Source of the DNA: Sinomonas sp. ASV322
GTDB taxonomy: Bacteria > Actinomycetota > Actinomycetes > Actinomycetales > Micrococcaceae
Length of the DNA stretch: 64,000 nt
Assembly (NCBI RefSeq): GCF_030908245.1
Contig: NZ_JAVFJJ010000011.1
Location: 1 to 64,000, forward strand
Direction: 5' to 3'
The position numbers were made by a program, and so were the translations under genes. Positions 1-64,000 of this stretch are shown piece after piece (the first letter of the stretch is position 1; every line of letters starts with the position of its first letter). The notes under the pieces were generated by a model that searched no databases, was not told the DNA's origin, and saw nothing but the letters and a program-made list of their open reading frames with translations.

Positions 1-3000
1 CGGCACGCCGGGCAGGCCCGGGAGGCCGCCACCGCTCGGAAGCTGACCAAGCAGGCCATCAACCGTGCTCGTCACCGTGCCCGGAAGGTCGCCCACGTTC
101 GGCAGACCCGGAACCGACGGAACACCCGGAACACCGGGGAGCCCGCCACCGCTCGGAAGCTGACCAAGCAGCCCATCGACCGTGCTCGTCACCGTGCCCG
201 GAAGGCCACCCACATTCGGCAGACCCGGAACCGACGGAACCCCCGGAAGGCCCGGAACCGACGGAACCCCCGGAAGACCCGGAACCGACGGAACACCCGG
301 AACACCCGGGAGCCCGCCACCGCTCGGAAGCTGACCCAGCAGCCCATCGACCGTGCTCGTCACCGTGCCCGGAAGGCCACCCACATTCGGGACACCCGGA
401 ACCGACGGAACCCCCGGAAGGCCCGGAAGGCCACCCACATTCGGCAGACCCGGAACCGACGGAACCCCCGGAAGGCCCGGAACCGACGGAACACCCGGAA
501 CACCCGGGAGCCCGCCACCGCTCGGAAGCTGACCCAGCAGCCCATCGACCGTGTTCGTCACCGTGCCCGGAAGGCCGCCCACATTCGGGACACCCGGAAC
601 CGAAGGAACACCCGGAAGACCCGGGAGGCTCGGCACGCCGGGCAGGCCCGGGAGGCCGCCACCGCTCGGAAGCTGACCAAGCAGGCCATCAACCGTGCTC
701 GTCACCGTGCCCGGAAGGTCGCCCACGTTCGGCAGACCCGGAACCGACGGAACCCCCGGAAGGCCCGGAACCGACGGAACCCCCGGAAGGCCCGGAACCG
801 ACGGAACACCCGGAACACCGGGGAGCCCGCCACCGCTCGGAAGCTGACCCAGCAGCCCATCGACCGTGCTCGTCACCGTGCCCGGAAGGCCACCCACATT
901 CGGAACACCCGGAACCGACGGAACACCCGGGAGGCCGCCGCCGGTCGGAAGCTGACCCAGAAGGCCATCAACCGTGTTCGTCACCGTGCCCGGGAGGCCG
1001 CCCACATTCGGCAGACCCGGAACCGACGGAACGCCGGGGAGGCCCGGGAGCCCGCCACCGTTCGGAAGCTGACCCAGCAGCCCATCGACCGTGTTCGTCA
1101 CCGTGCCGGGAAGGTCGCCCACGCTCGGCAGACCCGGCAGTCCCGGAACCGACGGGACACCTGGCAGGCCCGGAACCGACGGAACACCCGGAACACCGGG
1201 GAGCCCGCCACCGCTCGGAAGCTGACCCAGCAGCCCATCGACCGTGTTCGTCACCGTGCCGGGAAGGTCGCCCAGACCCGGCAGACCCGGCAGGCCCGGA
1301 ACCGACGGGACACCTGGCAGGCCCGGAACCGACGGGACACCTGGAACACCCGGGAGGCCGCCGCCGTTCGGAAGCTGACCAAGCAGGCCGTCGACCGTGC
1401 TCGTCACCGTGCCCGGAATGCCTCCCACATTCGGAAGACCCGGAACCGACGGAACACCCGGAACACCCGGGAGGCCGCCACCGTTCGGAAGCTGACCAAG
1501 CAGGCCATCGACCGTGTTCGTCACCGTGCCCGGAATGCCTCCCACATTCGGAAGACCCGGAACCGAGGGAACACCCGGAAGACCGGGGAGGCCGCCACCG
1601 TTCGGAAGCTGACCAAGCAGGCCATCAACCGTGTTCGTCACCGTGCCCGGAAGGCCGCCCACATTCGGCAGACCCGGAACCGACGGAACACCGGGCAGGC
1701 CAGGGAGTCCGCCGCCCGGGGTCCCACCGAGATCGGGCCCCGTCACGAACAGGTGAGACGCGCCATGCGTCGGAGCCGCGGCGTCGACAAAGACGTTCTC
1801 GCTATCGGTTCCGATCCGGTCCGTCGTAGAAACCCCGTGAGGCCCAGCCGTCAGGTCCCAGACATCCTTCACACCAGCGACATCCAGGTTCTTCCCGACA
1901 TTCACGCCATCGGGGGTGATCCCGGCGTGAACCGAGCCGACACCCGGAACCGGCAGGACAATGCTCTCCGGATTGACTGCCGGGAGGCCCGGAAGCCCGC
2001 CATTCGGCACCTGGCCGAGTGCGCCGTCGACCGTGTTCACGACGCCGCCCGGAACGCCCGCGACGTCCGGAACACCGGGAACACCGGGAACACCAGGCGT
2101 GTTCGGGTTGCCAAGAGCGCTGTTGACGGTGTTAACAACGTGGTTCACGGCAGCCTCGGGCGTGCCAAGCAGCGAACCAGGATCAGGGGTCCCCCCACCC
2201 GGAGTTGCGCCGCCGCCGGGAAGCTGGCCGCTGCCGGGCAGCTGGCTGACGCCGGGGAGGCCCCCAACCGTCTGCCCCGCGGAGTTGATTGCCCGCTCGG
2301 CGGCCACAACCGGCGCGCCGAGAAGCGAGCCGGGCTCGTTGATCCCACCGCCCGGAAGCTGCCCGCCGCCCCCACCGGGGAGCTGGCCGGGCACTTGGCC
2401 GAACGCGCCGCCGACTGTGTCGAGCACGTTCGTGGGAAGGCTGCCCGGGAGACCGCCGACGCCGGGAAGACCGGGAACCGGTCCGCCGCCCGTGAGGATC
2501 TGGCCTGTGGCCTGATCGACGGCGTGGTCGGCCGTGCTGATGGTGTCAGCGACCGGACCGGTGAGGCCGTGCACCGGGCACGGGGAGGTCAGGCAGCCGC
2601 ATGGTGCCTGAGAGAGAGTAGAGATCGCGTGATCGAGCGTCGCGGCGGTCTGGTTGACCGCGCCATTCGCGGTACCAGGGTTGATCACGCCGCCCCCCAC
2701 AAGCTGGCCAGTCGCCTGGTCCACGGCATGGTCGACGGTTCCCACCGTCTGGGTGATGGCCCCTGCCACCGAATCCGCAACGGGTCCGCCGGTCGGGAGC
2801 GGGGCCCCCGCTGCTGCCTGACCGAGGACGTCGTCCACGATGTCGTTGATGACGCCTGCCCCCTGGGCACCTGCGGTGCCGGCGGTCTGCGTCGTGGCGC
2901 CAGCGGCCGCTCCGGTCGTCTGTCCGACGGCCCCCGCGGTCGTGCTCGCGGCCTGGTTCGCGGAGCTGCCCGCGGTTCCAATGGTCTGGTTCGTCGAGCT

Positions 3001-3378
3001 GCCAGCCGTGCCGACCGTCTGGTTGGCAGCACTGCCCGTTGTGCCAACCGTCTGGTTTGAGGTGGTGCCCGCGGTGCCGACAGCGTTGTTGGTCGTGCCG
3101 GTCGCGCCACCAGCTGGGGCGCCTGCGGACGGGGTGATGGGTGCCGTAATGGCTCCGCCGACGGTGCCGACGGTCTGGTTCACCGTGCCGCCGACAGTGC
3201 CGACGGTCTGATTCAGGGTGCTGCCAACAGCACCGAGGATGGACCCTGCGCTGGGCGCAACGGGTACCGGAACGGGAGTGGTCGCGCTCGCGTCGGCGAG
3301 GGCTGCGGACTGGCCGATGCCGTAAAGGCCGCCGGCCACGAGGGTGCCGAGAAGAGCTCGGCGGGCATACCTGTTCAC
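1..3378 (-). CDS. Secreted Gly-x-Pro repeat protein, C-terminus outside window
   Basis: The frame is open from a GTG at 3378 to base 1, giving at least 1126 residues, so the gene is truncated by the window edge. Residues 1-30 look like a signal peptide: an RYARR basic start, a hydrophobic core, and an ALADA cleavage site. Residues of about 40-175 repeat NQTVGTAG-like units. Residues of about 176-460 hold VDHAVDQATGQ-like units and one cysteine cluster (CGCLTSPC, near residue 260). A non-repetitive stretch follows at about 463-553. From there on, roughly 40-60-residue modules repeat: a TVTNTVDGLLGQLP core followed by runs of GLP, GVP and SVP triplets. At least 12 near-identical modules are visible. 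This looks like a cell-surface or matrix protein; the triplets resemble collagen-like sequence but are interrupted. No family is recognised. It lies 80 bases downstream of another secreted protein on the same strand. Confidence 0.8.
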   Translation of the reverse strand, partial: MNRYARRALLGTLVAGGLYGIGQSAALADASATTPVPVPVAPSAGSILGAVGSTLNQTVGTVGGTVNQTVGTVGGAITAPITPSAGAPAGGATGTTNNAVGTAGTTSNQTVGTTGSAANQTVGTAGSSTNQTIGTAGSSANQAASTTAGAVGQTTGAAAGATTQTAGTAGAQGAGVINDIVDDVLGQAAAGAPLPTGGPVADSVAGAITQTVGTVDHAVDQATGQLVGGGVINPGTANGAVNQTAATLDHAISTLSQAPCGCLTSPCPVHGLTGPVADTISTADHAVDQATGQILTGGGPVPGLPGVGGLPGSLPTNVLDTVGGAFGQVPGQLPGGGGGQLPGGGINEPGSLLGAPVVAAERAINSAGQTVGGLPGVSQLPGSGQLPGGGATPGGGTPDPGSLLGTPEAAVNHVVNTVNSALGNPNTPGVPGVPGVPDVAGVPGGVVNTVDGALGQVPNGGLPGLPAVNPESIVLPVPGVGSVHAGITPDGVNVGKNLDVAGVKDVWDLTAGPHGVSTTDRIGTDSENVFVDAAAPTHGASHLFVTGPDLGGTPGGGLPGLPGVPSVPGLPNVGGLPGTVTNTVDGLLGQLPNGGGLPGLPGVPSVPGLPNVGGIPGTVTNTVDGLLGQLPNGGGLPGVPGVPSVPGLPNVGGIPGTVTSTVDGLLGQLPNGGGLPGVPGVPSVPGLPGVPSVPGLPGLPGLGDLPGTVTNTVDGLLGQLPSGGGLPGVPGVPSVPGLPGVPSVPGLPGLPSVGDLPGTVTNTVDGLLGQLPNGGGLPGLPGVPSVPGLPNVGGLPGTVTNTVDGLLGQLPTGGGLPGVPSVPGVPNVGGLPGTVTSTVDGLLGQLPSGGGLPGVPGVPSVPGLPGVPSVPGLPGVPSVPGLPNVGDLPGTVTSTVDGLLGQLPSGGGLPGLPGVPSLPGLPGVPSVPGVPNVGGLPGTVTNTVDGLLGQLPSGGGLPGVPGVPSVPGLPGVPSVPGLPNVGGLPGLPGVPSVPGVPNVGGLPGTVTSTVDGLLGQLPSGGGLPGVPGVPSVPGLPGVPSVPGLPGVPSVPGLPNVGGLPGTVTSTVDGLLGQLPSGGGLPGVPGVPSVPGLPNVGDLPGTVTSTVDGLLGQLPSGGGLPGLPGVP

Positions 3379-3395
3379 CTGAAACTCCTGACTGG

Positions 3396-3459
3396 ATCAA
3401 AGGGACGCGCGAATGCGCGGATGAGACTTTGTCTGCATGAGGCAGACGCGTCCCTTGAT
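3396..3459 (-). terminator. Nested inverted repeat between two secreted-protein genes
   Basis: The outer arms are ATCAAAGGGACGCG (3396-3409) and its complement with one base missing (3447-3459). Inside is a perfect inner hairpin, GTCTGC at 3431-3436 against GCAGAC at 3441-3446. The structure starts at the stop codon of the upstream gene and ends 18 bases before the GTG of the downstream gene. It could attenuate or process a two-gene transcript, or simply terminate the first gene. No T-run follows it. Confidence 0.45.
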
Positions 3460-4643
3460 CAGTCGGGAGTAGAACCGGGGTCGAAAGCCGGCGTGGGCGG
3501 CACGGGGCCACCGTGAGCCAGCACGTCGTTGCTCACGTGCTGAACCGGCGCAGAAGGCGCTGCGGAGATCGCCGCAGGCTGGCCCTGTCCGCCGCGGAGG
3601 GCGGACGAGGCGGCCGAAGAGCTGAGGACGGACTGCTCGGGGAGCGGCGCGTGCGAGGGCCCTGCCGGGCCGTCCGACGGCGCGATGGCGCCAACTCCGG
3701 ACCCGAGGGAGGCAACGCCGTCGGCCGCCCAGAAGGCGGGCCAATCGGCGGCGAGGTTCCTCGTCCGCATCGCCTGGGCGGCGGCCGCGAGCTTGTCCGC
3801 GGGTGCCGCGCCGTTGGCGGCGGCAGCCGCCGCAGCGGGCGACGCCGACGAGCCGGCCAGCGATCCAACGTCGCCGACGCGGCCACCAAGACCGCCGACG
3901 CCGCCCGTTCCCTGGGAGCCAGAGCCCACCACGGGAAGGGAGCCGACAGCGCCCTGCTGCGGAAGCGGGAGCGAAGTCACCGCGCCGCCCACTGTGCCCC
4001 CGGTCGTCGAAACGGTGTTCCCGACTCCGGAGACCACACCATCGACGACGGGGGCGAGCGGCGCGAGCGGACCCGAAAGCACCGGGTCCGTCAACGACGA
4101 GATCGAGTGGAGGTCTGAGCCGAGGGTCGACGTCGTCGTGGTGACCACTGAAGAGACCGTTCCCTGAAGCGCCCCGGTTACCTCCGGAACGAGCGGAACC
4201 GCCGAGGCAACGGTCGACGACGCCGTGTCGACGACCGCCTCAACGGTCCCCTGAAGCTGGTTGGTCACCCCTGGGACCTCGTTGGTCACGGCCTGAGTCA
4301 CCGTCGGGACGAGCGGAACGGCCGACGCAACCGGGGAGACCGCGTTGTTGACGGCCGTCGAGACTGCCTGGACGGGGCTCGACACGGCTCGCACCGGGCT
4401 CGACACGGGCGCTGCGGCACCCGTGGAGCTCGCGGGCGCGAGCGCGGAGGAGGCGACTGACGAAACGGTTGACGTCACAGACGAGACGGCCGAGGTGGCC
4501 GATGCGAGAGTTCCCGTGAGGTCCGTCGAGGCTGAGGCGGATGCGCTCGAGAGGAGCACCCAGCCGACCCCGAGGCCGGCTGCCACTGCCGCGTGCCGGG
4601 CAAGGCGGAGAACACGCGAGCGCGTGTCTGGCGTCAAGCGCAT
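3459..4643 (-). CDS. Secreted Val/Ser/Thr/Pro-rich low-complexity protein
   Basis: The protein has 394 residues. A basic start (RSRVLRLARH), a hydrophobic stretch and SASASAS give a plausible signal peptide of about 38-40 residues. The mature part is made of loosely repeated T/S-V units such as TVSSVASS, NAVSPVASAVPLVP and STVASAVPLVPEVT, then Gly-rich segments and an Ala/Pro-rich C-terminus. No LPxTG sorting signal, cysteine or enzymatic motif is visible. The ATG at 4643 is preceded by a strong GGGGAGGGG Shine-Dalgarno stretch. It is co-directional with the giant repeat protein and has a similar Gly/Val/Pro style, so both are probably surface or envelope proteins. The function is unknown. 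Confidence 0.75.
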   Translation of the reverse strand: MRLTPDTRSRVLRLARHAAVAAGLGVGWVLLSSASASASTDLTGTLASATSAVSSVTSTVSSVASSALAPASSTGAAAPVSSPVRAVSSPVQAVSTAVNNAVSPVASAVPLVPTVTQAVTNEVPGVTNQLQGTVEAVVDTASSTVASAVPLVPEVTGALQGTVSSVVTTTTSTLGSDLHSISSLTDPVLSGPLAPLAPVVDGVVSGVGNTVSTTGGTVGGAVTSLPLPQQGAVGSLPVVGSGSQGTGGVGGLGGRVGDVGSLAGSSASPAAAAAAANGAAPADKLAAAAQAMRTRNLAADWPAFWAADGVASLGSGVGAIAPSDGPAGPSHAPLPEQSVLSSSAASSALRGGQGQPAAISAAPSAPVQHVSNDVLAHGGPVPPTPAFDPGSTPD

Positions 4644-4925
4644 GTCCCCTCCCCTCTGCGGACCGCTGTGGCATTACCCATACGGATGTACAAACTAAGG
4701 CACACTCAACAGGATCTTTACGCTTCCTGTCAAGCGAAATACGAGACGTGGATCGAGCGAGTCGATTCTCGCAACACCCGGTGTGGCATGGAAGCAAGGC
4801 GGGCGGTCGGTTTTGGCCGTCCAGCTAGATATTAGAGGTATCCGCACGAGCGCACAAGACCCATCGGTGTTGAGCCCGGTGAACGCATTGTGACCGCTGC
4901 GCGACACCGCCCCGGCGGCCGCGAG

Positions 4926-5450
4926 TCAGGAGTCGGACTGAGGGCGGAGAGATTTCGAGATCTCTTCCGCGGCGACTGCCTGCGCCTGGGAGAGCCTCTC
5001 CATGAAACCCGCGATCGTGAGCAGCTGATCCTCGGAGTACGTCGCGTAGATCGCACGGAGCTGCCCGATCCACGGGGCGAAGAGCGGCCCCAGCTCCGCG
5101 TTGATTCGGTCAGTCCGCGCCTCGACGAGGATCCGACGGCCGTCTTCGGGGTGCGGCCGGCGCTCGGCGTACCCGCGATGCTCGAGGCGGCCGATGAGGT
5201 CGGTGACCGTCGGCTTGGCGAGGCCAGCCTCCTTCGAGAGCTGCGAATGCGTGAGCGGCCCTCGGCGCAGGAGGATGTCGAGGGCTTCCTCTTCCGACGC
5301 CGAGAGCCCCAGGTGTTCCGCGATCGCGGCATGGAACATGACGGTCGCGGAGCTCAGGTCGCGGCCCGCGAGATCGAGGCGCTCATAGAGCCCGCCATCC
5401 GCGGGGGTCGTCTGAAGGTCTTCGCGTTCGGTGTTCGAGGCGTTCGGCAT
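4926..5450 (-). CDS. MarR-family transcriptional regulator
   Basis: The protein has 174 residues. It shows the MarR winged-helix arrangement: an N-terminal helix (residues of about 20-50), a helix-turn-helix around residues 60-95 (SEEEALDILLRRGPLTHSQL, then KPTVTDLIGRLEHRGY), the wing RRPHPEDGRR, and a C-terminal dimerisation helix rich in Leu and Ala. The family binds palindromic DNA as a dimer and often controls a neighbouring gene in response to small aromatic ligands. The next gene upstream on the same strand is a nitrilase, 258 bases away, and that gap holds tandem palindromes that are candidate operators. The target is not known. Confidence 0.85.
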   Translation of the reverse strand: MPNASNTEREDLQTTPADGGLYERLDLAGRDLSSATVMFHAAIAEHLGLSASEEEALDILLRRGPLTHSQLSKEAGLAKPTVTDLIGRLEHRGYAERRPHPEDGRRILVEARTDRINAELGPLFAPWIGQLRAIYATYSEDQLLTIAGFMERLSQAQAVAAEEISKSLRPQSDS

Positions 5451-5577
5451 GGGCCGAGTTTACGCGCGCATTCCGTTCGGCTGGGCGAACTAAACAAGTT
5501 GATGACACAATCGGTCAATTTGTCAGCGGGCCGAGAGGTCTCCCCCGTCGGCGTCGCACGCGAGGCCGCGGCAGATC

Positions 5578-5614
5578 GTTCGGGCCGCCGAACGATTCGT
5601 TCGGTCCGCCGAAC
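5578..5614. promoter_or_regulatory. Tandem 16-bp palindromes, 21-bp period
   Basis: GTTCGG-GCCG-CCGAAC lies at 5578-5593 and GTTCGG-TCCG-CCGAAC at 5599-5614. Each has perfect 6-bp arms and a 4-bp spacer, and they start 21 bp apart, about two helical turns. They sit roughly 130-170 bp upstream of the MarR start codon. They could be a regulator binding site or part of an intergenic repeat; the adjacent bases to 5705 also repeat CCAGACCTCCGCG. Confidence 0.4.
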
Positions 5615-5708
5615 CATCTCGGCGCGGCAGCCAGACCTCCGCGCGCGTCACCCCACGGCCCGTCACCCCGCGGGAACCAGACCTCCGCGGCACCCCACTC
5701 CGCGCCCA

Positions 5709-6617
5709 TCACCCCGCGACGATGGCCCGCTCGGGGCGAAGGTCCCCGGGCGTCTCGGGCGAGAGCGCGGGGTACCACGTCGCGGGGTCGATGTATCCGT
5801 TGTAGAGAGGGAGCGCGAGCGGCGCGTCTCCGTCGCGGAAGAAGTCCCACGGCCACGAATCGCAGCTCGTCCCGAACTTCCTGGCCGCGGCGACGCGATC
5901 GAAGTCCACGACGCCGACGAACGTCGCATCCTCCATGCCGGACGATTCGATGCGAAGGGCCCCCTCGGGGTCGACCAGGAGGGTCTTGCCGAAGGCGGTC
6001 GGGGCCGCACCGTTGACGCTCGCGACCCACACCTGGTTGACGATCGCGTTGGCGACGTTGATGGGCACTTCCTGGGCGCGGCCCGCCGTCGTGGTCTGGA
6101 CGACGTTGACGATGAGTTCCGCACCCATCCACGCGAGATGGCGCGAGACCTCGGGGTACCACGCGTCGTAGCAGATCGAGAGGCCCACGCGGCCCTTGCC
6201 CGGGATGTCGAACACGACGAAGTCGCGCCCGATGGCCATCGGCTCGTACGGGCGCCACGTGAAGATCTTCCGATAGCTCGCGACGAGTTCCCCGCCCGGG
6301 CCGTAGACGACGGCGGTGTTGTAGACCGTGCCGTCGTCGGCGCGCTCGAGGACGCTCCCGGGGATGAGCCAGATGCCGAGTTCGCGCGCGAGCGCGGAGA
6401 GAGCGGCTCCGCGCGGCCCGTCGAGCGGCTCGGCATACTCGGCGTACGCCTCCTCGACGCTCATGGATTCGACACCGAGGGAGCACAAGTGGAGCTCCGG
6501 GTACACGACCAACTCCGCCGCATTGGGAGACTTCATGCGGGCGCGGAGCCCGCGGGCGAAGCCTTCGAAGGTTTCGGCGGGGGCTTGGACAAGGGCGATT
6601 CGCAGGTGGCGGCTCAT
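5709..6617 (-). CDS. Nitrilase-superfamily carbon-nitrogen hydrolase
   Basis: The protein has 302 residues from the ATG at 6617. A longer frame starts at 6677, but its extra residues are not nitrilase-like and GGAAGAG precedes 6617. The catalytic triad is visible: Glu41 (VVYPELHL), Lys117 (SYRKIF) and Cys149 (GLSICYDAWYPE). The family hydrolyses C-N bonds of nitriles, omega-amides or carbamoylated amines. The substrate cannot be read from the sequence. Late motifs (IVNVVQTTT, NQVWVASVNG) are typical of actinobacterial carbon-nitrogen hydrolases. It is transcribed divergently from a TetR regulator across 133 bases, which makes it the natural target of that regulator. Confidence 0.85.
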   Translation of the reverse strand: MSRHLRIALVQAPAETFEGFARGLRARMKSPNAAELVVYPELHLCSLGVESMSVEEAYAEYAEPLDGPRGAALSALARELGIWLIPGSVLERADDGTVYNTAVVYGPGGELVASYRKIFTWRPYEPMAIGRDFVVFDIPGKGRVGLSICYDAWYPEVSRHLAWMGAELIVNVVQTTTAGRAQEVPINVANAIVNQVWVASVNGAAPTAFGKTLLVDPEGALRIESSGMEDATFVGVVDFDRVAAARKFGTSCDSWPWDFFRDGDAPLALPLYNGYIDPATWYPALSPETPGDLRPERAIVAG

Positions 6618-6680
6618 GGGTGGCTCTTCCGTGACGGCGCTGGCAGGGATGGGACGGGCGTGATGCGTGCCCCGCATTAG

Positions 6681-6705
6681 ATTATTTAAAATTTATTTAA
6701 AGAAC
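6681..6705. promoter_or_regulatory. AT-rich island in nitrilase/TetR divergent promoter
   Basis: About 25 nearly pure A/T bases contain two TTTAAA palindromes (6685-6690 and 6696-6701, 11 bp apart) inside otherwise very GC-rich sequence. It lies between the divergent starts at 6617 and 6751, so it probably supplies promoter -10 sequence, a TetR operator, or both. Confidence 0.4.
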
Positions 6706-6750
6706 GAAGGAACCGTCAAGCCCCCCTCTCGTGCGTGACAGAATGACGGC

Positions 6751-7464
6751 ATGGCACGGCCGAAGAACCAGGCAGCACGCCGGCTCGAGCTCGTGTCGGT
6801 CACGTCGGAGCTTCTCGTGGAACGCGGGGCCAGCGGGGCGCGCCTGACGGACATCGCCACCGCGGCAGGACTCACCCCCGCCGCCGTGACGTATTACTAC
6901 CCGAACCTCGTCGAGCTCTACGCGGACACGTACGCGACCGCGACCCAGGAGTACGTCACGAAACGGCGAGAAAGCGTCGACAAGGTGAGCGGCGCCGTCG
7001 CCCGCCTTGTCGAATGCCTCAGGCTCGGCGTCCCCCGGAAGGGGACGAGCTCCTACGCCGCGACCGTGCTGCTCATCGAGCTCGCGGCGCTCGAATCGCG
7101 CGAACCCGCCGTCGCCCTCGCCGGGGAGGCGTTCGGGCGCGAGCAGGTCCGGCTCATCGAGGCGATCCTCGCCGAGGGAGAGGACGACGGCGTCTTCCGG
7201 CCCGCGCACGGACCGGCGGCCGCGGCGCGCGCCATCCTCGCGCTCGAAGATGGGCTCGCGCCGTCGGTCATCTCAGGCCGCCTCACGCCAGAGGAGTCGC
7301 TCGAGCTCACCCTCGCGATGGCCGGAACGCTCGTGGGTGCGGAGCTGGCAGCCGCGCCGGCCTCTACTCCCCCGCCGCGCCCGCCCCGCCTTGCATCGAC
7401 GCCGCCCACTCGGCCACGCGCCGCGCGACCTCCTCATCGGAGACATCCTCGACCCGCGTCATGA
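6751..7464 (+). CDS. TetR-family transcriptional regulator
   Basis: The protein has 237 residues. The N-terminal helix-turn-helix fits TetR: residues of about 10-55 include LTDIATAAGLTPAAVTYYYP followed by NLVELYADTY. The ligand domain is helical and Ala/Leu-rich. The last 30 residues are a Pro/Arg-rich tail (PPPRPPRLASTPP onward) that exists only because the frame runs 101 bases into the convergent VOC gene, so the tail may be dispensable. The gene is divergent from the nitrilase gene, whose promoter it probably represses. The ligand is unknown. Confidence 0.85.
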   Translation: MARPKNQAARRLELVSVTSELLVERGASGARLTDIATAAGLTPAAVTYYYPNLVELYADTYATATQEYVTKRRESVDKVSGAVARLVECLRLGVPRKGTSSYAATVLLIELAALESREPAVALAGEAFGREQVRLIEAILAEGEDDGVFRPAHGPAAAARAILALEDGLAPSVISGRLTPEESLELTLAMAGTLVGAELAAAPASTPPPRPPRLASTPPTRPRAARPPHRRHPRPAS

Positions 7465-7912
7465 CGGACCAGCGGATGCCGAACGGATCGCGGATGCTCG
7501 CGTACCGGTCCCCCGTCACGAACGTCGCGGCGGGCTCGCGTAGCGTCGCGCCGGCCGCAACGGCCCGCTCGACGGCGGCGTCGACATCGGGCAGGTAGAC
7601 GCCGAGGGAGAGGCAGTCGTCGTCGCCCGCGGGCGGCAGGACGAGGTGGTAGGCAGGGTTCGCGTCGCCGAGCTCGAGGCGGCCACTGCCGAAGTCGAGT
7701 ACCGCATGCGCAACAATGGGCGTCCCATCCGGCCCCGGGAAGTCGGTGCGGCTCAGGAGCCTCGCCCCGAACACGGACTCGTAGAAGCGGATCGCGGCGC
7801 CGGCGCCGTCGACCACGATGAACGGGGTGAGGGACGTCGAGCCGCGCGGGGTGCCGTTGACGGTGTGCTCGCCGTTCGCCGCGGTGGTGGAGACAGTGTT
7901 CTGATCACTCAT
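7364..7912 (-). CDS. VOC (glyoxalase/bleomycin-resistance) family protein
   Basis: The protein has 182 residues from the ATG at 7912. A longer frame to 7990 would add an Arg-rich leader that overlaps the promoter of the divergent AraC gene. It is a single-chain VOC fold of the PhnB type: TPFIVVDGAGAAIRFYESVF, then AHAVLDFGSGRLELGD and RDPFGIRWSVMTRVEDVS. Members bind a metal and small molecules, and exact functions vary. Its 3' end overlaps the TetR gene by 101 bases on the opposite strand. It lies 65 bases from the divergent AraC regulator, which is its likely controller. Confidence 0.85.
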   Translation of the reverse strand: MSDQNTVSTTAANGEHTVNGTPRGSTSLTPFIVVDGAGAAIRFYESVFGARLLSRTDFPGPDGTPIVAHAVLDFGSGRLELGDANPAYHLVLPPAGDDDCLSLGVYLPDVDAAVERAVAAGATLREPAATFVTGDRYASIRDPFGIRWSVMTRVEDVSDEEVARRVAEWAASMQGGAGAAGE

Positions 7913-7977
7913 GCCGCCACCGTAAGCAGACACCGACGGCTTCCGCTTGAAGATTCGCGACACCCTACGATCGATTC

Positions 7978-8790
7978 GTGGACGAGCCAACTTCCCGCGG
8001 CCAGCTCACGCCGGACCCGCGCGCGCCGCTCGCGCGCATCGCGGCCCCGGAGTGGGCGAGCCACGCCATCAAGCACTTCTGGATCGCCGAGTGGTCGCTT
8101 CCCGCGGGCGAGCAGTCCCGGCAGCTCGTGCTCGGCTACCCCGTGCTCAACTTCGTCGCCGAACCGGGTCGGCTCGCGGTCTACGGGCCAACGACGACGG
8201 CGGGGACTCGAGTGCTCGAAGGCGCCGGATGGGCGGTGGGCGCCTTGCTGCGCCCCGCGGCCACACCGCTCTTCACGGACCGTCCCGCGAGGTTCGCGAA
8301 CGGGGAACGCGACGTCGCGGCGCCCGGGCTGCACGCCGCCGTCGCCCGCGCGATGACGAGCGCGGCACCTGCGGCCAGCCGCTTCGCCGAGGCGACCCAC
8401 GCCGTCGCCCGCTGGATCGTGGACCGCATCCCCGAGGCCGACGCGCGGGGACTCGAGGCGAACCGCATGGCCGATCTCGCGGACTCCGAGCCGGGGCTCC
8501 TCCGCGTCCCGGACCTCGCGGGGGCCATGGGGGTCTCGGAGCGGACGCTCGAACGGCTCGCCGCCGACTTCCTCGGCCCGACTCCCGCCGCGATCATGCG
8601 CCGGCGGCGTATCCAGCTCGCGGCCGAGCGCCTCCGGACCGATCCCGAGACGGGCCTCGCCGATCTCGCCCAAGAGCTCGGCTACGCGGACCAGCCGCAC
8701 CTCACGCGAGACTTCCGGACCGTGCTCGGCGTGACGCCGCGCGAGTACGCCCGGATGGCGACGACAGCTCCCCGGGCGGCCGCCAGCTAG
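7978..8790 (+). CDS. AraC-family transcriptional regulator
   Basis: The protein has 270 residues with a GTG start. The N-terminal half (about 1-160) is a beta-rich sensing domain of the kind found with AraC regulators of VOC-type genes (HFWIAEWSLPAGEQSRQLV). The C-terminal half has two helix-turn-helix motifs: LAGAMGVSERTLERLAADFL and LADLAQELGYADQPHLTRDF, ending in the AraC signature LGVTPREYARM. The gene is divergent from the VOC gene and is probably its regulator, by position. Confidence 0.9.
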   Translation: MDEPTSRGQLTPDPRAPLARIAAPEWASHAIKHFWIAEWSLPAGEQSRQLVLGYPVLNFVAEPGRLAVYGPTTTAGTRVLEGAGWAVGALLRPAATPLFTDRPARFANGERDVAAPGLHAAVARAMTSAAPAASRFAEATHAVARWIVDRIPEADARGLEANRMADLADSEPGLLRVPDLAGAMGVSERTLERLAADFLGPTPAAIMRRRRIQLAAERLRTDPETGLADLAQELGYADQPHLTRDFRTVLGVTPREYARMATTAPRAAAS

Positions 8791-8832
8791 GCGCGGTACA
8801 GTCGCCTCAAGGGGGGTCCGAAGGAGGCGGGC

Positions 8833-9606
8833 ATGACGATCCCCGAATCGTCCGAGCTTCTGCCGGCCGCGCCCCTCCTCCTCACGACGGAAGAGGTCCG
8901 GCTCCTGTGGGCCTTCGTCCACGGTGACATCATGAACGCGGCCATGCGCGCCTGGCTACGCGCCTCCCTCGGCTTCTGTCCCCGGCACACGTGGGCCTAC
9001 GCGGTCGTGGAGATCGAGCTGTGGGAGGCCGGCGTCGGCGGACGCGGCGGGCACCAGCCGTTCGACGTGAGCGTGCTCTACGAATACCTTGCGCGCGACT
9101 TCGCACGGCGCCTCGCCCTCCCGCACGGCTGGGGCCGGCGCCCCGAGACGGTGCTCGTGCCGTCTCGCCGCTGCTATCTGTGCACGCAGCTCGAGGTGCC
9201 GCTCAAGGACGGCTTCGCGCTCGGCTACGCGAATTCGGACAGCGCGTCGCTCGCCGCCGAGGCGAATCTTCTCCTCCACACGCGGCGTTGGTGCGAGGCG
9301 ACCGCGGACGAATGGAGCGACCGCGCGTGTCCCGCCTGCCTCGGGGTCCCCGGCGAGGCGCTCCTATGCCGCGCGCACCTCGCCGAACGGGTGCGCTCCG
9401 GCGAGGCGGACGACGGCGACCTGACCGCGTCGTCCCGCTTGCTCACCTCACTCGCGGATCGGCTTGCGATCCTCTCGACCTCCATGACGGCATCGGGCCA
9501 GCCCGCGGATACCGAGACCGAGGCGAGCTGGATCGAGACGCTCGGCTTCTTCGCGGGGTGGCGCTTCCCGGCGTTCCTCGCGGGCCTTGGTGGGCCCGCA
9601 GGGTGA
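8833..9606 (+). CDS. Cysteine/histidine-rich cytoplasmic protein of unknown function
   Basis: The protein has 257 residues and no signal peptide or membrane helix. Four Cys/His clusters are spaced along it: FCPRHTW (about 47), CYLCTQL (about 114), ACPACLG (about 163) and LLCRAHL (about 180). Together they look like a structural metal (zinc) site. This arrangement resembles uncharacterised DUF6062-like proteins, but the match is from memory of the motif pattern only. It follows the AraC gene by 42 bases with an AAGGAGG site before the ATG. No function is assigned. Confidence 0.7.
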   Translation: MTIPESSELLPAAPLLLTTEEVRLLWAFVHGDIMNAAMRAWLRASLGFCPRHTWAYAVVEIELWEAGVGGRGGHQPFDVSVLYEYLARDFARRLALPHGWGRRPETVLVPSRRCYLCTQLEVPLKDGFALGYANSDSASLAAEANLLLHTRRWCEATADEWSDRACPACLGVPGEALLCRAHLAERVRSGEADDGDLTASSRLLTSLADRLAILSTSMTASGQPADTETEASWIETLGFFAGWRFPAFLAGLGGPAG

Positions 9607-9672
9607 GCGCCCCGAGAGGTGATTGGGGACGCCCGGCCACCTCCCGCCCCAAAAGCGACGGCGCCCCTGCCC

Positions 9673-11265
9673 TCACCCCCGCGCGCGGAGCTCCCGCCGC
9701 AGGATCTTGCCAGAAGCCGACTTCGGGATCGCGTCCACGAACTCGACCAGCCGCACGCGCTTGAACGACGCCACGTGCCCGGCAACGAACTCCATGACGT
9801 CGCCGTCCCCCAGCTCGACCCCAGCCTGGGGGACGACGAAAGCCTTGGGCACCTCTTCGCCGTCGTCCGCGCGGACGCCGATGACCGCCGCGTCGGCGAT
9901 CTGCGGATGTGCGAGCAGTACGGCCTCGAGCTCGGCGGGCGCAATCTGGTAGCCCTTGTACTTGATGAGCTCCTTGAGCCGGTCGACGATCGTCACGATG
10001 CCGTCCGCCGTGACGGTCGCGATGTCGCCGGTGTGGAGGAAGCCGTCGGGGTCGATGGTGGCGGCCGTTGCGTCGGGCTGGTTGAGGTAGCCCAGCATGA
10101 CCTGCGGCCCGCGGACGAGGAGCTCGCCGCGCGGACTCTCGCCCTCAGCCGGGATCTCGATCTCCTCGCCGGTCGCGGGATCGAGGAGCTTGCACTGGGT
10201 GTTCGGCAGCGAGTAGCCGATCGAATCGAGAGGAATGCGGTCTGCGGCTTCGAGCGGGATGACATGGGAGACCGGGCTCAGCTCGGTCATGCCATAGCCC
10301 TGGGTCACGACGCACCCAAGTCGGCGGGCGACCGCGCGGCCCAGCTCGCCGTCGAGCGGCGCCGCGCCCGAGACCGCCGCGCGCACGGTCGAAAGATCGT
10401 ACGCCGCAACGAGCGGATGCTTCGCGAGCGCGACCGCGATGGGCGGCGCGATGTACAGGAACGTGCACCGATGGTCCTGGATGACGCGCAGGAACTCGGC
10501 GAGGTCGAACTTGGGCATCGTGACGAGCCGCGCCCGCGAGGAGAAGGCCAGGTTGAGCAGGACGGTCAGCCCATAGATGTGGAAGAACGGCAGGACGGCG
10601 AGGACCACGTCGTCCTGAGAGGTGCCGAGCGGAGCCCGCGATTGCGCCACATTCGCGACGAGGTTGTACTGGCTCAGCATGACGCCCTTCGGCGTGCCGC
10701 TCGTGCCCGAGGAGTACGGGATGACCGCCACCGCGTGCGGGTCGATCTCCACTCCGGGCGCCGGTAGGCCCGCTCGCAGGGCGTCCGCGAGGGAGGGATG
10801 GCCGGCCGCGGTCGCGGCAGCGCCGCCGTCGAGCACGACGAGCCGTTCGGCCGGGATGCCGGCGTCCCGCGCGGCGGCCTCGGCCCGATCGAGGAAGGGG
10901 CTTACGGTGACAAGCCATTCGGCGCCCGCGTCCTTGAGCTGCCGCGCGGTCTCGTCGGCCGTATAGAGGGCGTTGACCGTGGTCACCGCCGCGCCCGCGC
11001 GGAGGATCCCATGGAAGACGACGGCGAAGGCGGGAACGTTGGGGCAGAACAGGCCTAGCGTGGTCCCCGGTCCTACGTCGCGGCCCGCGAGCCACCCGGC
11101 GAGGGCGTCAATGCGGGCGACAAGCTGCCCGTACGTGGTCTCGGCACCTGTCGTACCGTCCACGACGGCCACGCGATCCAGGTCGTCGGGGGTCAGGTCG
11201 CCAAACAGGTACTCGTAGAGCGTCGTCTCGGGGATCACGACGTCGGGATATGGGCTCGCGAACAT
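9673..11265 (-). CDS. 4-coumarate-CoA-ligase-like acyl-CoA synthetase
   Basis: The protein has 530 residues from the ATG at 11265, preceded by TGGAG. The same frame stays open upstream, but its sequence there is low-quality. Adenylate-forming enzyme motifs appear in order: YSSGTSGTPKGV (P-loop, about 180), QGYGMTELSP (about 328), HTGDIATV with DGIVTIVDRLKELIKYKG (about 415-435), and PKSASGKILRREL holding the catalytic lysine near the C-terminus. It activates a carboxylic acid as AMP ester and transfers it to CoA. The overall sequence resembles 4-coumarate-CoA ligases more than short-chain synthetases, but the substrate is not established. It is downstream of an SRPBCC gene on the same strand. 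Confidence 0.9.
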   Translation of the reverse strand: MFASPYPDVVIPETTLYEYLFGDLTPDDLDRVAVVDGTTGAETTYGQLVARIDALAGWLAGRDVGPGTTLGLFCPNVPAFAVVFHGILRAGAAVTTVNALYTADETARQLKDAGAEWLVTVSPFLDRAEAAARDAGIPAERLVVLDGGAAATAAGHPSLADALRAGLPAPGVEIDPHAVAVIPYSSGTSGTPKGVMLSQYNLVANVAQSRAPLGTSQDDVVLAVLPFFHIYGLTVLLNLAFSSRARLVTMPKFDLAEFLRVIQDHRCTFLYIAPPIAVALAKHPLVAAYDLSTVRAAVSGAAPLDGELGRAVARRLGCVVTQGYGMTELSPVSHVIPLEAADRIPLDSIGYSLPNTQCKLLDPATGEEIEIPAEGESPRGELLVRGPQVMLGYLNQPDATAATIDPDGFLHTGDIATVTADGIVTIVDRLKELIKYKGYQIAPAELEAVLLAHPQIADAAVIGVRADDGEEVPKAFVVPQAGVELGDGDVMEFVAGHVASFKRVRLVEFVDAIPKSASGKILRRELRARG

Positions 11266-11420
11266 GGCTCCATTGCAGTCGTTCCCCCGCGAACGGGCAA
11301 GGCCTCGCGTTCCCGTCCGGTTGTGAACTTCCAATCGATCGGGAACGCGGCGTGTCGCGGGCTGGACACGCGAAGCGCCTTGAACAAGCGGACCGGGGCG
11401 CAGGGAGTCGAGAAGGACGC

Positions 11421-11906
11421 TCAGTCTTCGTGCGTGCTGTTGACCGTGATCCTTGAACCTAGCCGTCGGGCCAACGCCTCGCCGCCTTCCTTCATCAGGA
11501 CATCGTGGTTCCACCTGAACGCGGGCCTGAGGAGATGGCCGGCCAAATTCATCCACAGCTTGGTCGTGGCGACCTTCCACCTGAAGATTGTGGTCGTCGT
11601 CCCGTCTGCCTCCCCCAACTCCCACCTGCCCGATCCCTGGAGCTGGCCTCGAGCCACAAATTCGAGAACACGCGGAGGCTCCCGGACAATGATCTCGGAC
11701 TCGAACGTCAGGGAATATGGCAGGGCCGTGGTCCAATGCACGCGATCTACCCGCCCAATTCCGTCTTTGTCGCCGGGGCGAATCAGGTCGACTCGAGCAA
11801 CGTACTTCCACCACTGCGGATATGCCTTTGAATCTACGATGACGTCCCACACTTGCTCGCTGGGCGCATCGATGTCCCAGCGTGTCACAAACGAATACTG
11901 GGCCAT
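11421..11906 (-). CDS. SRPBCC (START-like) family protein
   Basis: The protein has 161 residues. The polyketide-cyclase/START pattern is clear: an N-terminal strand (FVTRWDIDAPSEQVWDVIVD), the helix YPQWWKYVARVDLI, and a C-terminal long helix (NHDVLMKEGGEALARRLG). Members bind hydrophobic ligands in a helix-grip fold. No catalytic residue can be identified. It lies 155 bases upstream of the acyl-CoA synthetase gene and on the same strand, so the two may be co-transcribed. Confidence 0.85.
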   Translation of the reverse strand: MAQYSFVTRWDIDAPSEQVWDVIVDSKAYPQWWKYVARVDLIRPGDKDGIGRVDRVHWTTALPYSLTFESEIIVREPPRVLEFVARGQLQGSGRWELGEADGTTTTIFRWKVATTKLWMNLAGHLLRPAFRWNHDVLMKEGGEALARRLGSRITVNSTHED

Positions 11907-12075
11907 GCCTGACCTCCAAAGCTGAAGATCTTCGTCGGCGGTCTGAACCGACCTGCTGCAGTTCTAACAGGTGCCAAGGCTGCAGCCAAGGAAACGCATC
12001 GTCGCATTCTGCGCGACTCCCGGTCAGGCGCTAGCCCGACCCGCGAATGTGAGCGAAGAACGCTGAACGGCCTCC

Positions 12076-13023
12076 TTACGCTCCGGCCGCCGTGAGCCGT
12101 TCCCCTAGGGCGCGCATGGCGTCGCGCAGCTCGGGCGGATCCAGCACGGTGACGGGCCAGCCGAGCCGCACCACGTGGTACGCGATGTAGTCGAGGTTGT
12201 CCGCCCCGGCCGTGAGCACCGAGTGGCCGTCCCCGTCCGATTCGACGACCGCCATGGTCGAGGGAACGCGCGCGGCAACTTCCTCGGCCGGCGCCGCTAT
12301 CCGCACCCTCGCGACGAACTGGTACGGCGCCTGGGTGATGGACGCTCGGACATACTCGACGGCGTCGGGCGCGTCTCGCTGCCTGAACCGCCACCCTGTT
12401 CCGCGCGCGGCCGCCATGCGGTCGAGGCGGAACGTGCGCCAGTCGTCCCTGTCGAGGTCCCAGGCCATGAGATACCAGCGCCGTCCCGCGGCGACGAGCC
12501 GATAGGGCTCGACGCGGCGTTCGCGTCGCTCGCCGTCGGCCTTCGTGTAGTCGAAGGTCGCGCGCTCGGGCGTACGGATCGCGCGGGCGAGGGCGACGAG
12601 CACGTCGGCGTCGACGGCCGTCACGGGGCTGTCGAGGCTCACCGTCGCCTCGATGACCCCCTTGACTTCGGAGCGGAGCCTCGCCGGGAGGACCTGGTCG
12701 AGCTTCGCGAGGGAGCGGACTGCCGCCTCGCCGAGGCCTGCAACCGTCCCGCCCGCCGCAAGGCGGAGGCTCACCGCGACGGCGACCGCTTCCTCGTCGT
12801 CAAGGAGGAGGGGCGGCAGCGCCTTGCCCGCACCGAGCTGGTAGCCGCCCCCTGTTCCGTGTTCGGCCCGGACGGGGTAGCCGAGCTCGCGCAGGCGCTC
12901 GACGTCCCTCCGGACGCTGCGCGTCGTGACGCCGAGCCGCTCGGCGAGCTCGGCTCCCGTCCAGACGGGCCGCGATTGCAGGAGGTTGAGCAGGCTCAGG
13001 ACTCGCTGGGTCGTGTCTCCCAT
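12076..13023 (-). CDS. WYL-domain (YafY-type) transcriptional regulator
   Basis: The protein has 315 residues from the ATG at 13023 (MGDTTQRVLSLL). Domains in order: HTH_11 winged helix (residues of about 1-60; GAELAERLGVTTRSVRRDVE, GYPVRAEHGTGGGYQLG), then a WYL domain with PYRLVAAGRRWYLMAWDLDR (about 190), then the WCX C-terminal extension. WYL regulators sense nucleic-acid or small-molecule ligands. Two 15-bp inverted repeats in the divergent intergenic region (13047-13061 and 13084-13098) are candidate self-operators. The divergent gene is a small protein of unknown function. Confidence 0.9.
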   Translation of the reverse strand: MGDTTQRVLSLLNLLQSRPVWTGAELAERLGVTTRSVRRDVERLRELGYPVRAEHGTGGGYQLGAGKALPPLLLDDEEAVAVAVSLRLAAGGTVAGLGEAAVRSLAKLDQVLPARLRSEVKGVIEATVSLDSPVTAVDADVLVALARAIRTPERATFDYTKADGERRERRVEPYRLVAAGRRWYLMAWDLDRDDWRTFRLDRMAAARGTGWRFRQRDAPDAVEYVRASITQAPYQFVARVRIAAPAEEVAARVPSTMAVVESDGDGHSVLTAGADNLDYIAYHVVRLGWPVTVLDPPELRDAMRALGERLTAAGA

Positions 13024-13046
13024 GAAGACATGATGACGCGGAATCC

Positions 13047-13098
13047 GGACAGGATCTGTCCTCAACGCGCCCGCCGAGGCAGCGGACCGAAGCTGTCC
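13047..13098. promoter_or_regulatory. Two 15-bp inverted repeats, candidate WYL-regulator operators
   Basis: GGACAG-GAT-CTGTCC at 13047-13061 is a perfect inverted repeat. GGACCG-AAG-CTGTCC at 13084-13098 is the same with one mismatch and the same 3-bp spacer. They lie 37 bp apart, between the divergent start codons at 13023 and 13152. Confidence 0.5.
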
Positions 13099-13151
13099 TC
13101 ATCGCCGAGGAGACTTGAGGCAGCCCCAGGAAGAACAACGAGGAGATCATC

Positions 13152-13400
13152 ATGAGCACGGTTGCTGGGCACAGTTCCGCACGGCGGTTGACGACGAAGC
13201 AGCGCACGACGACGGCGCGCCCCGCCTCGCGCGGCGCGCACACCCGCAATCCGCGACGCGTCGAGGAACCGCGCGAGCAGGGAATCATGGCGCGGCTCCG
13301 GGCCGCATGGCGCGACGGCGCCCGGATGTCACGGGCGATCGACGACGCCCGCGAGGCCGCGTGGATGGCTGCAGGCGCGCGGGGCCATCGTCTCTGGTAG
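13152..13400 (+). CDS. Small basic hypothetical protein
   Basis: The protein has 82 residues, is strongly basic in its first half (Arg/Thr/Ala-rich), and has an amphipathic C-terminal helix (MARLRAAWRDGARMSRAIDD). An excellent GAGGAG site lies 8 bases before the ATG, which supports real translation despite the small size. It is divergent from the WYL regulator and shares its operator-containing promoter region, so it is a likely target. A second ATG at codon 46 begins the better-structured half. No family is recognised. Confidence 0.55.
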   Translation: MSTVAGHSSARRLTTKQRTTTARPASRGAHTRNPRRVEEPREQGIMARLRAAWRDGARMSRAIDDAREAAWMAAGARGHRLW

Positions 13401-13409
13401 CGCAGGGCC

Positions 13410-14015
13410 CTACCCGAGCCACGCGAGGAGCATCCGCCACAGCCCCACGATGACCGCGCCGCCGAATACCGCCCCGGCCGCGAGCTGCGCCGGAGTGTGT
13501 GCGCGCAGGACGATCCGCGACCACATGACCACGGGGACGAGCAGAAGCGCGGGCCACCACGCTGGGCCGAAGAGGAACATGAGCGAAACCGCGGCGGACG
13601 TGATAGCCGCCGCGTGACCGCTGATCTTCCATACGAGACTCACGAGGGCGAGGAGGGCGATGCCGCCCACGAGCGCGAGGACCATCGCGATGACGCTCGC
13701 GGGCGCCTTGAGGAACGCGAGCACGCCGAGGCCCGCGAGCACGACGACGAGCGAGAGTGCGAGGACCGGACCGCGCTGCCGGCGGTCGCTCACGTGGTGA
13801 TCCGAAACCTTCCCGGCGCGGACGAGGGCGACGAGGACGAGGAACGGAACAACGCACGTGAACACGGCCGCGATCACGCCGTACCAGATCGTCTCCGGAA
13901 AGCCCGGACTGCCCGCGGGGCTCAGCACCATCATGACGGCGACGACGATGGGCGGCTGGAACACCTCGGTGATCACGCGGGCGGCGGCATAGCGCCCCGG
14001 CAGGCCGAACAGCAC
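13410..14015 (-). CDS. PAP2-like membrane phosphatase family protein
   Basis: The protein has 201 residues with a GTG start. Five to six hydrophobic segments are visible. The PAP2 motifs are recognisable but degraded: KISGH (about 141) corresponds to the PSGH block, and SRIVLRAHTPAQLAAGA (about 176) to the SR..L..H...D block, in which the usual Asp is Gln. The first KxxxxxRP motif is not obvious. It may be a divergent lipid-phosphate phosphatase or an inactive member. It is convergent with the preceding small gene, with a gap of 9 bases. Confidence 0.75.
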   Translation of the reverse strand: MLFGLPGRYAAARVITEVFQPPIVVAVMMVLSPAGSPGFPETIWYGVIAAVFTCVVPFLVLVALVRAGKVSDHHVSDRRQRGPVLALSLVVVLAGLGVLAFLKAPASVIAMVLALVGGIALLALVSLVWKISGHAAAITSAAVSLMFLFGPAWWPALLLVPVVMWSRIVLRAHTPAQLAAGAVFGGAVIVGLWRMLLAWLG

Positions 14016-14098
14016 GCGGCCAGTCTGCCATCTCCCATCGGGGCCCGCCTAACCGCGCCGCCGAAGCCGAGTCACGGGAGGACCGCTAGCCTTGCCTC

Positions 14099-15271
14099 GT
14101 GGACGCCGAAGTCTCTGACCCCTCCGACCTCATCTCCTTCAACGCGCTCCTCACCGACGAGGAGGCCGCCGCTCGCGATCGCGTCCGGGAGTTCGTGCGC
14201 GCGGAGATCAAGCCGAACATCGCGCGCTGGTACGAGGAGGCGCGCTTCCCGCTCGAGATCGTCCCCGAGCTCGGCCGCCTCGGGCTCCTCGGCATGCACC
14301 TCAGCGGCTACGGCTGCGCGGGCCGCTCCGCCGTCGAGTACGGGCTCGCGGGCGCCGAGCTCGAAGCCGGCGATTCGGGGCTGCGAACGTTCGTCTCCGT
14401 GCAGGGTTCACTCGCGATGTCCGCGATCTCCAAGCACGGCTCCGACGACCAGAAAGAGGAGTGGCTCCCCCGCATGGCCGCGGGCGAGGCGATCGGCTGC
14501 TTCGGGCTCACCGAGCCGACCGCGGGTTCGGACCCGGGAGCGATGCGCACGTTTGCGCGCCGTGACGGCGCGGATTGGCTGCTCTCGGGGAGCAAGCGGT
14601 GGATCGGTCTCGCCTCGGTCGCGCAGGTCGCCGTGATCTGGGCGCAGACGGACGACGGCGTGCGCGGCTTCGTCGTGCCGACGTCCAGTCCCGGGTTCAC
14701 GGCGACGCCGATCGAGCCGAAGCTCTCGATGCGTGCGTCAATTCAATGCGACGTCCGCCTTGACGACGTGCGGCTGCCCGCAAGCGCCGTCCTTCCGGGG
14801 GCGGTCGGGTTGCGCGGGCCGTTCTCCTGCCTCAACGAGGCCCGGTACGGGATCATCTGGGGCGCGATGGGCGCTGCCCGCGACGCGTTCGAGGATGCCC
14901 TCGCCTATTCGAAGGAGCGCCTCCAGTTCGGCAGGACGCTCGCGGGCTATCAGCTCACGCAGGAGAAGCTCGTCAACATGGCGCTCGAGATCAACAAGGG
15001 CTTCCTCCTTGCGCTGCACCTCGGACGGCTCAAGGACGCCGGCCAGCTCGCGCCCCACCAGGTCAGCGTCGGGAAGCTCAACAACTGCCGCGAGGCGATC
15101 GAGATCTGCCGCGAGGCCCGAACGATCCTCGGCGGCAACGGCATCACACTCGACTATTCGCCGCTGCGGCACGCGAACAACCTCGAATCCGTCCGGACGT
15201 ACGAGGGCACCGACGAGGTGCACACGCTGATCCTCGGCCAGCAGCTCACGGGCGTGGCGGCGTTCCGGTGA
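14099..15271 (+). CDS. Acyl-CoA dehydrogenase, glutaryl-CoA-dehydrogenase-like
   Basis: The protein has 390 residues with a GTG start. FAD/acyl-CoA dehydrogenase signatures are present: CFGLTEPTAGSDPG (about 140), KRWIGLASVAQVAVIWA, and the C-terminal catalytic Glu in YEGTDEVH (Glu369). SVQGSLAMSAI, LNEARYGIIWGA and SMRAS closely follow glutaryl-CoA dehydrogenases, which oxidise and decarboxylate glutaryl-CoA in lysine/tryptophan breakdown. The Arg that binds the distal carboxylate is plausible within these blocks but was not verified. It stands alone here, with no other glutarate gene adjacent. Confidence 0.85.
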   Translation: MDAEVSDPSDLISFNALLTDEEAAARDRVREFVRAEIKPNIARWYEEARFPLEIVPELGRLGLLGMHLSGYGCAGRSAVEYGLAGAELEAGDSGLRTFVSVQGSLAMSAISKHGSDDQKEEWLPRMAAGEAIGCFGLTEPTAGSDPGAMRTFARRDGADWLLSGSKRWIGLASVAQVAVIWAQTDDGVRGFVVPTSSPGFTATPIEPKLSMRASIQCDVRLDDVRLPASAVLPGAVGLRGPFSCLNEARYGIIWGAMGAARDAFEDALAYSKERLQFGRTLAGYQLTQEKLVNMALEINKGFLLALHLGRLKDAGQLAPHQVSVGKLNNCREAIEICREARTILGGNGITLDYSPLRHANNLESVRTYEGTDEVHTLILGQQLTGVAAFR

Positions 15272-15283
15272 GCGCCTCCGCCG

Positions 15284-15342
15284 CATGACCGTCCCTCGGG
15301 GCCACAACCGTCCCTTGAGGGCGCGAATAAGGGACGGTCATG
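15284..15342. terminator. Inverted-repeat element between convergent genes
   Basis: CATGACCGTCCCT (15284-15296) pairs perfectly with AGGGACGGTCATG (15330-15342). The 33-nt loop contains a further ACCGTCCCTT copy. It lies between convergent genes ending at 15271 and 15386, so it can act as a bidirectional terminator. The reiterated phrase suggests a dispersed intergenic repeat. Confidence 0.6.
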
Positions 15343-15385
15343 TCGGCTTCCGACGGTTATGCGTGCAACCAGGTGGGCTGACGCG

Positions 15386-17062
15386 CTAGGCGCGGTCGAC
15401 GGCGGAAGCCGGCCGCGCGTCGTCGCACACCTTGCGCCCCGCGAACCAGGTCTGCCTCGCGCTCAGGTGACGCACGGCGTCGACCGGAATCTCGTAGGGG
15501 TTGTCTGAGAGGACGACCAAGTCGGCCGACTTGCCCACCGCGAGCGTCCCCGTGACGTCCGCGAGGCCCATGGCCTCGGCAGAGTCGCTCGTGTAGGCAC
15601 GGATCGCCTCCTCGAGCGCGATGGCCTGCTCGGGCCAGAGCGTGCCGGGGAACTGGCCGCTCGGGTCCTGGCGGGTCACGAGGCCGTAGATTGCCTCCCA
15701 CGCGTTCGGGGACACGCTCACGGGCCAGTCCGAGCCGCCCGCGAGGCGGGCGCCGAGGTCGAGGAGCGTTCGGTTGGGCTGCATCTTGGACGCGCGATCG
15801 GCCGGGAGGACGGTCGCGATCGCCTCGGAGATGACGCCGGGAAACCAGAGCGATGGCGAGATGTCCGCCGTGACGTCGAGCTCGGCGAAGCGCGCGAGGT
15901 CGTCCGGATGGACGAACTGGCCGTGCGCGATGTGGTACCGCACGCCCGTGTGGCCCGCAGCCCGGATTTTCGCGACGGTGTCGAGGACCAGCCGCACCGA
16001 CGCGTCGCCCGTGCAATGGATCTTCGCGGAGATGCCGCGCTCTGCCGTGCTGGTGAGCCAGTGCTCGAGCTCGTTCGGATCCATCGTCGTCGAGCCGCAA
16101 TGGCATTCGGGGAAGCCCACGCCCTCGAGGTACGGCTCGAGGAATGCGCCCGTGCCCGACGGCGGGACGCCGTCGAGGAAGATCTTGATGAAGTCAGGGC
16201 GGTGGTGTTCCGAGCGCGTCTCCTCGCGGTGCTCGATGATGCCCTCGCCGAGCGGGGTCGTGCCGAAGATGAAGTCGTTCGCCTGCATCGAGGTGACGAC
16301 CCACGCATCGAGCCGGCCGGCGTCGTCGAGCTCCTTGAGCGCGCGCATCGTCTGGAGCGACGCCGCCGCGTCCTGGAAGGCGGTGACCCCGTAGGAGTGC
16401 AGAATCTCGATGCCGCGCACGGCCGCGCGGGCGACTTCGTCCTGGGAGATCGGCTGGAGCTCCGCGAGGGTGCGCTCCACGAGGACGCCCCCGGATTCGA
16501 TGAGGACGCCGGTCGCGTTGCCGTCAGCGTCGCGGAGGATCTGGCCGCCGTCGGGATCCTCGGTGTCTCGCGCGATCCCGGCGAGCTCGAGCGCGCGGGA
16601 GTTGGCCCAGCGGTTGTGCTTCGAATCGTCCTTGAGGAGAGCCGGTCGACCGCCCGTCGCGGCGTCGAGGCGCGCAAGCGCGTCGGGCGTGTTGATCTCG
16701 TTGAGCAGCCCGGAGCCCCAGCTGCCGCCGACGACCCAGCGATCCTCCGGGAGGGCGGCGGCGTGGTCGGCGATCGCCGCGAGGAACTCGTCGAGGCTCA
16801 GCGTGGGCGGGGCGGCGAGCTCGAAGAGGTCCATTTGGCCCGCGAGCAGGAAGTGGTTGTGCACGTCGAGCAGGCTCGGCATGACATAGGCGCCATCGAG
16901 GTCGACGACGACGGTGGCCGGCCCGCGCAGGGCCTCGGCATCGTCGCCGAGCGCCGCGATTTTTCCGCCGACGACGGCGAGGGCGTGCGTGCGCGGGACT
17001 GCGTCGTCGAGCGTGTCGATGACGCCGTTGACCAGCAGGAGTTCTGCCTCGCGGTGGGACAT
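15386..17062 (-). CDS. YtcJ-type metal-dependent amidohydrolase
   Basis: The protein has 558 residues. Amidohydrolase_3 features: an N-terminal beta-sandwich segment (ELLLVNGVIDTLDDAVPRTH, then VVDLDGAYVMPSLLDVHNHF with the first metal-ligand HxH variant), KIHCTGDASVRLVLD (about 350), YHIAHGQFVHPDDL (about 380), and LAGGSDWPVSVSPN (about 445) with the late Asp ligand. The C-terminus is the classic sandwich return (VTGTLAVGKSADLVVLSDNP). Such enzymes hydrolyse amide or imide bonds; the substrate is unknown. It is convergent with the glutaryl-CoA-dehydrogenase-like gene. Confidence 0.9.
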   Translation of the reverse strand: MSHREAELLLVNGVIDTLDDAVPRTHALAVVGGKIAALGDDAEALRGPATVVVDLDGAYVMPSLLDVHNHFLLAGQMDLFELAAPPTLSLDEFLAAIADHAAALPEDRWVVGGSWGSGLLNEINTPDALARLDAATGGRPALLKDDSKHNRWANSRALELAGIARDTEDPDGGQILRDADGNATGVLIESGGVLVERTLAELQPISQDEVARAAVRGIEILHSYGVTAFQDAAASLQTMRALKELDDAGRLDAWVVTSMQANDFIFGTTPLGEGIIEHREETRSEHHRPDFIKIFLDGVPPSGTGAFLEPYLEGVGFPECHCGSTTMDPNELEHWLTSTAERGISAKIHCTGDASVRLVLDTVAKIRAAGHTGVRYHIAHGQFVHPDDLARFAELDVTADISPSLWFPGVISEAIATVLPADRASKMQPNRTLLDLGARLAGGSDWPVSVSPNAWEAIYGLVTRQDPSGQFPGTLWPEQAIALEEAIRAYTSDSAEAMGLADVTGTLAVGKSADLVVLSDNPYEIPVDAVRHLSARQTWFAGRKVCDDARPASAVDRA

Positions 17063-17182
17063 GCGGCCCTCTCAGGTGTCGGCGATCACATCAGGTTCAC
17101 ACACGATAGGACTCCCCCGGCCGGAGGGCCTTGCCTCCCCGCGCGGGGAGCTTGGCCGACAGCGCACACAAGTGCGACGTGC

Positions 17183-18391
17183 TCAGCGAGTGGTGGCGGC
17201 GACGGACTCGGCGACGATCGCCGCGTCGGCACCCACGCCGAACATCAGTGACGACCTCCTCGTGCGCATGAAGTGCACGCCACAAAAGTACAGGCCGCGC
17301 ACGACAGTGCTCGCACCGTCGACAGTCAGCGGGAAGCCCGCGTCGTCGACAACATTGGGCTCGATCCAGCTGTAGTCCGGGCGGAAGCCAGAGGTGATGA
17401 TCACTGACCCCACCTCGCGCATGTCGAGTGCCTCGATTGGGTGGTAGCGGAATGGCAGCGGCTCTGGCAGGTCGGGGACCGCGATCCCCTGATGCGGCAG
17501 CTGGCTGCGCAGCAACTCGCGCAGGTCCGCCCATCGGGCGTCCCCGAACGCGACCGAAGCGGCGAGATCGTCGACGAAGTATGCGCGGCCGTCGGAAACA
17601 TGCGACAGCCGCCCGAGCAGGGTCACGCCGAGTGCCTGCAGCACGCGGTAGTGCAGGTCGTGCCCGCCGCGGGCGCCGGTCGCCTGTACGTTGGCGGTCA
17701 GCCGAGCCGCTGGGTTCGGCAACTCGGCCAGGGTCTGGTCCATGAACGTCGTCTTCGCGATCCACGTGACGATGTCGAGGCCGTCGAGCCTGCGCGGAGC
17801 CCAGGGAGCTCGTCCGCAGGACAAGAACACGTCCCGGCCGGCCAGATGCAGTTCTTCGGCCAGTTGGCACCCGGTTTGCCCGCTGCCCACGATGAGCACC
17901 TTTCCGGGAGGCAGCCGATCCGGCTCGCGATACGCGCCCGTTTCGAGCACGGTCAGCCACGCCGGAAAGTCACCCGCGCCCGCCGGGCGATGCGCTCGCT
18001 GATATGCCCCCGTGCACACGACCACGACATCGGCGTGCATCTCGCCAGAGGACGTCATCAGGCGGAACCCGTCCTCGACCGCAGGGCGCAGCGAATCGAC
18101 CCGGACTCCCTCGCGTATCGGTGCACCGAAACGGGCCGCGTAGCTCTGCAGGTAGGCGACGATCTCGTCGCGGGGGACATGGCCCTCGGGGTCGCCCCCG
18201 TCATAAGGACTGCCCGGCAGGTCGAGCGTCCAGTTCGGCGTGACGAGGGTGAAGCTCTCCCACCGCTCGCGCCAGGCTTGCCCAACTCGTGCAGCCTCGA
18301 GCACGGTGTGCCGCACCGACCGCTCGGTCAATTCCCTGCTGACCGCAAGACCGGCTTGGCCGGCCCCGATGACGACGACATCCACGTGCAT
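17183..18391 (-). CDS. Flavin-containing monooxygenase / CzcO-like flavoprotein
   Basis: The protein has 402 residues from the ATG at 18391 (MHVDVVVIGAGQAG); a GTG at 18418 would add nine residues. Two dinucleotide-binding motifs are seen: GAGQAGLAVS at the N-terminus for FAD and VLIVGSGQTGCQLAEEL (about 170) for NADPH. The C-terminus carries SGFRPDYSWIEP and GLYFCGVHFMRTRRSSL, typical of the putative flavoprotein oxidoreductases near FMO/ArsO proteins. It probably N- or S-oxygenates or hydroxylates a small substrate, which is unknown. It is 121 bases downstream of nothing on its own strand except the E2 operon, from which it is transcriptionally separate in orientation only by spacing. Confidence 0.85.
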   Translation of the reverse strand: MHVDVVVIGAGQAGLAVSRELTERSVRHTVLEAARVGQAWRERWESFTLVTPNWTLDLPGSPYDGGDPEGHVPRDEIVAYLQSYAARFGAPIREGVRVDSLRPAVEDGFRLMTSSGEMHADVVVVCTGAYQRAHRPAGAGDFPAWLTVLETGAYREPDRLPPGKVLIVGSGQTGCQLAEELHLAGRDVFLSCGRAPWAPRRLDGLDIVTWIAKTTFMDQTLAELPNPAARLTANVQATGARGGHDLHYRVLQALGVTLLGRLSHVSDGRAYFVDDLAASVAFGDARWADLRELLRSQLPHQGIAVPDLPEPLPFRYHPIEALDMREVGSVIITSGFRPDYSWIEPNVVDDAGFPLTVDGASTVVRGLYFCGVHFMRTRRSSLMFGVGADAAIVAESVAATTR

Positions 18392-18502
18392 ATCATGGCC
18401 CGGCCCAATCCACCGCAACAGGGTCTGGGCGTCGGCTGATGCCGGGCGCGACGAGCTGGCCCGGTCACGCGTGGCCGGAGTCGCAGAAACCCACGACGCC
18501 GA

Positions 18503-20020
18503 TCAGTCGAGCAGGAGCGCCGGCTCCTCCATGATCGCCGCGACGTCCGCCATGAAGCGCGCGGACAGGTCGCCGTCGACCACTCGGTGGTCAAACGAGC
18601 CGCCGAGCGTCGTGATCCACCGCGGGATGACCTCACCCGAGACGACCCATGGCTTGAGCTTGATCGTGCCGAACGCCACGATTGCCACCTCGCCCGGGTT
18701 GATGATCGGCGTGCCGATGTCGATGCCGAGCGCGCCGATGTTCGTGATCGTGAGCGTGCCGCCCTGCATGTCACCGGGCTTCGTCTTGCCTGCGCGTGCC
18801 GTCGTCGCGAGATCGTTGAGTGCGACCGCGAGCTCCTTGAGCGAAAGATCCTGCGCATTCTTGATGTTCGGCACGAGCAGGCCACGCGGGGTCGCCGCCG
18901 CAATGCCGAGGTTCATGAAGTGCTTGACGTGGATCTCGTCGCCATTCGGGGTGCCGACCCATTCAGAGTTCACGCTCGGGTTACGCGCAGCCGCCCAGAC
19001 GACGGCCTTCGCGAGGATCAGGAGCGGCGAGACCTTGATGCCCTCGAAATCGCGCGACTTCTTGAGGCGCTGAACGAACTCCATCGTCCGCGACGCGTCG
19101 ACGTCCACGAAGATGCTCACGTGCGGTGCCGAGAACGCCGAATCGACCATGGCCTTCGCGGTCGCCTTGCGCACTCCGCGCACCGGGACCACCTCGACGC
19201 GCTGGTCCTGAGGCTTCTTCGCCGGCTCCCAGAACGTCGGGGCCGCCGCGATCTCGCGCTCGCGCTGCGCCTGGTACGACTCGAGATCGGCCCGCGTCAC
19301 CTCGCCCCGCGCACCCGTCGCGGGGACGTCGGCGAGGTTGATCCCGAGTTCCTTCGCGATGCGGCGGACGGGGGGCTTGGCGAGGACGCGGGTGAGCAGG
19401 CGGGCGACGGCGGTGTCCGGTTCCGGGGCAGGGGTCGCCTCCGCGCTTCCAGCGCTCGAATCGACGCGCCCGGGCAGCGTCACCGCCTGCTGGGATGAGC
19501 TATTGACCGTGGAGCTCGGGCTCGTTGGTGGCTGCTTGCGGGGGCGGCGCTTGACGGCGTCGGCCTTCGGGCCCGAGCCCACGAGGGGGCCACTCTCGAC
19601 GCCGGGCTCCTGCATCTGGGGGACGGGGGCGTTCAGGGCCTCGGCCACCGCGGAGGATGCGGGAGCCGCGGTCGGTGCCGTCGGCGCGGATGCTGCCGGG
19701 GCAGGCGCAGCGCTCGGAGCCGGCACCGCGCTCGTCGCCGCCCCGCCGTCGTTCGCCCCTCCTGGCCCGGGAACCTCACCCGCGGTGCCGATGGCGATGA
19801 TCGGCGAGCCGACCTCGATCGTCTCGTTCTCGGGGGCGAGCAGCTCGAGAACGGTGCCCTCGTACGGACTCGGTAGCTCGACGAGGCTCTTGGCGGTCTC
19901 GATCTCGCACAGGATGTCGTTGATGGCCACGGTGTCGCCGGGCTTGACCTTCCAGGAGACGATATCCGCCTCGGTCAGGCCCTCGCCGACGTCCGGGAGG
20001 TTGAAGATCTGCTTGCTCAT
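18503..20020 (-). CDS. bkdC: Branched-chain 2-oxoacid dehydrogenase E2 (dihydrolipoyl acyltransferase)
   Basis: The protein has 505 residues, starting at an ATG with AGGAGG before it. Domains: one lipoyl domain (residues 3-80) with the lipoylated Lys44 in [12 protein letters not shown]; a long Ala/Pro linker; a peripheral E1/E3-binding domain (about 215-250; [19 protein letters not shown]); and a C-terminal catalytic acyltransferase domain with His478 in [11 protein letters not shown]. It transfers the acyl group from lipoamide to CoA. The single lipoyl domain fits actinobacterial branched-chain dehydrogenase E2. It is the third gene of the E1alpha-E1beta-E2 operon, 8 bases after E1beta. No E3 gene is present in the window. 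Confidence 0.92.
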
Positions 20021-20028
20021 GGGGCCTC

Positions 20029-21009
20029 CTAGTACGCGAACGCCCGGTCGAGGGCCTCGAGGATACGGTCAATGTCCGGGAGGTACTGGCCCTCGACCTT
20101 CGCGACCGGGTAGGGCATGTGGAATCCGCCCACCCGGATCACGGGAGCCTCGAGGGAGAGGAACGCGCGTTCGGAGACCCGCGCGGCGATCTCGCCGCCG
20201 AGCCCGCCGAACGTCGGGGCCTCATGCGCGACGACGAGACGCCCTGTCTTCTCAGCCGACGCCGTCACGGTGTCGAAATCGATCGGCGAGAGCGAGCGGA
20301 GGTCCACGACCTCGACGCTCCGCCCATCCTCGGCGGCAGCCGCGGCCGCCGCGAGGGCCACCGGGACGAGGGGCCCGTACGCGACGATGGTCGCATCGGT
20401 GCCCTCGCGGACCACGTGCGCGCGGAACGGATCCGCAGACGCACCCGGCTCCTCCGTGTTGACTTCGCCCTTGAGCCAGTAGCGGCGCTTCGGCTCGAAC
20501 ACAATGACCGGGTCTTCGCACTCAATGGCCCGCCTGGTCATCCAGTAACCGTCGTGGGGGTTCGACGGCGTGATGATCCGCACGCCTGCCGTATGGGCGA
20601 AGAGCGCCTCGGGCGACTCCGAATGGTGCTCGACCGATCCGATGCCGCCGCCATACGGGATGCGGATCGTGACGGGAACAGTGAGCCGTCCGGCGCTGCG
20701 GGCGTGGATCTTGGCGAGCTGCGTCGTGATCTGGTTGAAGGCCGGGAAGACAAAGCCGTCGAACTGGATTTCGTCGACGGGCCGGTAGCCACGCAGCGCG
20801 AGTCCGATGCTCGCGCCGACGATGCCTGACTCGGCCAGCGGGCTGTCGATCACGCGGTCACCGCCGAATTCCGCCTTGAGCCCCTCCGTCACGCGGTAGA
20901 CACCGCCGAGCGAACCGATGTCTTCGCCCATGAGCATGACGGTCTCGTCGGCCGCGAGGGCGTCTCGGAGCCCCGTGTTGATCGCCTTGGCGAGGGTCAT
21001 CGTGGGCAT
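20029..21009 (-). CDS. bkdB: 2-oxoacid dehydrogenase E1 beta subunit
   Basis: The protein has 326 residues. Transketolase pyrimidine-binding and C-terminal domains are clear: [69 protein letters not shown], and [18 protein letters not shown] at the C-terminal domain. With E1alpha it forms the thiamine-diphosphate heterotetramer that decarboxylates branched-chain 2-oxoacids. Its ATG overlaps the stop of E1alpha by one base (TGATG), so translation is coupled. It could serve pyruvate as well, but the EHHSESPE and FEPKRRYW motifs match branched-chain enzymes. Confidence 0.92.
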
Positions 21010-22241
21010 CAGTGTCCGCCTTCCTTCGCACTCTCGTCGTCCGCAAAGCCGGACTCATACCCGAGGTGCCATGCGATCTCTTCCTCGACGAGCGGATGCC
21101 GCTCCGCGTACACGTGGCTCATCGCCTCGGCAAGGCTAGGAGCCTCGAACGCGAGGACGTCCTTGCGTGACTTGGCGGCGAGCGCGTCGCCTTCCGCTGC
21201 GACGTCGGCGAAGAACGCGTCGTCGGCGTATCCCTCGGCGCGGAGATACTTCTCGAACCTCGCGATGGGATCCTTCACGAGCCAGGCCTGCTCTTCTTCG
21301 GACAGCCGGTACTTCGTCGGATCGTCAGCGGTCGTGTGGGCGCCCTGGCGATACGTGTACGCCTCGATGAGCACCGGGCCCTTGCCGCTGCGCGCCCGCG
21401 CGAGGGCCCACTCCGTCACGGCGTGGACCGCGAGGACGTCATTTCCGTCCACGCGCAGGCCCGGGAACCCGTACCCCTTCGCGCGGTGGTGGAGAGGAAT
21501 GCGCGACTGCACCTCGGTCGGAACCGAGATAGCCCACTGGTTGTTCTGGCAGAAGAAGACGACGGGAGATTTGAAGCTCGCCGCGAAGACCATGGACTCG
21601 TGGATATCGCCTTCAGAGCTCGCGCCATCCCCGAAATAGGCAACTACCGCTGGCGAAGGCACGGCTTGAGCTCCGGAATCACGGCCCGCGGCGGCCGCGC
21701 GTGCGGCGTCGCGCTGGATGCCCATGGCATAGCCGACGGCGTGCGGGACCTGTGCGGCGAGGACCAGGGTGTACAGGTGGAAATTGGTCTCTCGCGGGTC
21801 CCATCCGCCGTTCGAGACGCCGCGGAAGAGGCGGAGGAGTTCGCCGAGTTCGACGCCCCGGGTCAGTGCAACGCCATGCTCGCGGTACGTCGGGAAGAGG
21901 TAGTCCTCCGGCCGAGTGGCGCGGCCCGAGCCGATCTGTGCAGCCTCCTGGCCGCGTACGGGCACCCACAGCGCGAGCTGGCCCTGGCGTTGGAGGGCCG
22001 TCGCCTCCGCATCGAAGCGGCGGATGGTCGCCATGTCGCGGTAGAGGCCGCGCAGCTCGTCCGAGGTCAGGCGCTTCGCGTGCTCAGAGAAGTGCGACCC
22101 GCTGTTGAAGTGGCCGTCCTCATCCAGGAGCTGCACCATTCCAAGCTGTCCCTCACCCCGGTCATGCGCGAGCGACTCAAGCTCGTCGAGCAGAGCATCA
22201 GGGATGTCGTCGAACTCGGTGGTGGGCAGTTGTCCTGCCAT
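21009..22241 (-). CDS. bkdA: 2-oxoacid dehydrogenase E1 alpha subunit
   Basis: The protein has 410 residues with AGGAGG just before the ATG. The thiamine-diphosphate motif GDGASSEGDIHES ... FFCQNNQWAIS lies around residues 210-245. Upstream sequence VPVRGQEAAQIGSG and YLFPTYREHGVAL, and downstream YTYRQGAHTTADDPTKYR (phosphorylation-loop region in eukaryotic homologues), place it in the branched-chain/pyruvate E1alpha family. It is the first gene of the operon. The promoter region carries a 14-bp palindrome and a repeated ATATATGC, which suggests dedicated regulation. Confidence 0.92.
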   Translation of the reverse strand: MAGQLPTTEFDDIPDALLDELESLAHDRGEGQLGMVQLLDEDGHFNSGSHFSEHAKRLTSDELRGLYRDMATIRRFDAEATALQRQGQLALWVPVRGQEAAQIGSGRATRPEDYLFPTYREHGVALTRGVELGELLRLFRGVSNGGWDPRETNFHLYTLVLAAQVPHAVGYAMGIQRDAARAAAAGRDSGAQAVPSPAVVAYFGDGASSEGDIHESMVFAASFKSPVVFFCQNNQWAISVPTEVQSRIPLHHRAKGYGFPGLRVDGNDVLAVHAVTEWALARARSGKGPVLIEAYTYRQGAHTTADDPTKYRLSEEEQAWLVKDPIARFEKYLRAEGYADDAFFADVAAEGDALAAKSRKDVLAFEAPSLAEAMSHVYAERHPLVEEEIAWHLGYESGFADDESAKEGGH

Positions 22242-22299
22242 GCCGCCGCCTCCTGCCGTGGTCGTGGTTCCGTGGTGGTCCCGGACGGTCCTTCCGCGG

Positions 22300-22343
22300 A
22301 TATATGCCAGATTGGGAATGCATTCCCGGGTTGGAATATATGC
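22300..22343 (-). promoter_or_regulatory. Palindrome and direct repeats upstream of bkdA operon
   Basis: A perfect 14-bp palindrome GGGAATGCATTCCC (22314-22327) is bracketed by two direct ATATATGC copies (22300-22307 and 22336-22343, 36 bp apart). The block is A/T-rich against its surroundings and lies 59-102 bases upstream of the E1alpha start. It is a good operator/promoter candidate; branched-chain dehydrogenase operons are often controlled by Lrp/AsnC-type BkdR, but no such gene is adjacent. Confidence 0.55.
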
Positions 22344-22384
22344 AGCGGCCCAGCTGCCACTCTACCGAGTGCGGCTGGGCCGCT
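22344..22384 (-). terminator. Strong hairpin after HisC-like aminotransferase gene
   Basis: The arms AGCGGCCCAGC (22344-22354) and GCTGGGCCGCT (22374-22384) are perfect. An inner CACTC-TACC-GAGTG hairpin extends the stem. It starts 17 bases past the stop codon at 22401 on the minus strand. It directly abuts the operator block of the next operon. Confidence 0.7.
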
Positions 22385-22400
22385 AGGCATAGGTTAACCG

Positions 22401-23576
22401 CTAGTAAGCCGCTGGGGCTTTTGTGAACGTCCTACAGAGCTCGAGGAAGCGCGAATTGCCTTCGGTTTCGCCGATGCTGACGCGGACGCCCTCATTTCCG
22501 AACGCCCTGACGGACAGCGCGTGGGCCCCGGCGAGAGCCGCGAATTCCTGCGTGGCATCGCCGAGATTGAGCCACACGAAGTTGCCCTGTGCGTCCGGTA
22601 CCGCCCAGCCGAGCTCGCGGAGGCCGGCCACGACTCGATCGCGTTCGTCGACGAGCGTTTGTACCCTTCCTACAACCTCGTCCAGGTGATCGAGCGATGC
22701 GACAGCCGCGTGCTCGGCAATGGTCGAAACGGCGAACGGCACGGCGGCAACCCGAAGGCTCTCGGTGATCTCTGGCTGTGAGACGGAATAGCCGACGCGG
22801 AGACCCGCGAGCCCGTGCGCCTTGGAGAAGGTCCGGAGCACGACGACGTTCGGATACTTGCGGTATAGCGCGATTCCGTCGACCGCGTCGTCGTCCCGCA
22901 CGAACTCCTGGTACGCCTCATCGACGACGATGACAACGTCGCTCGGCACCGACTCGATGAAGCGCTCGGTCTCGTCGCGCCGCAGCGCCGGTCCCGTGGG
23001 GTTGTTCGGCGTGCACAGAAGCACGACTCGGGTGCGCTTGCCGACCGCCGCCACCATCGCGTCAAGGTCATGGCGCCCGTCCGGGAGCACAGGAATCTGG
23101 ACGCTCTTCGCACCCGCGAGCCCGACCGAGATCGGGTACGCCTCGAACGAGCGCCACGCATAGACAACCTCGTCCTGCGTGCCGTCGTCCTGCTGCCCAG
23201 CGAAGGCGGCGAGGAGCTGGTTGAGGGCCCCGAGGCTGCCTCCGCCCGTCACGATGTCCTCAGCCGGGACGCCGAGATGCTCAGACAGGCGGGCGCGAAG
23301 GGTGCTCGCCACGGGGTCGGGGTAGCGATTGATGGCAGAATGCGTGGCAATCGCATCAAGCACCGCCGGGATTGGCGGGAGGGGATTCTCATTGGAGGAG
23401 AGCTTGAAGCTCTCAAGCCCGGGGATCGGAACAGGCGGCTTGCCAGCCGCGTACTTGGGAAGCCTGCCGATCACGGGACGAGGGTCAATGGCTGCGCTCT
23501 CGGTGGTGTCGTTCACGGAGCCGGCGAAGGCGACGGCGGCATCTTTGGCGTCGCCGCCGTTCAGTGCGGTAGTCAT
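22401..23576 (-). CDS. HisC-like class II aminotransferase (histidinol-phosphate/aromatic)
   Basis: The protein has 391 residues from the ATG at 23576, next to GGAGG; a GTG at 23615 would add 13. Fold-type I PLP enzyme: FKLSSNENPLPP at the N-terminus, CTPNNPTGPAL (about 205), VVDEAYQEFV, and RTFSKAHGLAGLRVGY with the PLP Lys252. Actinobacterial genomes carry both a true HisC and a phenylalanine/aromatic aminotransferase (Pat) of this form. Its place outside a his operon favours the latter, but this is not decisive. The gene ends in a strong terminator before the bkd operon. Confidence 0.88.
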   Translation of the reverse strand: MTTALNGGDAKDAAVAFAGSVNDTTESAAIDPRPVIGRLPKYAAGKPPVPIPGLESFKLSSNENPLPPIPAVLDAIATHSAINRYPDPVASTLRARLSEHLGVPAEDIVTGGGSLGALNQLLAAFAGQQDDGTQDEVVYAWRSFEAYPISVGLAGAKSVQIPVLPDGRHDLDAMVAAVGKRTRVVLLCTPNNPTGPALRRDETERFIESVPSDVVIVVDEAYQEFVRDDDAVDGIALYRKYPNVVVLRTFSKAHGLAGLRVGYSVSQPEITESLRVAAVPFAVSTIAEHAAVASLDHLDEVVGRVQTLVDERDRVVAGLRELGWAVPDAQGNFVWLNLGDATQEFAALAGAHALSVRAFGNEGVRVSIGETEGNSRFLELCRTFTKAPAAY

Positions 23577-23633
23577 GCCTCCAAGCCTAACGAGGTCGAG
23601 GCGAGCCACGGCCACGTATGGAACGATGGGCTC

Positions 23634-24065
23634 ATGATGCGGTTCCTCCTTCGTATCGTCGTCAACGCGTTCGCCATCTGGATCGCCACGTGGGTGCTCC
23701 CTGGCCTCAAGATCAACTCGGGTGCCGCCGCAGGCGTCGCTGCCAACGCCGGGGCGGGCTCAAGTTCCGACACCGTGGGCGTCATCCTTGCCTACCTGTT
23801 CATCGGTCTCATCTTCGGACTCGTCAACGCGCTCGTGCGCCCGGTTGTCGAACTCCTCTCCTTGCCGGTCACGTGTCTCACGCTCGGCTTGTTCGCGCTC
23901 GTAATCAATGCCGCGATGCTCGCCCTCACCTCGTGGATCAGCGGATACACCCCGGTACACCTCACGATCGATTCCTTCCTCTGGACGGCGGTCTTCGGCG
24001 CCATCATCGTTTCGATCGTCTCTGCCATCATGGGCAGCCTCCTCGGCGCCAACCGCAGAGACTGA
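23634..24065 (+). CDS. Phage-holin-family (PF04020-type) small membrane protein
   Basis: The protein has 143 residues and four hydrophobic segments: FLLRIVVNAFAIWIATWVLP, VILAYLFIGLIFGLVNALVR, CLTLGLFALVINAAMLALTS and SFLWTAVFGAIIVSIVSAIM. The pattern LVNALVRPVVELLSLPVTCLT is the hallmark of the widespread YvlD/DUF360-type family. Despite the family name, it is normally a chromosomal membrane protein with no phage context, and none is seen here. The start is either of two adjacent ATGs (23634 or 23637). Its function is unknown. Confidence 0.85.
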   Translation: MMRFLLRIVVNAFAIWIATWVLPGLKINSGAAAGVAANAGAGSSSDTVGVILAYLFIGLIFGLVNALVRPVVELLSLPVTCLTLGLFALVINAAMLALTSWISGYTPVHLTIDSFLWTAVFGAIIVSIVSAIMGSLLGANRRD

Positions 24066-24112
24066 GTTTCGCTGCGGGCGACGGCCAGCGCGTCTCCCCA
24101 TCCACCGGCTCG

Positions 24113-25588
24113 TCATCCGCCGGTTCCTGCCTTCGTTCGCGGGTCGGTGCCGGTATAGATGAAGCGTTCGCGTGCCCCGACCGCCGATCCCGCCCCGGCT
24201 GCCCCCGCGCCCACCGCTCCGGCTCCGACCGCACCCGCGCCCGCTCCCGATGCCCCTGCACTCGCCGTTCCCGCCCCGGCTGCGCCCGCTGCCGCCGCTC
24301 CCGCTCCGGCCGCACCCGCGCCCACTGCTGCGGAACCGCCGAGAGCGGCGGCCATAGCACCCGCGAACTCCCTCACCGCCGGGGCGGCGGACGTATCGAG
24401 CGCCGAAGCATCCTGCGCGTACCAGTCGAGGCTGTGGGCATTGGCGACGGTCTCCTTCGGGAAAAACGCCGCCGCGGCCGGACTGGTCCGGGACGGGGTC
24501 CGCACGTCGACGAGGGAGCCCGACGGCGGCGCCAGACGCCCCGACGTCGCCGGGACGATGTCGTCGGCATTGGAGAGGCTCAGCACCGGGACATCCTCTG
24601 GAATCGCAAACGCAGAGACAGGCCCGCCGACCGACATCACGCCCGCGACCTGATAACGCTCCGTGAACTCATGATCCTCAAGCAGGCCCAAGACGTGGAT
24701 GGAACCCTGGCTGTAGCAGTTGAAGACAACCTTGTCCCCAGGGCCAAGCCCCTGATCTTCGAGCGCCCGCTTGATCAGCGTCCTCACATGACTCTCAGGG
24801 CGAGCCATCCCGTCGAGGATCGATTCTGAATCGAGGATGTTCCCGTCACTTGGATCGGCGCCCCAGGTCTGCGTGCCGGGCACGGCCACCATCACGGTCA
24901 CCGAGCCATCGGCCTTCAGAAAGCGTTCCACGAGGATCGACGACGGCGGCACCGTCGTCCCGTCGTCGAGGGGCTCCTGGCCTTGAGCCTCACGGAGGCT
25001 TCGAACGGCGTACGCGAACGTGCCTCCGTCTCCCCGCCCGCCCACGGCCACCCTCATCTCGACGTCGGTCGCGTCGTCGCCCCTGCCTTCGAACCTCGAC
25101 GGGTCGACCGAACGCAAGAACCCGGCCGCCCCGTGACCTGGGGCGGCGGCCGGCACACGCCGATCTGCGAAGAGGGCGCGCGGGAGGACGATCGAGAGCA
25201 GCCCCGCGATGGCGTCCGAATCCACGAGCACATTCTGAAGCCCGTCCAGGGCCGACCTGCGCTTCGCCTCCTCTTCCGCGTAGCTCGCCGCGGCGCGGCG
25301 CACCGCGGACTCCTCGCGCGTTGCCTCGTCGACGCACCGGCGAACCACGGCCTCAATTCTCCGCGATTCGTCCGAGATCCGAGGTCCCACGACCGAAAGA
25401 GCACATACCGCGGCCTCAACGCGATGCCGAGCGATGTACAGCGCCTTCTGGACTCGATCCAATGCCGCGGCGGCCGCGGCCAGCGAGCTGGCCGACGCGT
25501 CGAGGGACTCGAGTCGCGCGGCGAATCCTCGGCCTCCCGTGACGACGAACGTGTCCGGGTTCGGCGGCACGGCGACAGGGGTCGTCAC
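24113..25588 (-). CDS. Alpha/beta-hydrolase with helical N-terminus and Gly-Ala tail
   Basis: The protein has 491 residues and starts at a GTG overlapping the previous stop (GTGA, 25585-25588), with GGAGAGG seven bases upstream. Residues of about 20-140 are a long Ala-rich helical region (DASASSLAAAAAALDRVQKA, REESAVRRAAASYAEEEAKR) resembling the helical hairpins of type VII-secretion substrates. The hydrolase domain follows: MVAVPGTQTWG, nucleophile Ser293 in NCYSQGSIH, a probable acid in LSNADDIVPA, and His in NAHSLDWY. The last 70 residues are GAG/GAA repeats ending in RERFIYTG. No signal peptide is seen. It is coupled to the WXG-like gene upstream, suggesting a secreted effector or cell-wall enzyme; this is inference. 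Confidence 0.75.
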   Translation of the reverse strand: MTTPVAVPPNPDTFVVTGGRGFAARLESLDASASSLAAAAAALDRVQKALYIARHRVEAAVCALSVVGPRISDESRRIEAVVRRCVDEATREESAVRRAAASYAEEEAKRRSALDGLQNVLVDSDAIAGLLSIVLPRALFADRRVPAAAPGHGAAGFLRSVDPSRFEGRGDDATDVEMRVAVGGRGDGGTFAYAVRSLREAQGQEPLDDGTTVPPSSILVERFLKADGSVTVMVAVPGTQTWGADPSDGNILDSESILDGMARPESHVRTLIKRALEDQGLGPGDKVVFNCYSQGSIHVLGLLEDHEFTERYQVAGVMSVGGPVSAFAIPEDVPVLSLSNADDIVPATSGRLAPPSGSLVDVRTPSRTSPAAAAFFPKETVANAHSLDWYAQDASALDTSAAPAVREFAGAMAAALGGSAAVGAGAAGAGAAAAGAAGAGTASAGASGAGAGAVGAGAVGAGAAGAGSAVGARERFIYTGTDPRTKAGTGG

Positions 25589-26085
25589 CGGCACACCTCT
25601 CCGGGTCCGGGTGCCGCGGAACTTGCAGGCCCGCGTGCCGGGTCCGACCAGAGAAGCAAGGGACGGCCCGTTTCGTACGGGACGAGCGGACCGCGCGATT
25701 CGTAGGGAAGAACGGCCCGACCGGGTGGCGCGAGGGGAAGCCGCGGGCCAGCGGTCGCGGGCCCAGGCCCTTGATCGGCAGCGACAACGGCCGGGCTGGT
25801 TGACGCGCATTCCGCGGCCTCGCGCTGTGCCGATCCCACGAGGATCCCGAGACCGACGACGCCTGCGGTCACGGCCGCGAGCTCGGCCACGATCACGGCA
25901 GCCCGCGAGCGGAATGAGTCGCCCGCTGTGCCGGACCATTCGACGGCGCGCGCCTTCTCGGCCTCGGCCTGACCGGCGCGGGCATCGCTTTCGGCGGCGC
26001 GAAGATCCTCCGCCGCCGACCTCAACGTCGCCTCGTCATGCGAACACGCCCTCGCCGGTTCGCCGCCCTCGTGCTCAGATCCCAT
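25585..26085 (-). CDS. WXG100-like helical protein with Pro-rich tail
   Basis: The protein has 166 residues; GGAGGGGG sits at good spacing before the ATG at 26085. A helical N-terminal half (DEATLRSAAEDLRAAESDAR) leads to EWSGTAGDSFRSRA, which contains a W-x-G turn of the kind found in WXG100/ESX proteins. It continues into a hydrophobic helix (VIVAELAAVTAGVVGLGILV) and a Pro/Gly-rich tail. The stop overlaps the start of the hydrolase gene by four bases, so the two are translated together. By analogy to ESX partners it may help export or fold the hydrolase. No secretion-system component is in the window. Confidence 0.7.
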   Translation of the reverse strand: MGSEHEGGEPARACSHDEATLRSAAEDLRAAESDARAGQAEAEKARAVEWSGTAGDSFRSRAAVIVAELAAVTAGVVGLGILVGSAQREAAECASTSPAVVAADQGPGPATAGPRLPLAPPGRAVLPYESRGPLVPYETGRPLLLWSDPARGPASSAAPGPGEVCR

Positions 26086-26316
26086 CGGTCCCCCTCCGTG
26101 TGCCTGTGCGCCCCTCGCGCCTTCGTTCGACGCTACGGAAGCGTGGCACCCAGCGCCTCCCGCCGTCGTCGTATGTGGGCGACCCGCCTCGACCACTTCT
26201 GTGGAGGAGATCCGAACCGCCCGCCGCACCGCCGTCGTCCTCGTAGGGGATCTCGCGGCAGTTCGCGATCGGCGATCGCGCCATCGCTCTGAAGGCCATC
26301 TGGAACAATGGAGGTC

Positions 26317-27747
26317 ATGGCTGACTCCCCCGCACGCACCCCTTCCGGCAGGCTGTCCCTCGCGGCGTCCCCCGAGCAGATCGCGCTCGGCCCGCTCGAC
26401 GGTCGCTACCGCCCCGCGGTGGCTCCGCTCGTCGACTACCTGTCCGAAGCCGCGCTCAACCGGGACCGCGTCGCCGTCGAGGTCGAATGGTTCATCCACC
26501 TCACGCACAACTCCGTCCTGCCGGGCACCGAGCCGCTCACGGCGTCGCAGGAGGCAGGCCTCCGCCGGATCGTCACCGAATTCGACGACGCATCCGTCAA
26601 GGAGCTCGCGGAGATCGAGGCCGTCACGGTCCACGACGTCAAGGCCGTCGAGTACTACATCGGCCGCCGCCTCGAGGGCATCGGCCTCGGCGGGCTCACT
26701 CCCCTCGTGCACTTCGGCTGCACGTCGGAGGACATCAACAACCTCTCCTATGCCCTCGGCATCAAGGGCGCGGTCGAGAACGTGTGGCTGCCCGCCGCGC
26801 GCGCCCTCGTCGGGCAGATCAGCGACATGGCGCGCGAGAACCGCAACGTGCCCATGCTCTCGCGCACCCACGGCCAGCCCGCGACGCCGACGTCGCTCGG
26901 CAAGGAGCTCGCCGTCATGGCCCACCGCCTCGGCCGCCAGCTCACCCGCATCGAGCGAACGGAGTACCTCGGCAAGATCAACGGCGCGACCGGCGACTTC
27001 GCCGCCCACGTCGCGTCGGTGCCCAGCGCGGACTGGCAGCAGGTGTCCAAGTCGTTCGTCGAGGCTCTTGGCCTCACGTGGAACCCGCTCACGACGCAAA
27101 TCGAGAGCCACGACTGGCAGGCCGAGCTCTACGCCGACATCGCGCGCTTCAACCGGATCCTCCACAACGTCTGCACCGACGTGTGGAGCTACATCTCGAT
27201 CGGCTACTTCGCGCAGATCCCCGTGGCCGGCGCGACCGGCTCCTCGACCATGCCCCACAAGGTCAACCCGATCCGCTTCGAGAACGCCGAGGCCAACCTC
27301 GAGATCTCCTCAGCCCTCCTCGACACCCTCGGCGCGACGCTCGTGACGAGCCGCTGGCAGCGGGATCTCACGGACTCGTCGAGCCAGCGGAACATCGGCG
27401 TCGCGTTCGGCCACTCGATTCTCGCGATCAGCAACGTCGCCCGGGGCCTCGCGGGACTGGACGTTGCGGGGGGCATCCTCGCCGCCGACCTCGACCAGAA
27501 CTGGGAGGTCCTCGCCGAGGCCATCCAGATGGTCATGCGCGCCGAGGCGATCGCGGGCGTCCCGGGCATGGACAACCCCTACGAGCGACTCAAGGATCTC
27601 ACCCGAGGGCACCGCGTCGACGCGGCCCGCATGAAGGAGTTCGTCTCCGAGCTCGGCCTCTCCCCCGAGGCGGAAGCCAGGCTCCTCGCCCTCACTCCGG
27701 CGTCCTACAACGGCATCGCCGGCGAGCTCGTGGACCACTTGGGCTGA
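26317..27747 (+). CDS. purB: Adenylosuccinate lyase
   Basis: The protein has 476 residues from the ATG at 26317; an in-frame ATG at 26308 would add three. It cleaves adenylosuccinate to AMP and SAICAR to AICAR in purine synthesis. Fumarase/lyase-superfamily signatures are seen: HFGCTSEDINN (about 130), LSRTHGQPATPTSLGKE (catalytic His region, about 185), and GSSTMPHKVNPIRFENAE (signature loop with the catalytic Ser, about 307-324). NIGVAFGHSI and NWEVLAEAIQMVMR complete the C-terminal part. The length and order match the family. It is followed by a hairpin terminator. Confidence 0.96.
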   Translation: MADSPARTPSGRLSLAASPEQIALGPLDGRYRPAVAPLVDYLSEAALNRDRVAVEVEWFIHLTHNSVLPGTEPLTASQEAGLRRIVTEFDDASVKELAEIEAVTVHDVKAVEYYIGRRLEGIGLGGLTPLVHFGCTSEDINNLSYALGIKGAVENVWLPAARALVGQISDMARENRNVPMLSRTHGQPATPTSLGKELAVMAHRLGRQLTRIERTEYLGKINGATGDFAAHVASVPSADWQQVSKSFVEALGLTWNPLTTQIESHDWQAELYADIARFNRILHNVCTDVWSYISIGYFAQIPVAGATGSSTMPHKVNPIRFENAEANLEISSALLDTLGATLVTSRWQRDLTDSSSQRNIGVAFGHSILAISNVARGLAGLDVAGGILAADLDQNWEVLAEAIQMVMRAEAIAGVPGMDNPYERLKDLTRGHRVDAARMKEFVSELGLSPEAEARLLALTPASYNGIAGELVDHLG

Positions 27748-27769
27748 CGCGCCGGGCCCCGGAATGCGT

Positions 27770-27810
27770 ACGACGGCGGGGCCGGGCTGAGTGCCCAGGC
27801 CCGCCGTCGT
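27770..27810 (+). terminator. Hairpin terminator after purB
   Basis: The arms ACGACGGCGGG (27770-27780) and CCCGCCGTCGT (27800-27810) pair perfectly over 11 bp, and the loop can add a partial GCCGGGC/GCCCAGGC stem. It begins 22 bases past the purB stop. The stem sequence recurs in the terminator at 61193-61222. Confidence 0.65.
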
Positions 27811-27930
27811 CGTCCCCGTCACCATGGGAGGTCCCCGTCGCAGCCGACGCGGAGTCAGCTTGGTGGCGTTTGGCGCCGTTAGATGCCGATTGGTGTCGGG
27901 AGATCAGAGCGTGTATAGTTGATTGAGCGC

Positions 27931-28007
27931 CGCGGGGTGGAGCAGTTCGGTAGCTCGCTGGGCTCATAACCCAGAGGTCGCAGGTTCAAATCCTGTCCCC
28001 GCAACCA
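27931..28007 (+). tRNA. Initiator tRNA-fMet (CAT anticodon)
   Basis: A 77-nt cloverleaf with encoded CCA. The acceptor stem CGCGGGG/CCCCGCA has the unpaired C1-A72 that marks bacterial initiator tRNAs. The anticodon stem carries three G-C pairs (GGG/CCC) around CTCATAA, another initiator signature. The T-arm is GCAGG-TTCAAAT-CCTGT. It is followed by its own terminator. Confidence 0.97.
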
Positions 28008-28011
28008 GTCG

Positions 28012-28044
28012 AAGGCCCCGGATCTAGTGGATCCGGGGCCTTTC
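28012..28044 (+). terminator. Rho-independent terminator of tRNA-fMet
   Basis: A perfect 13-bp inverted repeat, AAGGCCCCGGATC (28012-28024) against GATCCGGGGCCTT (28030-28042), has a five-base loop and is followed by further T residues. It lies five bases after the tRNA. Confidence 0.9.
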
Positions 28045-28212
28045 GCATGCCCGCATCAACGGCTCAGGCCGTCGTCCCAGCCATTTCGGCCACAGTCCGG
28101 GCCCGCGCTCCAGCCCGGTTGTGATTTACCAATCAGTCGCGGAAGCCGCGAGTACCCCGCGACACGTGTTCCGGCGGCCTAGAACCGGGCAGGAACGCGG
28201 CCAACTGCCCAC

Positions 28213-29877
28213 TCATCCGGCCGCGGCCGCCGCCGCCCGTCCAGCGACCCGCCCCGAGAACAGGCATCCGCCGAGGAACGTGCCCTCGAGGGCGTTGTAG
28301 CCCATGAGACCGCCGCCACCGAACCCCGCGACCTCGCCCGCGGCGAACAGCCCTGGAATCGGCTGACCGATCCCCGAAGCGTCCGGCGCCGAAAGGCATC
28401 GTCCCGAAAGGTCCGTCTCGAGGCCTCCGAGCGTCTTGCGCGTGAGGAGGTTGAGCCGAACCGCGATGAGCGGCCCCGCCGAAGGGTCGAGAATGCGGTG
28501 CGGCGCGGCGACCCGGATGAGCCGGTCACCGCGGTACTTCCGATGCCCGCGGAGGAACATCACCTGGGCGTCCTTGCCGAACGGGTTCTCGATCTCCCGG
28601 TCCCGCGCCTCGAGCACCGCCCGCAGGCCCGCCTCCGTAAGAAGCCCCGCCTCCCCGACCCGGTTCATCCCCTCCACAAGCCCGCCGAGCGAGGACTCCA
28701 CGACGAAGTCCGCCCCGTGCCGCATGAACGCGTCGACCGGCCCGGGCGCGCCGCCGCGCACGCGGCCGAGCAAGAGCCGAACATCCTTCCCGGTCAGGTC
28801 CGGGTTCTGCTCCGAACCGGAGAGCGCGAACTCCTTCTCGATGATCTTCTGGGTCAGAACGAACCACGAATAGTCGTAGCCGGTCCCCCGCAGGTGCCGC
28901 AGAGTCCCGAGTGTGTCGAACCCCGGAAAGAACGGCGGCGGCAGCCTGCGGCCCAACGCGTCGAGCCACACCGACGAGGGCCCGGGCAGGATCCGGATCC
29001 CGTGGTTCTCCCACACCGGATCCCAGTTCCGCAGGCCCTCGACGTAGTGCCACATGCGGTCGCCGTTGATGACCCGGCCCCCGGCCTCCGCCGCGATGCC
29101 GAGCATGCGTCCGTCCACGTGCGCCGGCACCCCCGCGATCATGGCCGAGGGCGGCGCGCCCAACCGGGCGGGCCACATGCGGCGAACGAGGTCGTGATTC
29201 CCGCCAATACCCCCCGAGGCGACGACGACGGCGGAAGCCCGCAGTTCGACGTCGTCCCTCACCGTCCGCGATGTCGCCACACCGCGCGGCTCCGAGGAGG
29301 GCTCGAGCACCGAGCAGCGCACGCCGACGACGGCGCCGCCCTCCGTGACGAGTTCGTCCACGCGGTGCCGGAAAAGGAGGCGGACGCGGCCGGCATCTGC
29401 ACGGTCGAGCACACGCCGCACGAACGGCTCGAGCACTCCCGGGCCCGTACCCCAGGTGATGTGAAAACGAGGCACCGAATTCCCGTGCCCATCGGCGCGC
29501 CCGTCGCCGCGCTCGGCCCAGCCGACCACGGGGAAGAACCGGACACCCATGCCGTGGAGCCACGTTCGCTTCTCACCGGCGGCGAAGTCGAGGTACGCCT
29601 CCGCCCAGCGTCGCGGCCAATAGTCCTCGGACCGGTCGAATTGCGCGCTGCCCGCCCAATCCTGCCCCGCGAGCTCGCGCGAATCGCGCACGCCCATACG
29701 CCGCTGCTCGGGGGAATCCACGAGGAAGAGCCCGCCGAGCGACCAGAACGCCTGGCCGCCGAGCGACTGCTCGCCCTCCTGGTCGACGATGATCACGCGC
29801 CTCCCGGCGTCGGCTGCCTCAGCGGCCGCGACAAGCCCGGCGAGACCCGCCCCGACAACAATGACCTCTGCGTCCAC
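28213..29877 (-). CDS. FAD-binding dehydrogenase (fumarate-reductase/KstD-like flavoprotein)
   Basis: The protein has 554 residues from a GTG at 29877 with GGAAGG upstream. The N-terminal FAD motif is EVIVVGAGLAGLVAAAEA. It continues with QSLGGQAFWSLGGLFLVDSP, the conserved block VVVASGGIGGNHDLVRRMWP (about 245), and a C-terminal GLFAAGEVAGFGGGGLMGYN (about 515) for the flavin ring. The arrangement is that of the FAD-binding dehydrogenases related to flavocytochrome fumarate reductase and 3-ketosteroid dehydrogenases. The substrate is unknown; steroid activity cannot be claimed. It is divergent from the methyltransferase gene across 55 bases. Confidence 0.87.
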   Translation of the reverse strand: MDAEVIVVGAGLAGLVAAAEAADAGRRVIIVDQEGEQSLGGQAFWSLGGLFLVDSPEQRRMGVRDSRELAGQDWAGSAQFDRSEDYWPRRWAEAYLDFAAGEKRTWLHGMGVRFFPVVGWAERGDGRADGHGNSVPRFHITWGTGPGVLEPFVRRVLDRADAGRVRLLFRHRVDELVTEGGAVVGVRCSVLEPSSEPRGVATSRTVRDDVELRASAVVVASGGIGGNHDLVRRMWPARLGAPPSAMIAGVPAHVDGRMLGIAAEAGGRVINGDRMWHYVEGLRNWDPVWENHGIRILPGPSSVWLDALGRRLPPPFFPGFDTLGTLRHLRGTGYDYSWFVLTQKIIEKEFALSGSEQNPDLTGKDVRLLLGRVRGGAPGPVDAFMRHGADFVVESSLGGLVEGMNRVGEAGLLTEAGLRAVLEARDREIENPFGKDAQVMFLRGHRKYRGDRLIRVAAPHRILDPSAGPLIAVRLNLLTRKTLGGLETDLSGRCLSAPDASGIGQPIPGLFAAGEVAGFGGGGLMGYNALEGTFLGGCLFSGRVAGRAAAAAAG

Positions 29878-29932
29878 GGGGCCAAGCCTTCCGGGCCGGG
29901 ACAAGGGAGTCAACGCGTTGCATACTCGTGGC

Positions 29933-30604
29933 ATGGACTCGTGCTGCGGTGGCCCTCACGATCCCGGGCGTGACCACGGATACGACGCGATCTTCGACTC
30001 GCGCTTCTCCGGCGCCATCGCCAAGCGATACGGCCGGAGGGGTCTGCGACAGTCCGAGCGGCGGATCGTCGAATTCCTCGCGGGGACCGGAATCGAGGGG
30101 GCCACCGTGCTCGAGATCGGCGGAGGGGTCGGCGAGATCCAGCTCGAGCTCCTCAAGCGAGGGGCCGCGCGGGCGGTCAACCTCGAGCTCTCGGCCGGAT
30201 ACGAAGAGGACGCCGCGAGGCTCATCGAGCGGGCCGGGTTCGGCGGGCGCATCGAGCGGCGGCTGGGCGTGGACCTCGCCGAGGAGGGCGACGGCGTGGA
30301 GGCGGCAGACGTCGTCGTCCTGCACCGCGTCGTGTGCTGCTACCCCGACTACGCCAAGCTGCTCACCGCGGCAGCGGACCACGCGCGCCGGGCCATCGTC
30401 TTCAGCTACCCGACGGCCAACCTCCCCGCTCGCGCGTTCATCAGGCTCATGAACGGGCTGCTCGCGGCGTCAGGCCGCTCGTTCCGCGGATTCATCCACC
30501 CGCCCGAGGCGATGGCCGACGTCGTGCGCGGCCAAGGACTCGAACCGTCCTTCCAATGGCACAGCCCGGTGTGGAACGTCCTCGGAGCCGTACGCGCCGG
30601 ATAG
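29933..30604 (+). CDS. Class I SAM-dependent methyltransferase with CCGG N-terminus
   Basis: The protein has 223 residues from the ATG at 29933. The N-terminus MDSCCGGPHDPGRDHGYDAI holds a Cys pair. Motif I is VLEIGGGVGEIQLELL (about 58), and later motifs are ADVVVLHRVVCCYPDY (about 125) and FSYPTANLPARAFIRL. The VVCCYPDY block resembles the magnesium-protoporphyrin O-methyltransferase-like group, but no tetrapyrrole genes are nearby, so the substrate stays open. Confidence 0.8.
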   Translation: MDSCCGGPHDPGRDHGYDAIFDSRFSGAIAKRYGRRGLRQSERRIVEFLAGTGIEGATVLEIGGGVGEIQLELLKRGAARAVNLELSAGYEEDAARLIERAGFGGRIERRLGVDLAEEGDGVEAADVVVLHRVVCCYPDYAKLLTAAADHARRAIVFSYPTANLPARAFIRLMNGLLAASGRSFRGFIHPPEAMADVVRGQGLEPSFQWHSPVWNVLGAVRAG

Positions 30605-30658
30605 CCCGCACACCAGCGCATCGACTGTCCCCATCGGCTCCCCGAGCTCGTCCCTCGC

Positions 30659-30687
30659 GCGGGGCCCCTCGCCGTTGGGGGCCCCGC
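30659..30687. terminator. Bidirectional hairpin between convergent genes
   Basis: GCGGGGCCCC (30659-30668) pairs perfectly with GGGGCCCCGC (30678-30687) over a nine-base loop. It lies between the methyltransferase stop (30604) and the putrescine oxidase stop (30708). No T-run is present. Confidence 0.6.
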
Positions 30688-30707
30688 ACACCTGACACGC
30701 GTCTGGA

Positions 30708-32078
30708 CTACACGCGGGCCGCGTGAAGAATCTCTTCGGCCACGCGGCGACCCATCCGTAGCGCGCCGTCGACGTGCTGGTACCCCTCCGAGGCGATGTC
30801 GGAGCACGCGAAGTGGATCGGCCCGACGGGCGTCCGCTGGTCGGCGCCGTAGCGGGCAAGGCCGCCGAGGTCGAAGCTCGCGGCGTACGCGCCGCGGGTC
30901 CACTCCTCGGAGCCCCAGTCGGACTCGTAGTAGACCTCGGCGTCGAGCGCCTCGGGGCCGAGGTAGTGGGCGATCGAGCCGAGGATCGCGGCCTTGCGCT
31001 CCTCGGGGCTGAGCGCGAACATCGCGTCCGCGTACTCGTCGGAGACGAAGCCGACAAGCGTGCCGCGCTCGTCGCCGTAGTTCGTGTTGTCGTAGACCTC
31101 CTGAACCACCTGGCCCACGCCGAAGCACGTGCCCGAAAGCCCCGACTCGCGCCAGAACGGGCGGTCGTAGACGGCGTGGACCTTGATGACGAGGCCCATC
31201 GAGAGGTGCTGGTGCAGCTGGTGCTGGCGGCGCGGGAGCGGCGGCACGTAGGAGATGCGGCTGTAGAGGGGCGGGGGGACCGCGAGGATCGCGCGGCGGG
31301 CGATGACGGTCACGCCGTCGGCCTCGGCACGGACGCCGTCGGCGCCCCACGCGAGGGTGCGCACCGGGGCGTTGAGGACGACGGCGTCGCCCAGCTCAGC
31401 GGCCATGGCCAGGCTCACGGACTGCATGCCGCCCACGACACGGCGGTCGAGGATGAAGTCCTCGTCGAGGAGGTTGCTGAACGAGCCGGCCGAGGCCGCC
31501 ATGAGCACCGCCTGGAGCGCGGAGAACGCGTGGGCCGGCTTGGTCAGCATCGCGCCGGCGATGAACATGCCGATGAGCTCGCACGCGTCCTCGTTCGGGG
31601 ACTGGGCGCGAAGCCAGTGGTGGAAAGAGATGGCGTCGAGCTCGCGCGCCTTCGGGTGGGCCCACGGCTCCTCGGGGCCGATCTCGGCGGCGAGCCCGTC
31701 GAGGATCGCCGTGAGCCGCCCGACCTCCGCGAGGGTACCCGGCGAGACCGGGAAGTCCGCGCCCGCGTAGACCGTGCGCGCGCCGTCGGCGGCGACGAAC
31801 ACGCTCTGGCCCTCGCGGTAGCGCTGGTACGTCTCCTTGCCGAGCTCCTCGACCAAGGCCAGAAGCTCGGTCTGGTCCGGGCTGATCCATTGGCCTCCGA
31901 TCTCGAGCCACGCGCCGTCGACCGTGTCGCTCCAGGTACGGCCGCCCACCCGCTCGCGCGCCTCGAGGACCACGACCTTCTCGCCCGACCGGGCGAGCGT
32001 CCGCGCGGCCATCAGGCCCGCGGGTCCTGCTCCGACGACGACGACGTCGGCCTCGAGTTCTCGTCCCTCAGCTCCCAT
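30708..32078 (-). CDS. puo: Flavin monoamine oxidase, probable putrescine oxidase
   Basis: The protein has 456 residues. The N-terminal Rossmann motif VVVVGAGPAGLMAARTLA is followed by VVVLEARERVGGRTWSD and GAWLEIGGQWISPDQ, standard for the amine oxidase superfamily. The C-terminus ends the FAD site with IHFACSDIASEGYQHVDGAL, and VYYESDWGSEEWTRGAYAAS precedes it. It resembles actinobacterial putrescine oxidases, which convert putrescine to 4-aminobutanal, ammonia and hydrogen peroxide. That assignment is strengthened by the divergent aguB-aguA genes, which produce putrescine, and by the shared operators between them. Confidence 0.85.
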   Translation of the reverse strand: MGAEGRELEADVVVVGAGPAGLMAARTLARSGEKVVVLEARERVGGRTWSDTVDGAWLEIGGQWISPDQTELLALVEELGKETYQRYREGQSVFVAADGARTVYAGADFPVSPGTLAEVGRLTAILDGLAAEIGPEEPWAHPKARELDAISFHHWLRAQSPNEDACELIGMFIAGAMLTKPAHAFSALQAVLMAASAGSFSNLLDEDFILDRRVVGGMQSVSLAMAAELGDAVVLNAPVRTLAWGADGVRAEADGVTVIARRAILAVPPPLYSRISYVPPLPRRQHQLHQHLSMGLVIKVHAVYDRPFWRESGLSGTCFGVGQVVQEVYDNTNYGDERGTLVGFVSDEYADAMFALSPEERKAAILGSIAHYLGPEALDAEVYYESDWGSEEWTRGAYAASFDLGGLARYGADQRTPVGPIHFACSDIASEGYQHVDGALRMGRRVAEEILHAARV

Positions 32079-32124
32079 GCTGATTCCTTTCCTGACAGGG
32101 TGACGCCCCTGATGTGGTGTAAAT

Positions 32125-32151
32125 CTCTAAATGAATATAGTTCATTTAGAG
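32125..32151. promoter_or_regulatory. Operator 1 of the agmatine/putrescine divergent promoter
   Basis: CTCTAAATGAA (32125-32135), spacer TATAG, then TTCATTTAGAG (32141-32151): a perfect 11-bp inverted repeat. It ends 47 bases upstream of the putrescine oxidase ATG. A near copy with the same 5-bp spacer lies at 32277-32297. Confidence 0.65.
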
Positions 32152-32276
32152 GAGATTGCAAGGAGGTCACGGCAATCCCCGCGCCATGAGACTTTTCGCG
32201 CGCGCCGGGCGAGAGGTGGCCACGGACTGAGGGGTGCGTGGGCATCGCTTGACTGTGGGGTGGGTCACTGCTCTAA

Positions 32277-32297
32277 TAAACGAACGTCATTCATTTA
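32277..32297. promoter_or_regulatory. Operator 2 of the agmatine/putrescine divergent promoter
   Basis: TAAACGAA, spacer CGTCA, TTCATTTA: arms match in 7 of 8 positions and share both core and spacer length with the site at 32125-32151. It ends 38 bases upstream of the aguB ATG. Two like sites, one at each start, suggest a single regulator controls both arms. Confidence 0.6.
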
Positions 32298-32335
32298 GGG
32301 ATGCCTCTCAGATCTTCCTCATCCAAAGGACACCC

Positions 32336-33364
32336 ATGCACGAGATCCTTGCCCTGCAGCCCCCGGTGTCGTGGGCTCGCACGAGCGATCGGGCCGCAGG
32401 CCACACCCCGCTTCGCGTCGCGCTTCGCGTCGCGCTCGTCCAGCACCGCTGGCACGAGGACCCAGCCGAGACCGAGGCCGAGCTCAACGAGGGCATCCGC
32501 CGTGCGGCCGAACACGGCGCGAAGATCGTGTTCCTGCCCGAGCTCACGCTCTCGCGCTACCCCGCGGACACCCTCCCGGACTACACGCCGAGCAGCATCG
32601 CCGAAGACCTCGAGTCCGGCCCCACCCTCGCCTTCGCACGGCGCGCGGCCACCGAGCACGGCATCTGCGTGCACGCGAGCCTCTATCGCAAGGGCCTCGC
32701 GGACGACGAGCGCGGGTACAACACGGCGATCCTCGTCGGCCCGGACGGCACGCTCCTCGCCGCGACGGACAAGCTCCACATCCCCGTGACCGAGGGGTAC
32801 TACGAGGACAAGTTCTTCCACCAGGGTCCCCAGCCGGGCCAGCCGCAGGCGGCCAACGGCGGCTACCCGGTCTACGCCCCCGCCGAGCTCGACGGAGCGC
32901 GCCTGGGCCTCCCGACATGCTGGGACGAGTGGTTCCCCGAGCTCGCGCGCGTCTATTCGCTCAACGGCGCCGAGATCCTCGCCTACCCGACCGCGATCGG
33001 CTCCGAGCCCGGCCACCCCGACTTCGACACGGAGCCGCTCTGGCGGCAGGTCATCGTGGGCAACGGCATCGCGAACGGCCTGTTCATGGTCGTCCCGAAC
33101 CGCTGGGGCAGCGAGGGCCTCGTGACGTTCTACGGCTCGTCCTTCATCTCCGACCCGTACGGCCGCATCCTGGCCCACGCGCCGCGCGAGGGTTCCGCCG
33201 TCGTCGTCGCCGATCTCGACCTCGACCAGCGCCGCGACTGGCTCACCCTTTTCCCCTTCCTCACGACGCGCCGCCCCGAGACGTACGCGGCGCTCACCGC
33301 GCCGGTCAACCCCGAAGCACCGTTTGGCCAGGCGCCCACGGCGTTCGAAGGGGCCCGCGCATGA
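32336..33364 (+). CDS. aguB: N-carbamoylputrescine amidase
   Basis: The protein has 342 residues; AAAGGA lies five bases before the ATG. It is a nitrilase-superfamily enzyme with Glu69 (VFLPELTLS), Lys146 (TDKLHIP) and Cys195 (PTCWDEWFPE). The TEGYYEDKFF and IGSEPGHP stretches are those of N-carbamoylputrescine amidases. It releases ammonia and carbon dioxide from N-carbamoylputrescine to give putrescine. The leader of about 27 residues before RVALRVALVQ is longer than usual and has a small RVAL duplication. The stop overlaps the aguA start (ATGA), so the pathway enzymes are made together. Confidence 0.92.
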   Translation: MHEILALQPPVSWARTSDRAAGHTPLRVALRVALVQHRWHEDPAETEAELNEGIRRAAEHGAKIVFLPELTLSRYPADTLPDYTPSSIAEDLESGPTLAFARRAATEHGICVHASLYRKGLADDERGYNTAILVGPDGTLLAATDKLHIPVTEGYYEDKFFHQGPQPGQPQAANGGYPVYAPAELDGARLGLPTCWDEWFPELARVYSLNGAEILAYPTAIGSEPGHPDFDTEPLWRQVIVGNGIANGLFMVVPNRWGSEGLVTFYGSSFISDPYGRILAHAPREGSAVVVADLDLDQRRDWLTLFPFLTTRRPETYAALTAPVNPEAPFGQAPTAFEGARA

Positions 33365-34434
33365 CGTGGCGCATGCCTGCGGAGACCGATCCGCACGAAC
33401 GCCTCTGGATGGCGTGGCCCTCGGGCGGGTACACGCTCGGCGACACCGAGGCGGACGCGCACGAGGCGCGCGCGGCCTGGGCCGCCGTCGCCCGCGCCGC
33501 CGTGCGCTACGAGCCCGTCACGATGGTGGTCCCGGCCGAGGACCGCGCGGTCGCGAAGGCGTACCTCGACCCGCGCGTCGACGTCATCGAGGCTGCGCTC
33601 GACGACGCGTGGATGCGGGACATGGGCCCGAGCTTCGTGACGGACGACGCCGGCCGGCTGGGGGCGGTCGACTGGGTCTTCAACGGCTGGGGGCAGCAGA
33701 GCTGGGCCTCGTGGGAGAACGATGCCGCGATCGGCCGGACGGTCGCCGAGGCCGCCGCTGCCGAGGTCGTGGACAGCACGCTCGTCAACGAGGGCGGCGG
33801 CTTCCAGACCGACGGCCAGGGCACCGTGCTCCTGACCGAATCCGTACAGCTCGACCCCGACCGCAACCCGGGCCTGAGCAAGGCCGACGTCGAGGCCGAG
33901 TTCGCCCGGACCATCGGGGCCCGGCACGCCGTGTGGCTGCCCCGCGGCCTCACGCGGGACACGAAGGAGTTCGGCACGCGCGGCCACGTGGACCTCGTCG
34001 CCGCGATCCCGTCGCCGGGGACCCTGCTCGTGCATGTCCAGCACAACCCCGAGCACCCCGACTACGAGGTGAGCGGCGAATTCCTCGAGCTCCTCCACGC
34101 GTCCCACACGGCCGACGGCCAGCCCTGGACCATCATCGAGGTCCCGGCCCCGCAGCAGCTCCACGATGGGGAGGACTGGGTCGACTGGAGCTACATCAAC
34201 CACGTGGCCCTCAACGGCGGCCTCGTCGCGTGCTCGTTCGCGGACGCTCACGATGAGAAGGCGCTCCGAATTCTTGCAGATGTCTATCGCGGCCGGCACG
34301 TGACCGCCGTCGACGCCCGCGTCATCTTTTCCCGCGGCGGCGGCATTCATTGCATCACCCAGCAGCAGCCCCTCGCCGGCGGCATCCACTGCATCACCCA
34401 ACAACAGCCCAAGGCCGGCCCCACCCGCCCCTGA
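33361..34434 (+). CDS. aguA: Agmatine deiminase with duplicated active-site motif
   Basis: The protein has 357 residues. Guanidine-modifying fold: WMAWPSGGYTLGD at the N-terminus, DDAWMRDMGPSFV (substrate Asp region, about 82), LVNEGGGFQTDGQGTVL (about 143) and GHVDLVAAIPSPGTLLVH (His/Asp, about 210). It turns agmatine into N-carbamoylputrescine, the substrate of AguB. The C-terminal catalytic Cys motif occurs twice: GGIHCITQQQP with Cys331 and again with Cys344, 13 residues apart. The two DNA copies differ at four third positions only, so the duplication is maintained and is not an assembly artefact. Which cysteine is catalytic cannot be told from the sequence. Confidence 0.93.
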   Translation: MTWRMPAETDPHERLWMAWPSGGYTLGDTEADAHEARAAWAAVARAAVRYEPVTMVVPAEDRAVAKAYLDPRVDVIEAALDDAWMRDMGPSFVTDDAGRLGAVDWVFNGWGQQSWASWENDAAIGRTVAEAAAAEVVDSTLVNEGGGFQTDGQGTVLLTESVQLDPDRNPGLSKADVEAEFARTIGARHAVWLPRGLTRDTKEFGTRGHVDLVAAIPSPGTLLVHVQHNPEHPDYEVSGEFLELLHASHTADGQPWTIIEVPAPQQLHDGEDWVDWSYINHVALNGGLVACSFADAHDEKALRILADVYRGRHVTAVDARVIFSRGGGIHCITQQQPLAGGIHCITQQQPKAGPTRP

Positions 34435-34450
34435 CGAAGAGAATCCTTAC

Positions 34451-35935
34451 TCAGTACCTCCGCAGTGACCGCGTCGCGGGGCCCTCGAGCAGTGTCCCGT
34501 CGGCGGCGAACCGCGAGCCGTGCAGCGGGCAGTCCCACGACTTCTCGGCCTCGTTCCACCGCAGCGCTCCGCCCAAGTGCGTGCACACCCCGGAGACGGT
34601 GTACTCCTCGCCGTCAACCCGGCATCGGCCCACGGGCCAGCCGTCGCGGACGAGCGAGCGCGCCCAGCCAGCCGCGAGGCGGCCCGCAACCCCGAGGTTG
34701 AAGGCCGCCGCGTCGGCGGCGTCGCTTCCAGCCAGTCGGGCGCCATAGAGCTGCCGAGCCCACGACGGCTCGCCGCCGTCGAGGACGTCTGAGGAGATCG
34801 CGAGCCCAGCGGCCACGCCGTTCGTGAGGCCCCACTTCCCGTAGCCCGTCGCGACAAAGATCCGCCCGCTCGTCCCGGGAAGAGTGCCCACGAGGGGAAC
34901 CGCGGTCACGGAACGGTAGTCCTGCGCGGCCCACACGTGAGTTGGCGTCGTGCCCGGGAAGCGCTCACGGACCCAACCGAGCAAGGCATCCCGCCGGGCG
35001 GACCATCCCGGCGTCCCGCCGCGGGCGCCGCCCTCGACTGCCACGAGGCGGGGGCCGCCGTCGTCCGCCCCGCCACTCTCAGGAGGCCCCGGCAACGCAG
35101 GCACAGAGCGAAGGGACCGCGTCGGCTGGTCGACGGAAAGATACATGCCCTGCAGGAAGCCTGTTTCCGCCTCCGGGCCCGCGAAGGCCGCGCCGAACGC
35201 CCGGCTCGGCTCAAGGAAGGCGAAGCGGGCGCCGTTGCCGAGGAAGGGGGTGCCACTCGCGAGAATGAGCTGGTCCGCGGTCACTGTGCCGTGGTCCGTC
35301 GCGATCTCGACGGGGCCGCCGCGGCGGGCCTTCGCCGTGCTGGCGCCGACAACGCGCGCCCCCAGCACGAGCCTCCCGCTGCGCTCGCGCAATTCAGCGG
35401 CGAGGGCGTGGAGCACAGGGAGAGGGTCGAACTGTACCTGACCGTCGAGCAGGATCGCGCCCGCCGTCCTGAAGGGAAGTTCGACGGCGTCCGCTCGCCG
35501 TGCGTCGATCCCCGCGGCCACCGTCGCGGCGTGCTCGGCGGCCAGACGGTCGAGGGCGTCGTCGTACTCGGCGTAGGTCCACGCGGGTCGGCGCTCGTAC
35601 GCGACCGCCTTCTCGTCGAGGAAGCCCACAAGCCACCGCTGTCCCTCGAGATTGGCCTGCGCGTACGCCCTCAGCACGGCGTCGCCGTGGTGGTGGCGGA
35701 TGCGGCCGAGCACCCTGCCCTGCAGAAGGGACAGCTTCCCCGTGGTCCCGCCGGTCGTCGCGGCGCCGACGCTCCTCGCCTCGAGGACCACGACCCGCTT
35801 GCCCGCGCGGGCGAGCAGCACCGCCGTCGTGAGCCCTGTTATGCCGGCGCCGGCCACGACGACGTCGGCGCGTTCCGCCGTCAAGAAGTCATCGGAGGCC
35901 AGCGCCCCAGCTCGGTCCAACCACAGCGACGGCAT
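34451..35935 (-). CDS. FAD-dependent oxidoreductase with C-terminal Rieske domain
   Basis: The protein has 494 residues. The N-terminal DAO-type FAD domain begins VVVAGAGITGLTTAVLLARA. It continues with TTGKLSLLQG and ends near VWAAQDYRSVTAVPLVG and FVATGYGKWGLTNGVAAG. The C-terminal 80 residues are a Rieske [2Fe-2S] domain: CTHLGG and CPLHGSRF supply the two Cys and two His ligands. This fusion is typical of YhfW-like oxidoreductases; the substrate is unknown. It is convergent with aguA across 16 bases and has no shared promoter with the agmatine genes. Confidence 0.9.
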   Translation of the reverse strand: MPSLWLDRAGALASDDFLTAERADVVVAGAGITGLTTAVLLARAGKRVVVLEARSVGAATTGGTTGKLSLLQGRVLGRIRHHHGDAVLRAYAQANLEGQRWLVGFLDEKAVAYERRPAWTYAEYDDALDRLAAEHAATVAAGIDARRADAVELPFRTAGAILLDGQVQFDPLPVLHALAAELRERSGRLVLGARVVGASTAKARRGGPVEIATDHGTVTADQLILASGTPFLGNGARFAFLEPSRAFGAAFAGPEAETGFLQGMYLSVDQPTRSLRSVPALPGPPESGGADDGGPRLVAVEGGARGGTPGWSARRDALLGWVRERFPGTTPTHVWAAQDYRSVTAVPLVGTLPGTSGRIFVATGYGKWGLTNGVAAGLAISSDVLDGGEPSWARQLYGARLAGSDAADAAAFNLGVAGRLAAGWARSLVRDGWPVGRCRVDGEEYTVSGVCTHLGGALRWNEAEKSWDCPLHGSRFAADGTLLEGPATRSLRRY

Positions 35936-36041
35936 GGCGGCCTCCTTCGAAAACGCAGAACAGCGCTAGCCCATTGTCGATTCGCGCGCGGCGCCTGACC
36001 AGAGACGGCGCGGCGTCGACGCCGGCAGGCGAGGTGAGCGC

Positions 36042-39000
36042 CTACGACAGCAGGGCGCGTCGGAGGGACTCGCTCACCCGGGCAAGCTCCGCCTCGAGCT
36101 CGTCGAGCTGATCCGGCGCGGCTGTGCCGCCCTGACGCCCGAGTTCCTCGAGTTCCCGGCACAGCTCGGCGGCACGCTCGGCACCGATGTTCCCGGCGGA
36201 GCCCTTGAGCTTGTGCGCCGCCTTGTGGAGGTCGCTGCTGCCACCGCGAGAGCTGGCCCGCCGAAGGCTCTCCAACCCCGCGCCGACCTCTCGCTCGAAA
36301 GCTTCCACCGTGGCCTCGAGCACCCCGGAACCAAGCGAGCGCAGCATGTCGAGCCGGTCGCCGTCGACCGCGGACTCCGGCGCAGGTTCTGGGCGGTGCT
36401 CGCCGGCGGGAGCGAATTCCGCCCGAATCGTCCAGTGGTCGAGCGCTGCCTCGAGCCGCGACATGTCGACGGGCTTGGACAGATAGTCGTCCATTCCCGC
36501 GGCCAGGCACCGCTCTCTGTCCTCGTCGGACGCGCCGGCCGTCATCGCGATGATCGGCAGTGCCGCGCCCGAACCGCCCCGCGCGCGGATTCTCCGGGTG
36601 GCATCGAAGCCGTCCATCACCGGCATGTGGCAGTCCATGAGGACCGCGGCGTATTCGACTCGTGCCGTTGCCTCGACGGCCTGAGCACCGTCGGTGACCA
36701 GATCCACGTCATAGCCGAGCTTCTCCGCCATGCTCTTGGCCACAAGCTGGTTGACCTCGTTGTCCTCCACGACGAGGACTCGCCCGCGCGCCGAGGCCCG
36801 CAACGGCGCCGTCGCCGCCGGCGCCTGCCCTGCCGGCGCAGAAGCAGGCGCGAGGAGACGGCTCACGCGATCGAAGAGCTCCGAGCTGCGTACGGGCTTG
36901 CTGAGCCATTCCTGGACGCCGGCGCGCTCGAACTCGGCCCGGTCCGGCTGGCCCGCCGAGGTCAGGATGATGACCGGGATCGAGGCGATGGCGGCCTCGG
37001 CACGGATGGTCCGTGTGAGGTCGAGGCCGCTCGGTCCGGGCATGCACAGATCGAGGATGGCGAGTTCGAAGGGCAGGCCCTGCGCCCTCGCGGCGCCCAG
37101 CAGCTCAAGGGCCCCCGCGGCGTCCTCCGTCGACTCGGGTTCCATGCCCCACGCGGCAAGCTGGCGTTCGAGCACCAAGCGGTTCGTCGCGTTGTCGTCG
37201 ACGACGAGGACGCGAAGGCCGGCGCGGAACGGTGCGAGCGGCGGTTCGGATGCCGAGGCGTCCGCCGCGAGCACGGACACCGGGACCGCAACCCAGAAGA
37301 CCGAGCCCGCTCCAAGCTGGCTCGTCAGCCCGATCTCGCCCCCAAGGGCCTCCGTGAGGCGACGGCAGATGGCCAGCCCGAGACCGGTCCCGCCGTACTG
37401 ACGGGTCGTGGAGGCGTCCGCCTGGGCAAAGGCGTCGAAGATGAGTTCCTGCTGTTCTGGGGCGATCCCGATTCCGGTGTCCCGCACCTCGAAGCGCAGC
37501 CGCGCGTCATCCGGGCCCTCGCCCTGGAGCTTCGCCACGAGGGAGACTTCCCCCTGGCTCGTGAACTTCACCGCATTCGAGACGAGGTTCAGCAGGATCT
37601 GGCGAAGAGCTCTCGAATCGCCGAGCAGGAGCGGGGGAACGTTGGGCCGGCAATGGGCGATCAATTCGAGGCCCTTGCCCTGCGCCTGCTCTGCGAAAAG
37701 CCCGGCCACTTCGTCAAGGAGTGCGCGCGGCTCGAAGGGCATGGGGTCGAGCTCGACCTTGCCTGCCTCGAGCTTCGAGAAGTCCAAGATGTCGTTGATG
37801 AGGGCGAGCAGGGCCTCGCCGGCCGTCTTGACGCCTTCGGCGTACTGCCGCTGGGCTTCGTCGAGCCGTGTCTGGAGCAAGAGGCCCGTCAGCCCGATCA
37901 CGCCGTTCATCGGAGTGCGGATCTCATGGCTCATCGTGGCCATGAATTCCGATTTCAGGCGGCTGGATTCCAGGGCCGCCTCCCGCGCCGCCAGCAGTTC
38001 GGCCTCTGTGCGGCGACGCTCCGTGATGTCCTGGGCGATCGTGGCCATTCCGTGGATCCCGTGGTCTCCTCGCACGGGGAACGCGGTGATGGCCACGGGG
38101 ACCAGGGTCCCGTCCGGGCGCAGGCGTTCCGTTTCGTAGCTCCGCGTCGCACCCCCCGCACGGACGGCTTCGAAGTTCTCTTCCTCGAAGGCCCTGCGAT
38201 GGTCCGGAATGAGGAACGAATGGTCGCGGCCGATGGCTTCCGCCGCGGCATAGCCGTACACGTGCTCAGCACCGCGATTCCAGCTGGTGATCTGAGCTCC
38301 GGTCGTCTTGCCGACGATTGCCTCGGACGAGGAGTTCACAATCGCAGCCAAGCCCTCGAGTTCCGCGGTGCGCTGCGCGACCTTGGCCTCAAGCCCGCGC
38401 GTGAGCGTCACGTTCTCGAAGACGATGAGCACCTGGCGGGCCACGACAAGGGCGAGCAGTACAACTCCGGTGCCGAGCAGGAAGGCCTCGTTCCCTTCGG
38501 CAAGGCTCGACGACGAAATGACGATCGCTCCGAGAACGGGCGCATAAGGCAGGAGCTCGAAGGCCAGTGCATAGACCGCGTGGTCCTTCCCGGGCGCCGA
38601 CCGCCGCGGAACCGCGGCGGCGAGGGCCATGAGCAGGAAGGCCGCCATCCAGCCACCCGCCATGAGCGTGCCCGTGGTTCCCGTGGCGCCGTCGAACGTC
38701 AGCCGGACGTAGGTGCTGTCGGTGACCGTCAGGATGATGAGCCCCGCCGCGAGGCATAGCCACGGCAGCCGATGCCCGGGCGTCTGCCGCATGGTCAACA
38801 CGAGGACGAAAGACGCGACCGTGACGTCGACCACGGGATAGGCCAAGCCCGTGAGCCGCGTCAGCAGGTCGTGGCTCCCGGCGCCGACGAGGGGCCCCAG
38901 GACGATGGACCAGCTGACGAAGAGCACTGCCGCCGCGATGACCGCGGTGTCGAGAAGCGTCCTGGCGAGCCCAACCCGCGAGGCCCGGGCGCGCGGAAAG

Positions 39001-39377
39001 GACAGGAGCCCGACGATCGCGGGAACCGAATAGCCGACGAATCCGGCGTCGGCGAGGGATGGGAAAGGGTAGTCGTGGTCGGTGGCGAGCCCATAGCCGG
39101 TCCAGATCGCCTGGGCTGTCGACCAGATCAGGGCCGCAAAGCTGATCCAGAGCCAGGCCCGCGCCTCGGGGCCGCGCCTCGCGGCGGCGCGTGCGCAACT
39201 CGCGGTGCCCGCGAGCGCCGCCGCCAGGATCCCGAAGTCTCCGATGGTCTGACTCGAACCCGAGCCGGGATCTGAGGCCACGACCACCACGACGGCGGCG
39301 AGCGCCGCGGCGCCCGCAATGATTCCCCACAGCGTGCCGCGTGCCGTGGCCTTCGGGTGCTGCCCTGCGTCGATCAC
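36042..39377 (-). CDS. Membrane hybrid sensor histidine kinase (PAS, two receivers, HPt)
   Basis: The protein has 1111 residues from a GTG at 39377 that has GGAGG six bases upstream. Order: about nine membrane helices (residues 10-320), a PAS domain (about 335-450; AIVNSSSEAIVGKTTGAQIT), HisKA with the phospho-His in FMATMSHEIRTPMNG (about 483), HATPase_c (NAVKFTSQGE, DTGIGIAPEQ, GGTGLGLAICRRL), REC1 (LRVLVVDDNATN, about 723), REC2 (VLMDCHMPVMDGFDA with Asp near 912), and HPt (HKAAHKLKGSAGN, about 1051). It is a complete phosphorelay in one chain. The RsbU-like gene 58 bases upstream on the same strand is the likely partner. The signal is unknown. Confidence 0.93.
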   Translation of the reverse strand: MIDAGQHPKATARGTLWGIIAGAAALAAVVVVVASDPGSGSSQTIGDFGILAAALAGTASCARAAARRGPEARAWLWISFAALIWSTAQAIWTGYGLATDHDYPFPSLADAGFVGYSVPAIVGLLSFPRARASRVGLARTLLDTAVIAAAVLFVSWSIVLGPLVGAGSHDLLTRLTGLAYPVVDVTVASFVLVLTMRQTPGHRLPWLCLAAGLIILTVTDSTYVRLTFDGATGTTGTLMAGGWMAAFLLMALAAAVPRRSAPGKDHAVYALAFELLPYAPVLGAIVISSSSLAEGNEAFLLGTGVVLLALVVARQVLIVFENVTLTRGLEAKVAQRTAELEGLAAIVNSSSEAIVGKTTGAQITSWNRGAEHVYGYAAAEAIGRDHSFLIPDHRRAFEEENFEAVRAGGATRSYETERLRPDGTLVPVAITAFPVRGDHGIHGMATIAQDITERRRTEAELLAAREAALESSRLKSEFMATMSHEIRTPMNGVIGLTGLLLQTRLDEAQRQYAEGVKTAGEALLALINDILDFSKLEAGKVELDPMPFEPRALLDEVAGLFAEQAQGKGLELIAHCRPNVPPLLLGDSRALRQILLNLVSNAVKFTSQGEVSLVAKLQGEGPDDARLRFEVRDTGIGIAPEQQELIFDAFAQADASTTRQYGGTGLGLAICRRLTEALGGEIGLTSQLGAGSVFWVAVPVSVLAADASASEPPLAPFRAGLRVLVVDDNATNRLVLERQLAAWGMEPESTEDAAGALELLGAARAQGLPFELAILDLCMPGPSGLDLTRTIRAEAAIASIPVIILTSAGQPDRAEFERAGVQEWLSKPVRSSELFDRVSRLLAPASAPAGQAPAATAPLRASARGRVLVVEDNEVNQLVAKSMAEKLGYDVDLVTDGAQAVEATARVEYAAVLMDCHMPVMDGFDATRRIRARGGSGAALPIIAMTAGASDEDRERCLAAGMDDYLSKPVDMSRLEAALDHWTIRAEFAPAGEHRPEPAPESAVDGDRLDMLRSLGSGVLEATVEAFEREVGAGLESLRRASSRGGSSDLHKAAHKLKGSAGNIGAERAAELCRELEELGRQGGTAAPDQLDELEAELARVSESLRRALLS

Positions 39378-39435
39378 GATGCCCCTCCGTCTGATCCCCG
39401 TTGCAGCCACTGAACCCAGCCCCGGTCCTCGAAGC

Positions 39436-40512
39436 TCACGCGCATCGGCTGAAGACGACCGCTGTCACGTCGTCCTCCGCCTCGTGCGCAAGGGCGAGCA
39501 GCCGATCCACCGCATCCTGCGCGCCATCCGCACCCTGCACGGCGGACGCCACAGCGCTGAGCGCCTCGTCGAGTCCGACGAACGAGTCCAGCACCCCGTC
39601 GCTCATCAGGACGACAGAGCTTCCGGGCTCCATGCTCAGCGTCGCGCCACTCCACGTGGACTCGGGCACGAGGCCCAGCGGAGGGCCGCCTGTGGTCAGC
39701 CGTTCCCAGCCGCCGCCGGGATGGACGAGCATTCCGAGGCCGTGCCCTGCATCGACGTAGTCCACGGCCCCTGTGGCGCCGTCGAGCTGGAGGTACAGGA
39801 GGGTGATGAAGGAGGAGATCCGCTCGAGATCGGGTTCGAGGGCTGCGGCTGCGTGCCCGACGAGGGTCTCCGGGGATTCGCCGATGCCCGCCCGGAGGAC
39901 GGCCCGGGCCGTGGCCGCGATGAGCGCAGCGCCCATGCCCTTGCCCATAGCATCGGCGAGCGTCACGTCCAAGGTCTGGCCGTCCGATTGCCAGTCGAAG
40001 AAGTCTCCGCCCACGGAGCGGCTCGGGCGGCATGCCCCCGCCACGTCGTAGCCCTGCAGGACTGGGCTCCGCTGCGGGAGGAGGCCACGCTGCACGCGGG
40101 CGGCCGTCTCGAGTTCGGTGGCTGGGAGGGGCTCGGCTCGCGGGCGGCGCAGCATGGCCTCCGCCCTCGCCTTCAGCTCGCGGGGATTGACGGGCTTGCC
40201 CAGAAAGCCGTCAGCGCCGGCCTCGAGGCTCGCGAGGCGCGTCGCCTCGTCGGCGCTTCCGGAGATCACGAGGATGTACGCATCGGTGAAGATCCTCAGT
40301 GCTCGGCAGACCTCGAGGCCATCGATGTCGGGAAGGCCCAAATCGAGCGTGATGAGATCAGGCCTCAGTCGTCGGGCCGCCTCAAGGGCCTGATGCCCGG
40401 TCACCGCGCTTTCGGCAACGAAACCCTCGCCCGACAGAACAGCGTTCAGGAGAACGGCCACGTCAGCACTGTCCTCCACGATCAGCGCGCGCCGCGCCCC
40501 CTGCCCCAGCAT
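39436..40512 (-). CDS. Response regulator with SpoIIE/PP2C phosphatase output
   Basis: The protein has 358 residues from the ATG at 40512 (MLGQGARRALIVEDSADV). REC domain: ALIVEDSADVAVLL, phospho-Asp in ITLDLGLPDIDG (about 57), and GKPVNPREL. It is joined to a PP2C-type SpoIIE domain: GGDFFDWQSDGQTLDVTLAD (about 175), DAMGKGMGAAL, YVDAGHGLGML, VLMSDGVLDSF and EDDVTAVVF, with the metal-binding aspartates present. Such RsbU/RssB-like proteins dephosphorylate anti-sigma-factor antagonists in stress signalling. It lies upstream of the hybrid kinase on the same strand and is probably co-transcribed. No anti-sigma or antagonist gene is visible. Confidence 0.9.
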   Translation of the reverse strand: MLGQGARRALIVEDSADVAVLLNAVLSGEGFVAESAVTGHQALEAARRLRPDLITLDLGLPDIDGLEVCRALRIFTDAYILVISGSADEATRLASLEAGADGFLGKPVNPRELKARAEAMLRRPRAEPLPATELETAARVQRGLLPQRSPVLQGYDVAGACRPSRSVGGDFFDWQSDGQTLDVTLADAMGKGMGAALIAATARAVLRAGIGESPETLVGHAAAALEPDLERISSFITLLYLQLDGATGAVDYVDAGHGLGMLVHPGGGWERLTTGGPPLGLVPESTWSGATLSMEPGSSVVLMSDGVLDSFVGLDEALSAVASAVQGADGAQDAVDRLLALAHEAEDDVTAVVFSRCA

Positions 40513-40738
40513 GAGCACATTAAAACCCGACCACTGGACACAAACGTAGACACGACGCAGTGCTCTCTGTGTCGGAGCGGAGCGCGCGCTCCCGATTTGC
40601 CGCTTCGCTGCCTGGCAACCGAGGGCACCGAAGGCACACGTCACCACTCTGTAATCCCTGAACCTTGCTGTCGATCCGCCCTCCGGATGGAATTTCAAGT
40701 GCCCCCACAAGGCGGAAACGACGCAAGAGCAGGAATGG

Positions 40739-41278
40739 ATGAAAGCCGTGACATCGTCTCCTTCGCAGCTCGCAGCAGCGGCGCTGCCCGCCGATCGCGT
40801 CGCTCGCGTCGCGCTCGCGGTCGCGCGGATGCTCGCCGGGCTCCTGTGGATTCAGAATCTCTCGTGGAAATCGCCGACGGGTCCGAATTTCGGCGGCTTG
40901 CACGAATGGACCGAAAATGCGGTCAACCATCCCGTGTTCGCCCCGTGGGCGTGGACGGTCGAACACATCGTCCTGCCGAACTTTGCCGCCTTCGCGTGGA
41001 TGACCCTGATCGTCGAGACCTGTCTTGGCGCGTTCCTGCTCGTGGGCCTCGCGACGAGGTTCTGGGCGGCCATCGGGCTCGCGCAGACCGTTGCGATCTC
41101 CCTGTCCGCGGTGAATACGCCCGGCGAATGGTTCTGGTCGTATGCGCTCATGTTCGCCCTGCATCTGGCCATCCTGGGCGCCGCCGCGGGCCGCACCTTC
41201 GGCCTCGACGGAGTGCTGCGTCCCGCCTGGCGGACCCGGCGCGGCGCCCTCGCCAAGCTGCTCACGGCGGTGTCCTGA
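40739..41278 (+). CDS. DoxX-like membrane protein
   Basis: The protein has 179 residues with AGGA five bases before the ATG. Four hydrophobic helices: ARVALAVARMLAGLLWI, LPNFAAFAWMTLIVETCLG, FLLVGLATRFWAAIGLAQTV and WSYALMFALHLAILGAAAG. The GLLWIQNLSWKSP entry and ATRFWAAIGL follow DoxX/TQO-small-subunit-like membrane proteins, which are linked to sulfur and thiol redox chemistry in some bacteria. It is the first gene of the six-gene operon that ends at 44685; the next gene starts 1 base after its stop. Confidence 0.8.
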   Translation: MKAVTSSPSQLAAAALPADRVARVALAVARMLAGLLWIQNLSWKSPTGPNFGGLHEWTENAVNHPVFAPWAWTVEHIVLPNFAAFAWMTLIVETCLGAFLLVGLATRFWAAIGLAQTVAISLSAVNTPGEWFWSYALMFALHLAILGAAAGRTFGLDGVLRPAWRTRRGALAKLLTAVS

Positions 41279-41279
41279 G

Positions 41280-41618
41280 ATGAGGCGGGCCACGATCACA
41301 CTCGGAATCGCCTCGGCGGCCTCGACCCTGACCGCGCTGCCCCTCGGGAAATTGCAGATGGAAAGCCTGTCCGGTGCGGGCTTCGTCGCGGTGCTGATCC
41401 TGGCCGCGGCCACAGCGATCGCGGGGCTCCTCCGCCTGAGGCCTCTCGCCGTGGTGTCGGGACTCGGATTCCTCGGCGTCGCGCTCTTCGAGCTCGTGCA
41501 GCTCGCAACGACGGACGCCAACGCGCTGGGCGGATCCCTCTCGACGGTTTCGATGCAGTTCGCCTTCGGGCTGGGCGTGATCGCCGTCGCCAGCATGACG
41601 AGAAAGGCTCAAGCATGA
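41280..41618 (+). CDS. Small membrane protein (mycobacterial Rv1678-like)
   Basis: The protein has 112 residues and three to four hydrophobic segments: TITLGIASAASTLTALPLG, GFVAVLILAAATAIAGLLRL, LAVVSGLGFLGVALFELVQL and FAFGLGVIAVASM. Length and hydrophobic pattern fit small actinobacterial membrane proteins of the Rv1678 kind; this is a resemblance, not a proven match. It sits between the DoxX-like and permease genes, and its stop overlaps the permease start (ATGA at 41615-41618), so it belongs to the same complex or pathway. Confidence 0.7.
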   Translation: MRRATITLGIASAASTLTALPLGKLQMESLSGAGFVAVLILAAATAIAGLLRLRPLAVVSGLGFLGVALFELVQLATTDANALGGSLSTVSMQFAFGLGVIAVASMTRKAQA

Positions 41619-42730
41619 ACGAGATCACGGCAGGCATCGAACCCCAAGACATCGGACAGCTCGACGACGAGCTCACGGCGGATACCGCGCGCCGGCGGCG
41701 GCGCAGGGTGCTGGTGGGCACGCTCGCCACGGCGGCTCTGGCCATCGCGGCCCTCGCGTGGGCGAAATGGTACCCCTACGCGCTCAAGCTCCCCGTCGTG
41801 GCCGGGAGCCACTCGTTGGGAGACTCCCTCCTGTCCGGCAAGGCGGGCGCGCCGCCGTCGCCCTCGTGGAACGCGGCGGTCGGCTATGCACTCGGCTACC
41901 TCGCATCGATCTGGCAGGCGCTCGTCGCGGGCCTCCTTGTGGCCGCGGCGGTTGAGGCGTTCCTTCCGGCGCGCCGCCTGCTCGCGCTGTTCCAGGCGAG
42001 GCGCGGCATCGCGGCGAGCACGGTCTGCGGCGGCCTCCTGTCGATGTCGTCGATGATGTGCACGTGCTGCGCGGCACCGGTCGCGCTCTCCATCCGCCGC
42101 AGGGGTGTGCCGGTCAGCTCCGCGCTCGCGTACTGGCTCGGCAATCCCGTGCTCAACCCGGCGGCCTTGGCCTTCATGGCCTTCGTGCTTCCGTGGCAGT
42201 TCCTCGCCGTCCGGGTCGGCACCGGCGTTATCCTCGTCTTCGGCCTCACGCTGCTCGTGGGCCGCCTTGCGAAGGGGACGACGGTCGCCGACCCCGCCGA
42301 CGAGCCCGTCGAAGCCGCGACCGCGACCCGCTCGGCCGTCCGGTTCGTCAAGGCGCTGGCCCGGCTCGCGGTGCGCCTCCTGCCGGAGTACGCCGTCGTC
42401 GTGCTGCTCTTGGGCGGCTTCCGCGGCTGGCTGTTCCCGGCGGCCGGCACGCTCGCGTCGTGGGGCCTGCTCGCGGCCGTCCTGCTGGCCGTCGTCGGGA
42501 CCCTCTTCGTGATCCCGACCGCCGCCGAGATCCCCATCATCGGCGGCTTGATGGCCGCGGGGGTCGGAATGGGCCCCCTCGGCGCCCTCGTGCTGACCCT
42601 GCCGGCCTTGAGCCTGCCCTCGATGCTCATGGTCCGGCGGGCCTTCCCCGGCCGCGTGATCGTGGCCACGGGGCTCGCGGTCATGGCCATGGGGCTCGTG
42701 GGCGCGCTCGCGATGGCGGTGCTGGCGTGA
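41615..42730 (+). CDS. ArsP/DUF318-type permease with CTCC motif
   Basis: The protein has 371 residues, an N-terminal cytoplasmic Arg-rich patch and about eight to nine membrane helices. The half-site MSSMMCTCCAAP carries Cys149, Cys151 and Cys152, and the second half has IPTAAEIPIIGGLMAAGVGMG. This twofold arrangement (CxCC...P with GNPVLNP, then EIPI/GGL) is that of the ArsP/DUF318 (SO_0444-like) permeases, which export organoarsenicals or metal ions in known cases. The start overlaps the previous gene and the stop overlaps the TusA-like gene (GTGA), so all are translated in step. The substrate is not known. Confidence 0.87.
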   Translation: MNEITAGIEPQDIGQLDDELTADTARRRRRRVLVGTLATAALAIAALAWAKWYPYALKLPVVAGSHSLGDSLLSGKAGAPPSPSWNAAVGYALGYLASIWQALVAGLLVAAAVEAFLPARRLLALFQARRGIAASTVCGGLLSMSSMMCTCCAAPVALSIRRRGVPVSSALAYWLGNPVLNPAALAFMAFVLPWQFLAVRVGTGVILVFGLTLLVGRLAKGTTVADPADEPVEAATATRSAVRFVKALARLAVRLLPEYAVVVLLLGGFRGWLFPAAGTLASWGLLAAVLLAVVGTLFVIPTAAEIPIIGGLMAAGVGMGPLGALVLTLPALSLPSMLMVRRAFPGRVIVATGLAVMAMGLVGALAMAVLA

Positions 42731-43011
42731 GCGGTCTGGGCGTGAGCGGTCTGGGCGTGAGCCGAGCTGCCGTGGGCGTCCACCCGGCCGCGGTGTGCGA
42801 CGGCGGTCCGCTCGACTGCGGCGGCGGGCTCCTCATCGCCATCCGCCGCGCTCTCGGCCAGCTCGCGCCCGGCCAGATCCTCGAGATCCGGAGCGAGGCG
42901 CGATCCGTCGCCGTCGACCTCCCGGCCTGGTGCGAGGTCGCGGGCCATCCGCTCGAAGGCACCGCGAACCACGGCATCAGCACGAGCTATTTCGTCCGGA
43001 AGGCAGGGTGA
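42727..43011 (+). CDS. Free-standing TusA-like sulfur-carrier protein
   Basis: The protein has 94 residues from a GTG at 42727 that overlaps the permease stop. Its pattern is TusA-like: an LDC site, then GGGLLIAIRRAL, PGQILEIRSEARSV, DLPAWCEVAGHPL and a Y-F-V-R-K-x-G end, matching the layout of E. coli TusA (LRC, PEP, helix, PGE.L, D.PGFC, H.L, IRKGG). The active cysteine aligns with Cys31, but the usual CPxP is CGGG. Cys24 and Cys69 are also present. The N-terminus is a repeated VSGLG made by a 15-bp tandem duplication of the start region, which gives three possible GTG starts (42727, 42742, 42757). Confidence 0.8.
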   Translation: MSGLGVSGLGVSRAAVGVHPAAVCDGGPLDCGGGLLIAIRRALGQLAPGQILEIRSEARSVAVDLPAWCEVAGHPLEGTANHGISTSYFVRKAG

Positions 43012-44027
43012 CCGTGATCGAGGCGGACGCGGTGCTTGACGCCGGCGGAGCAGACTTCGGCAACGGCCTCCTGCTCAAGCTGCATGCAGCACTCGATTCG
43101 TTGGCCGACGAAGCAGTCCTCGAGGTCCGCGACGCCGCGTCGTCCGTGCCCGAAGACCTCGCGGCGTGGTGTGTGCTCACCGGGAACACGCTCGTCGGCC
43201 CGCTCCTCGTGCGCAAGGGCGCCATCGAGGCCGAAGACGACGTCCCGCCGCTGGGCACCCGCCTGTGGCTCTACAGCAACTTCGACTGCAACCTCGCGTG
43301 CACGTACTGCTGCGCCGAGTCGTCGCCGCGCGCGGTCGCGCGGCGGCTCCCGGTCGACGTCGTCCGCTCGGCCGTCCGCGAATTCGCCGCGGAGGGTGGC
43401 TCCGAGGTCTTCGTGACGGGCGGCGAGCCCTTCATGCACCCCGAGCTCGGCGACATCGCGGAGGCGGTGATCGAACACCTGCCGCTCACGATCCTCACGA
43501 ACGGCATGATCTATCAGCGGGGCACGCGCCGGGCCACGCTCGAAGCGCTCGACCGGGAACGCGTCACGCTGCAGATCTCGCTCGACTCGGCGACCCCGGC
43601 CCTGCATGACCGGTCCCGCGGGGCGGGGTCCTTCGCGCGCGCGCTCGCCGGCATCGAGCTCGCGCGATCGCTCGGATTCCGCGTGCGCGTCGCCGCGACG
43701 ATCGACCCGGCGGACGCCGACGAGATCGGAGGCCTCCGCGAGCTGCTGACGAGTGAGGGCATCCGGGATGGCGATCTCGTGGTCCGTCGCGTCGCGAGGC
43801 AGGGCTTCGCCGAGGGCGGCGTCGTGCTCACGCGCGAGGACCTCGCGCCGGAGCCGACCGTGGCGGCCGACGGCGTGTGGTGGCATCCCGTGGGCGTCAC
43901 CGATCCGACGTTCAAGGTTCGCGATTCCCCGCTCCCCATCCGCGCTGCCTTGGACGAGATCGCGCGAATCCTCGGCGAGGCGGAGACTGAACGTGACCAC
44001 ATCAGGCACGCGTTCCGCTGTGCGTGA
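43008..44027 (+). CDS. Radical SAM enzyme with N-terminal TusA-like domain
   Basis: The protein has 339 residues from a GTG at 43008 that overlaps the previous stop; GGAAGG lies upstream. Residues of about 12-72 form a TusA-like domain homologous to the upstream protein (GNGLLLKLHAAL, VLEVRDAASSV, DLAAWC, LVRKG), but the sulfur-carrier Cys position is Phe17. The radical SAM core follows: Cys94, Cys98 and Cys101 in CNLACTYC bind the [4Fe-4S] cluster, then FVTGGEPFMHPEL, LTILTNGM and LQISLDSATPALHD. There is no SPASM-type cysteine cluster at the C-terminus. A radical reaction on a TusA-bound or small-molecule substrate is a reasonable guess; the reaction is unknown. Confidence 0.9.
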   Translation: MTVIEADAVLDAGGADFGNGLLLKLHAALDSLADEAVLEVRDAASSVPEDLAAWCVLTGNTLVGPLLVRKGAIEAEDDVPPLGTRLWLYSNFDCNLACTYCCAESSPRAVARRLPVDVVRSAVREFAAEGGSEVFVTGGEPFMHPELGDIAEAVIEHLPLTILTNGMIYQRGTRRATLEALDRERVTLQISLDSATPALHDRSRGAGSFARALAGIELARSLGFRVRVAATIDPADADEIGGLRELLTSEGIRDGDLVVRRVARQGFAEGGVVLTREDLAPEPTVAADGVWWHPVGVTDPTFKVRDSPLPIRAALDEIARILGEAETERDHIRHAFRCA

Positions 44028-44043
44028 GATTTCGGAGGCGACC

Positions 44044-44685
44044 ATGGCGGCCAATCGACCGACAAACCAAGCCGAACGCGCCGCGCACTGGAACCTCGTC
44101 TACGACACGAAGGGCGAGGACGCCGTCAGCTGGTACCAGTCCGTCCCGACCAAGACCCTCGAGCTCTTCGACGTGCTCGGCGTGGGCCCCGATGCCGCGG
44201 TCATCGACGTCGGCGGCGGCGCCTCCGTCGTCGTCGACCACCTGCTCGCCCGAGGCTTCGGCGACGTCTCGGTCCTCGACCTCTCCAGGGTCGCGATCGA
44301 GCGGGCCCGCGCGCGCCTCGGCGCTGACGCCGAGCGGGTCCACTGGCTCCACCGGGACCTTCTCGGGTGGGCGCCCGAGCGCCGCTACGACGTGTGGCAC
44401 GACCGCGCGGTCTTCCATTTCCTCATCGAGGACGAGGAGCGCCGCGCGTACCTCCGCACGCTGCGGGCCGGGCTCGCCCCCGGCGCGCGTGTCATCGTCG
44501 CGACGTTCGACGCCGACGGCCCGACTCACTGTTCGCGGCTGCCAGTCGCCCGCTACAGCGCCGCCGACCTCGCGGCGCAGTTCGCGCCCGACTTCGAGCT
44601 CGTGACATCGCGCCGCGAGGAGCACGTCACGCCGGCCGGGCTCATCCAGCCGTTCACCTGGGTCGTGCTGACCGCGCGCGCGTGA
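44044..44685 (+). CDS. Class I SAM-dependent methyltransferase of the radical SAM operon
   Basis: The protein has 213 residues; GGAGG is well placed before the ATG. Motif I is VIDVGGGASVVVDHLLARG (about 56), then VSVLDLSRVAIERARARL, YDVWHDRAVFHFL (about 117) and ARVIVATFDADGP. The N-terminal HWNLVYDTKGEDAVSWYQ is characteristic of a small group of bacterial methyltransferases of unsettled substrate. It follows the radical SAM gene by 16 bases on the same strand and is probably in the operon, where it would methylate the product. The last 32 bases overlap a convergent glycosyltransferase gene. Confidence 0.85.
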   Translation: MAANRPTNQAERAAHWNLVYDTKGEDAVSWYQSVPTKTLELFDVLGVGPDAAVIDVGGGASVVVDHLLARGFGDVSVLDLSRVAIERARARLGADAERVHWLHRDLLGWAPERRYDVWHDRAVFHFLIEDEERRAYLRTLRAGLAPGARVIVATFDADGPTHCSRLPVARYSAADLAAQFAPDFELVTSRREEHVTPAGLIQPFTWVVLTARA

Positions 44686-46150
44686 GGCCCACCCCGAGCA
44701 CCACGAGCGCCGCCGCGGCCATCGCGACTCTCGCGACGGGCGCTCCCGCGTCCGTCCCGACGGTCGCCGTCACGGCTTCGAGTGCGAGCGGCACCACGAG
44801 GAGCTCGGGGCGGCGCCCGAGCACGGCCAGCGGAACGAGCATGAGCGCGTACCACGCGTAGCTCGGACACACGATCAGGAGCGTCCAGCCGACCGCGAGC
44901 GCCTGGGCCGTCATCGGCTCGAGGACGTGGCGCCTGGCCCACACCCAGACCCACACGGCGAGGACCGCCGCGAGCCCGACGACGAGCGCCGCGAACGGCG
45001 GCAGCAGGATGCCGGGAAGGGCGAAGCGGGACTTGTCCCCGGAGGCGTAGCCCTCCTCCGAGAGGTAGCCGGGAAGGTACCCGATCACGGCCGGCCCCGA
45101 CACGGCGACGTACGGAACGTAGGCGGCGACAAACGCGGCAAGCGCCGCGGCGCCGAAGCGCCACGGCCTGTTCCTGAGCATTCCCGGGAGGGCGACGGCG
45201 GGGATGAGCTTCGTCGCGACGGCGAGCCCGAAGAACGCGCCCGACGACGCCGCCCTCCGGGCCGACGGGAGGCCCGCTCCGGGGACGCCCGCGCCGAGGA
45301 GGCCAGCCCCCAGGAGGAGCGCGGCCGAGAGCACGTCGACGTGCGCGTTGTTCACCGCCTCGAGCAGGACGAGCGGGTTCCACGCCCAGAGGGCGGCCCA
45401 CGAAGGCGGCCGCCCCTCGCGGCGCAGCGCCCGCACGACGACGAGCGCGACGGCGAGCGCGAGACCGAGTCCCGCGATTTGGAAGGCGAGCCACGCGACG
45501 CCCGGCGGCAGCGGGAGCCGCACGAGGGCGAAGAACGCCTCGGCGACGGGCGGATAGGCCGTCGGCACGTGCGGGCGGTTGATCGCAGTGCACAGGGGTG
45601 TCCCGCTCGGCACGGACGTGGTCGGGACGCCGCCCGTGGGGAACGCGGCGACGCACGCGTCCGCCGATGCTGCGCCCGGCCCCGCGAAGAGCCAGCCGGG
45701 GCGCAGGCCCGCGAGCGCATCCGCCGCGGGCACGTCGCGGTATGGGGAGATCCCGGCCTTCTGGACGATCCCGTCCCACGCGTAGCGGGCCGAGTCGTTG
45801 CTCGTGAGCGGCGGCGCGGCCAGCGCGGCGGCGCCCGCCGCGAGCAGGCCGAGGACGACGGCGGCAATCACCCAGCGCTCCGAGGCGCCGCGGCGCTCGG
45901 CGGACCTGAGCAGAAGCCACGCGCACCCTGCCGCAGCACAGCACAGCCCCGTCCCGACGAGGACGTGCACCGGGCCGCCGTCGCGCACGGTCACCGTCCA
46001 CCACACCGCGGCCGAGAGCGCTGCGAGCGCGAGGCCGACGCCCGCGAGCGCCGCATGTGCCCGTGCCGACGCGGGTCGAGCCAGCACGGTCCGGCCCGTG
46101 CTCGGGCTACGGTCGATCGCACGCGAAACCACGTTGACAGCGTGCCTCAC
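44654..46150 (-). CDS. GT87/DUF2029-type polytopic glycosyltransferase
   Basis: The protein has about 498 residues if it starts at the GTG at 46150; the frame stays open to 46231 but enters a repetitive intergenic element there. About ten membrane helices are visible. The loop LTSNDSARYAWDGIVQKAGISP (first part) holds the acidic residues typical of GT-C enzymes, followed by HVPTAYPPVAEAFFALVRL and NPLVLLEAVNNAHVDVLSA. The family uses polyprenyl-phosphate sugars, in actinobacteria often mannose. It is convergent with the methyltransferase gene and on the same strand as the GT2-DUF2064 fusion upstream. Confidence 0.8.
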   Translation of the reverse strand: MRHAVNVVSRAIDRSPSTGRTVLARPASARAHAALAGVGLALAALSAAVWWTVTVRDGGPVHVLVGTGLCCAAAGCAWLLLRSAERRGASERWVIAAVVLGLLAAGAAALAAPPLTSNDSARYAWDGIVQKAGISPYRDVPAADALAGLRPGWLFAGPGAASADACVAAFPTGGVPTTSVPSGTPLCTAINRPHVPTAYPPVAEAFFALVRLPLPPGVAWLAFQIAGLGLALAVALVVVRALRREGRPPSWAALWAWNPLVLLEAVNNAHVDVLSAALLLGAGLLGAGVPGAGLPSARRAASSGAFFGLAVATKLIPAVALPGMLRNRPWRFGAAALAAFVAAYVPYVAVSGPAVIGYLPGYLSEEGYASGDKSRFALPGILLPPFAALVVGLAAVLAVWVWVWARRHVLEPMTAQALAVGWTLLIVCPSYAWYALMLVPLAVLGRRPELLVVPLALEAVTATVGTDAGAPVARVAMAAAALVVLGVGLTRARSARPR

Positions 46151-46170
46151 GATGTAGCCCCGGAGGCCGT

Positions 46171-46289
46171 CCGCCGGTCGACCGCAGTTCCGCCGGTCGG
46201 CTGCAGCTCCGCCGGCCCTTAGCCCCGCCACTGCGGCGGACCCCCTTCGCCAACGGAGTTCCGCCGGTTGACTGCAGGACCGCCGGTTT
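46171..46289. repeat. 19-bp intergenic repeat cluster
   Basis: The unit CCGCCGGTCGACCGCAGTT recurs with small changes: 46171-46189, 46190-46208, a truncated copy from 46209, another full unit at 46261-46279, and a partial unit from 46280. A GGCGGA inverted half sits between. It lies between two co-directional glycosyltransferase genes. It looks like a mobile or genome-wide palindromic intergenic element. Confidence 0.6.
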
Positions 46290-46295
46290 CTCGGC

Positions 46296-47651
46296 TCACG
46301 GGACCCGCTCCACCGCGCCGAGCACCCGCCCCACCGCGGCCGCGAGGTCGGTCCCGCCCATCACAGCCGCGACCGCGACGGCGTCGGCGGCCGTGTCGAT
46401 ATCGCGGAGCCGCGGGAGCAGGCCGACGGTGAGCCCGGCGCGGCGGAGCCGCTCGAGCTGCCGCGATCCGGTGTCGGGCCGCGACATGGGCACGCCGCGA
46501 ATCAGCCTGCCGTCGGGACGTGCCATCGCGATGGCCCAGAATCCGCCGTCATGAGCGAGGCCCAGCCACGCGTCGGCGCCGCGCCGGGAGTCCGGAGCCC
46601 AGTCGTGGAAGAGCGAGGCGAGGTCGTCCGCCGTGAACTGCGGCGTATCCATGCCGAGGACGAGGAGCGGCCCGTCGACGGCGTCGCACAGCGCGCCGAG
46701 ACGCGTGTCGAGGTCCCCCGCGGGCTGGGCGAGCACGTCGAAGCCGGCGGTGTCAACGGCGCCCGGGTCGCCGTCGAAGAAGAGCAGCCGACGGCGCGCG
46801 GGCAGCGAGCGGACAGCGTCGAGCGTGGCCGCGAGGCTCAGCGACGCCACGAGCGCGGCCTCCTCGGGCGAGAACGGCGGGGAGAGGCGGGTCTTGACCC
46901 GTCCGGGCACGCACTCCTTGGCGACCACGGCGATCGTGAGGCAGCCCTCGGGCACGCGCCGCGCGCCGTCGTCCGCCAGCCTGCCCCGCGGCGCTCGGGA
47001 GGCGAGATGCCCTGCCATGTCCCGGACAGCAGTCACCGTCCCCTTGAGCGTTCCCGTGACCTTGGAGCGGCCGACGCGCGGCGCGTAGCCGACCGGGAGC
47101 TCGGCGATGCGCCACCCGGACTCGGCCGCGCGGAGCACCATCTCGAGCGGGTAGCCGCTGCGGCGGTCGCGGAGCCCGAGGCCCCGGAGCGCCTCGGTGC
47201 GCGCCGCCCGCATCGGGCCCAGGTCGCTCACGGGCACGCCGAACCCGAGCCGCAGCGCCCCCGCGAGCGCGGCGTTCGCAAGTCTCGCGTGCAGCGGCCA
47301 GGCCCCGCGCTCGGGGCGGCGGGCACCGAGGACGAGGTCGGCGTCGCCCGTTTCGAGCGGTTCGAGGAGCGCCGGAAGCTCGGCGGGATCGAGGGAGCCG
47401 TCGGCGTCGCACACGGCGACGAAGGGGGCACTCGCGTGTTCGAGGCCCGCGTGGACGGCCGCGCCGAATCCGCGGCGGGGCTCGACGACCACGCTCGCGC
47501 CGAGCTGGGCCGCGAGCTCACCCGATCCGTCGGACGAGCCGTTGTCGACGACGATCGCCCGCCACCCAACGGGCACCCGGCCGAGGACCCACGGAAGTGC
47601 CTCGCGTTCGTCGAGGCACGGGAACACGACGTCGGCCCTGATCTCGTTCAC
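46296..47651 (-). CDS. GT2 glycosyltransferase fused to DUF2064 transferase domain
   Basis: The protein has 451 residues with a GTG start. The N-terminal half (about 1-225) is a GT2 enzyme: VVFPCLDEREALPWVL, VVDNGSSDGSGELA, AVCDADGSLDP and GYPLEMVLRAAESGWRIAELPVGY. The C-terminal half (about 235-445) fits DUF2064 (the TIGR04282-like transferase family): TIAVVAKECVPGRVKTRLSP, LLFFDGDPG, LLVLGMDTPQFT and DGGFWAIAMARPDG. The two families are known as neighbours of radical SAM/arsenosugar-type genes, often as separate genes; here they are fused. This hints at a link with the operon ending at 44685, but that operon faces the other way. Confidence 0.87.
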   Translation of the reverse strand: MNEIRADVVFPCLDEREALPWVLGRVPVGWRAIVVDNGSSDGSGELAAQLGASVVVEPRRGFGAAVHAGLEHASAPFVAVCDADGSLDPAELPALLEPLETGDADLVLGARRPERGAWPLHARLANAALAGALRLGFGVPVSDLGPMRAARTEALRGLGLRDRRSGYPLEMVLRAAESGWRIAELPVGYAPRVGRSKVTGTLKGTVTAVRDMAGHLASRAPRGRLADDGARRVPEGCLTIAVVAKECVPGRVKTRLSPPFSPEEAALVASLSLAATLDAVRSLPARRRLLFFDGDPGAVDTAGFDVLAQPAGDLDTRLGALCDAVDGPLLVLGMDTPQFTADDLASLFHDWAPDSRRGADAWLGLAHDGGFWAIAMARPDGRLIRGVPMSRPDTGSRQLERLRRAGLTVGLLPRLRDIDTAADAVAVAAVMGGTDLAAAVGRVLGAVERVP

Positions 47652-47773
47652 AAGCCGACGCTAGGGCCACGCCCCCGGCCCGCGCGCCCGCAGAACCTTA
47701 CGGAACGCGGAACGATCGCGATCGGGCGGCCCCGGCCCCCGCCGGGGGGCGTGGGTTGGCCTATCCTGCGAGA

Positions 47774-48508
47774 GTGAGCGCAGACCGCACCCAGGGCAGC
47801 CTGCTCGGCAACCCGCTCGGGAACCGAAGGATCCTCGTCGTCGAGGACGAGCTGACCCTGTGCGACGTCGTGCGCGGCTACCTCGCCCAGGCGGGGTTCC
47901 AGGTCGACGTGGCCCACGACGCGTTCACGGCAATGCACCTCGCCGCGACGCGCGAACCGGACCTCATCCTCATGGACCGGCTGATCCCCGGCCTCGACGG
48001 GGCCGAGGTGTGCCGGCGGCTGCGGGCGACAACCGACGTCCCGCTCATCATGCTCACGGCCCTCGGCACGGAAGACGACCGGATCGTGGGCCTCGAAGCA
48101 GGCGCCGACGACTACATCACGAAGCCCTTCTCCCCGCGCGAGCTCGTCCTGAGGGTCGAATCCGTCCTGCGGCGCAGCCTCCGGGCCTTCGATCCCGAGC
48201 CTCCCGTCGAGGGCGGCGGCATCTGGCTCGACCCGGGCTCGCGCACCGCGAAGCTCGGGGGCGAGCCGCTGACCCTCACGCTCCGCGAGTTCGACCTCCT
48301 CGCCTTCTTCCTCCGGCATCCCGGCCAGGCGTTCAGCCGAGAGGACCTCATCAAGGCCGTGTGGGGCTGGTCCTTCGGAGATCTCTCGACCGTGACCGTG
48401 CACGTGCGCAGGCTTCGCGAGAAGATCGAGCCCGATCCCAAGAACCCGTCGCTCCTCACGACCGTGTGGGGCATTGGGTACCGCTTCGACGGAGCCGGAG
48501 CCCCCTGA
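47774..48508 (+). CDS. OmpR/PhoB-type response regulator
   Basis: The protein has 244 residues with a GTG start. REC: RRILVVEDELTLCDVVRGYL, phospho-acceptor Asp in LILMDRLIPGLDG (about 68), the Thr/Lys switch residues in IMLTALG and YITKPFSPREL. The winged-helix output is LTLREFDLLAFFLRHPGQAF, then VWGWSFGDLSTVTVHVRRLREKIE. The stop overlaps the start of the histidine kinase by one base (TGATG). It is a normal cognate pair. The targets are not known; the divergent GT2-DUF2064 gene is 122 bases away. Confidence 0.94.
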   Translation: MSADRTQGSLLGNPLGNRRILVVEDELTLCDVVRGYLAQAGFQVDVAHDAFTAMHLAATREPDLILMDRLIPGLDGAEVCRRLRATTDVPLIMLTALGTEDDRIVGLEAGADDYITKPFSPRELVLRVESVLRRSLRAFDPEPPVEGGGIWLDPGSRTAKLGGEPLTLTLREFDLLAFFLRHPGQAFSREDLIKAVWGWSFGDLSTVTVHVRRLREKIEPDPKNPSLLTTVWGIGYRFDGAGAP

Positions 48509-49683
48509 TGCGCGAGGGCCTCCTTATGACTCTCGCCTGGCTGCTCGTCTGGGCGGTCGCGATCACCGCGCTGAGCATCGGGCTCCAGCGACTCGCGCGG
48601 CGGGAGCCGTTCTGGGTTCAGCTCGTCATCGTCGTCGCCGCGACGGTCGGCGTCTTCGTCGCCGGGGTCGTCAACGCGTTCAACGCCATGGCGATCACCG
48701 AGAGCGACCTCGCGACCGTGTGGGTCATCCTTGCAGCCGCGGGAGCCGTCGCGATCGCGATGTCCCTCATCCTCGGCTTCCGCCTCTCGCGCTCGACGAC
48801 GAGGCTCATCGCCGACGCCGCGCGGATCGGCCGCGGCGAGGTGCTCGGCAGCGATCGGCCCCTCGCGACCGACCCGGCCGGCAGCGCCGAGCTCACGGCG
48901 CTCGCGGACGAACTTGCCCGCACGAGCCGCCGGCTCGAGGAGTCACGCGCCCGCGAGGCGGCCATCGAATCGGCGCGGCGAGAGCTCGTGGCCTGGATCT
49001 CGCACGATCTGCGCACCCCGCTCGCGACCCTCCGCGCCATGGCGGAGGCCGTCGAGGACGGCGTCGCGACGGACGCTTCCGACTACCACCGCCGCATGAT
49101 CGCCGAGACCGACCACATGGCCGCCATGGTCAACGACCTCCTCGAGCTCTCGACCCTCGAGGCCGGGACGCTCACCCTGCGCAGGGAGCCGGTCGAACTC
49201 TACGATCTTGCGAGCGACGTCTTGGCCGAGCTCACCCCGCTCGCGGCGCAGCGCGGGGTGGCGCTCGACGGCGGCGAATCGTCCGGGGGCCGCGTCGTCG
49301 CCGACGCGCGGACGGCGAGCAGGGCTCTGCGCAACGTCGTGCTCAACGCGATCATGTACAGCGTCGAGGGAGGCATCGTCACCGTCGGCTTCGGCCAGGG
49401 TTCGGCCCCCGACGGGTCCCGCGAGGCCCTCGTGTGGGTCCAGGACACGTGCGGCGGCATCGCCGAGGAGGACCTCCCGCACCTCTTCGCGCCCGGGTGG
49501 CGGAAGTCGGAGTCGCGGGGCAGGGCGGTCGGCCAGAACCGCGGCGGTTCGCTGTACGCGGGCGCTGGGGTGGGACTGAGTGTCGTAGCGGGCATTGTTC
49601 AGGCTCACGGCGGACGGGTGACGGTCGAGAATCGGAACGGGGGCTGCCGCTTCACGCTGGCCTTCCCCGTCGACGCGCCGTGA
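48508..49683 (+). CDS. Two-transmembrane sensor histidine kinase
   Basis: The protein has 391 residues. Helices near residues 5-27 and 35-60 and around 70-95 put most of the protein in the cytoplasm, with almost no external loop, so it likely senses within the membrane. HAMP-like LIADAARIGRGEVLGSDR, HisKA with phospho-His in LVAWISHDLRTPLATLRAM (about 171), and HATPase_c (NVVLNAIMYSVEG, DTCGGIAEEDLPHLF, GAGVGLSVV). The G1 box is DTCGGI rather than DTGxGI, a variant seen in some kinases. It pairs with the overlapping OmpR regulator. Confidence 0.92.
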   Translation: MREGLLMTLAWLLVWAVAITALSIGLQRLARREPFWVQLVIVVAATVGVFVAGVVNAFNAMAITESDLATVWVILAAAGAVAIAMSLILGFRLSRSTTRLIADAARIGRGEVLGSDRPLATDPAGSAELTALADELARTSRRLEESRAREAAIESARRELVAWISHDLRTPLATLRAMAEAVEDGVATDASDYHRRMIAETDHMAAMVNDLLELSTLEAGTLTLRREPVELYDLASDVLAELTPLAAQRGVALDGGESSGGRVVADARTASRALRNVVLNAIMYSVEGGIVTVGFGQGSAPDGSREALVWVQDTCGGIAEEDLPHLFAPGWRKSESRGRAVGQNRGGSLYAGAGVGLSVVAGIVQAHGGRVTVENRNGGCRFTLAFPVDAP

Positions 49684-49788
49684 TCGCGCCCCGAACGTCG
49701 ACGACCCCTGCCACCCGCTGACCATGCGGCGTAGCATGAGCGGCACGCAAAGGCCCCGGGTGTCTTCGGGTGTGGAAAGGCGGCGGCC

Positions 49789-50700
49789 ATGGCAAGGCCC
49801 CTCGCGATGGCCTCGTCGGCAGGGCTCGCCGCCGCCGCGCTCACGGTACGGGCCGCGGGGCACCTCTCTCCCCGGCTCGGCGCCGCGGCGGCCCTTCCCC
49901 TGTTCATGAACACGCGCCCGCGGATGCGCCTCAGGCCGTCCGACGTTCCGACGATGCTCGCGGCAGAGCGCAGCACCGTGCCGGTCCCTGGCATGCACGG
50001 CCGCGGAGGGGAAGCCGTCGCCTACGCGTGGGAGCCCGCCGAGTCCCCCGTCCTGCTCGTGCACGGCTGGGGCGGCAGGGCCGCGCAGTACGCCCCCCTG
50101 GTCCGAGCGCTCCACGACGCCGGGATCGGCACCGTCGCGTTCGATGCCCCGGCCCACGGCGATTCGCCGGGGCGCGGCACGTACATCGTCGACTTTCAGG
50201 CGGCGATCACCGAGCTCGCGCGCCGCCATGGGCCGTTCCGCGCCGCCGTGGGACATTCCTTCGGCGCGTTCGCGACCCTCATCGCCGTGGCCGAGGGCCT
50301 TGAGGCATCGCGCGTCGCGGCCATTTCGGCCCCTCCCGACAGCGCTTTCATGATCTCCTCGTTCGCGCACGGAGTGGGCCTCGGGCCGGCGAGCGCCAAG
50401 GCTCTCCGCGACCGCTTCGCCCGGCGCATCCTGCCGCACGAACCGCAGGCGTTCGAACGGTACAACGCGGTAGACCGGCCGTTCCCCGGGGACGTGCCGT
50501 GCCTGTTCGTCCACGACACGGCAGATCCCGTCGTGCCCCTCGCCGAGGCCGAGAGGCTCGTCGAGGCGCGCCAGCCGAACGCTAGCCTCGTGACCACGAC
50601 CGGCCTCGGGCACTACCGAACCGTCTCGGACCCTGCCGTGGTCGAGGCGGTCACCGCGTTCATCGCCGACGGCGCCCGCGGGCCATCCGCGCGGCCCTGA
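49789..50700 (+). CDS. Alpha/beta hydrolase
   Basis: The protein has 303 residues. The oxyanion strand is PVLLVHGWGGRAAQY (about 88), nucleophile Ser157 is in VGHSFGAFA, the acid is in FVHDTADPVVPLAEAE (about 245), and His is in TTGLGHYRTVSDP (about 275). All three catalytic residues are present. It may be a lipase/esterase or C-C hydrolase; the substrate is unknown. The last 88 bases overlap the convergent epimerase gene. The spacing to the preceding histidine kinase (105 bases) suggests its own promoter. Confidence 0.87.
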   Translation: MARPLAMASSAGLAAAALTVRAAGHLSPRLGAAAALPLFMNTRPRMRLRPSDVPTMLAAERSTVPVPGMHGRGGEAVAYAWEPAESPVLLVHGWGGRAAQYAPLVRALHDAGIGTVAFDAPAHGDSPGRGTYIVDFQAAITELARRHGPFRAAVGHSFGAFATLIAVAEGLEASRVAAISAPPDSAFMISSFAHGVGLGPASAKALRDRFARRILPHEPQAFERYNAVDRPFPGDVPCLFVHDTADPVVPLAEAERLVEARQPNASLVTTTGLGHYRTVSDPAVVEAVTAFIADGARGPSARP

Positions 50701-51755
50701 CGCCGCAGGCCGGCCGCAAGGGCGCCCATCCCCTCCTCGAAACCGATGCGCGGGCGCCAGCCGAGCTCCGCGGCGATCGCGGCCGAGCTCGCGGTGATGT
50801 GCCGGACGTCTCCGGCGCGGAACTGGCCGGTCACGACGGGGGCCGCGGCGCCCGCGCCCCGCGCTAGGACTTCGGCGACGTCGAGGATGGTCTGAACGGC
50901 GGGGCCTCCCACGTTGAAGGCCCGGAACGCCGTTCTACCCGCTGAACCCTGTTCGCCGCCTACTGCGTGCCGCGCCGCGAGCACGGTGGCCTCGGCGACG
51001 TCGTCGACGTGCACGAAGCTCCGACGCTGCTGCCCGTCCTCGAACACGTGCGGGGCCTCGCCGCGCGCGACGGAAGAGGCGAAGAGCGCCGCGACGCCAG
51101 CGTAGGGCGTGTTGCGAGGCAGCCCGGGTCCGTAGACGTTGTGATACCGGAGCGCGACGGCGGTGCCCCCGCCCGCCCGGGCCCACGTTGCGACGAGGTG
51201 CTCTTGGGCGAGCTTGCTGAGCGCGTAGACGCTGCGCGGGTCGGTCGGCGCGTCCTCGGTGGTGAGCGCTGGGAGGAGGACGGCACCGTCATCCGGATCG
51301 CGCGGTTCGAAGAGGCCCTCCGCAAAGTCCGCCTCCCGCCGCGGTGCGGGCCGCACACTCCGGCCGGTCGCTGGGTGGACGTACGTTCCGTCGCCGTACA
51401 CGACCATCGACGAGGCGAGCACGAGGCCGCGGATTCCGTGGCGGACGAGCGCCGGCAAGAGCTGGGCGGTCGCGAGCACATTCGTGCTCGCGTACGACGG
51501 CGCGTCCCCGATCCCCTGCTCGAGCCCCACCTTCGCTGCGAGGTGGCAGACGACGCCGACTCCCCCGAGCGCCGCATCGAGGACCCCCGCATCGGCGACG
51601 TCCCCGCGGAAGTAGACGACGCCGTCGTCCGCTTCTTCCTCACGCTCGGGGCGGGGCGCGAGGTCGAGGACGCGCACCTCCCAGCCGTCGGCGAGCGCCG
51701 CGCGCACGACCGCGGAGCCGATGAATCCCGCCCCTCCCGTGACGAGGAGCCTCAC
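50613..51755 (-). CDS. NAD-dependent epimerase/dehydratase
   Basis: The protein has 380 residues from the GTG at 51755, which overlaps the MTA-phosphorylase stop (GTGA). Extended SDR: LLVTGGAGFIGSAVV for NAD(P), DVADAGVLDAALGGVGVVCHLAAK, active-site LVLASSMVVYGDG, and Tyr/Lys in SVYALSKLAQEHL (about 190). NVYGPGLPRNTPYAGVAALF and RSFVHVDDVAEATVLA follow sugar-nucleotide 4-epimerases and dehydratases. The last 28 residues are encoded inside the convergent hydrolase gene. The substrate is not clear. Confidence 0.87.
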   Translation of the reverse strand: MRLLVTGGAGFIGSAVVRAALADGWEVRVLDLAPRPEREEEADDGVVYFRGDVADAGVLDAALGGVGVVCHLAAKVGLEQGIGDAPSYASTNVLATAQLLPALVRHGIRGLVLASSMVVYGDGTYVHPATGRSVRPAPRREADFAEGLFEPRDPDDGAVLLPALTTEDAPTDPRSVYALSKLAQEHLVATWARAGGGTAVALRYHNVYGPGLPRNTPYAGVAALFASSVARGEAPHVFEDGQQRRSFVHVDDVAEATVLAARHAVGGEQGSAGRTAFRAFNVGGPAVQTILDVAEVLARGAGAAAPVVTGQFRAGDVRHITASSAAIAAELGWRPRIGFEEGMGALAAGLRRQGRADGPRAPSAMNAVTASTTAGSETVR

Positions 51756-52603
51756 CGCTGGGCCCCTCGTGGCGTCGCGGGCGTCGCCGTCATGACGGAC
51801 CGAACGGCAGACTCGGGGAGCAGCCTGCGCGGCTCGTAGTCGGCGGGGACGCGTCGCGCCGCCTCCGTGAGGACGCGCTCGAAGACCTTGCTGGCCTCCG
51901 TGAGGCGCGCCCATACCGCGTCGGCGGTGACGGCCTCGTCGGCGTGCTCGCCCGCGTCGGAGTCCGTGACGAAGGCGAGGGTCGCGTAGCCCATCCCGAG
52001 CTCGGCCGCGAGGACGGCCTCGGGGTACTGCGTCATCCCGACCACGTGCGCACCGGCCTGGGCGAGCCAGCGGGACTCTGCGCGGGTCGAGAAGCGCGGG
52101 CCGTTGATGACCGCCATCGTCGCCGTGGGCCGGTACGGAAGCTGCGCGCGGTCCATCGCCGCCGCGAGGACCCGCCGCAGGTCCGGGCAGTAGGGGTCCG
52201 AGGCGGGGAGGTGCTGGACGCCGGCAGCCGCACCCGGCCCCTCGCCGTCGAAGTACGTGTCCCGGCGGCCCCACGTCCGGTCGATGAACTGGTCGGGGAT
52301 CACGAACGTTCCCGGAGCGAGCTCGGGCACGAGGCCCCCGCACGCCGCGGACGCGAAGACCGCCGAGACGCCGAGCCGTGTGAGCGCCCACAGGTTGGCC
52401 CGGTAGTTGACCGCCTGGGGCGCGACCGTGTGGCCGCGGCCGTGCCGAGCGAGGAACGCGATCGTCGCCCCGCCCGCGTCGACAAGCGAGATCGCGCCCG
52501 ACGTCGGGCCGTAGGGGGTGGGGATCTCGAGCTCCTCGGCCCGGCCCTCGAGCTTGTAGAGCCCGGAGCCGCCGATGATGGCGACGCGGGCCGCCTCGTT
52601 CAT
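51752..52603 (-). CDS. mtnP: S-methyl-5'-thioadenosine phosphorylase
   Basis: The protein has 283 residues from the ATG at 52603; a GTG at 52612 would add three. Phosphorylase family 2 motifs: VAIIGGSGLYKLEG, FLARHGRGHTVAPQAVNYR, SAACGGLVPELAPGTFVIPDQFIDRT (as separate blocks), INGPRFSTRAESRW, VVGMTQYPEAVLAAELGM and AFVTDSDAGE (purine Asp). It splits methylthioadenosine to adenine and methylthioribose-1-phosphate in methionine salvage. It is unusual that it is coupled to a sugar epimerase gene and not to other salvage genes. Confidence 0.92.
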   Translation of the reverse strand: MNEAARVAIIGGSGLYKLEGRAEELEIPTPYGPTSGAISLVDAGGATIAFLARHGRGHTVAPQAVNYRANLWALTRLGVSAVFASAACGGLVPELAPGTFVIPDQFIDRTWGRRDTYFDGEGPGAAAGVQHLPASDPYCPDLRRVLAAAMDRAQLPYRPTATMAVINGPRFSTRAESRWLAQAGAHVVGMTQYPEAVLAAELGMGYATLAFVTDSDAGEHADEAVTADAVWARLTEASKVFERVLTEAARRVPADYEPRRLLPESAVRSVMTATPATPRGAQR

Positions 52604-52705
52604 GCGTTCCACGGAGCCATCCTGCCCGCTGCCCGCGTTCGGCGGGCAGGGCTCGCCTTACGATTCCGTGACGGTGCGCGGCCCGTCGTGTGAGACAGTG
52701 AAGCC

Positions 52706-53812
52706 GTGCCCGAGATCCTGCCCTTCCGCTATCTGTTCGGCCCCGGCCCAGGAAACGCGTACCCCGAGGTGATGGCGGCGCTCTCCCACCCGGTCATCGG
52801 CCATCTGGACCCGGAGTTCATCGACCGCCTCGACCGGGTGTCGGCGGGGCTTCGGGCAGTCTGGGGCACGCAGAACGCGCGGACCTGGCCCGTCAGCGCG
52901 ACAGGCTCGGGCGGCATGGAGGCCGCGCTCGTGAACATGGTCTCAGACGGGGACGTCGCCGTGATCGCGGTCAACGGGATGTTCGGCGAGCGCATGTTCG
53001 AGATCGCGCGGCGCTGCGGGGCCGAGGTGGTCCGCGTGGACCACGAGTGGGGCCAGCCGGTCGACGTCGACCGCGTGCTCTCGGCGCATCCGCACCCCAA
53101 GGTCATCGCGGCCGTCCACGCGGAGACGTCCACGGGCGTGCGCTCGGACATCGCCTCGCTCGGCGCGGGCAAGGGCGACGCGCTCCTGCTTGTCGACGCC
53201 GTGACGTCGATCGGCGGCCTCGAGCTCCGCGCGGACGCGTGGGGCATCGACATCGGCTACGCCGGGACGCAGAAATGCCTCGGGGTCCCGCCCGGGCTCT
53301 CGCCGTTCACGGTCTCAGAGCGCGCGTTCGAGCGGCGGGTCCGGGATCCGCGCTCGTGGTACTTCGACATCGGGCTCCTCGGCGGGTACGTCGGCGCGGC
53401 CGAAGGGCACACGCGCACGTACCACCACACGGCCCCCGTGACGATGGTCGCGGGGCTCGAGGCCGGCCTCGACCGCATCCTTGCCGAGGGCCTCGAGAAC
53501 GTGTGGGAACGGCACGAGGCGGCGGGCGCGGCGCTACGGGACGGGCTCGAGGCCATGGGCCTCGAGCTTTTCGCTGCGGACGGGCACCGGCTGCCGAGCC
53601 TCACGACCGTAAAAGTGCCCGACGGCGTGTCCTCCACGCGTGTGCGGACGCATCTGCTCGAGCGGTACAGCCTTGAGATCGGGGCTGGAGTCGGGGCGTT
53701 CGTGGACACCGTGTGGCGGATAGGCCTCATGGGGCCGAACGCGAGCCCGGCCGCCGTCACGCTCGTGCTCGGCGCGCTCGAGGAAGCGATCGTCGCCTCG
53801 CGGACCCCATGA
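52706..53812 (+). CDS. Class V aminotransferase (alanine/serine-glyoxylate type)
   Basis: The protein has 368 residues with a GTG start. Fold-type I, class V: LFGPGPGNAYPEVMAAL at the N-terminus, ATGSGGMEAALVNMVSDGD, AAVHAETSTGVRSDIASLG (about 130), LLLVDAVTSIGGLELRAD (PLP Asp), and YAGTQKCLGVPPG with PLP Lys190. The length and motifs match alanine-glyoxylate and serine-glyoxylate/pyruvate aminotransferases; the substrate is not certain. It is divergent from the MTA phosphorylase gene across 102 bases. Confidence 0.92.
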   Translation: MPEILPFRYLFGPGPGNAYPEVMAALSHPVIGHLDPEFIDRLDRVSAGLRAVWGTQNARTWPVSATGSGGMEAALVNMVSDGDVAVIAVNGMFGERMFEIARRCGAEVVRVDHEWGQPVDVDRVLSAHPHPKVIAAVHAETSTGVRSDIASLGAGKGDALLLVDAVTSIGGLELRADAWGIDIGYAGTQKCLGVPPGLSPFTVSERAFERRVRDPRSWYFDIGLLGGYVGAAEGHTRTYHHTAPVTMVAGLEAGLDRILAEGLENVWERHEAAGAALRDGLEAMGLELFAADGHRLPSLTTVKVPDGVSSTRVRTHLLERYSLEIGAGVGAFVDTVWRIGLMGPNASPAAVTLVLGALEEAIVASRTP

Positions 53813-53865
53813 TCGACAACGGCCTGAGGACTCATCCTGTCCGCAGGGAGGCCTAGGTTGGCCTC

Positions 53866-54222
53866 ATGGCTATCGCACGCTTCCCCACGGTCGTCATCGA
53901 CTGCCCCGACCCGGCCCAGCTCGCCGCGTTCTACGCCTCCCTCCTCGATTGGAAGATCGAGGCCTCGTCCGACTGGGCGGACCTCCGCGCCGACTACGGG
54001 GATTGCATCTCGTTCCAGAAGGTCGAGGGCTACCGGGCGCCCAAGTGGCCCACGCAGGATGTGCCGCAGCAGATGCACCTCGACGTCGTCGTCGACGATC
54101 TCGACGAGGCCGAGGCAGCCGTCCTCTCACTCGGCGCGACCAAGGCCGACTTCCAGCCCGGCACAACGTTCCGCGTGTTCCTCGACCCGGCGGGCCACCC
54201 GTTCTGTCTGTGCCGGGAATAG
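53866..54222 (+). CDS. Single-domain VOC family protein
   Basis: The protein has 118 residues. VOC fold: FPTVVIDCPDPAQLAAFYAS, DCISFQKVEGYRAPKWPTQ, QQMHLDVVVDDLDEAEAAVL and FLDPAGHPFCLC. His and Glu at the usual metal positions are visible (MHLDV, CLCRE). This is the glyoxalase_6-like subgroup (QQMHLDV... HPFCLC), of unknown substrate and common in actinobacteria. It starts 53 bases after the aminotransferase gene, on the same strand. Confidence 0.88.
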   Translation: MAIARFPTVVIDCPDPAQLAAFYASLLDWKIEASSDWADLRADYGDCISFQKVEGYRAPKWPTQDVPQQMHLDVVVDDLDEAEAAVLSLGATKADFQPGTTFRVFLDPAGHPFCLCRE

Positions 54223-54227
54223 CCGCA

Positions 54228-54281
54228 GCAGCACCGGTGCCGCGTCCCCGCAACGGTGGCGCGTCCCCGCAATTGTGCTGC
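54228..54281. repeat. Intergenic element with 19-bp direct repeats
   Basis: GCGTCCCCGCAA occurs at 54242-54253 and 54261-54272, period 19 bp. The flanks GCAGCAC (54228-54234) and GTGCTGC (54275-54281) are inverted. It lies between the VOC stop and the convergent aldo-keto reductase gene, so it may also terminate transcription. Confidence 0.5.
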
Positions 54282-54333
54282 AGACCCGCGGCACCATAGC
54301 GGCGAAGGGCGCCCCGTGCATACGAGCGTCGCG

Positions 54334-55335
54334 TCAGGGACGCTTCAGGAACGACTCAACCTTGGACGGGTCGCGCTCGACGACGTCGCCGAGCACCTCG
54401 TCGACCTTCGCCAGCAGCGCAGGGTCGAGGACGACGCCGGAGGCCGTCGCGTTGTCCTTGAGCTGTTCGGGGCGCGAGGCCCCGACGATCGCGGCGGAGA
54501 CGTTCGGGTTCTGCAGAACCCACGCGACCGCGAACGCGGCCATCGAGAGGCCGGCCTCGTCCGCGAGCGGGCGTAGGGCCTGGACGCGCTCGAGGACGGC
54601 GGGCTGCATGTAGCGGTGCTCGGTCTTCGTCCCGCCGTCGTCGGTCGAGAACCGCGAAGACGCCGGGGCGGTCGCGCCCGGCGCGTACTTGCCCGTCAGG
54701 ACACCCTGCGCGATCGGGGACCACACGATCTGTCCGAGCCCGAGCTCCTCGCTCAACGGCACGACCTCGGGCTCGATCACGCGCCACAGCATGTTGTACT
54801 GCGGCTGGTTCGAGATGAGCCGGATGCCGAGCTCCTTGGCAAGCGCCGCGCCCTGGCGAATCTCCTCCGGGGTCCACTCAGAGACGCCGATGTAGATCGC
54901 CTTGCCCGCGCGAACGATATCCGCGAACGCCTGCATCGTCTCCTCGAGGGGCGTCTCGTAGTCGTACCGGTGGGCCTGGTAGAGGTCCACATAGTCGGTC
55001 CGAAGGCGGCGCAGGGAGCCGTTGATGGACTCCATGATGTGCTTGCGCGAGAGGCCGCGGTCGTTCTTTCCGGGCTGGCCGATCGGGAAGTAGACCTTCG
55101 TGAAGATCTCGAGGCCCTCGCGCCGCACACCCTCGAGAGCCTCACCGAGCGCGCTCTCAGCGCGCGTGGCTGCGTAGGCGTCGGCGGTGTCGAACGTCGT
55201 GATCCCGAGGTCGAGGGCCGCGCGCACGCACTCGGTGGCTGCGTCCTGGTCGATCTGCTCGCCGTGCGTGACCCAGTTGCCGTACGCGAGTTCGCTGATG
55301 TACATGCCGGAGTTGCCGAGCTTGCGGTATTCCAT
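54334..55335 (-). CDS. Aldo-keto reductase (Kv-beta-like)
   Basis: The protein has 333 residues. AKR signatures: Asp/Tyr in TTFDTADAYAATRAE (about 49-57), Lys in EIFTKVYFP (about 78), and His in DLYQAHRYDYETPLEE (about 120). ISNQPQYNMLWR, GQIVWSPIAQGVLTGKY and AAIVGASRPEQLKDN complete the NADPH site. SRKHIMESINGSLRRL and the overall pattern resemble the voltage-gated potassium-channel-beta-like reductases. It reduces aldehydes or ketones; the natural substrate is unknown. It follows the LacI gene on the same strand after 36 bases and is probably in the same transcript. Confidence 0.92.
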   Translation of the reverse strand: MEYRKLGNSGMYISELAYGNWVTHGEQIDQDAATECVRAALDLGITTFDTADAYAATRAESALGEALEGVRREGLEIFTKVYFPIGQPGKNDRGLSRKHIMESINGSLRRLRTDYVDLYQAHRYDYETPLEETMQAFADIVRAGKAIYIGVSEWTPEEIRQGAALAKELGIRLISNQPQYNMLWRVIEPEVVPLSEELGLGQIVWSPIAQGVLTGKYAPGATAPASSRFSTDDGGTKTEHRYMQPAVLERVQALRPLADEAGLSMAAFAVAWVLQNPNVSAAIVGASRPEQLKDNATASGVVLDPALLAKVDEVLGDVVERDPSKVESFLKRP

Positions 55336-55371
55336 GGGAGTTCCTTTCGGAAGGGTGGCGGGGCGGGACAG

Positions 55372-56394
55372 TCAGGAGCCCACGCGGAGGCGGCGCGGAG
55401 GCGCCGTAGATCCGCGGACGACGAGGCGTGGTTCGATGCGCCCGACGGCGGCGGGCTGACCCGCGAGCGACGCGACCAGAGCCTCCGCCGCGAGCCGGCC
55501 CTGGTCGGCCACGCTGTGGTCGATCGTCGTGAGTCCGACGACCCTCGCGAACTCGTGGTTGTCGTACCCGACGACAGAGAAGTCGGCCGGGACGTCGAGG
55601 CCCGCCCCACGGAGGGTCGAAAGCGCCCCGAAGGCGAGTTCGTCCGACGCCGCGACGACCGCCGTCGGCGGATCCGCCATGGTGAGGAGGGATGCCATGG
55701 CGGCAACGCCGTCGTCAACCGTGTTCTCGACGCCGAGTTCGAGCGCCGGGTCTGCGGGGAGCCCCGCCTCAGCGAGCGCGTCGCGGTAGCCGAGCAGCCG
55801 CTCGGCCGGCGGGACGCCTCCGAGCGGCGAGCCCGGAGACTCCTGGATGCCGAGGAAGGCGATGCGCTCGTGCCCGAGGTTGAGGAGGTGGCGGGTCGCC
55901 GCGAGCCCGCCAATCCTGTCCTCGACCCGCACGGAAGACGCGCCCGCGCGCTCCGAGCCGACGAGCGCCACCGCCTGCCCCTGCGCCCCAAGCGTCGCGA
56001 GTTCCTCTGGCGTGAGCTGGAGGGCGACGACGAGCGCACCGTCGGAGCGCCCGTGCAGGCGCGGGCTCCCGAAGAACTCCGCCCGAAGCTCAGGCGTGGA
56101 GAGCTCGGTCAGAAGGACGTCGTAGCCCTCACGACTCAGCACGCGGCCCGCGGCGGCGATGACTTCCGCGAAGAACCACTTTGAGAGGAGGGGGACGACG
56201 ACGGCGATGGTCCTCGTGCGCCCGGTCGCGAGTCGCGACGCGCTCGGCGAGACGACGTAGCCGAGTTCGTCAGCTGCTTCTTGCACGCGCTTGCGAGTGA
56301 CTGCGGAGATGCCCGGGACGCCACGCAGTGCGCGTGAGACGGTTGAAACCGATACCCCCGCGCGATCAGCGACGGTCAGCACAGAAACGGACAT
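55372..56394 (-). CDS. LacI-family transcriptional repressor
   Basis: The protein has 340 residues. The helix-turn-helix is VLTVADRAGVSVSTVSRALR (residues 5-24), followed by the hinge helix SPSASRLATGRT. The periplasmic-binding-like domain has RTIAVVVPLLSKWFFAEVI, DGALVVALQLTPEEL, and VVAASDELAFGALSTLRGAG. A 16-bp perfect palindrome with a central CG lies 31 bases upstream of its ATG and fits the LacI operator pattern, so autoregulation is likely. Probable targets are itself, the downstream aldo-keto reductase, or both. The sugar effector is unknown. Confidence 0.93.
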   Translation of the reverse strand: MSVSVLTVADRAGVSVSTVSRALRGVPGISAVTRKRVQEAADELGYVVSPSASRLATGRTRTIAVVVPLLSKWFFAEVIAAAGRVLSREGYDVLLTELSTPELRAEFFGSPRLHGRSDGALVVALQLTPEELATLGAQGQAVALVGSERAGASSVRVEDRIGGLAATRHLLNLGHERIAFLGIQESPGSPLGGVPPAERLLGYRDALAEAGLPADPALELGVENTVDDGVAAMASLLTMADPPTAVVAASDELAFGALSTLRGAGLDVPADFSVVGYDNHEFARVVGLTTIDHSVADQGRLAAEALVASLAGQPAAVGRIEPRLVVRGSTAPPRRLRVGS

Positions 56395-56424
56395 GCCCCA
56401 AGGCTAAGCCGACTCGGCGCCCTA

Positions 56425-56440
56425 TCGCAAGCGCTTGCGA
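56425..56440. promoter_or_regulatory. LacI-type operator palindrome
   Basis: TCGCAAGCGCTTGCGA is a perfect 16-bp palindrome with a central CG step, as in LacI/GalR operators. It lies 31 bases upstream of the LacI start, between it and the end of chrA. Confidence 0.7.
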
Positions 56441-56452
56441 AAGGACTCGCGG

Positions 56453-57676
56453 TCAGCGCGGAAGGTGCAGCACGAGGCCGAGGACGCCCGCCGCGAGGAC
56501 GATCCACGGCTCGCCGATCTTGAACCGCCACAGCAGCCCGAGCGTCACGAGGCCAACGGCGGCGGTCACCCAATCCGTGACGGCCTGCCGCGTGAGGACA
56601 ACGACGGCACCGGCGAGCGCGCCGGCCGCCGCGGCGGTCGCGCCAGCGACGAACGCCTGGACGCGCTTGTTCTCCCGGTGACGGATGAACCACTTCCCGA
56701 GGAGGACGACCGCGAGGTAGATCGGGGTGAAGATCCCAACGGTCGCAACGACCGCGCCCGGGAACCCAGCCGTGAGATAGCCGATGAATCCGGCGGTGAT
56801 GACGACGGGACCGGGGGTGATGAGTCCCATCGCGACGGCGTCGAGGAACTGGGCTTGGTCGAGCCAGTGGTGCTGGTCCACGACGCCGTCGCGAAGGAGC
56901 GGGACGATCGCGAGCCCGGACCCGAAGACGAGGGCACCGGTCTGGAGGAAGAACAGGCCGAGCGGCACGAGCGTCGCGGCGACGCCCGCCCCGAGAGCCG
57001 CGGCGGGCGCCGCAAGCACAGGCAGGAGCGCGTGCCCGTGAGCGGCGGGAGGCGACTCGTCCTCAGGGCGCTTCCGTCGCTTCCTCCAATGCGGCGGGGC
57101 ATCGAAAAGGAGGATCACGAGGCCTGCACCGAGGATGAGGGGAATGGGCTCCGAGCCCGTGAGGGCAGTCACCGCAAAGACGACCGCGCTGATCGCCCAC
57201 AGCCGCCAGTCGCGACGATCCGTGAGCTTGAGGAGCTTGTAGGCGGCAATGAGGATGATGGCCATCACCGCGGGGGCGATGCCGTAGAAGAGGGCCTGGA
57301 CGATCCCGGTTCCGGCGTAGGCCGCGTAGAGGGCCCCAGCGACGACGACCATCAGGAACGACGGACCGATGAACGCCGCGGCGACCGCGAAAGCGCCCCA
57401 CGGCCCGCGCCGGAGGTAGCCGATCCACATGGCCACCTGCGCCGCAAGCGGCCCCGGCATGGCCTGCCCGAGCGCGACGCCATCAAGGAAGTCCTGCCGG
57501 GCGATCCACTCGCGCTGTTCGACTAGGTCGCGCTGCATGTACCCAACGGTGGCGATCGGGCCGCCGAAACCGATCGTGCCGAGACGGAGGAAGTAGAGGA
57601 GGAACTTCCGGAACGGGACCACCTCACCCGAGGCAGGCGTGGCCTCGGCGCTGTGGCCGTCCGCACCGTTGGTCAT
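56453..57676 (-). CDS. chrA: Chromate-efflux transporter ChrA (two-domain)
   Basis: The protein has 407 residues and ten or so membrane helices in two homologous CHR domains. First: TIGFGGPIATVGYMQRDLVE, ALGQAMPGPLAAQVAMWIGY. Second: VFGSGLAIVPLLRDGVVDQH, AMGLITPGPVVITAGFIGY. The FGG-GYM/Q and GP(L/V) blocks in both halves are the CHR hallmark. It exports chromate, by family precedent. A short reading frame upstream ends in an ATGA overlap with its start, but no ChrB or other partner is evident. Confidence 0.93.
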   Translation of the reverse strand: MTNGADGHSAEATPASGEVVPFRKFLLYFLRLGTIGFGGPIATVGYMQRDLVEQREWIARQDFLDGVALGQAMPGPLAAQVAMWIGYLRRGPWGAFAVAAAFIGPSFLMVVVAGALYAAYAGTGIVQALFYGIAPAVMAIILIAAYKLLKLTDRRDWRLWAISAVVFAVTALTGSEPIPLILGAGLVILLFDAPPHWRKRRKRPEDESPPAAHGHALLPVLAAPAAALGAGVAATLVPLGLFFLQTGALVFGSGLAIVPLLRDGVVDQHHWLDQAQFLDAVAMGLITPGPVVITAGFIGYLTAGFPGAVVATVGIFTPIYLAVVLLGKWFIRHRENKRVQAFVAGATAAAAGALAGAVVVLTRQAVTDWVTAAVGLVTLGLLWRFKIGEPWIVLAAGVLGLVLHLPR

Positions 57677-57888
57677 GCGGCGAGCTCCATGATGCGCAGG
57701 ACGGGCCGGCCGTCGATGTCTTGGCGGGGGAAGTGGACGCGGTGGGTGGCCTGGTCCTCGGCTTTGCCGCGTGTTCGGCCTCCTGCTGGCACAAACGGCC
57801 AGGAAAGTGTGCGGTATTCGGCCCTGTCGGACGCCCGGCTTTTGAGGGTAGCGTCGCCCCCGTCACCATCCGAGCTGAAGGAGAGGCC

Positions 57889-58182
57889 ATGACGCTTCAC
57901 GTGACGGAAGTCTCGACCTGTTCCGTGGACAACTGCGCGTTCAACCACGAGCACGAATGCAACGCCTACGCCATCACCGTCGCGGGCACCGCGGACCATG
58001 CGAGCTGCGGGACCTTTATCGACACCTCGGCCCTCGGCGGCCTGCCCAAGGTGCTCGCGCACGTCGGAGCCTGCCAGCGGGGCGAGTGCCTTCACAACGA
58101 CCACCTTATGTGCAACGCCCACGATGTTCGCGTGGGGCCCGGCGCCGATGCCGCGGACTGCCTCAGCTACGAACACCGCTGA
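57889..58182 (+). CDS. Twin DUF1540 cysteine-rich small protein
   Basis: The protein has 97 residues; AAGGAG is six to seven bases before the ATG. Two DUF1540-type units, each with Cys-x4-Cys and further Cys/His: CSVDNCAFNHEHECNA ... ASCGTF (residues of about 10-42) and CQRGECLHNDHLMCNA ... ADCLSYEH (about 62-96). The residues probably bind zinc or another metal. Its role is unknown. It is the opposite strand neighbour of chrA, and a metal or redox theme is possible but unproven. Its last bases overlap the convergent TolB-like gene by 20. Confidence 0.85.
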   Translation: MTLHVTEVSTCSVDNCAFNHEHECNAYAITVAGTADHASCGTFIDTSALGGLPKVLAHVGACQRGECLHNDHLMCNAHDVRVGPGADAADCLSYEHR

Positions 58183-59179
58183 CCACGGACGGCGACCAGG
58201 CATGCTCGATGAACAGCGACGGCTTCCCGGCCCCGTCGGCCGGAAGCACCCAGATGTCGCTGTCTCCGATGGGCGCCCCGCGGGCCAATCCGTACAGAAC
58301 AGAGGCATCATCCAGCCACTCGGCCTGATCGTCGACGTTGCGGTTCTCCCCGAGCGTCGTGACCTGATCGGTCTTGAGGTCCAGCACGGCAAGGAGTCTG
58401 ACCTGCTGTTGGTTCGGATCGGATGACTTGATCTTGAAGGCGATCCGGGTGCCGTCCGGAGAAAGCGACGGGCATTCGACCCCGGCGTGGATGGCCGTGA
58501 GGGTTCGCTGCCCGACGCTCCCCCGCACGAGCCAGTTGCGGTCGGAGGAGCCCACGGTTGCGTAAAACGTGTCACCGTCCTTGGCGAACGTGACGCCCCA
58601 GACGTTGCGCTCCTGGGGCGTCAAGGATGTGCCGGGAATGGTGATGCTGTAGTTCTCGAGATTTCCGAAGCTCTCGCCGTCGGTGGCCGAGATTTCCGTC
58701 GCGGTCGAGAAGCTGCCCGAGTAGGCGTGCCCGCTGACGAACACCGTCGAGGCCGCGAAGCGGCCATCGGCCGAGAGTCTCGCCCGACTCGGCAGACCCG
58801 CAAGGGTGCGGGTGCGCACGATGTGCCAGTCGGCGTCGAGAATCAGCTCCTCCGTCGTGCTGTCGAGGCCGATCCTCGTGCGCAGGCAGATGCGGCGGCC
58901 AGCCGTCGCGTCCACGCGGTCGCAGGCCTGGCTCGTGAGCGTCCTCGGCGCCTTGGGGTCATGGGCCGGGACGGCGGCGACCATTCCCTGCCCCTGCCCG
59001 GACGCGGTGTTGCGGAAGAAGATGACCGGTCCCGCCGCGGCCGACGGCGCGACCGAGACTTCCGATGGGGCACGGGACTGCGTCAGGTATCGGGCATACG
59101 CCCATGCACCATAGCCACCGGCTCCCCCCAGCGCGATGACGACGGCGATGAGCACGAAGGCCCGAGTTCGGTACTTCAC
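58163..59179 (-). CDS. Membrane-anchored TolB-like beta-propeller protein
   Basis: The protein has 338 residues from the GTG at 59179, which overlaps the MFS stop (GTGA). A single N-terminal helix (TRAFVLIAVVIALGGAGGYG) anchors it; the rest should be outside. Propeller-like repeats end in the PD40 motif: VECPSLSPDGTRIAFKIKSS, QAEWLDDASVLYGLARG, SRARLSADGRFAASTVFVSG. Such domains bind or report on extracellular ligands. Coupling to the MFS gene suggests they work together. Confidence 0.85.
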   Translation of the reverse strand: MKYRTRAFVLIAVVIALGGAGGYGAWAYARYLTQSRAPSEVSVAPSAAAGPVIFFRNTASGQGQGMVAAVPAHDPKAPRTLTSQACDRVDATAGRRICLRTRIGLDSTTEELILDADWHIVRTRTLAGLPSRARLSADGRFAASTVFVSGHAYSGSFSTATEISATDGESFGNLENYSITIPGTSLTPQERNVWGVTFAKDGDTFYATVGSSDRNWLVRGSVGQRTLTAIHAGVECPSLSPDGTRIAFKIKSSDPNQQQVRLLAVLDLKTDQVTTLGENRNVDDQAEWLDDASVLYGLARGAPIGDSDIWVLPADGAGKPSLFIEHAWSPSVVSGVRS

Positions 59180-60441
59180 GGCACAGACTGAGCTGCCGTT
59201 TGCACGCCCGCGCCCTGCGCCGCGCGGAGCAGCAGGACCGCGAGAGGAAGGACGAGCACGAGTCCGGCAGCCATGATCCACAGCGCCGGCGCGCCGCCGA
59301 CCGCGTACCAGAGGAGGCCGAATCCGGTCGACGAGATGAGGCGCGCGACGGCGACGACGGTCTGGGCCGCGGCGATGCCGCTCGCGGCGGCGCGTTGGGG
59401 TGAGAGCAAGCCGGCCAGCGCGGCGAGCACCCCGTCCGTCGCGGCGTAGAACGCGCCGAGGAGCGCAAGCGTCGCCAACGTGGCCGGCAGACCGGCCCAC
59501 GGAAGGACTGCTGAGACATACGCCGCGAGAAGCGCGCCGTGCCCGGCGATGAAGACTCGGGTCCGCCCCCAGCGGTCGGCGAGCCGACCCATCGGGATGG
59601 CCAGGAGCAGGTAGGCGACATTGGTCCCGACGTAGAGCAGCGGGAACCATTCCGCGGCAAATGAGGTCCGGGACTGGAGGACGAGGTAGAGGAAGCCATC
59701 ACCGACCGTCAGCAGTCCGAGTGCCCCCGCGACAAGGAGCAGCCGCCTCATCGCGGGGGTGTTCACGTCCCGCCAGCCGGGTCGGGGCTCCCGCGCAGTG
59801 GCCGGATGCCGCCGTCGTTCGTTGGGGACGAACAGACCGAGGACCGCGACCCCGATGACCGCGAAGGCGAGCGAGGCGATGAACACGACCCGGTAGCCGT
59901 TCGGAATCACGAGGAGGATCACGAACGCGAGAACTGGCCCGAGGGCGGCGCCAACAGTGTCGAGCATGCGGTGGACTCCGAAGGAACGGCCGATATGCTC
60001 GGGCTGCGCGGCGAACCTGATGAGTGCGTCGCGCGGCGCCGTGCGGATCCCCTTGCCAACGCGGTCGACGGCGATCACCGCGGCGAGCGAGCCGAAGCCA
60101 TCCGCCACGAGCAGGGCCATCCTCGCGAGCGCGGACAGGCCGTACCCCGCGAAGGCGATCCACTTCTGGCTCCCGGTACGGTCGGCGGTCCAGCCCGCGG
60201 CAATGCGCACGCTTGAGCTGATCCCCTGATAGATCCCGTCCACGAAGCCGTAGGCGATCGTCGAGAGGCCGAGGGACGCCGTGATGTAGAGGGGGAGAAC
60301 GGCCGCGACGGATTCGGACGAGATATCGGTCAGGAGACTCGTGACGCCTAAGGCGAGGATGACGGGAGCCAGTTTGAAGGGCGGAGCTGTTGCGCGGGTC
60401 TCAGACTTGCGGCCACGCCAGTCCGAAAGGGAGAGATACAT
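59176..60441 (-). CDS. Major facilitator superfamily transporter
   Basis: The protein has 421 residues from the ATG at 60441, with GGAG five bases upstream; the frame is open for 24 more residues that lack hydrophobic character. Twelve helices are plausible. The MFS A-motif-like loops RIAAGWTADRTGSQK and MGRLADRWGRTRVFIAG lie after the second and eighth helices, and DRVGKGIRTAPRDALIRFAA is the conserved central block of the UhpC/drug-type group. The substrate is unknown. The downstream TolB-like protein is translationally coupled. Confidence 0.9.
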   Translation of the reverse strand: MYLSLSDWRGRKSETRATAPPFKLAPVILALGVTSLLTDISSESVAAVLPLYITASLGLSTIAYGFVDGIYQGISSSVRIAAGWTADRTGSQKWIAFAGYGLSALARMALLVADGFGSLAAVIAVDRVGKGIRTAPRDALIRFAAQPEHIGRSFGVHRMLDTVGAALGPVLAFVILLVIPNGYRVVFIASLAFAVIGVAVLGLFVPNERRRHPATAREPRPGWRDVNTPAMRRLLLVAGALGLLTVGDGFLYLVLQSRTSFAAEWFPLLYVGTNVAYLLLAIPMGRLADRWGRTRVFIAGHGALLAAYVSAVLPWAGLPATLATLALLGAFYAATDGVLAALAGLLSPQRAAASGIAAAQTVVAVARLISSTGFGLLWYAVGGAPALWIMAAGLVLVLPLAVLLLRAAQGAGVQTAAQSVP

Positions 60442-60690
60442 GCCAGCTCCAATCGCCGCTACCCGTGTGCCGCCCCGTAGATCACCGACGCGCCGGTCCA
60501 TCAACTCTCGCAAGGCGAATCATCCGAGGGCCACACTTGCCTGTACTCGACTTTGTTGATTGGAGCGAGAGGCTCATGTGCCGCGGTACCGCGAATTCCC
60601 GCAGAACTCACACCGTCGTAACGGCACGGAAACGGACCATGCCTACCGTTTAGTTGCATACCCTTCGATCCTGTCGATCCAGGAGGCGGC

Positions 60691-61194
60691 ATGCAGACCC
60701 ATCCCAAGCTGACGATCCGCAGAACCTCGTGGTCCAACCCCGTCGGCCGCGACCTCCGCGCTGCCCAGCAGGCCGAGCTCGACGCGCGCTATGGCCACGG
60801 AGAGCACGAGGCCGGCGAAGCCCCCACTGCGGCGGATATGGGCGTGTTCCTCATCGCCTATGAGCGTGCGACGGGACAGCCGCTCGGCTGCGGCGGCCTG
60901 CGCTGGCTCGACGCGAAGACGGCGGAGGTCAAGCGGGTCTATGTGCTCCCCTACGCGCGGGGATCCGGGGTCGCGAGCTCAATCCTCCTGGCGCTCGAGG
61001 CCGAGGCCCACGACGCCGGAATAACCCTCGTCATGGCCGAGGCCGGCTCGGCGCAGCCGGACGGGCGGATGTTCTACGAGGCCGCGGGCTATCGGCCCGT
61101 CCCGAACTTCGGACCGTATCAGGAGGTCGACGACTCGGTCTGCTACGCGAAGCCTGTCATGGCACCCGTGCGGGTCCACGCCATCGCGATCTGA
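60691..61194 (+). CDS. GNAT-family N-acetyltransferase
   Basis: The protein has 167 residues; AGGAGG is five bases before the ATG. GNAT core: FLIAYERATGQPLGCGGLRW, AEVKRVYVLPYARGSGVASSILLALE (acetyl-CoA loop R-G-S-G-V-A), ITLVMAEAG and MFYEAAGYRPVPNFGPY. The substrate is unknown; such proteins often acetylate amines or peptide N-termini. It is divergent from the MFS gene across 249 bases that show nothing distinctive. Confidence 0.9.
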   Translation: MQTHPKLTIRRTSWSNPVGRDLRAAQQAELDARYGHGEHEAGEAPTAADMGVFLIAYERATGQPLGCGGLRWLDAKTAEVKRVYVLPYARGSGVASSILLALEAEAHDAGITLVMAEAGSAQPDGRMFYEAAGYRPVPNFGPYQEVDDSVCYAKPVMAPVRVHAIAI

Positions 61195-61222
61195 CGACGG
61201 CGGGGGCGCACCCGCCGTCGTC
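61193..61222 (+). terminator. Hairpin terminator after the GNAT gene
   Basis: GACGACGGCGGG (61193-61204) pairs perfectly with CCCGCCGTCGTC (61211-61222) over a six-base loop. It overlaps the stop codon of the GNAT gene. The stem is the same sequence as in the purB terminator (27770-27810). Confidence 0.7.
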
Positions 61223-61309
61223 CGTTCCCGAGTTCGCGACGAGTGGCCACCTCTCGCCCGGCGCGCGGCCGGAAGCCGCGCCGCGCCCGTCGAAGGTGAC
61301 GGCGCAACG

Positions 61310-62683
61310 TCAGGAGGGCGGCGCCGTGCTCGGGAGGTCGCGTACCGGCACCATCGCCCGCCACGGCGACGCCTGCTCGTACACGTGGGCGATGCCGAGG
61401 AGCGCGTAGTCCGAGAGCGCGGGCCCCAGGAGGTGGAGGCCCACGGGCAGCCCGCCCGCGAGGCCGCACGGCACGCTCACGGCCGGCATCCCCGTGAGGT
61501 TCGCCGCCGAGAGCATGCGCAGCGCCGAGGAGAGCGACTCGCCGTCCGCGTCCCCCGTGAGCTCATGCGCCATGTCGGCGAGCCGCGGCGCCGTGGCCGG
61601 CAGGGTCGGCGAGAGCAGCGCGTCGACCCCGGCCCTCTCGAAGAATTGCGCGAGCGCCTCGCGGAGGTGCGCGCGGACGGCGTGCGAGATGCGGAGGTCG
61701 GCGGCGGTCACGAGGGCCCCCGTCTCGATCATCGTGCGGGTCTCGGGGAGGTAGCGGTCCGCTGCCCTGCCCAGTCGCTCCCGATGGTGGTGCGCAGCCT
61801 CGGAGAGCGAGATGGCGAGGCTCGCCGGCAGCGCGAGATCGAGCTCGGGAAGGCTCACGTCGACGATCTCGAAGCCGAGCCGGGCGAGGTCCGCGATCGC
61901 GCGCTCGACGACGTCGCGCACTCCCGCCGCGACGCCCCACGCCGTCCACAATCCCCTGTCGACGGCGAGGCGCGCGCCCCTGAACGTCAGCTCGCGGCCC
62001 CGGGTGGACATCCCCTCCAGCACGAGGGCGCAGTCCTCCGCGCTGCGCGCGATGGGTCCGATGTGATCGAGTGTGTGGCTCACCGTGAGCACGCCGGAGC
62101 CCGGGACCAGGCCGGCCGTCGGCTTGAGCCCCACGAGTCCGTTGACCGAGGCGGGGTTGCGCACGGATCCGCCGGTGTCGGTGCCGAGGGCCGCGGGGAC
62201 GCTGCCGACCGCGACGGCGACGCCCGATCCTACGCTCGAACCGCCCGCATAGCGGCCCGGATCCCAGGGGTTCCGCGTGGGCGGCGTGCCCTGCCCGAAC
62301 GCGAATTCGTGCGTCTGGAGCTTTCCGAGGATGACGGCGCCGCTCTCGCGGAGTCGCCGGACGGCCCCCGCGTCGCGGGCCGCGATGCGCCCGCGCAGCG
62401 CGGCGGAGCCGCCTTCGGCGGGAAGGCCGCGCACGTCGATGACGTCCTTGACGCCGACGGGAACGCCCGTGAGCGGTCCCCCGCCGCCGCGACGCGCGAT
62501 CCGGTCGGCCGTCCGCGCGGCGGCCCGGGCGCCGTCGGCGTCGACATGGGCCCATGCGCGCGCGAAGCCCTCCGTCGCGACGATGCGCTCCAGCACGGAG
62601 TCGAGGAGCTCGACGGCGGAGAGCTCGCCGCCGCGGATCCTCCGCGCGGACTCCGCGACTCCCCACTCCCACGGCTCGGTCAT
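61310..62683 (-). CDS. Amidase (GatA/AtzE-type amidase-signature enzyme)
   Basis: The protein has 457 residues from the ATG at 62683, which overlaps the preceding stop (ATGA). Amidase-signature triad: Lys in [14 protein letters not shown], cis-Ser in [16 protein letters not shown], and nucleophile Ser in [12 protein letters not shown]. The N-terminal [19 protein letters not shown] and the C-terminal [20 protein letters not shown] fit the GatA/AtzE group. It hydrolyses an amide; the substrate is unknown. It is the third gene of a coupled operon with a 66-residue protein and an amidohydrolase, a layout like that of the ring-cleavage or nitrogen-heterocycle pathways. Confidence 0.92.
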
Positions 62684-62880
62684 TGGTCCCGGCCTTCCTC
62701 GTGGGCGAGCAGGGGCGCGGCGTCGCGCCGCAGCCCCTCCATCGCGGCCCGGAAGTCGGCGTACGCCTCCGCGACGGCGGGCTCGTCCCGCCGCGCGACC
62801 TCCTCGCCGACAAGCCGCTCGAGGACGCGGCGCTGCGCGGTCGAGAGGGGTTCGCGAGGCGCGTCTGCACTGCGGGTCAT
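62680..62880 (-). CDS. 66-residue helical protein, possible amidase partner
   Basis: The protein has 66 residues, mostly charged and helical (STAQRRVLERLVGEEVARRD, AEAYADFRAAMEGLRRDAAP). Both its start (with the upstream amidohydrolase) and its stop (with the downstream amidase) are in ATGA overlaps, so it is very likely real and made in step with both enzymes. By position and size it is comparable with AtzG, the small partner of the amidase AtzE, or GatC of GatCAB; the sequence similarity is weak and unproven. Confidence 0.65.
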   Translation of the reverse strand: MTRSADAPREPLSTAQRRVLERLVGEEVARRDEPAVAEAYADFRAAMEGLRRDAAPLLAHEEGRDQ

Positions 62881-64000
62881 CGGCGTGCTCCCGCCGTGAG
62901 CTCCCCGTCGCGGACCACGGGCGCGCCGTCCACGAAGACGTGCCGCACGGTCCGGAGGTCGCGGGCGTCGGCGAGGACGACGTCGGCCGCGAACCCCGTG
63001 CGCAGCTCGCCGCGCCGCGTGGCGAGGCCCGGGATGGCGCGGGCGACGGCGCTCGTCGCCATCGCGACCGCACCGCCGAGCGTCCTGTGGCCGCGGGAGG
63101 CGACGTCCTGGACCGCGGCGATGAGCTCATCGTGGTCGCCGTCGTGGCCGTAGTCGGTCCCGAGCACCTGCACGAGATCGTCCTGTCCGAGGAGCGCGTC
63201 CCAGTGCTCTCGCGTCTCGACCGTGCGGCGCCGGTGGAGGAGGTCGAAGACGGAGGCCTCAGCGAGCCAGCCGTGCGCGCGGCCGAGCGCCGCGAGCTCG
63301 ACCGCCTCGCGGGGCGTGTGGGACGGATGGTTGGCGTGCCCCGCGATGACTCTCGCGCCACGGGCTGCGGGATCGCCCATGAGCTCCCGCAGGACCCGGG
63401 CCGTCGCGGAAGCGCTGTGGACGACGGCGGGCACGCCGAGGCGCGCGGCGGCCCGCACGCCCTCGCGGATCCCCTCGAGCGCCGGGGCGATGGACGGCAT
63501 GACCGTCGCTGAGACGAGGCCCGCTAGCTCGCCGATGTCGATCCGGCCGGCCAGCCCGGCGTCGCCCGCCGCCGCGGCGAGCGCTTCGGCGTCGACCGCG
63601 TCGGCATCCAGGAAGCGCCCGAGCACGGCCTCCTTGAGGCGGCGCGCCTGTGCCTGCGAGACCCGAACGCCTGTGCGGCGCTCGATCGCCTCCGGCAGGT
63701 ACACGAGGTCCTGCCCGCCGCCCCCGAGCGTCTGCCCGCCGCCGAGCTCGCCGATGGCGACAGCGCCGTCGTCGAGCATCTGCTCGACGCTGAGCTCCGC
63801 CTCGTGCCCGCGCAGCCCGCCGCCGTCGGCGCGTTGCGCGGCCGCGAGCGCGGACGGGAGATGCGTCGTGGCGCCTCGAACGTGAACGGCGTGGCGGCTG
63901 TCCGCCTCGCGGACCTGGTCCATCGTCGCGAAGCCGCACAGGCTCAGGACCGTCGTCGTGCCGGCGAGGAGGTGCCGGTCCAGGTGGCCGAGCCATTCCT
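62877..64000 (-). CDS. Amidohydrolase-family enzyme, N-terminus outside window
   Basis: At least 374 residues are in the window. The frame is open to the right edge with convincing coding sequence beyond an internal ATG at 63923 (EWLGHLDRHLLAGTTTVLSL and SLCGFATMDQVREADS), so the real start lies outside. Metal-site-like motifs: VIAGHANHPSHTPREAVEL (His ligands) and QVLGTDYGHDGDHDELIAAV (Asp ligand); the C-terminal sandwich ends GFAADVVLADARDLRTVRHV. It resembles enamidase/dihydroorotase-like amidohydrolases acting on ring amides. It leads the coupled operon with the 66-residue protein and the amidase. Confidence 0.85.
   Translation of the reverse strand, partial: EWLGHLDRHLLAGTTTVLSLCGFATMDQVREADSRHAVHVRGATTHLPSALAAAQRADGGGLRGHEAELSVEQMLDDGAVAIGELGGGQTLGGGGQDLVYLPEAIERRTGVRVSQAQARRLKEAVLGRFLDADAVDAEALAAAAGDAGLAGRIDIGELAGLVSATVMPSIAPALEGIREGVRAAARLGVPAVVHSASATARVLRELMGDPAARGARVIAGHANHPSHTPREAVELAALGRAHGWLAEASVFDLLHRRRTVETREHWDALLGQDDLVQVLGTDYGHDGDHDELIAAVQDVASRGHRTLGGAVAMATSAVARAIPGLATRRGELRTGFAADVVLADARDLRTVRHVFVDGAPVVRDGELTAGARR

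What the first reader, a model, noticed from the sequence alone, without database searches (positions are those of the whole stretch)
40739..44685. Operon linking DoxX, ArsP-like permease, TusA, TusA-radical SAM and methyltransferase
Seen: six same-strand genes packed with overlaps at 41615-41618, 42727-42730 and 43008-43011 and a 16-base gap before the last. They encode membrane proteins, a cysteine-bearing permease, a TusA-like carrier that keeps Cys31, a radical SAM protein with a Cys-less TusA domain, and a methyltransferase. Known: ArsP/DUF318 permeases export organoarsenicals or metals, TusA carries sulfur, and DoxX-like proteins are linked to sulfur/thiol redox. Inference: the cluster activates a chalcogen or metalloid on a carrier, modifies it by radical chemistry and methylation, and exports the product. 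I know of no described pathway with this layout.
Basis: partly seen in the sequence, partly recalled or inferred. Interest (0 to 1): 0.8.

Follow-up and report, generated by a model that had tools for sequence, protein, structure and literature searches.

The report
Sulfur-radical arm of thiosugar cluster
The six genes look like one half of a larger cluster that probably makes a rare sulfur-containing sugar and hangs it on the cell surface, a decoration known from the tuberculosis bacterium's lipoarabinomannan; here the sugar genes sit beside an unstudied radical enzyme and a sulfur carrier.

Summary
In detail: six packed genes at 40739-44685. The reading changes. The radical SAM protein passes NCBIfam's uncharacterised Rv1681 family and gene 2 its Rv1678 family. 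The cluster goes on to 52612, mostly on the other strand, with GT87, a GT2-DUF2064 fusion, a GalE-like epimerase and a methylthioadenosine-type phosphorylase, the kind of set found around methylthioxylose (MTX) transfer in mycobacteria. Near 88 relatives of the radical SAM gene, DoxX occurs by 55, DUF2064 by 37, GT87 by 27; by 24 control stretches, none. ArsP occurs by 0 of 88. The window's enzyme lies in a clade that mostly swapped its usual partners (ACAD-like protein plus cytosolic binding protein) for TusA/DsrE or an importer plus methyltransferase; in 8 of its 10 aligned members, not the window's, the fused TusA domain keeps the carrier cysteine. Most likely: an MTX-type thiosugar locus with a sulfur/radical arm; the radical step is inferred. 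Against: many genomes have the sugar genes without the arm.

The parts
40739..41278 (+). DoxX/DoxD-like membrane protein
   Evidence: PF04173 23.9 bits v 22.7; DoxX family near 55 of 88 relatives, 0 of 24 controls
41280..41618 (+). small membrane protein, Rv1678 C-terminal family; fused to DoxX in mycobacteria and others
   Evidence: NF049986 53.5 bits v 50; fused form in L035 and L061
41615..42730 (+). ArsP_1 permease, not seen near any other copy examined
   Evidence: PF03773 86.5 v 32.3; 0 of 88 relatives
42727..43011 (+). TusA-like sulfur carrier with Cys31
   Evidence: PF01206 29.1 v 28.6; carrier Cys kept in 8 of 8 standalone copies listed, one of them truncated
43008..44027 (+). radical SAM enzyme with fused TusA-like domain, Rv1681 family; CxxxCxxCC and C-terminal Cys338
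   Evidence: NF049973 382.4 v 380; Cys94, 98, 101, 102 and 338 invariant in 40 of 40 aligned
44044..44685 (+). class I methyltransferase shared with the same radical SAM clade
   Evidence: PF08242 43.6 v 30; 46-49% identical copies beside the gene in importer-type loci
44654..46231 (-). GT87 glycosyltransferase; its 3' end overlaps the methyltransferase gene by 32 bases; start may be 46087
   Evidence: PF09594 43.5 v 25
46296..47651 (-). fusion of a GT2 polyprenyl-phosphate sugar synthase (MtxS-like) and DUF2064 (nucleotidyltransferase-like)
   Evidence: PF00535 67.7 v 23.3, PF09837 56.7 v 25.8; GT2 half 53-56% identical to the protein in the MtxS position of mycobacterium G150
47756..49683 (+). 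response regulator and histidine kinase; a regulator of this group recurs by 8 of 88 relatives
50613..51755 (-). GalE-like SDR epimerase
51752..52612 (-). 5'-methylthioadenosine/methylthioinosine phosphorylase; only close copy in the genome
   Evidence: NF006599 227.3 v 223; TIGR01694 MTAP 265.7 v 274.85; nearest solved chains mostly MTA phosphorylases; single close copy

Best explanation
The locus is a methylthioxylose-type thiosugar cluster with two arms. Sugar arm (by homology): the phosphorylase splits a 5'-deoxy-5'-thio-type adenosine to a 5-thio-ribose-1-phosphate, DUF2064 activates it as a nucleotide sugar, the GalE-like enzyme inverts a hydroxyl (ribo to xylo), the GT2 puts it on polyprenyl phosphate and the GT87 transfers it to an unknown surface glycan. 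DoxX and the Rv1678-type protein serve membrane redox; ArsP is a local addition. Shown here: gene content, conserved neighbourhood, partner swap, carrier cysteines. Inferred: every chemical step, the order and the acceptor.
For: Neighbours of 88 relatives (window not counted): SBP 69, ACAD 60, DoxX 55, DUF2064 37, GT2 33, GT87 27, epimerase 11, MTAP 5; 24 controls: 0 for these except GT2 6 and MTAP 1, which is the window's own gene. One run of genes holds both arms in L036 (MTAP, ACAD, SBP, rSAM, epimerase, GT2, DUF2064, GT87, DoxX, membrane protein) and in L127. In mycobacterial genome G150 the set MTAP, epimerase, GT2, DUF2064, GT-C lies about 12-20 kb from the rSAM gene. Genomes with rSAM of at least 200 bits: 9 of 14 have the GT2, others 34 of 282, Fisher 1.5e-5; without the window 8 of 13, 6.7e-5. 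All 21 further rSAM genomes that I gave to one search have a GT2 match, 20 of them at 184 bits or more (no control in that call). Sulfur: TusA/DsrE replace ACAD and SBP within one 15-row clade (100/100 support); 8 of its 10 aligned members carry the TusA cysteine in the fused domain, 0 of 30 others, 10 of which have a gap there. MTX is made from methylthioadenosine with a decaprenyl-phosphate donor and a GT-C enzyme (passage in PMC11127046); MtxS = Rv0539, MtxT = Rv0541c (legend in PMC8780516).
Against: 34 of 282 phylum genomes and 82 of 108 mycobacteria have the GT2 or the MtxT homologue without the rSAM, so the radical arm is not needed for the sugar arm; in Mycobacterium the 10-of-10 overlap is not significant (p = 0.11). 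48 of 88 relatives have no core sugar gene (GT2 not counted) in the stretch held (45 of 88 stretches reach 18 kb). The 5 misses among the 14 are all forms fused to another N-terminal domain. Bradyrhizobium and Acidobacteria loci show no MTAP and no epimerase. The window's cluster has GT87, no MtxT homologue. L057 keeps ACAD and SBP inside the clade, and L082 has ACAD and SBP as well as TusA and DsrE ten genes off. The methyltransferase has no specific relative. MTA already arises in normal metabolism (recalled).
Confidence: 0.55

Rival explanations
1. The radical SAM arm does not make the C-S bond but tailors the sugar after MTA is cleaved (epimerisation, oxidation, deoxygenation, or a second modification), with the cysteines serving as hydrogen-atom donors or redox relay.
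For: Nearest solved relatives by sequence and fold include BlsE, which acts on a sugar nucleoside, and SPASM/MoaA-type enzymes, among them the radical epimerase EpeE. Most mycobacteria with MtxT lack the arm, as expected of an optional tailoring step. Five of the six relatives without the C-terminal cysteine pair with an AhpD-like CxxC protein; the sixth is cut by a contig end.
Against: Does not explain why TusA/DsrE replace the other partners in the window's clade, nor the carrier cysteine in the fused domain.
Confidence: 0.27
2. The two arms are neighbours without a shared pathway: DoxX, Rv1678-type protein, TusA and radical SAM form a separate sulfur or thiol-redox system.
For: 48 of 88 relatives have no core sugar gene in the stretch held; the first arm alone is seen in the Rhodococcus, Gordonia and most Mycobacterium loci.
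Against: The 21 genomes tested, mostly of such loci, have a GT2 match somewhere, one of them weak (112 bits); joint runs in L036, L063, L082, L100, L123, L124, L126, L127 and the window; Fisher 1.5e-5.
Confidence: 0.12
3. The product carries selenium instead of sulfur (a 5-methylseleno sugar).
For: Two importer binding proteins tested from sister clusters pass TIGR04553, putative selenate binding protein (308.5 and 318.7 bits v 250). SelD passes its cut-off in 13 of 32 genomes with the rSAM, among them those of Mycobacterium attenuatum and M. simiae.
Against: SelD does not pass in the other 19 of 32, including the window's genome and three unnamed mycobacteria. The family name TIGR04553 is itself a hypothesis.
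Confidence: 0.05
4. Organoarsenical pathway: arsenic is methylated, joined to the 5'-deoxyadenosyl group and exported by ArsP, like arsenosugar synthesis.
For: ArsP present; the radical adenosylation of arsenic in arsenosugar synthesis is known (passage in PMC12159101); DUF2064 resembles TIGR04282 (94.8 bits).
Against: ArsS model 45.3 v 300 and TIGR04282 94.8 v 134 are not met; the methyltransferase scores 18.5 v 510 for an ArsM-type model; ArsP near 0 of 88.
Confidence: 0.04

Closest known systems
Methylthioxylose (MTX) capping of mycobacterial lipoarabinomannan: MtxS (Rv0539), MtxT (Rv0541c) and neighbours
   Same: MTA-type phosphorylase, GalE-like epimerase, GT2 (53-56% identical to the G150 protein in the MtxS position) and DUF2064 are all present.
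   Different: GT87 in place of MtxT, GT2 and DUF2064 fused, added sulfur/radical arm in the same cluster, and no PF04602 (EmbABC-type) arabinosyltransferase found in the genome, so the acceptor cannot be assumed to be lipoarabinomannan.
Rv1678-Rv1681 gene group (NCBIfam NF049986, NF049984, NF049985, NF049973), uncharacterised
   Same: The Rv1678-type membrane protein and the radical SAM protein pass the family cut-offs.
   Different: FadE16-like dehydrogenase and cytosolic binding protein were not found in the window's cluster (one ACAD-profile match lies far off at 14099-15271); TusA, methyltransferase and ArsP stand in their place.
Arsenosugar synthesis (ArsS radical SAM, TIGR04282/TIGR04283)
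   Same: Proposed logic: radical adenosylation of a heteroatom, phosphorylase, nucleotidyl and glycosyl transfer; DUF2064 and GT2 resemble the two transferases.
   Different: ArsS and TIGR04282 cut-offs not met; the methyltransferase is not ArsM-like.
Three-component pentofuranose systems (GT136, polyprenyl phosphoribose synthase)
   Same: Lipid-linked pentose donor and GT-C-type transfer (passages in PMC11127046).
   Different: There the donor starts from PRPP; here a nucleoside phosphorylase and DUF2064 point to a 5-modified pentose.

Membership tests
Rv1681 family radical SAM (NF049973) | score over curated cut-off, full profile | tested here: met
   382.4 v 380, profile 1-326 of 326
Rv1681 family radical SAM (NF049973) | CxxxCxxC cluster motif, extra Cys and C-terminal Cys | tested here: met
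   Cys94, 98, 101, 102, 338, invariant in the 40 of 40 rows of alignment A3
TusA | Pfam PF01206 score and carrier cysteine | tested here: met
   29.1 v 28.6; Cys31 present
TusA | CPxP motif (recalled) and TusA equivalog NF001423 | tested here: not met
   sequence reads DCGGG; 22.9 v 78. Called TusA-like, not TusA
MTX pathway as in Mycobacterium | MTA phosphorylase | tested here: inconclusive
   methylthioinosine phosphorylase model met (227.3 v 223), MTAP models narrowly not (265.7 v 274.85; 290.4 v 306)
MTX pathway as in Mycobacterium | MtxS-type GT2 with DUF2064 and epimerase near by | tested here: met
MTX pathway as in Mycobacterium | MtxT-type GT-C | tested here: not met
   MtxT profile gave no match of 100 bits in the window; GT87 lies there
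MTX pathway as in Mycobacterium | arabinan acceptor (EmbABC-type PF04602) | tested here: not met
   0 matches in the window's genome, 97.87% complete
MTX pathway as in Mycobacterium | methylthio-pentose in the product | not testable with these tools
   needs glycan chemistry
Arsenosugar synthesis | ArsS (TIGR04167) | tested here: not met
   45.3 v 300
ArsP permease | PF03773 | tested here: met
   86.5 v 32.3; substrate not testable; SaoE model 32.2 v 325 not met
Thiosulfate:quinone oxidoreductase DoxD | NF041179 equivalog | tested here: not met
   23 v 300; only distant DoxD/DoxX homology

The most novel reading that the evidence does not exclude
The Rv1681-type enzyme in this clade is a radical SAM adenosyl-sulfur ligase: it captures the 5'-deoxyadenosyl radical with a TusA-borne persulfide, the adjacent methyltransferase caps the thiol, and the product enters an MTX-type sugar pathway. 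This would be a second, de novo route to methylthioadenosine-type sugars, parallel to ArsS chemistry on arsenic, and the mycobacterial Rv1678-Rv1681 group would be its variant with another sulfur supply.
Probability: 0.2. Interest if true: 0.9.

Novelty: new variant of a known kind. Interest (0 to 1): 0.7.

Why it matters
A 2024 paper states that it is unclear whether MTX-type transfer exists outside lipoarabinomannan assembly (PMC11127046, passage seen). The gene set here, in a genome where no PF04602 arabinosyltransferase was found, and its kin with both arms in Streptomyces, Arthrobacter and Phytoactinopolyspora (partial sugar sets in Acidobacteria and Bradyrhizobium) make that question testable in harmless bacteria. 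It also gives a function to test for an orphan gene group of mycobacteria (Rv1678-Rv1681), and a sulfur carrier wired to a radical SAM enzyme could show a new way to make carbon-sulfur bonds. Print searches, all in the held open-licence library, which lacks most subscription papers: no paper holds 'radical SAM', 'methylthioadenosine' and 'lipoarabinomannan' together; none holds 'DUF2064'; 14 papers hold Rv1681 and none Rv1678, and by their titles and abstract starts, all that I saw, these deal with biomarkers, antigens and vaccines, proteomics or host networks.

Tried and rejected
Metalloid reading: rejected as main explanation (ArsP near 0 of 88; ArsS cut-off not met). Selenium: disfavoured but not excluded (SelD over cut-off in 13 of 32 genomes with the rSAM, not in the window's genome). 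DoxX-Rv1678 protein as a flippase: the model was good (pLDDT 91.2) but no solved fold matched at E of 0.001 or better; the best weak hit was the vitamin-K-dependent gamma-carboxylase at E = 0.053, so nothing was concluded. Methyltransferase specificity from solved relatives: only weak, mixed hits. ACAD and SBP relatives in the PDB: acyl-CoA dehydrogenases and phosphonate/phosphite binding proteins, no specific chemistry. Promoter and terminator scan: 0 promoters (0.2 in shuffles), 1 terminator-like site (2.7 in shuffles), uninformative. Mycobacterial phylogenetic profile: not significant (p = 0.11). Paper search for TusA, DsrE and radical SAM gave 3 papers, listing and abstract starts seen only.

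Caveats of counts: the family profiles were built from the same loci that were then counted, with thresholds I set; controls used the same profiles, are 11-20 kb long and all from actinobacterial genomes. The TusA count of 25 of 88 includes the fused domain of the radical SAM proteins; as separate genes it is 6. Of 93 loci, 5 (L046, L050, L056, L069, L080) were dropped because my simple gene caller gave no radical SAM gene of 150 bits there. Several rows are near copies (L039 and L040; 13 alphaproteobacterial rows). Alignment A3 holds 40 of the 74 rows listed, and 10 of the 15 rows of the window's clade. One search was given 22 loci (21 genomes) of my choosing. The tree label of L061 is wrong by my rule: its binding protein is the importer type; L057 is a true exception inside the clade; L053 is cut by a contig end.
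Full report
What is there. Library searches name them DoxX/DoxD-like, Rv1678 C-terminal family, ArsP_1 permease, TusA-like, Rv1681-family radical SAM, and a class I methyltransferase. The radical SAM protein starts with a domain that is a paralogue of the standalone carrier next door (44% over 61 residues). It is not free of cysteine: it has Cys55 but Phe17 where the carrier has its cysteine.

The cluster is larger. On the other strand, directly after the methyltransferase, lie a GT87 and a fusion of GT2 and DUF2064; after a two-component pair and a hydrolase follow a GalE-like epimerase and a phosphorylase of the methylthioadenosine group. The phosphorylase is the only close copy in the genome.

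What this set means. In an unnamed mycobacterium (G150) the same kinds of genes lie together: MTA phosphorylase (476.6 bits v 306), epimerase, GT2, DUF2064 and a 454-residue protein that I take for the MtxT homologue. I take this for the methylthioxylose cluster: PMC8780516 names MtxS (Rv0539) and MtxT (Rv0541c), and PMC11127046 says that MTX is made from methylthioadenosine, on a decaprenyl-phosphate donor, with a GT-C enzyme, and that it is unclear whether this exists outside lipoarabinomannan. The gene order Rv0535-Rv0541c is recalled, so the names MtxS and MtxT for the G150 genes rest on position and family, not on a named sequence; the original 2017 paper is not in the library.

Are the two halves one system? 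In the 88 with a called gene, neighbours within 12 genes are SBP 69, ACAD 60, DoxX 55, DUF2064 37, GT2 33, GT87 27, Rv1678-type 24, epimerase 11, DsrE 7, TusA 6, methyltransferase 6, MTAP 5, MtxT 4, ArsP 0. In 24 control stretches (20 around other radical SAM genes of actinobacteria, 4 further along the window's contig) all of these are 0 except GT2 6 and MTAP 1, and that MTAP is the window's own gene at the edge of the control. GT2 alone is therefore weak evidence. Leaving GT2 out, 32 of 88 loci have two or more core sugar families, 8 have one, 48 none; many stretches are cut by contig ends. Joint runs of both arms occur in L036, L063, L082, L100, L123, L124, L126 and L127.

At genome level, in 296 genomes of the phylum the GT2 query matched 43 at E 1e-45; of 14 genomes with the radical SAM gene at 200 bits or more, 9 have it, of the other 282, 34 (Fisher 1.5e-5; 8 of 13 and 6.7e-5 without the window). 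The 5 misses all carry a form fused to a different N-terminal domain; looser profiles do find GT2, DUF2064 and an MTAP-type gene beside two of these (near copies) and a GT2 beside two others. In 7 of the 9 the two genes share a contig, in 6 within 2.5 kb. I gave 21 more genomes, of loci that mostly showed no sugar genes near by, to one search: 21 of 21 have a GT2 match (20 at 184 bits or more, one at 112), 18 of 21 with the DUF2064 part in the same place. The reverse does not hold: 34 genomes have the GT2 without the radical SAM gene at that score, and in Mycobacterium 92 of 118 have the MtxT homologue but only 10 of 118 the radical SAM gene; all 10 have both (p = 0.11, not significant), 6 of them within about 26 kb. 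So the radical arm is an optional addition to the sugar arm.

Why sulfur. Most relatives sit beside an acyl-CoA-dehydrogenase-like protein and a binding-protein-like protein that, in the six shown, starts without a signal peptide. The window's enzyme lies in a 15-row clade (100/100) nested among them, in which these partners are mostly replaced by TusA and DsrE, or by a transporter plus the window's methyltransferase family; two of its binding proteins were tested and pass TIGR04553, putative selenate. L057 keeps the old partners, L061 is mislabelled by my rule, L053 is cut, and outside the clade L082 has both kinds. In 8 of the 10 clade members aligned, the fused TusA domain itself has the carrier cysteine, and all 8 have Ala at position 55; none of the 30 other rows has it, though 10 of them have a gap there and the short N-termini align poorly. 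The window and L048 lack it but have a standalone carrier with the cysteine. The enzyme also has an invariant extra cysteine after the cluster motif and a C-terminal cysteine (40 of 40 aligned); in the wider set 78 of 89 have the extra cysteine, 83 of 89 end in Cys within four residues, and of the 6 exceptions 5 pair with an AhpD-like CxxC protein and one is truncated. These are signs of thiol or persulfide chemistry at the active site. The predicted structure is confident (pLDDT 91.7) and matches BlsE, SuiB, MoaA, EpeE and viperin, which fixes the fold but not the reaction.

Mechanism. By analogy with arsenosugar synthesis, where a radical SAM enzyme adenosylates arsenic (passage in PMC12159101), I propose that the enzyme joins TusA-borne sulfur to the 5'-deoxyadenosyl group and the methyltransferase caps it, giving methylthioadenosine or an analogue for the phosphorylase. 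This step is inference; a tailoring role on the sugar is the main rival. Selenium is unlikely but not excluded: SelD passes in 13 of 32 genomes with the enzyme, including two named mycobacteria, and not in the window's genome. Arsenic is unlikely: ArsP was seen only in this copy and ArsS and ArsM-type models are not met. The acceptor is unknown; no PF04602 arabinosyltransferase was found in the genome.

Verdict. The broad claim, an MTX-type thiosugar cluster with a sulfur/radical arm, is moderately well supported by context; its chemistry is untested.

Noticed in passing
window 42727-42756: 15-base direct repeat GTGAGCGGTCTGGGC at the start of the TusA-like gene, making the start codon ambiguous.
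   Followed up: no
L042-L045, L047: A radical SAM branch that lacks the TusA-like domain and the C-terminal cysteine is paired with an AhpD-like CxxC protein in 5 of 5 loci (one of the five tested against NCBIfam).
   Followed up: partly
L037-L041: Radical SAM forms fused to a long N-terminal domain that by eye looks like a metallophosphoesterase (no search made); their 5 genomes lack the window-type GT2 at E 1e-45.
   Followed up: no
L064, L065, L067, L068, L071, L075, L076, L079, L083, L084, L097, L109: A second radical SAM/SPASM protein in 12 alphaproteobacterial loci; the one tested is nearest to a tungsten-cofactor maturase model but under its cut-off (146 v 380).
   Followed up: no
L048 and L107: One Dormiibacterota MAG (Candidatus Amunia) holds two radical SAM loci, one of each partner type; the first is the window's closest relative found (66%), so transfer or mis-binning is possible.
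   Followed up: no
L049, L052, L060, L061, L062: A phosphonate/putative-selenate-type ABC importer is built into the operon with radical SAM, DoxX and methyltransferase (L049 and L061 tested).
   Followed up: partly
L049, L053, L064, L067, L075, L102: Another phosphorylase family (the one tested is DeoD-like and far below all cut-offs) recurs near the radical SAM gene.
   Followed up: no
window 14099-15271 (+): A match to the ACAD (FadE16-like) profile lies in the window about 25 kb before the cluster; whether it is a true partner or an ordinary acyl-CoA dehydrogenase was not tested.
   Followed up: no
window 56453-57676 (-): Chromate transporter (PF02417, 272 bits) a few genes beyond the cluster.
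   Followed up: no
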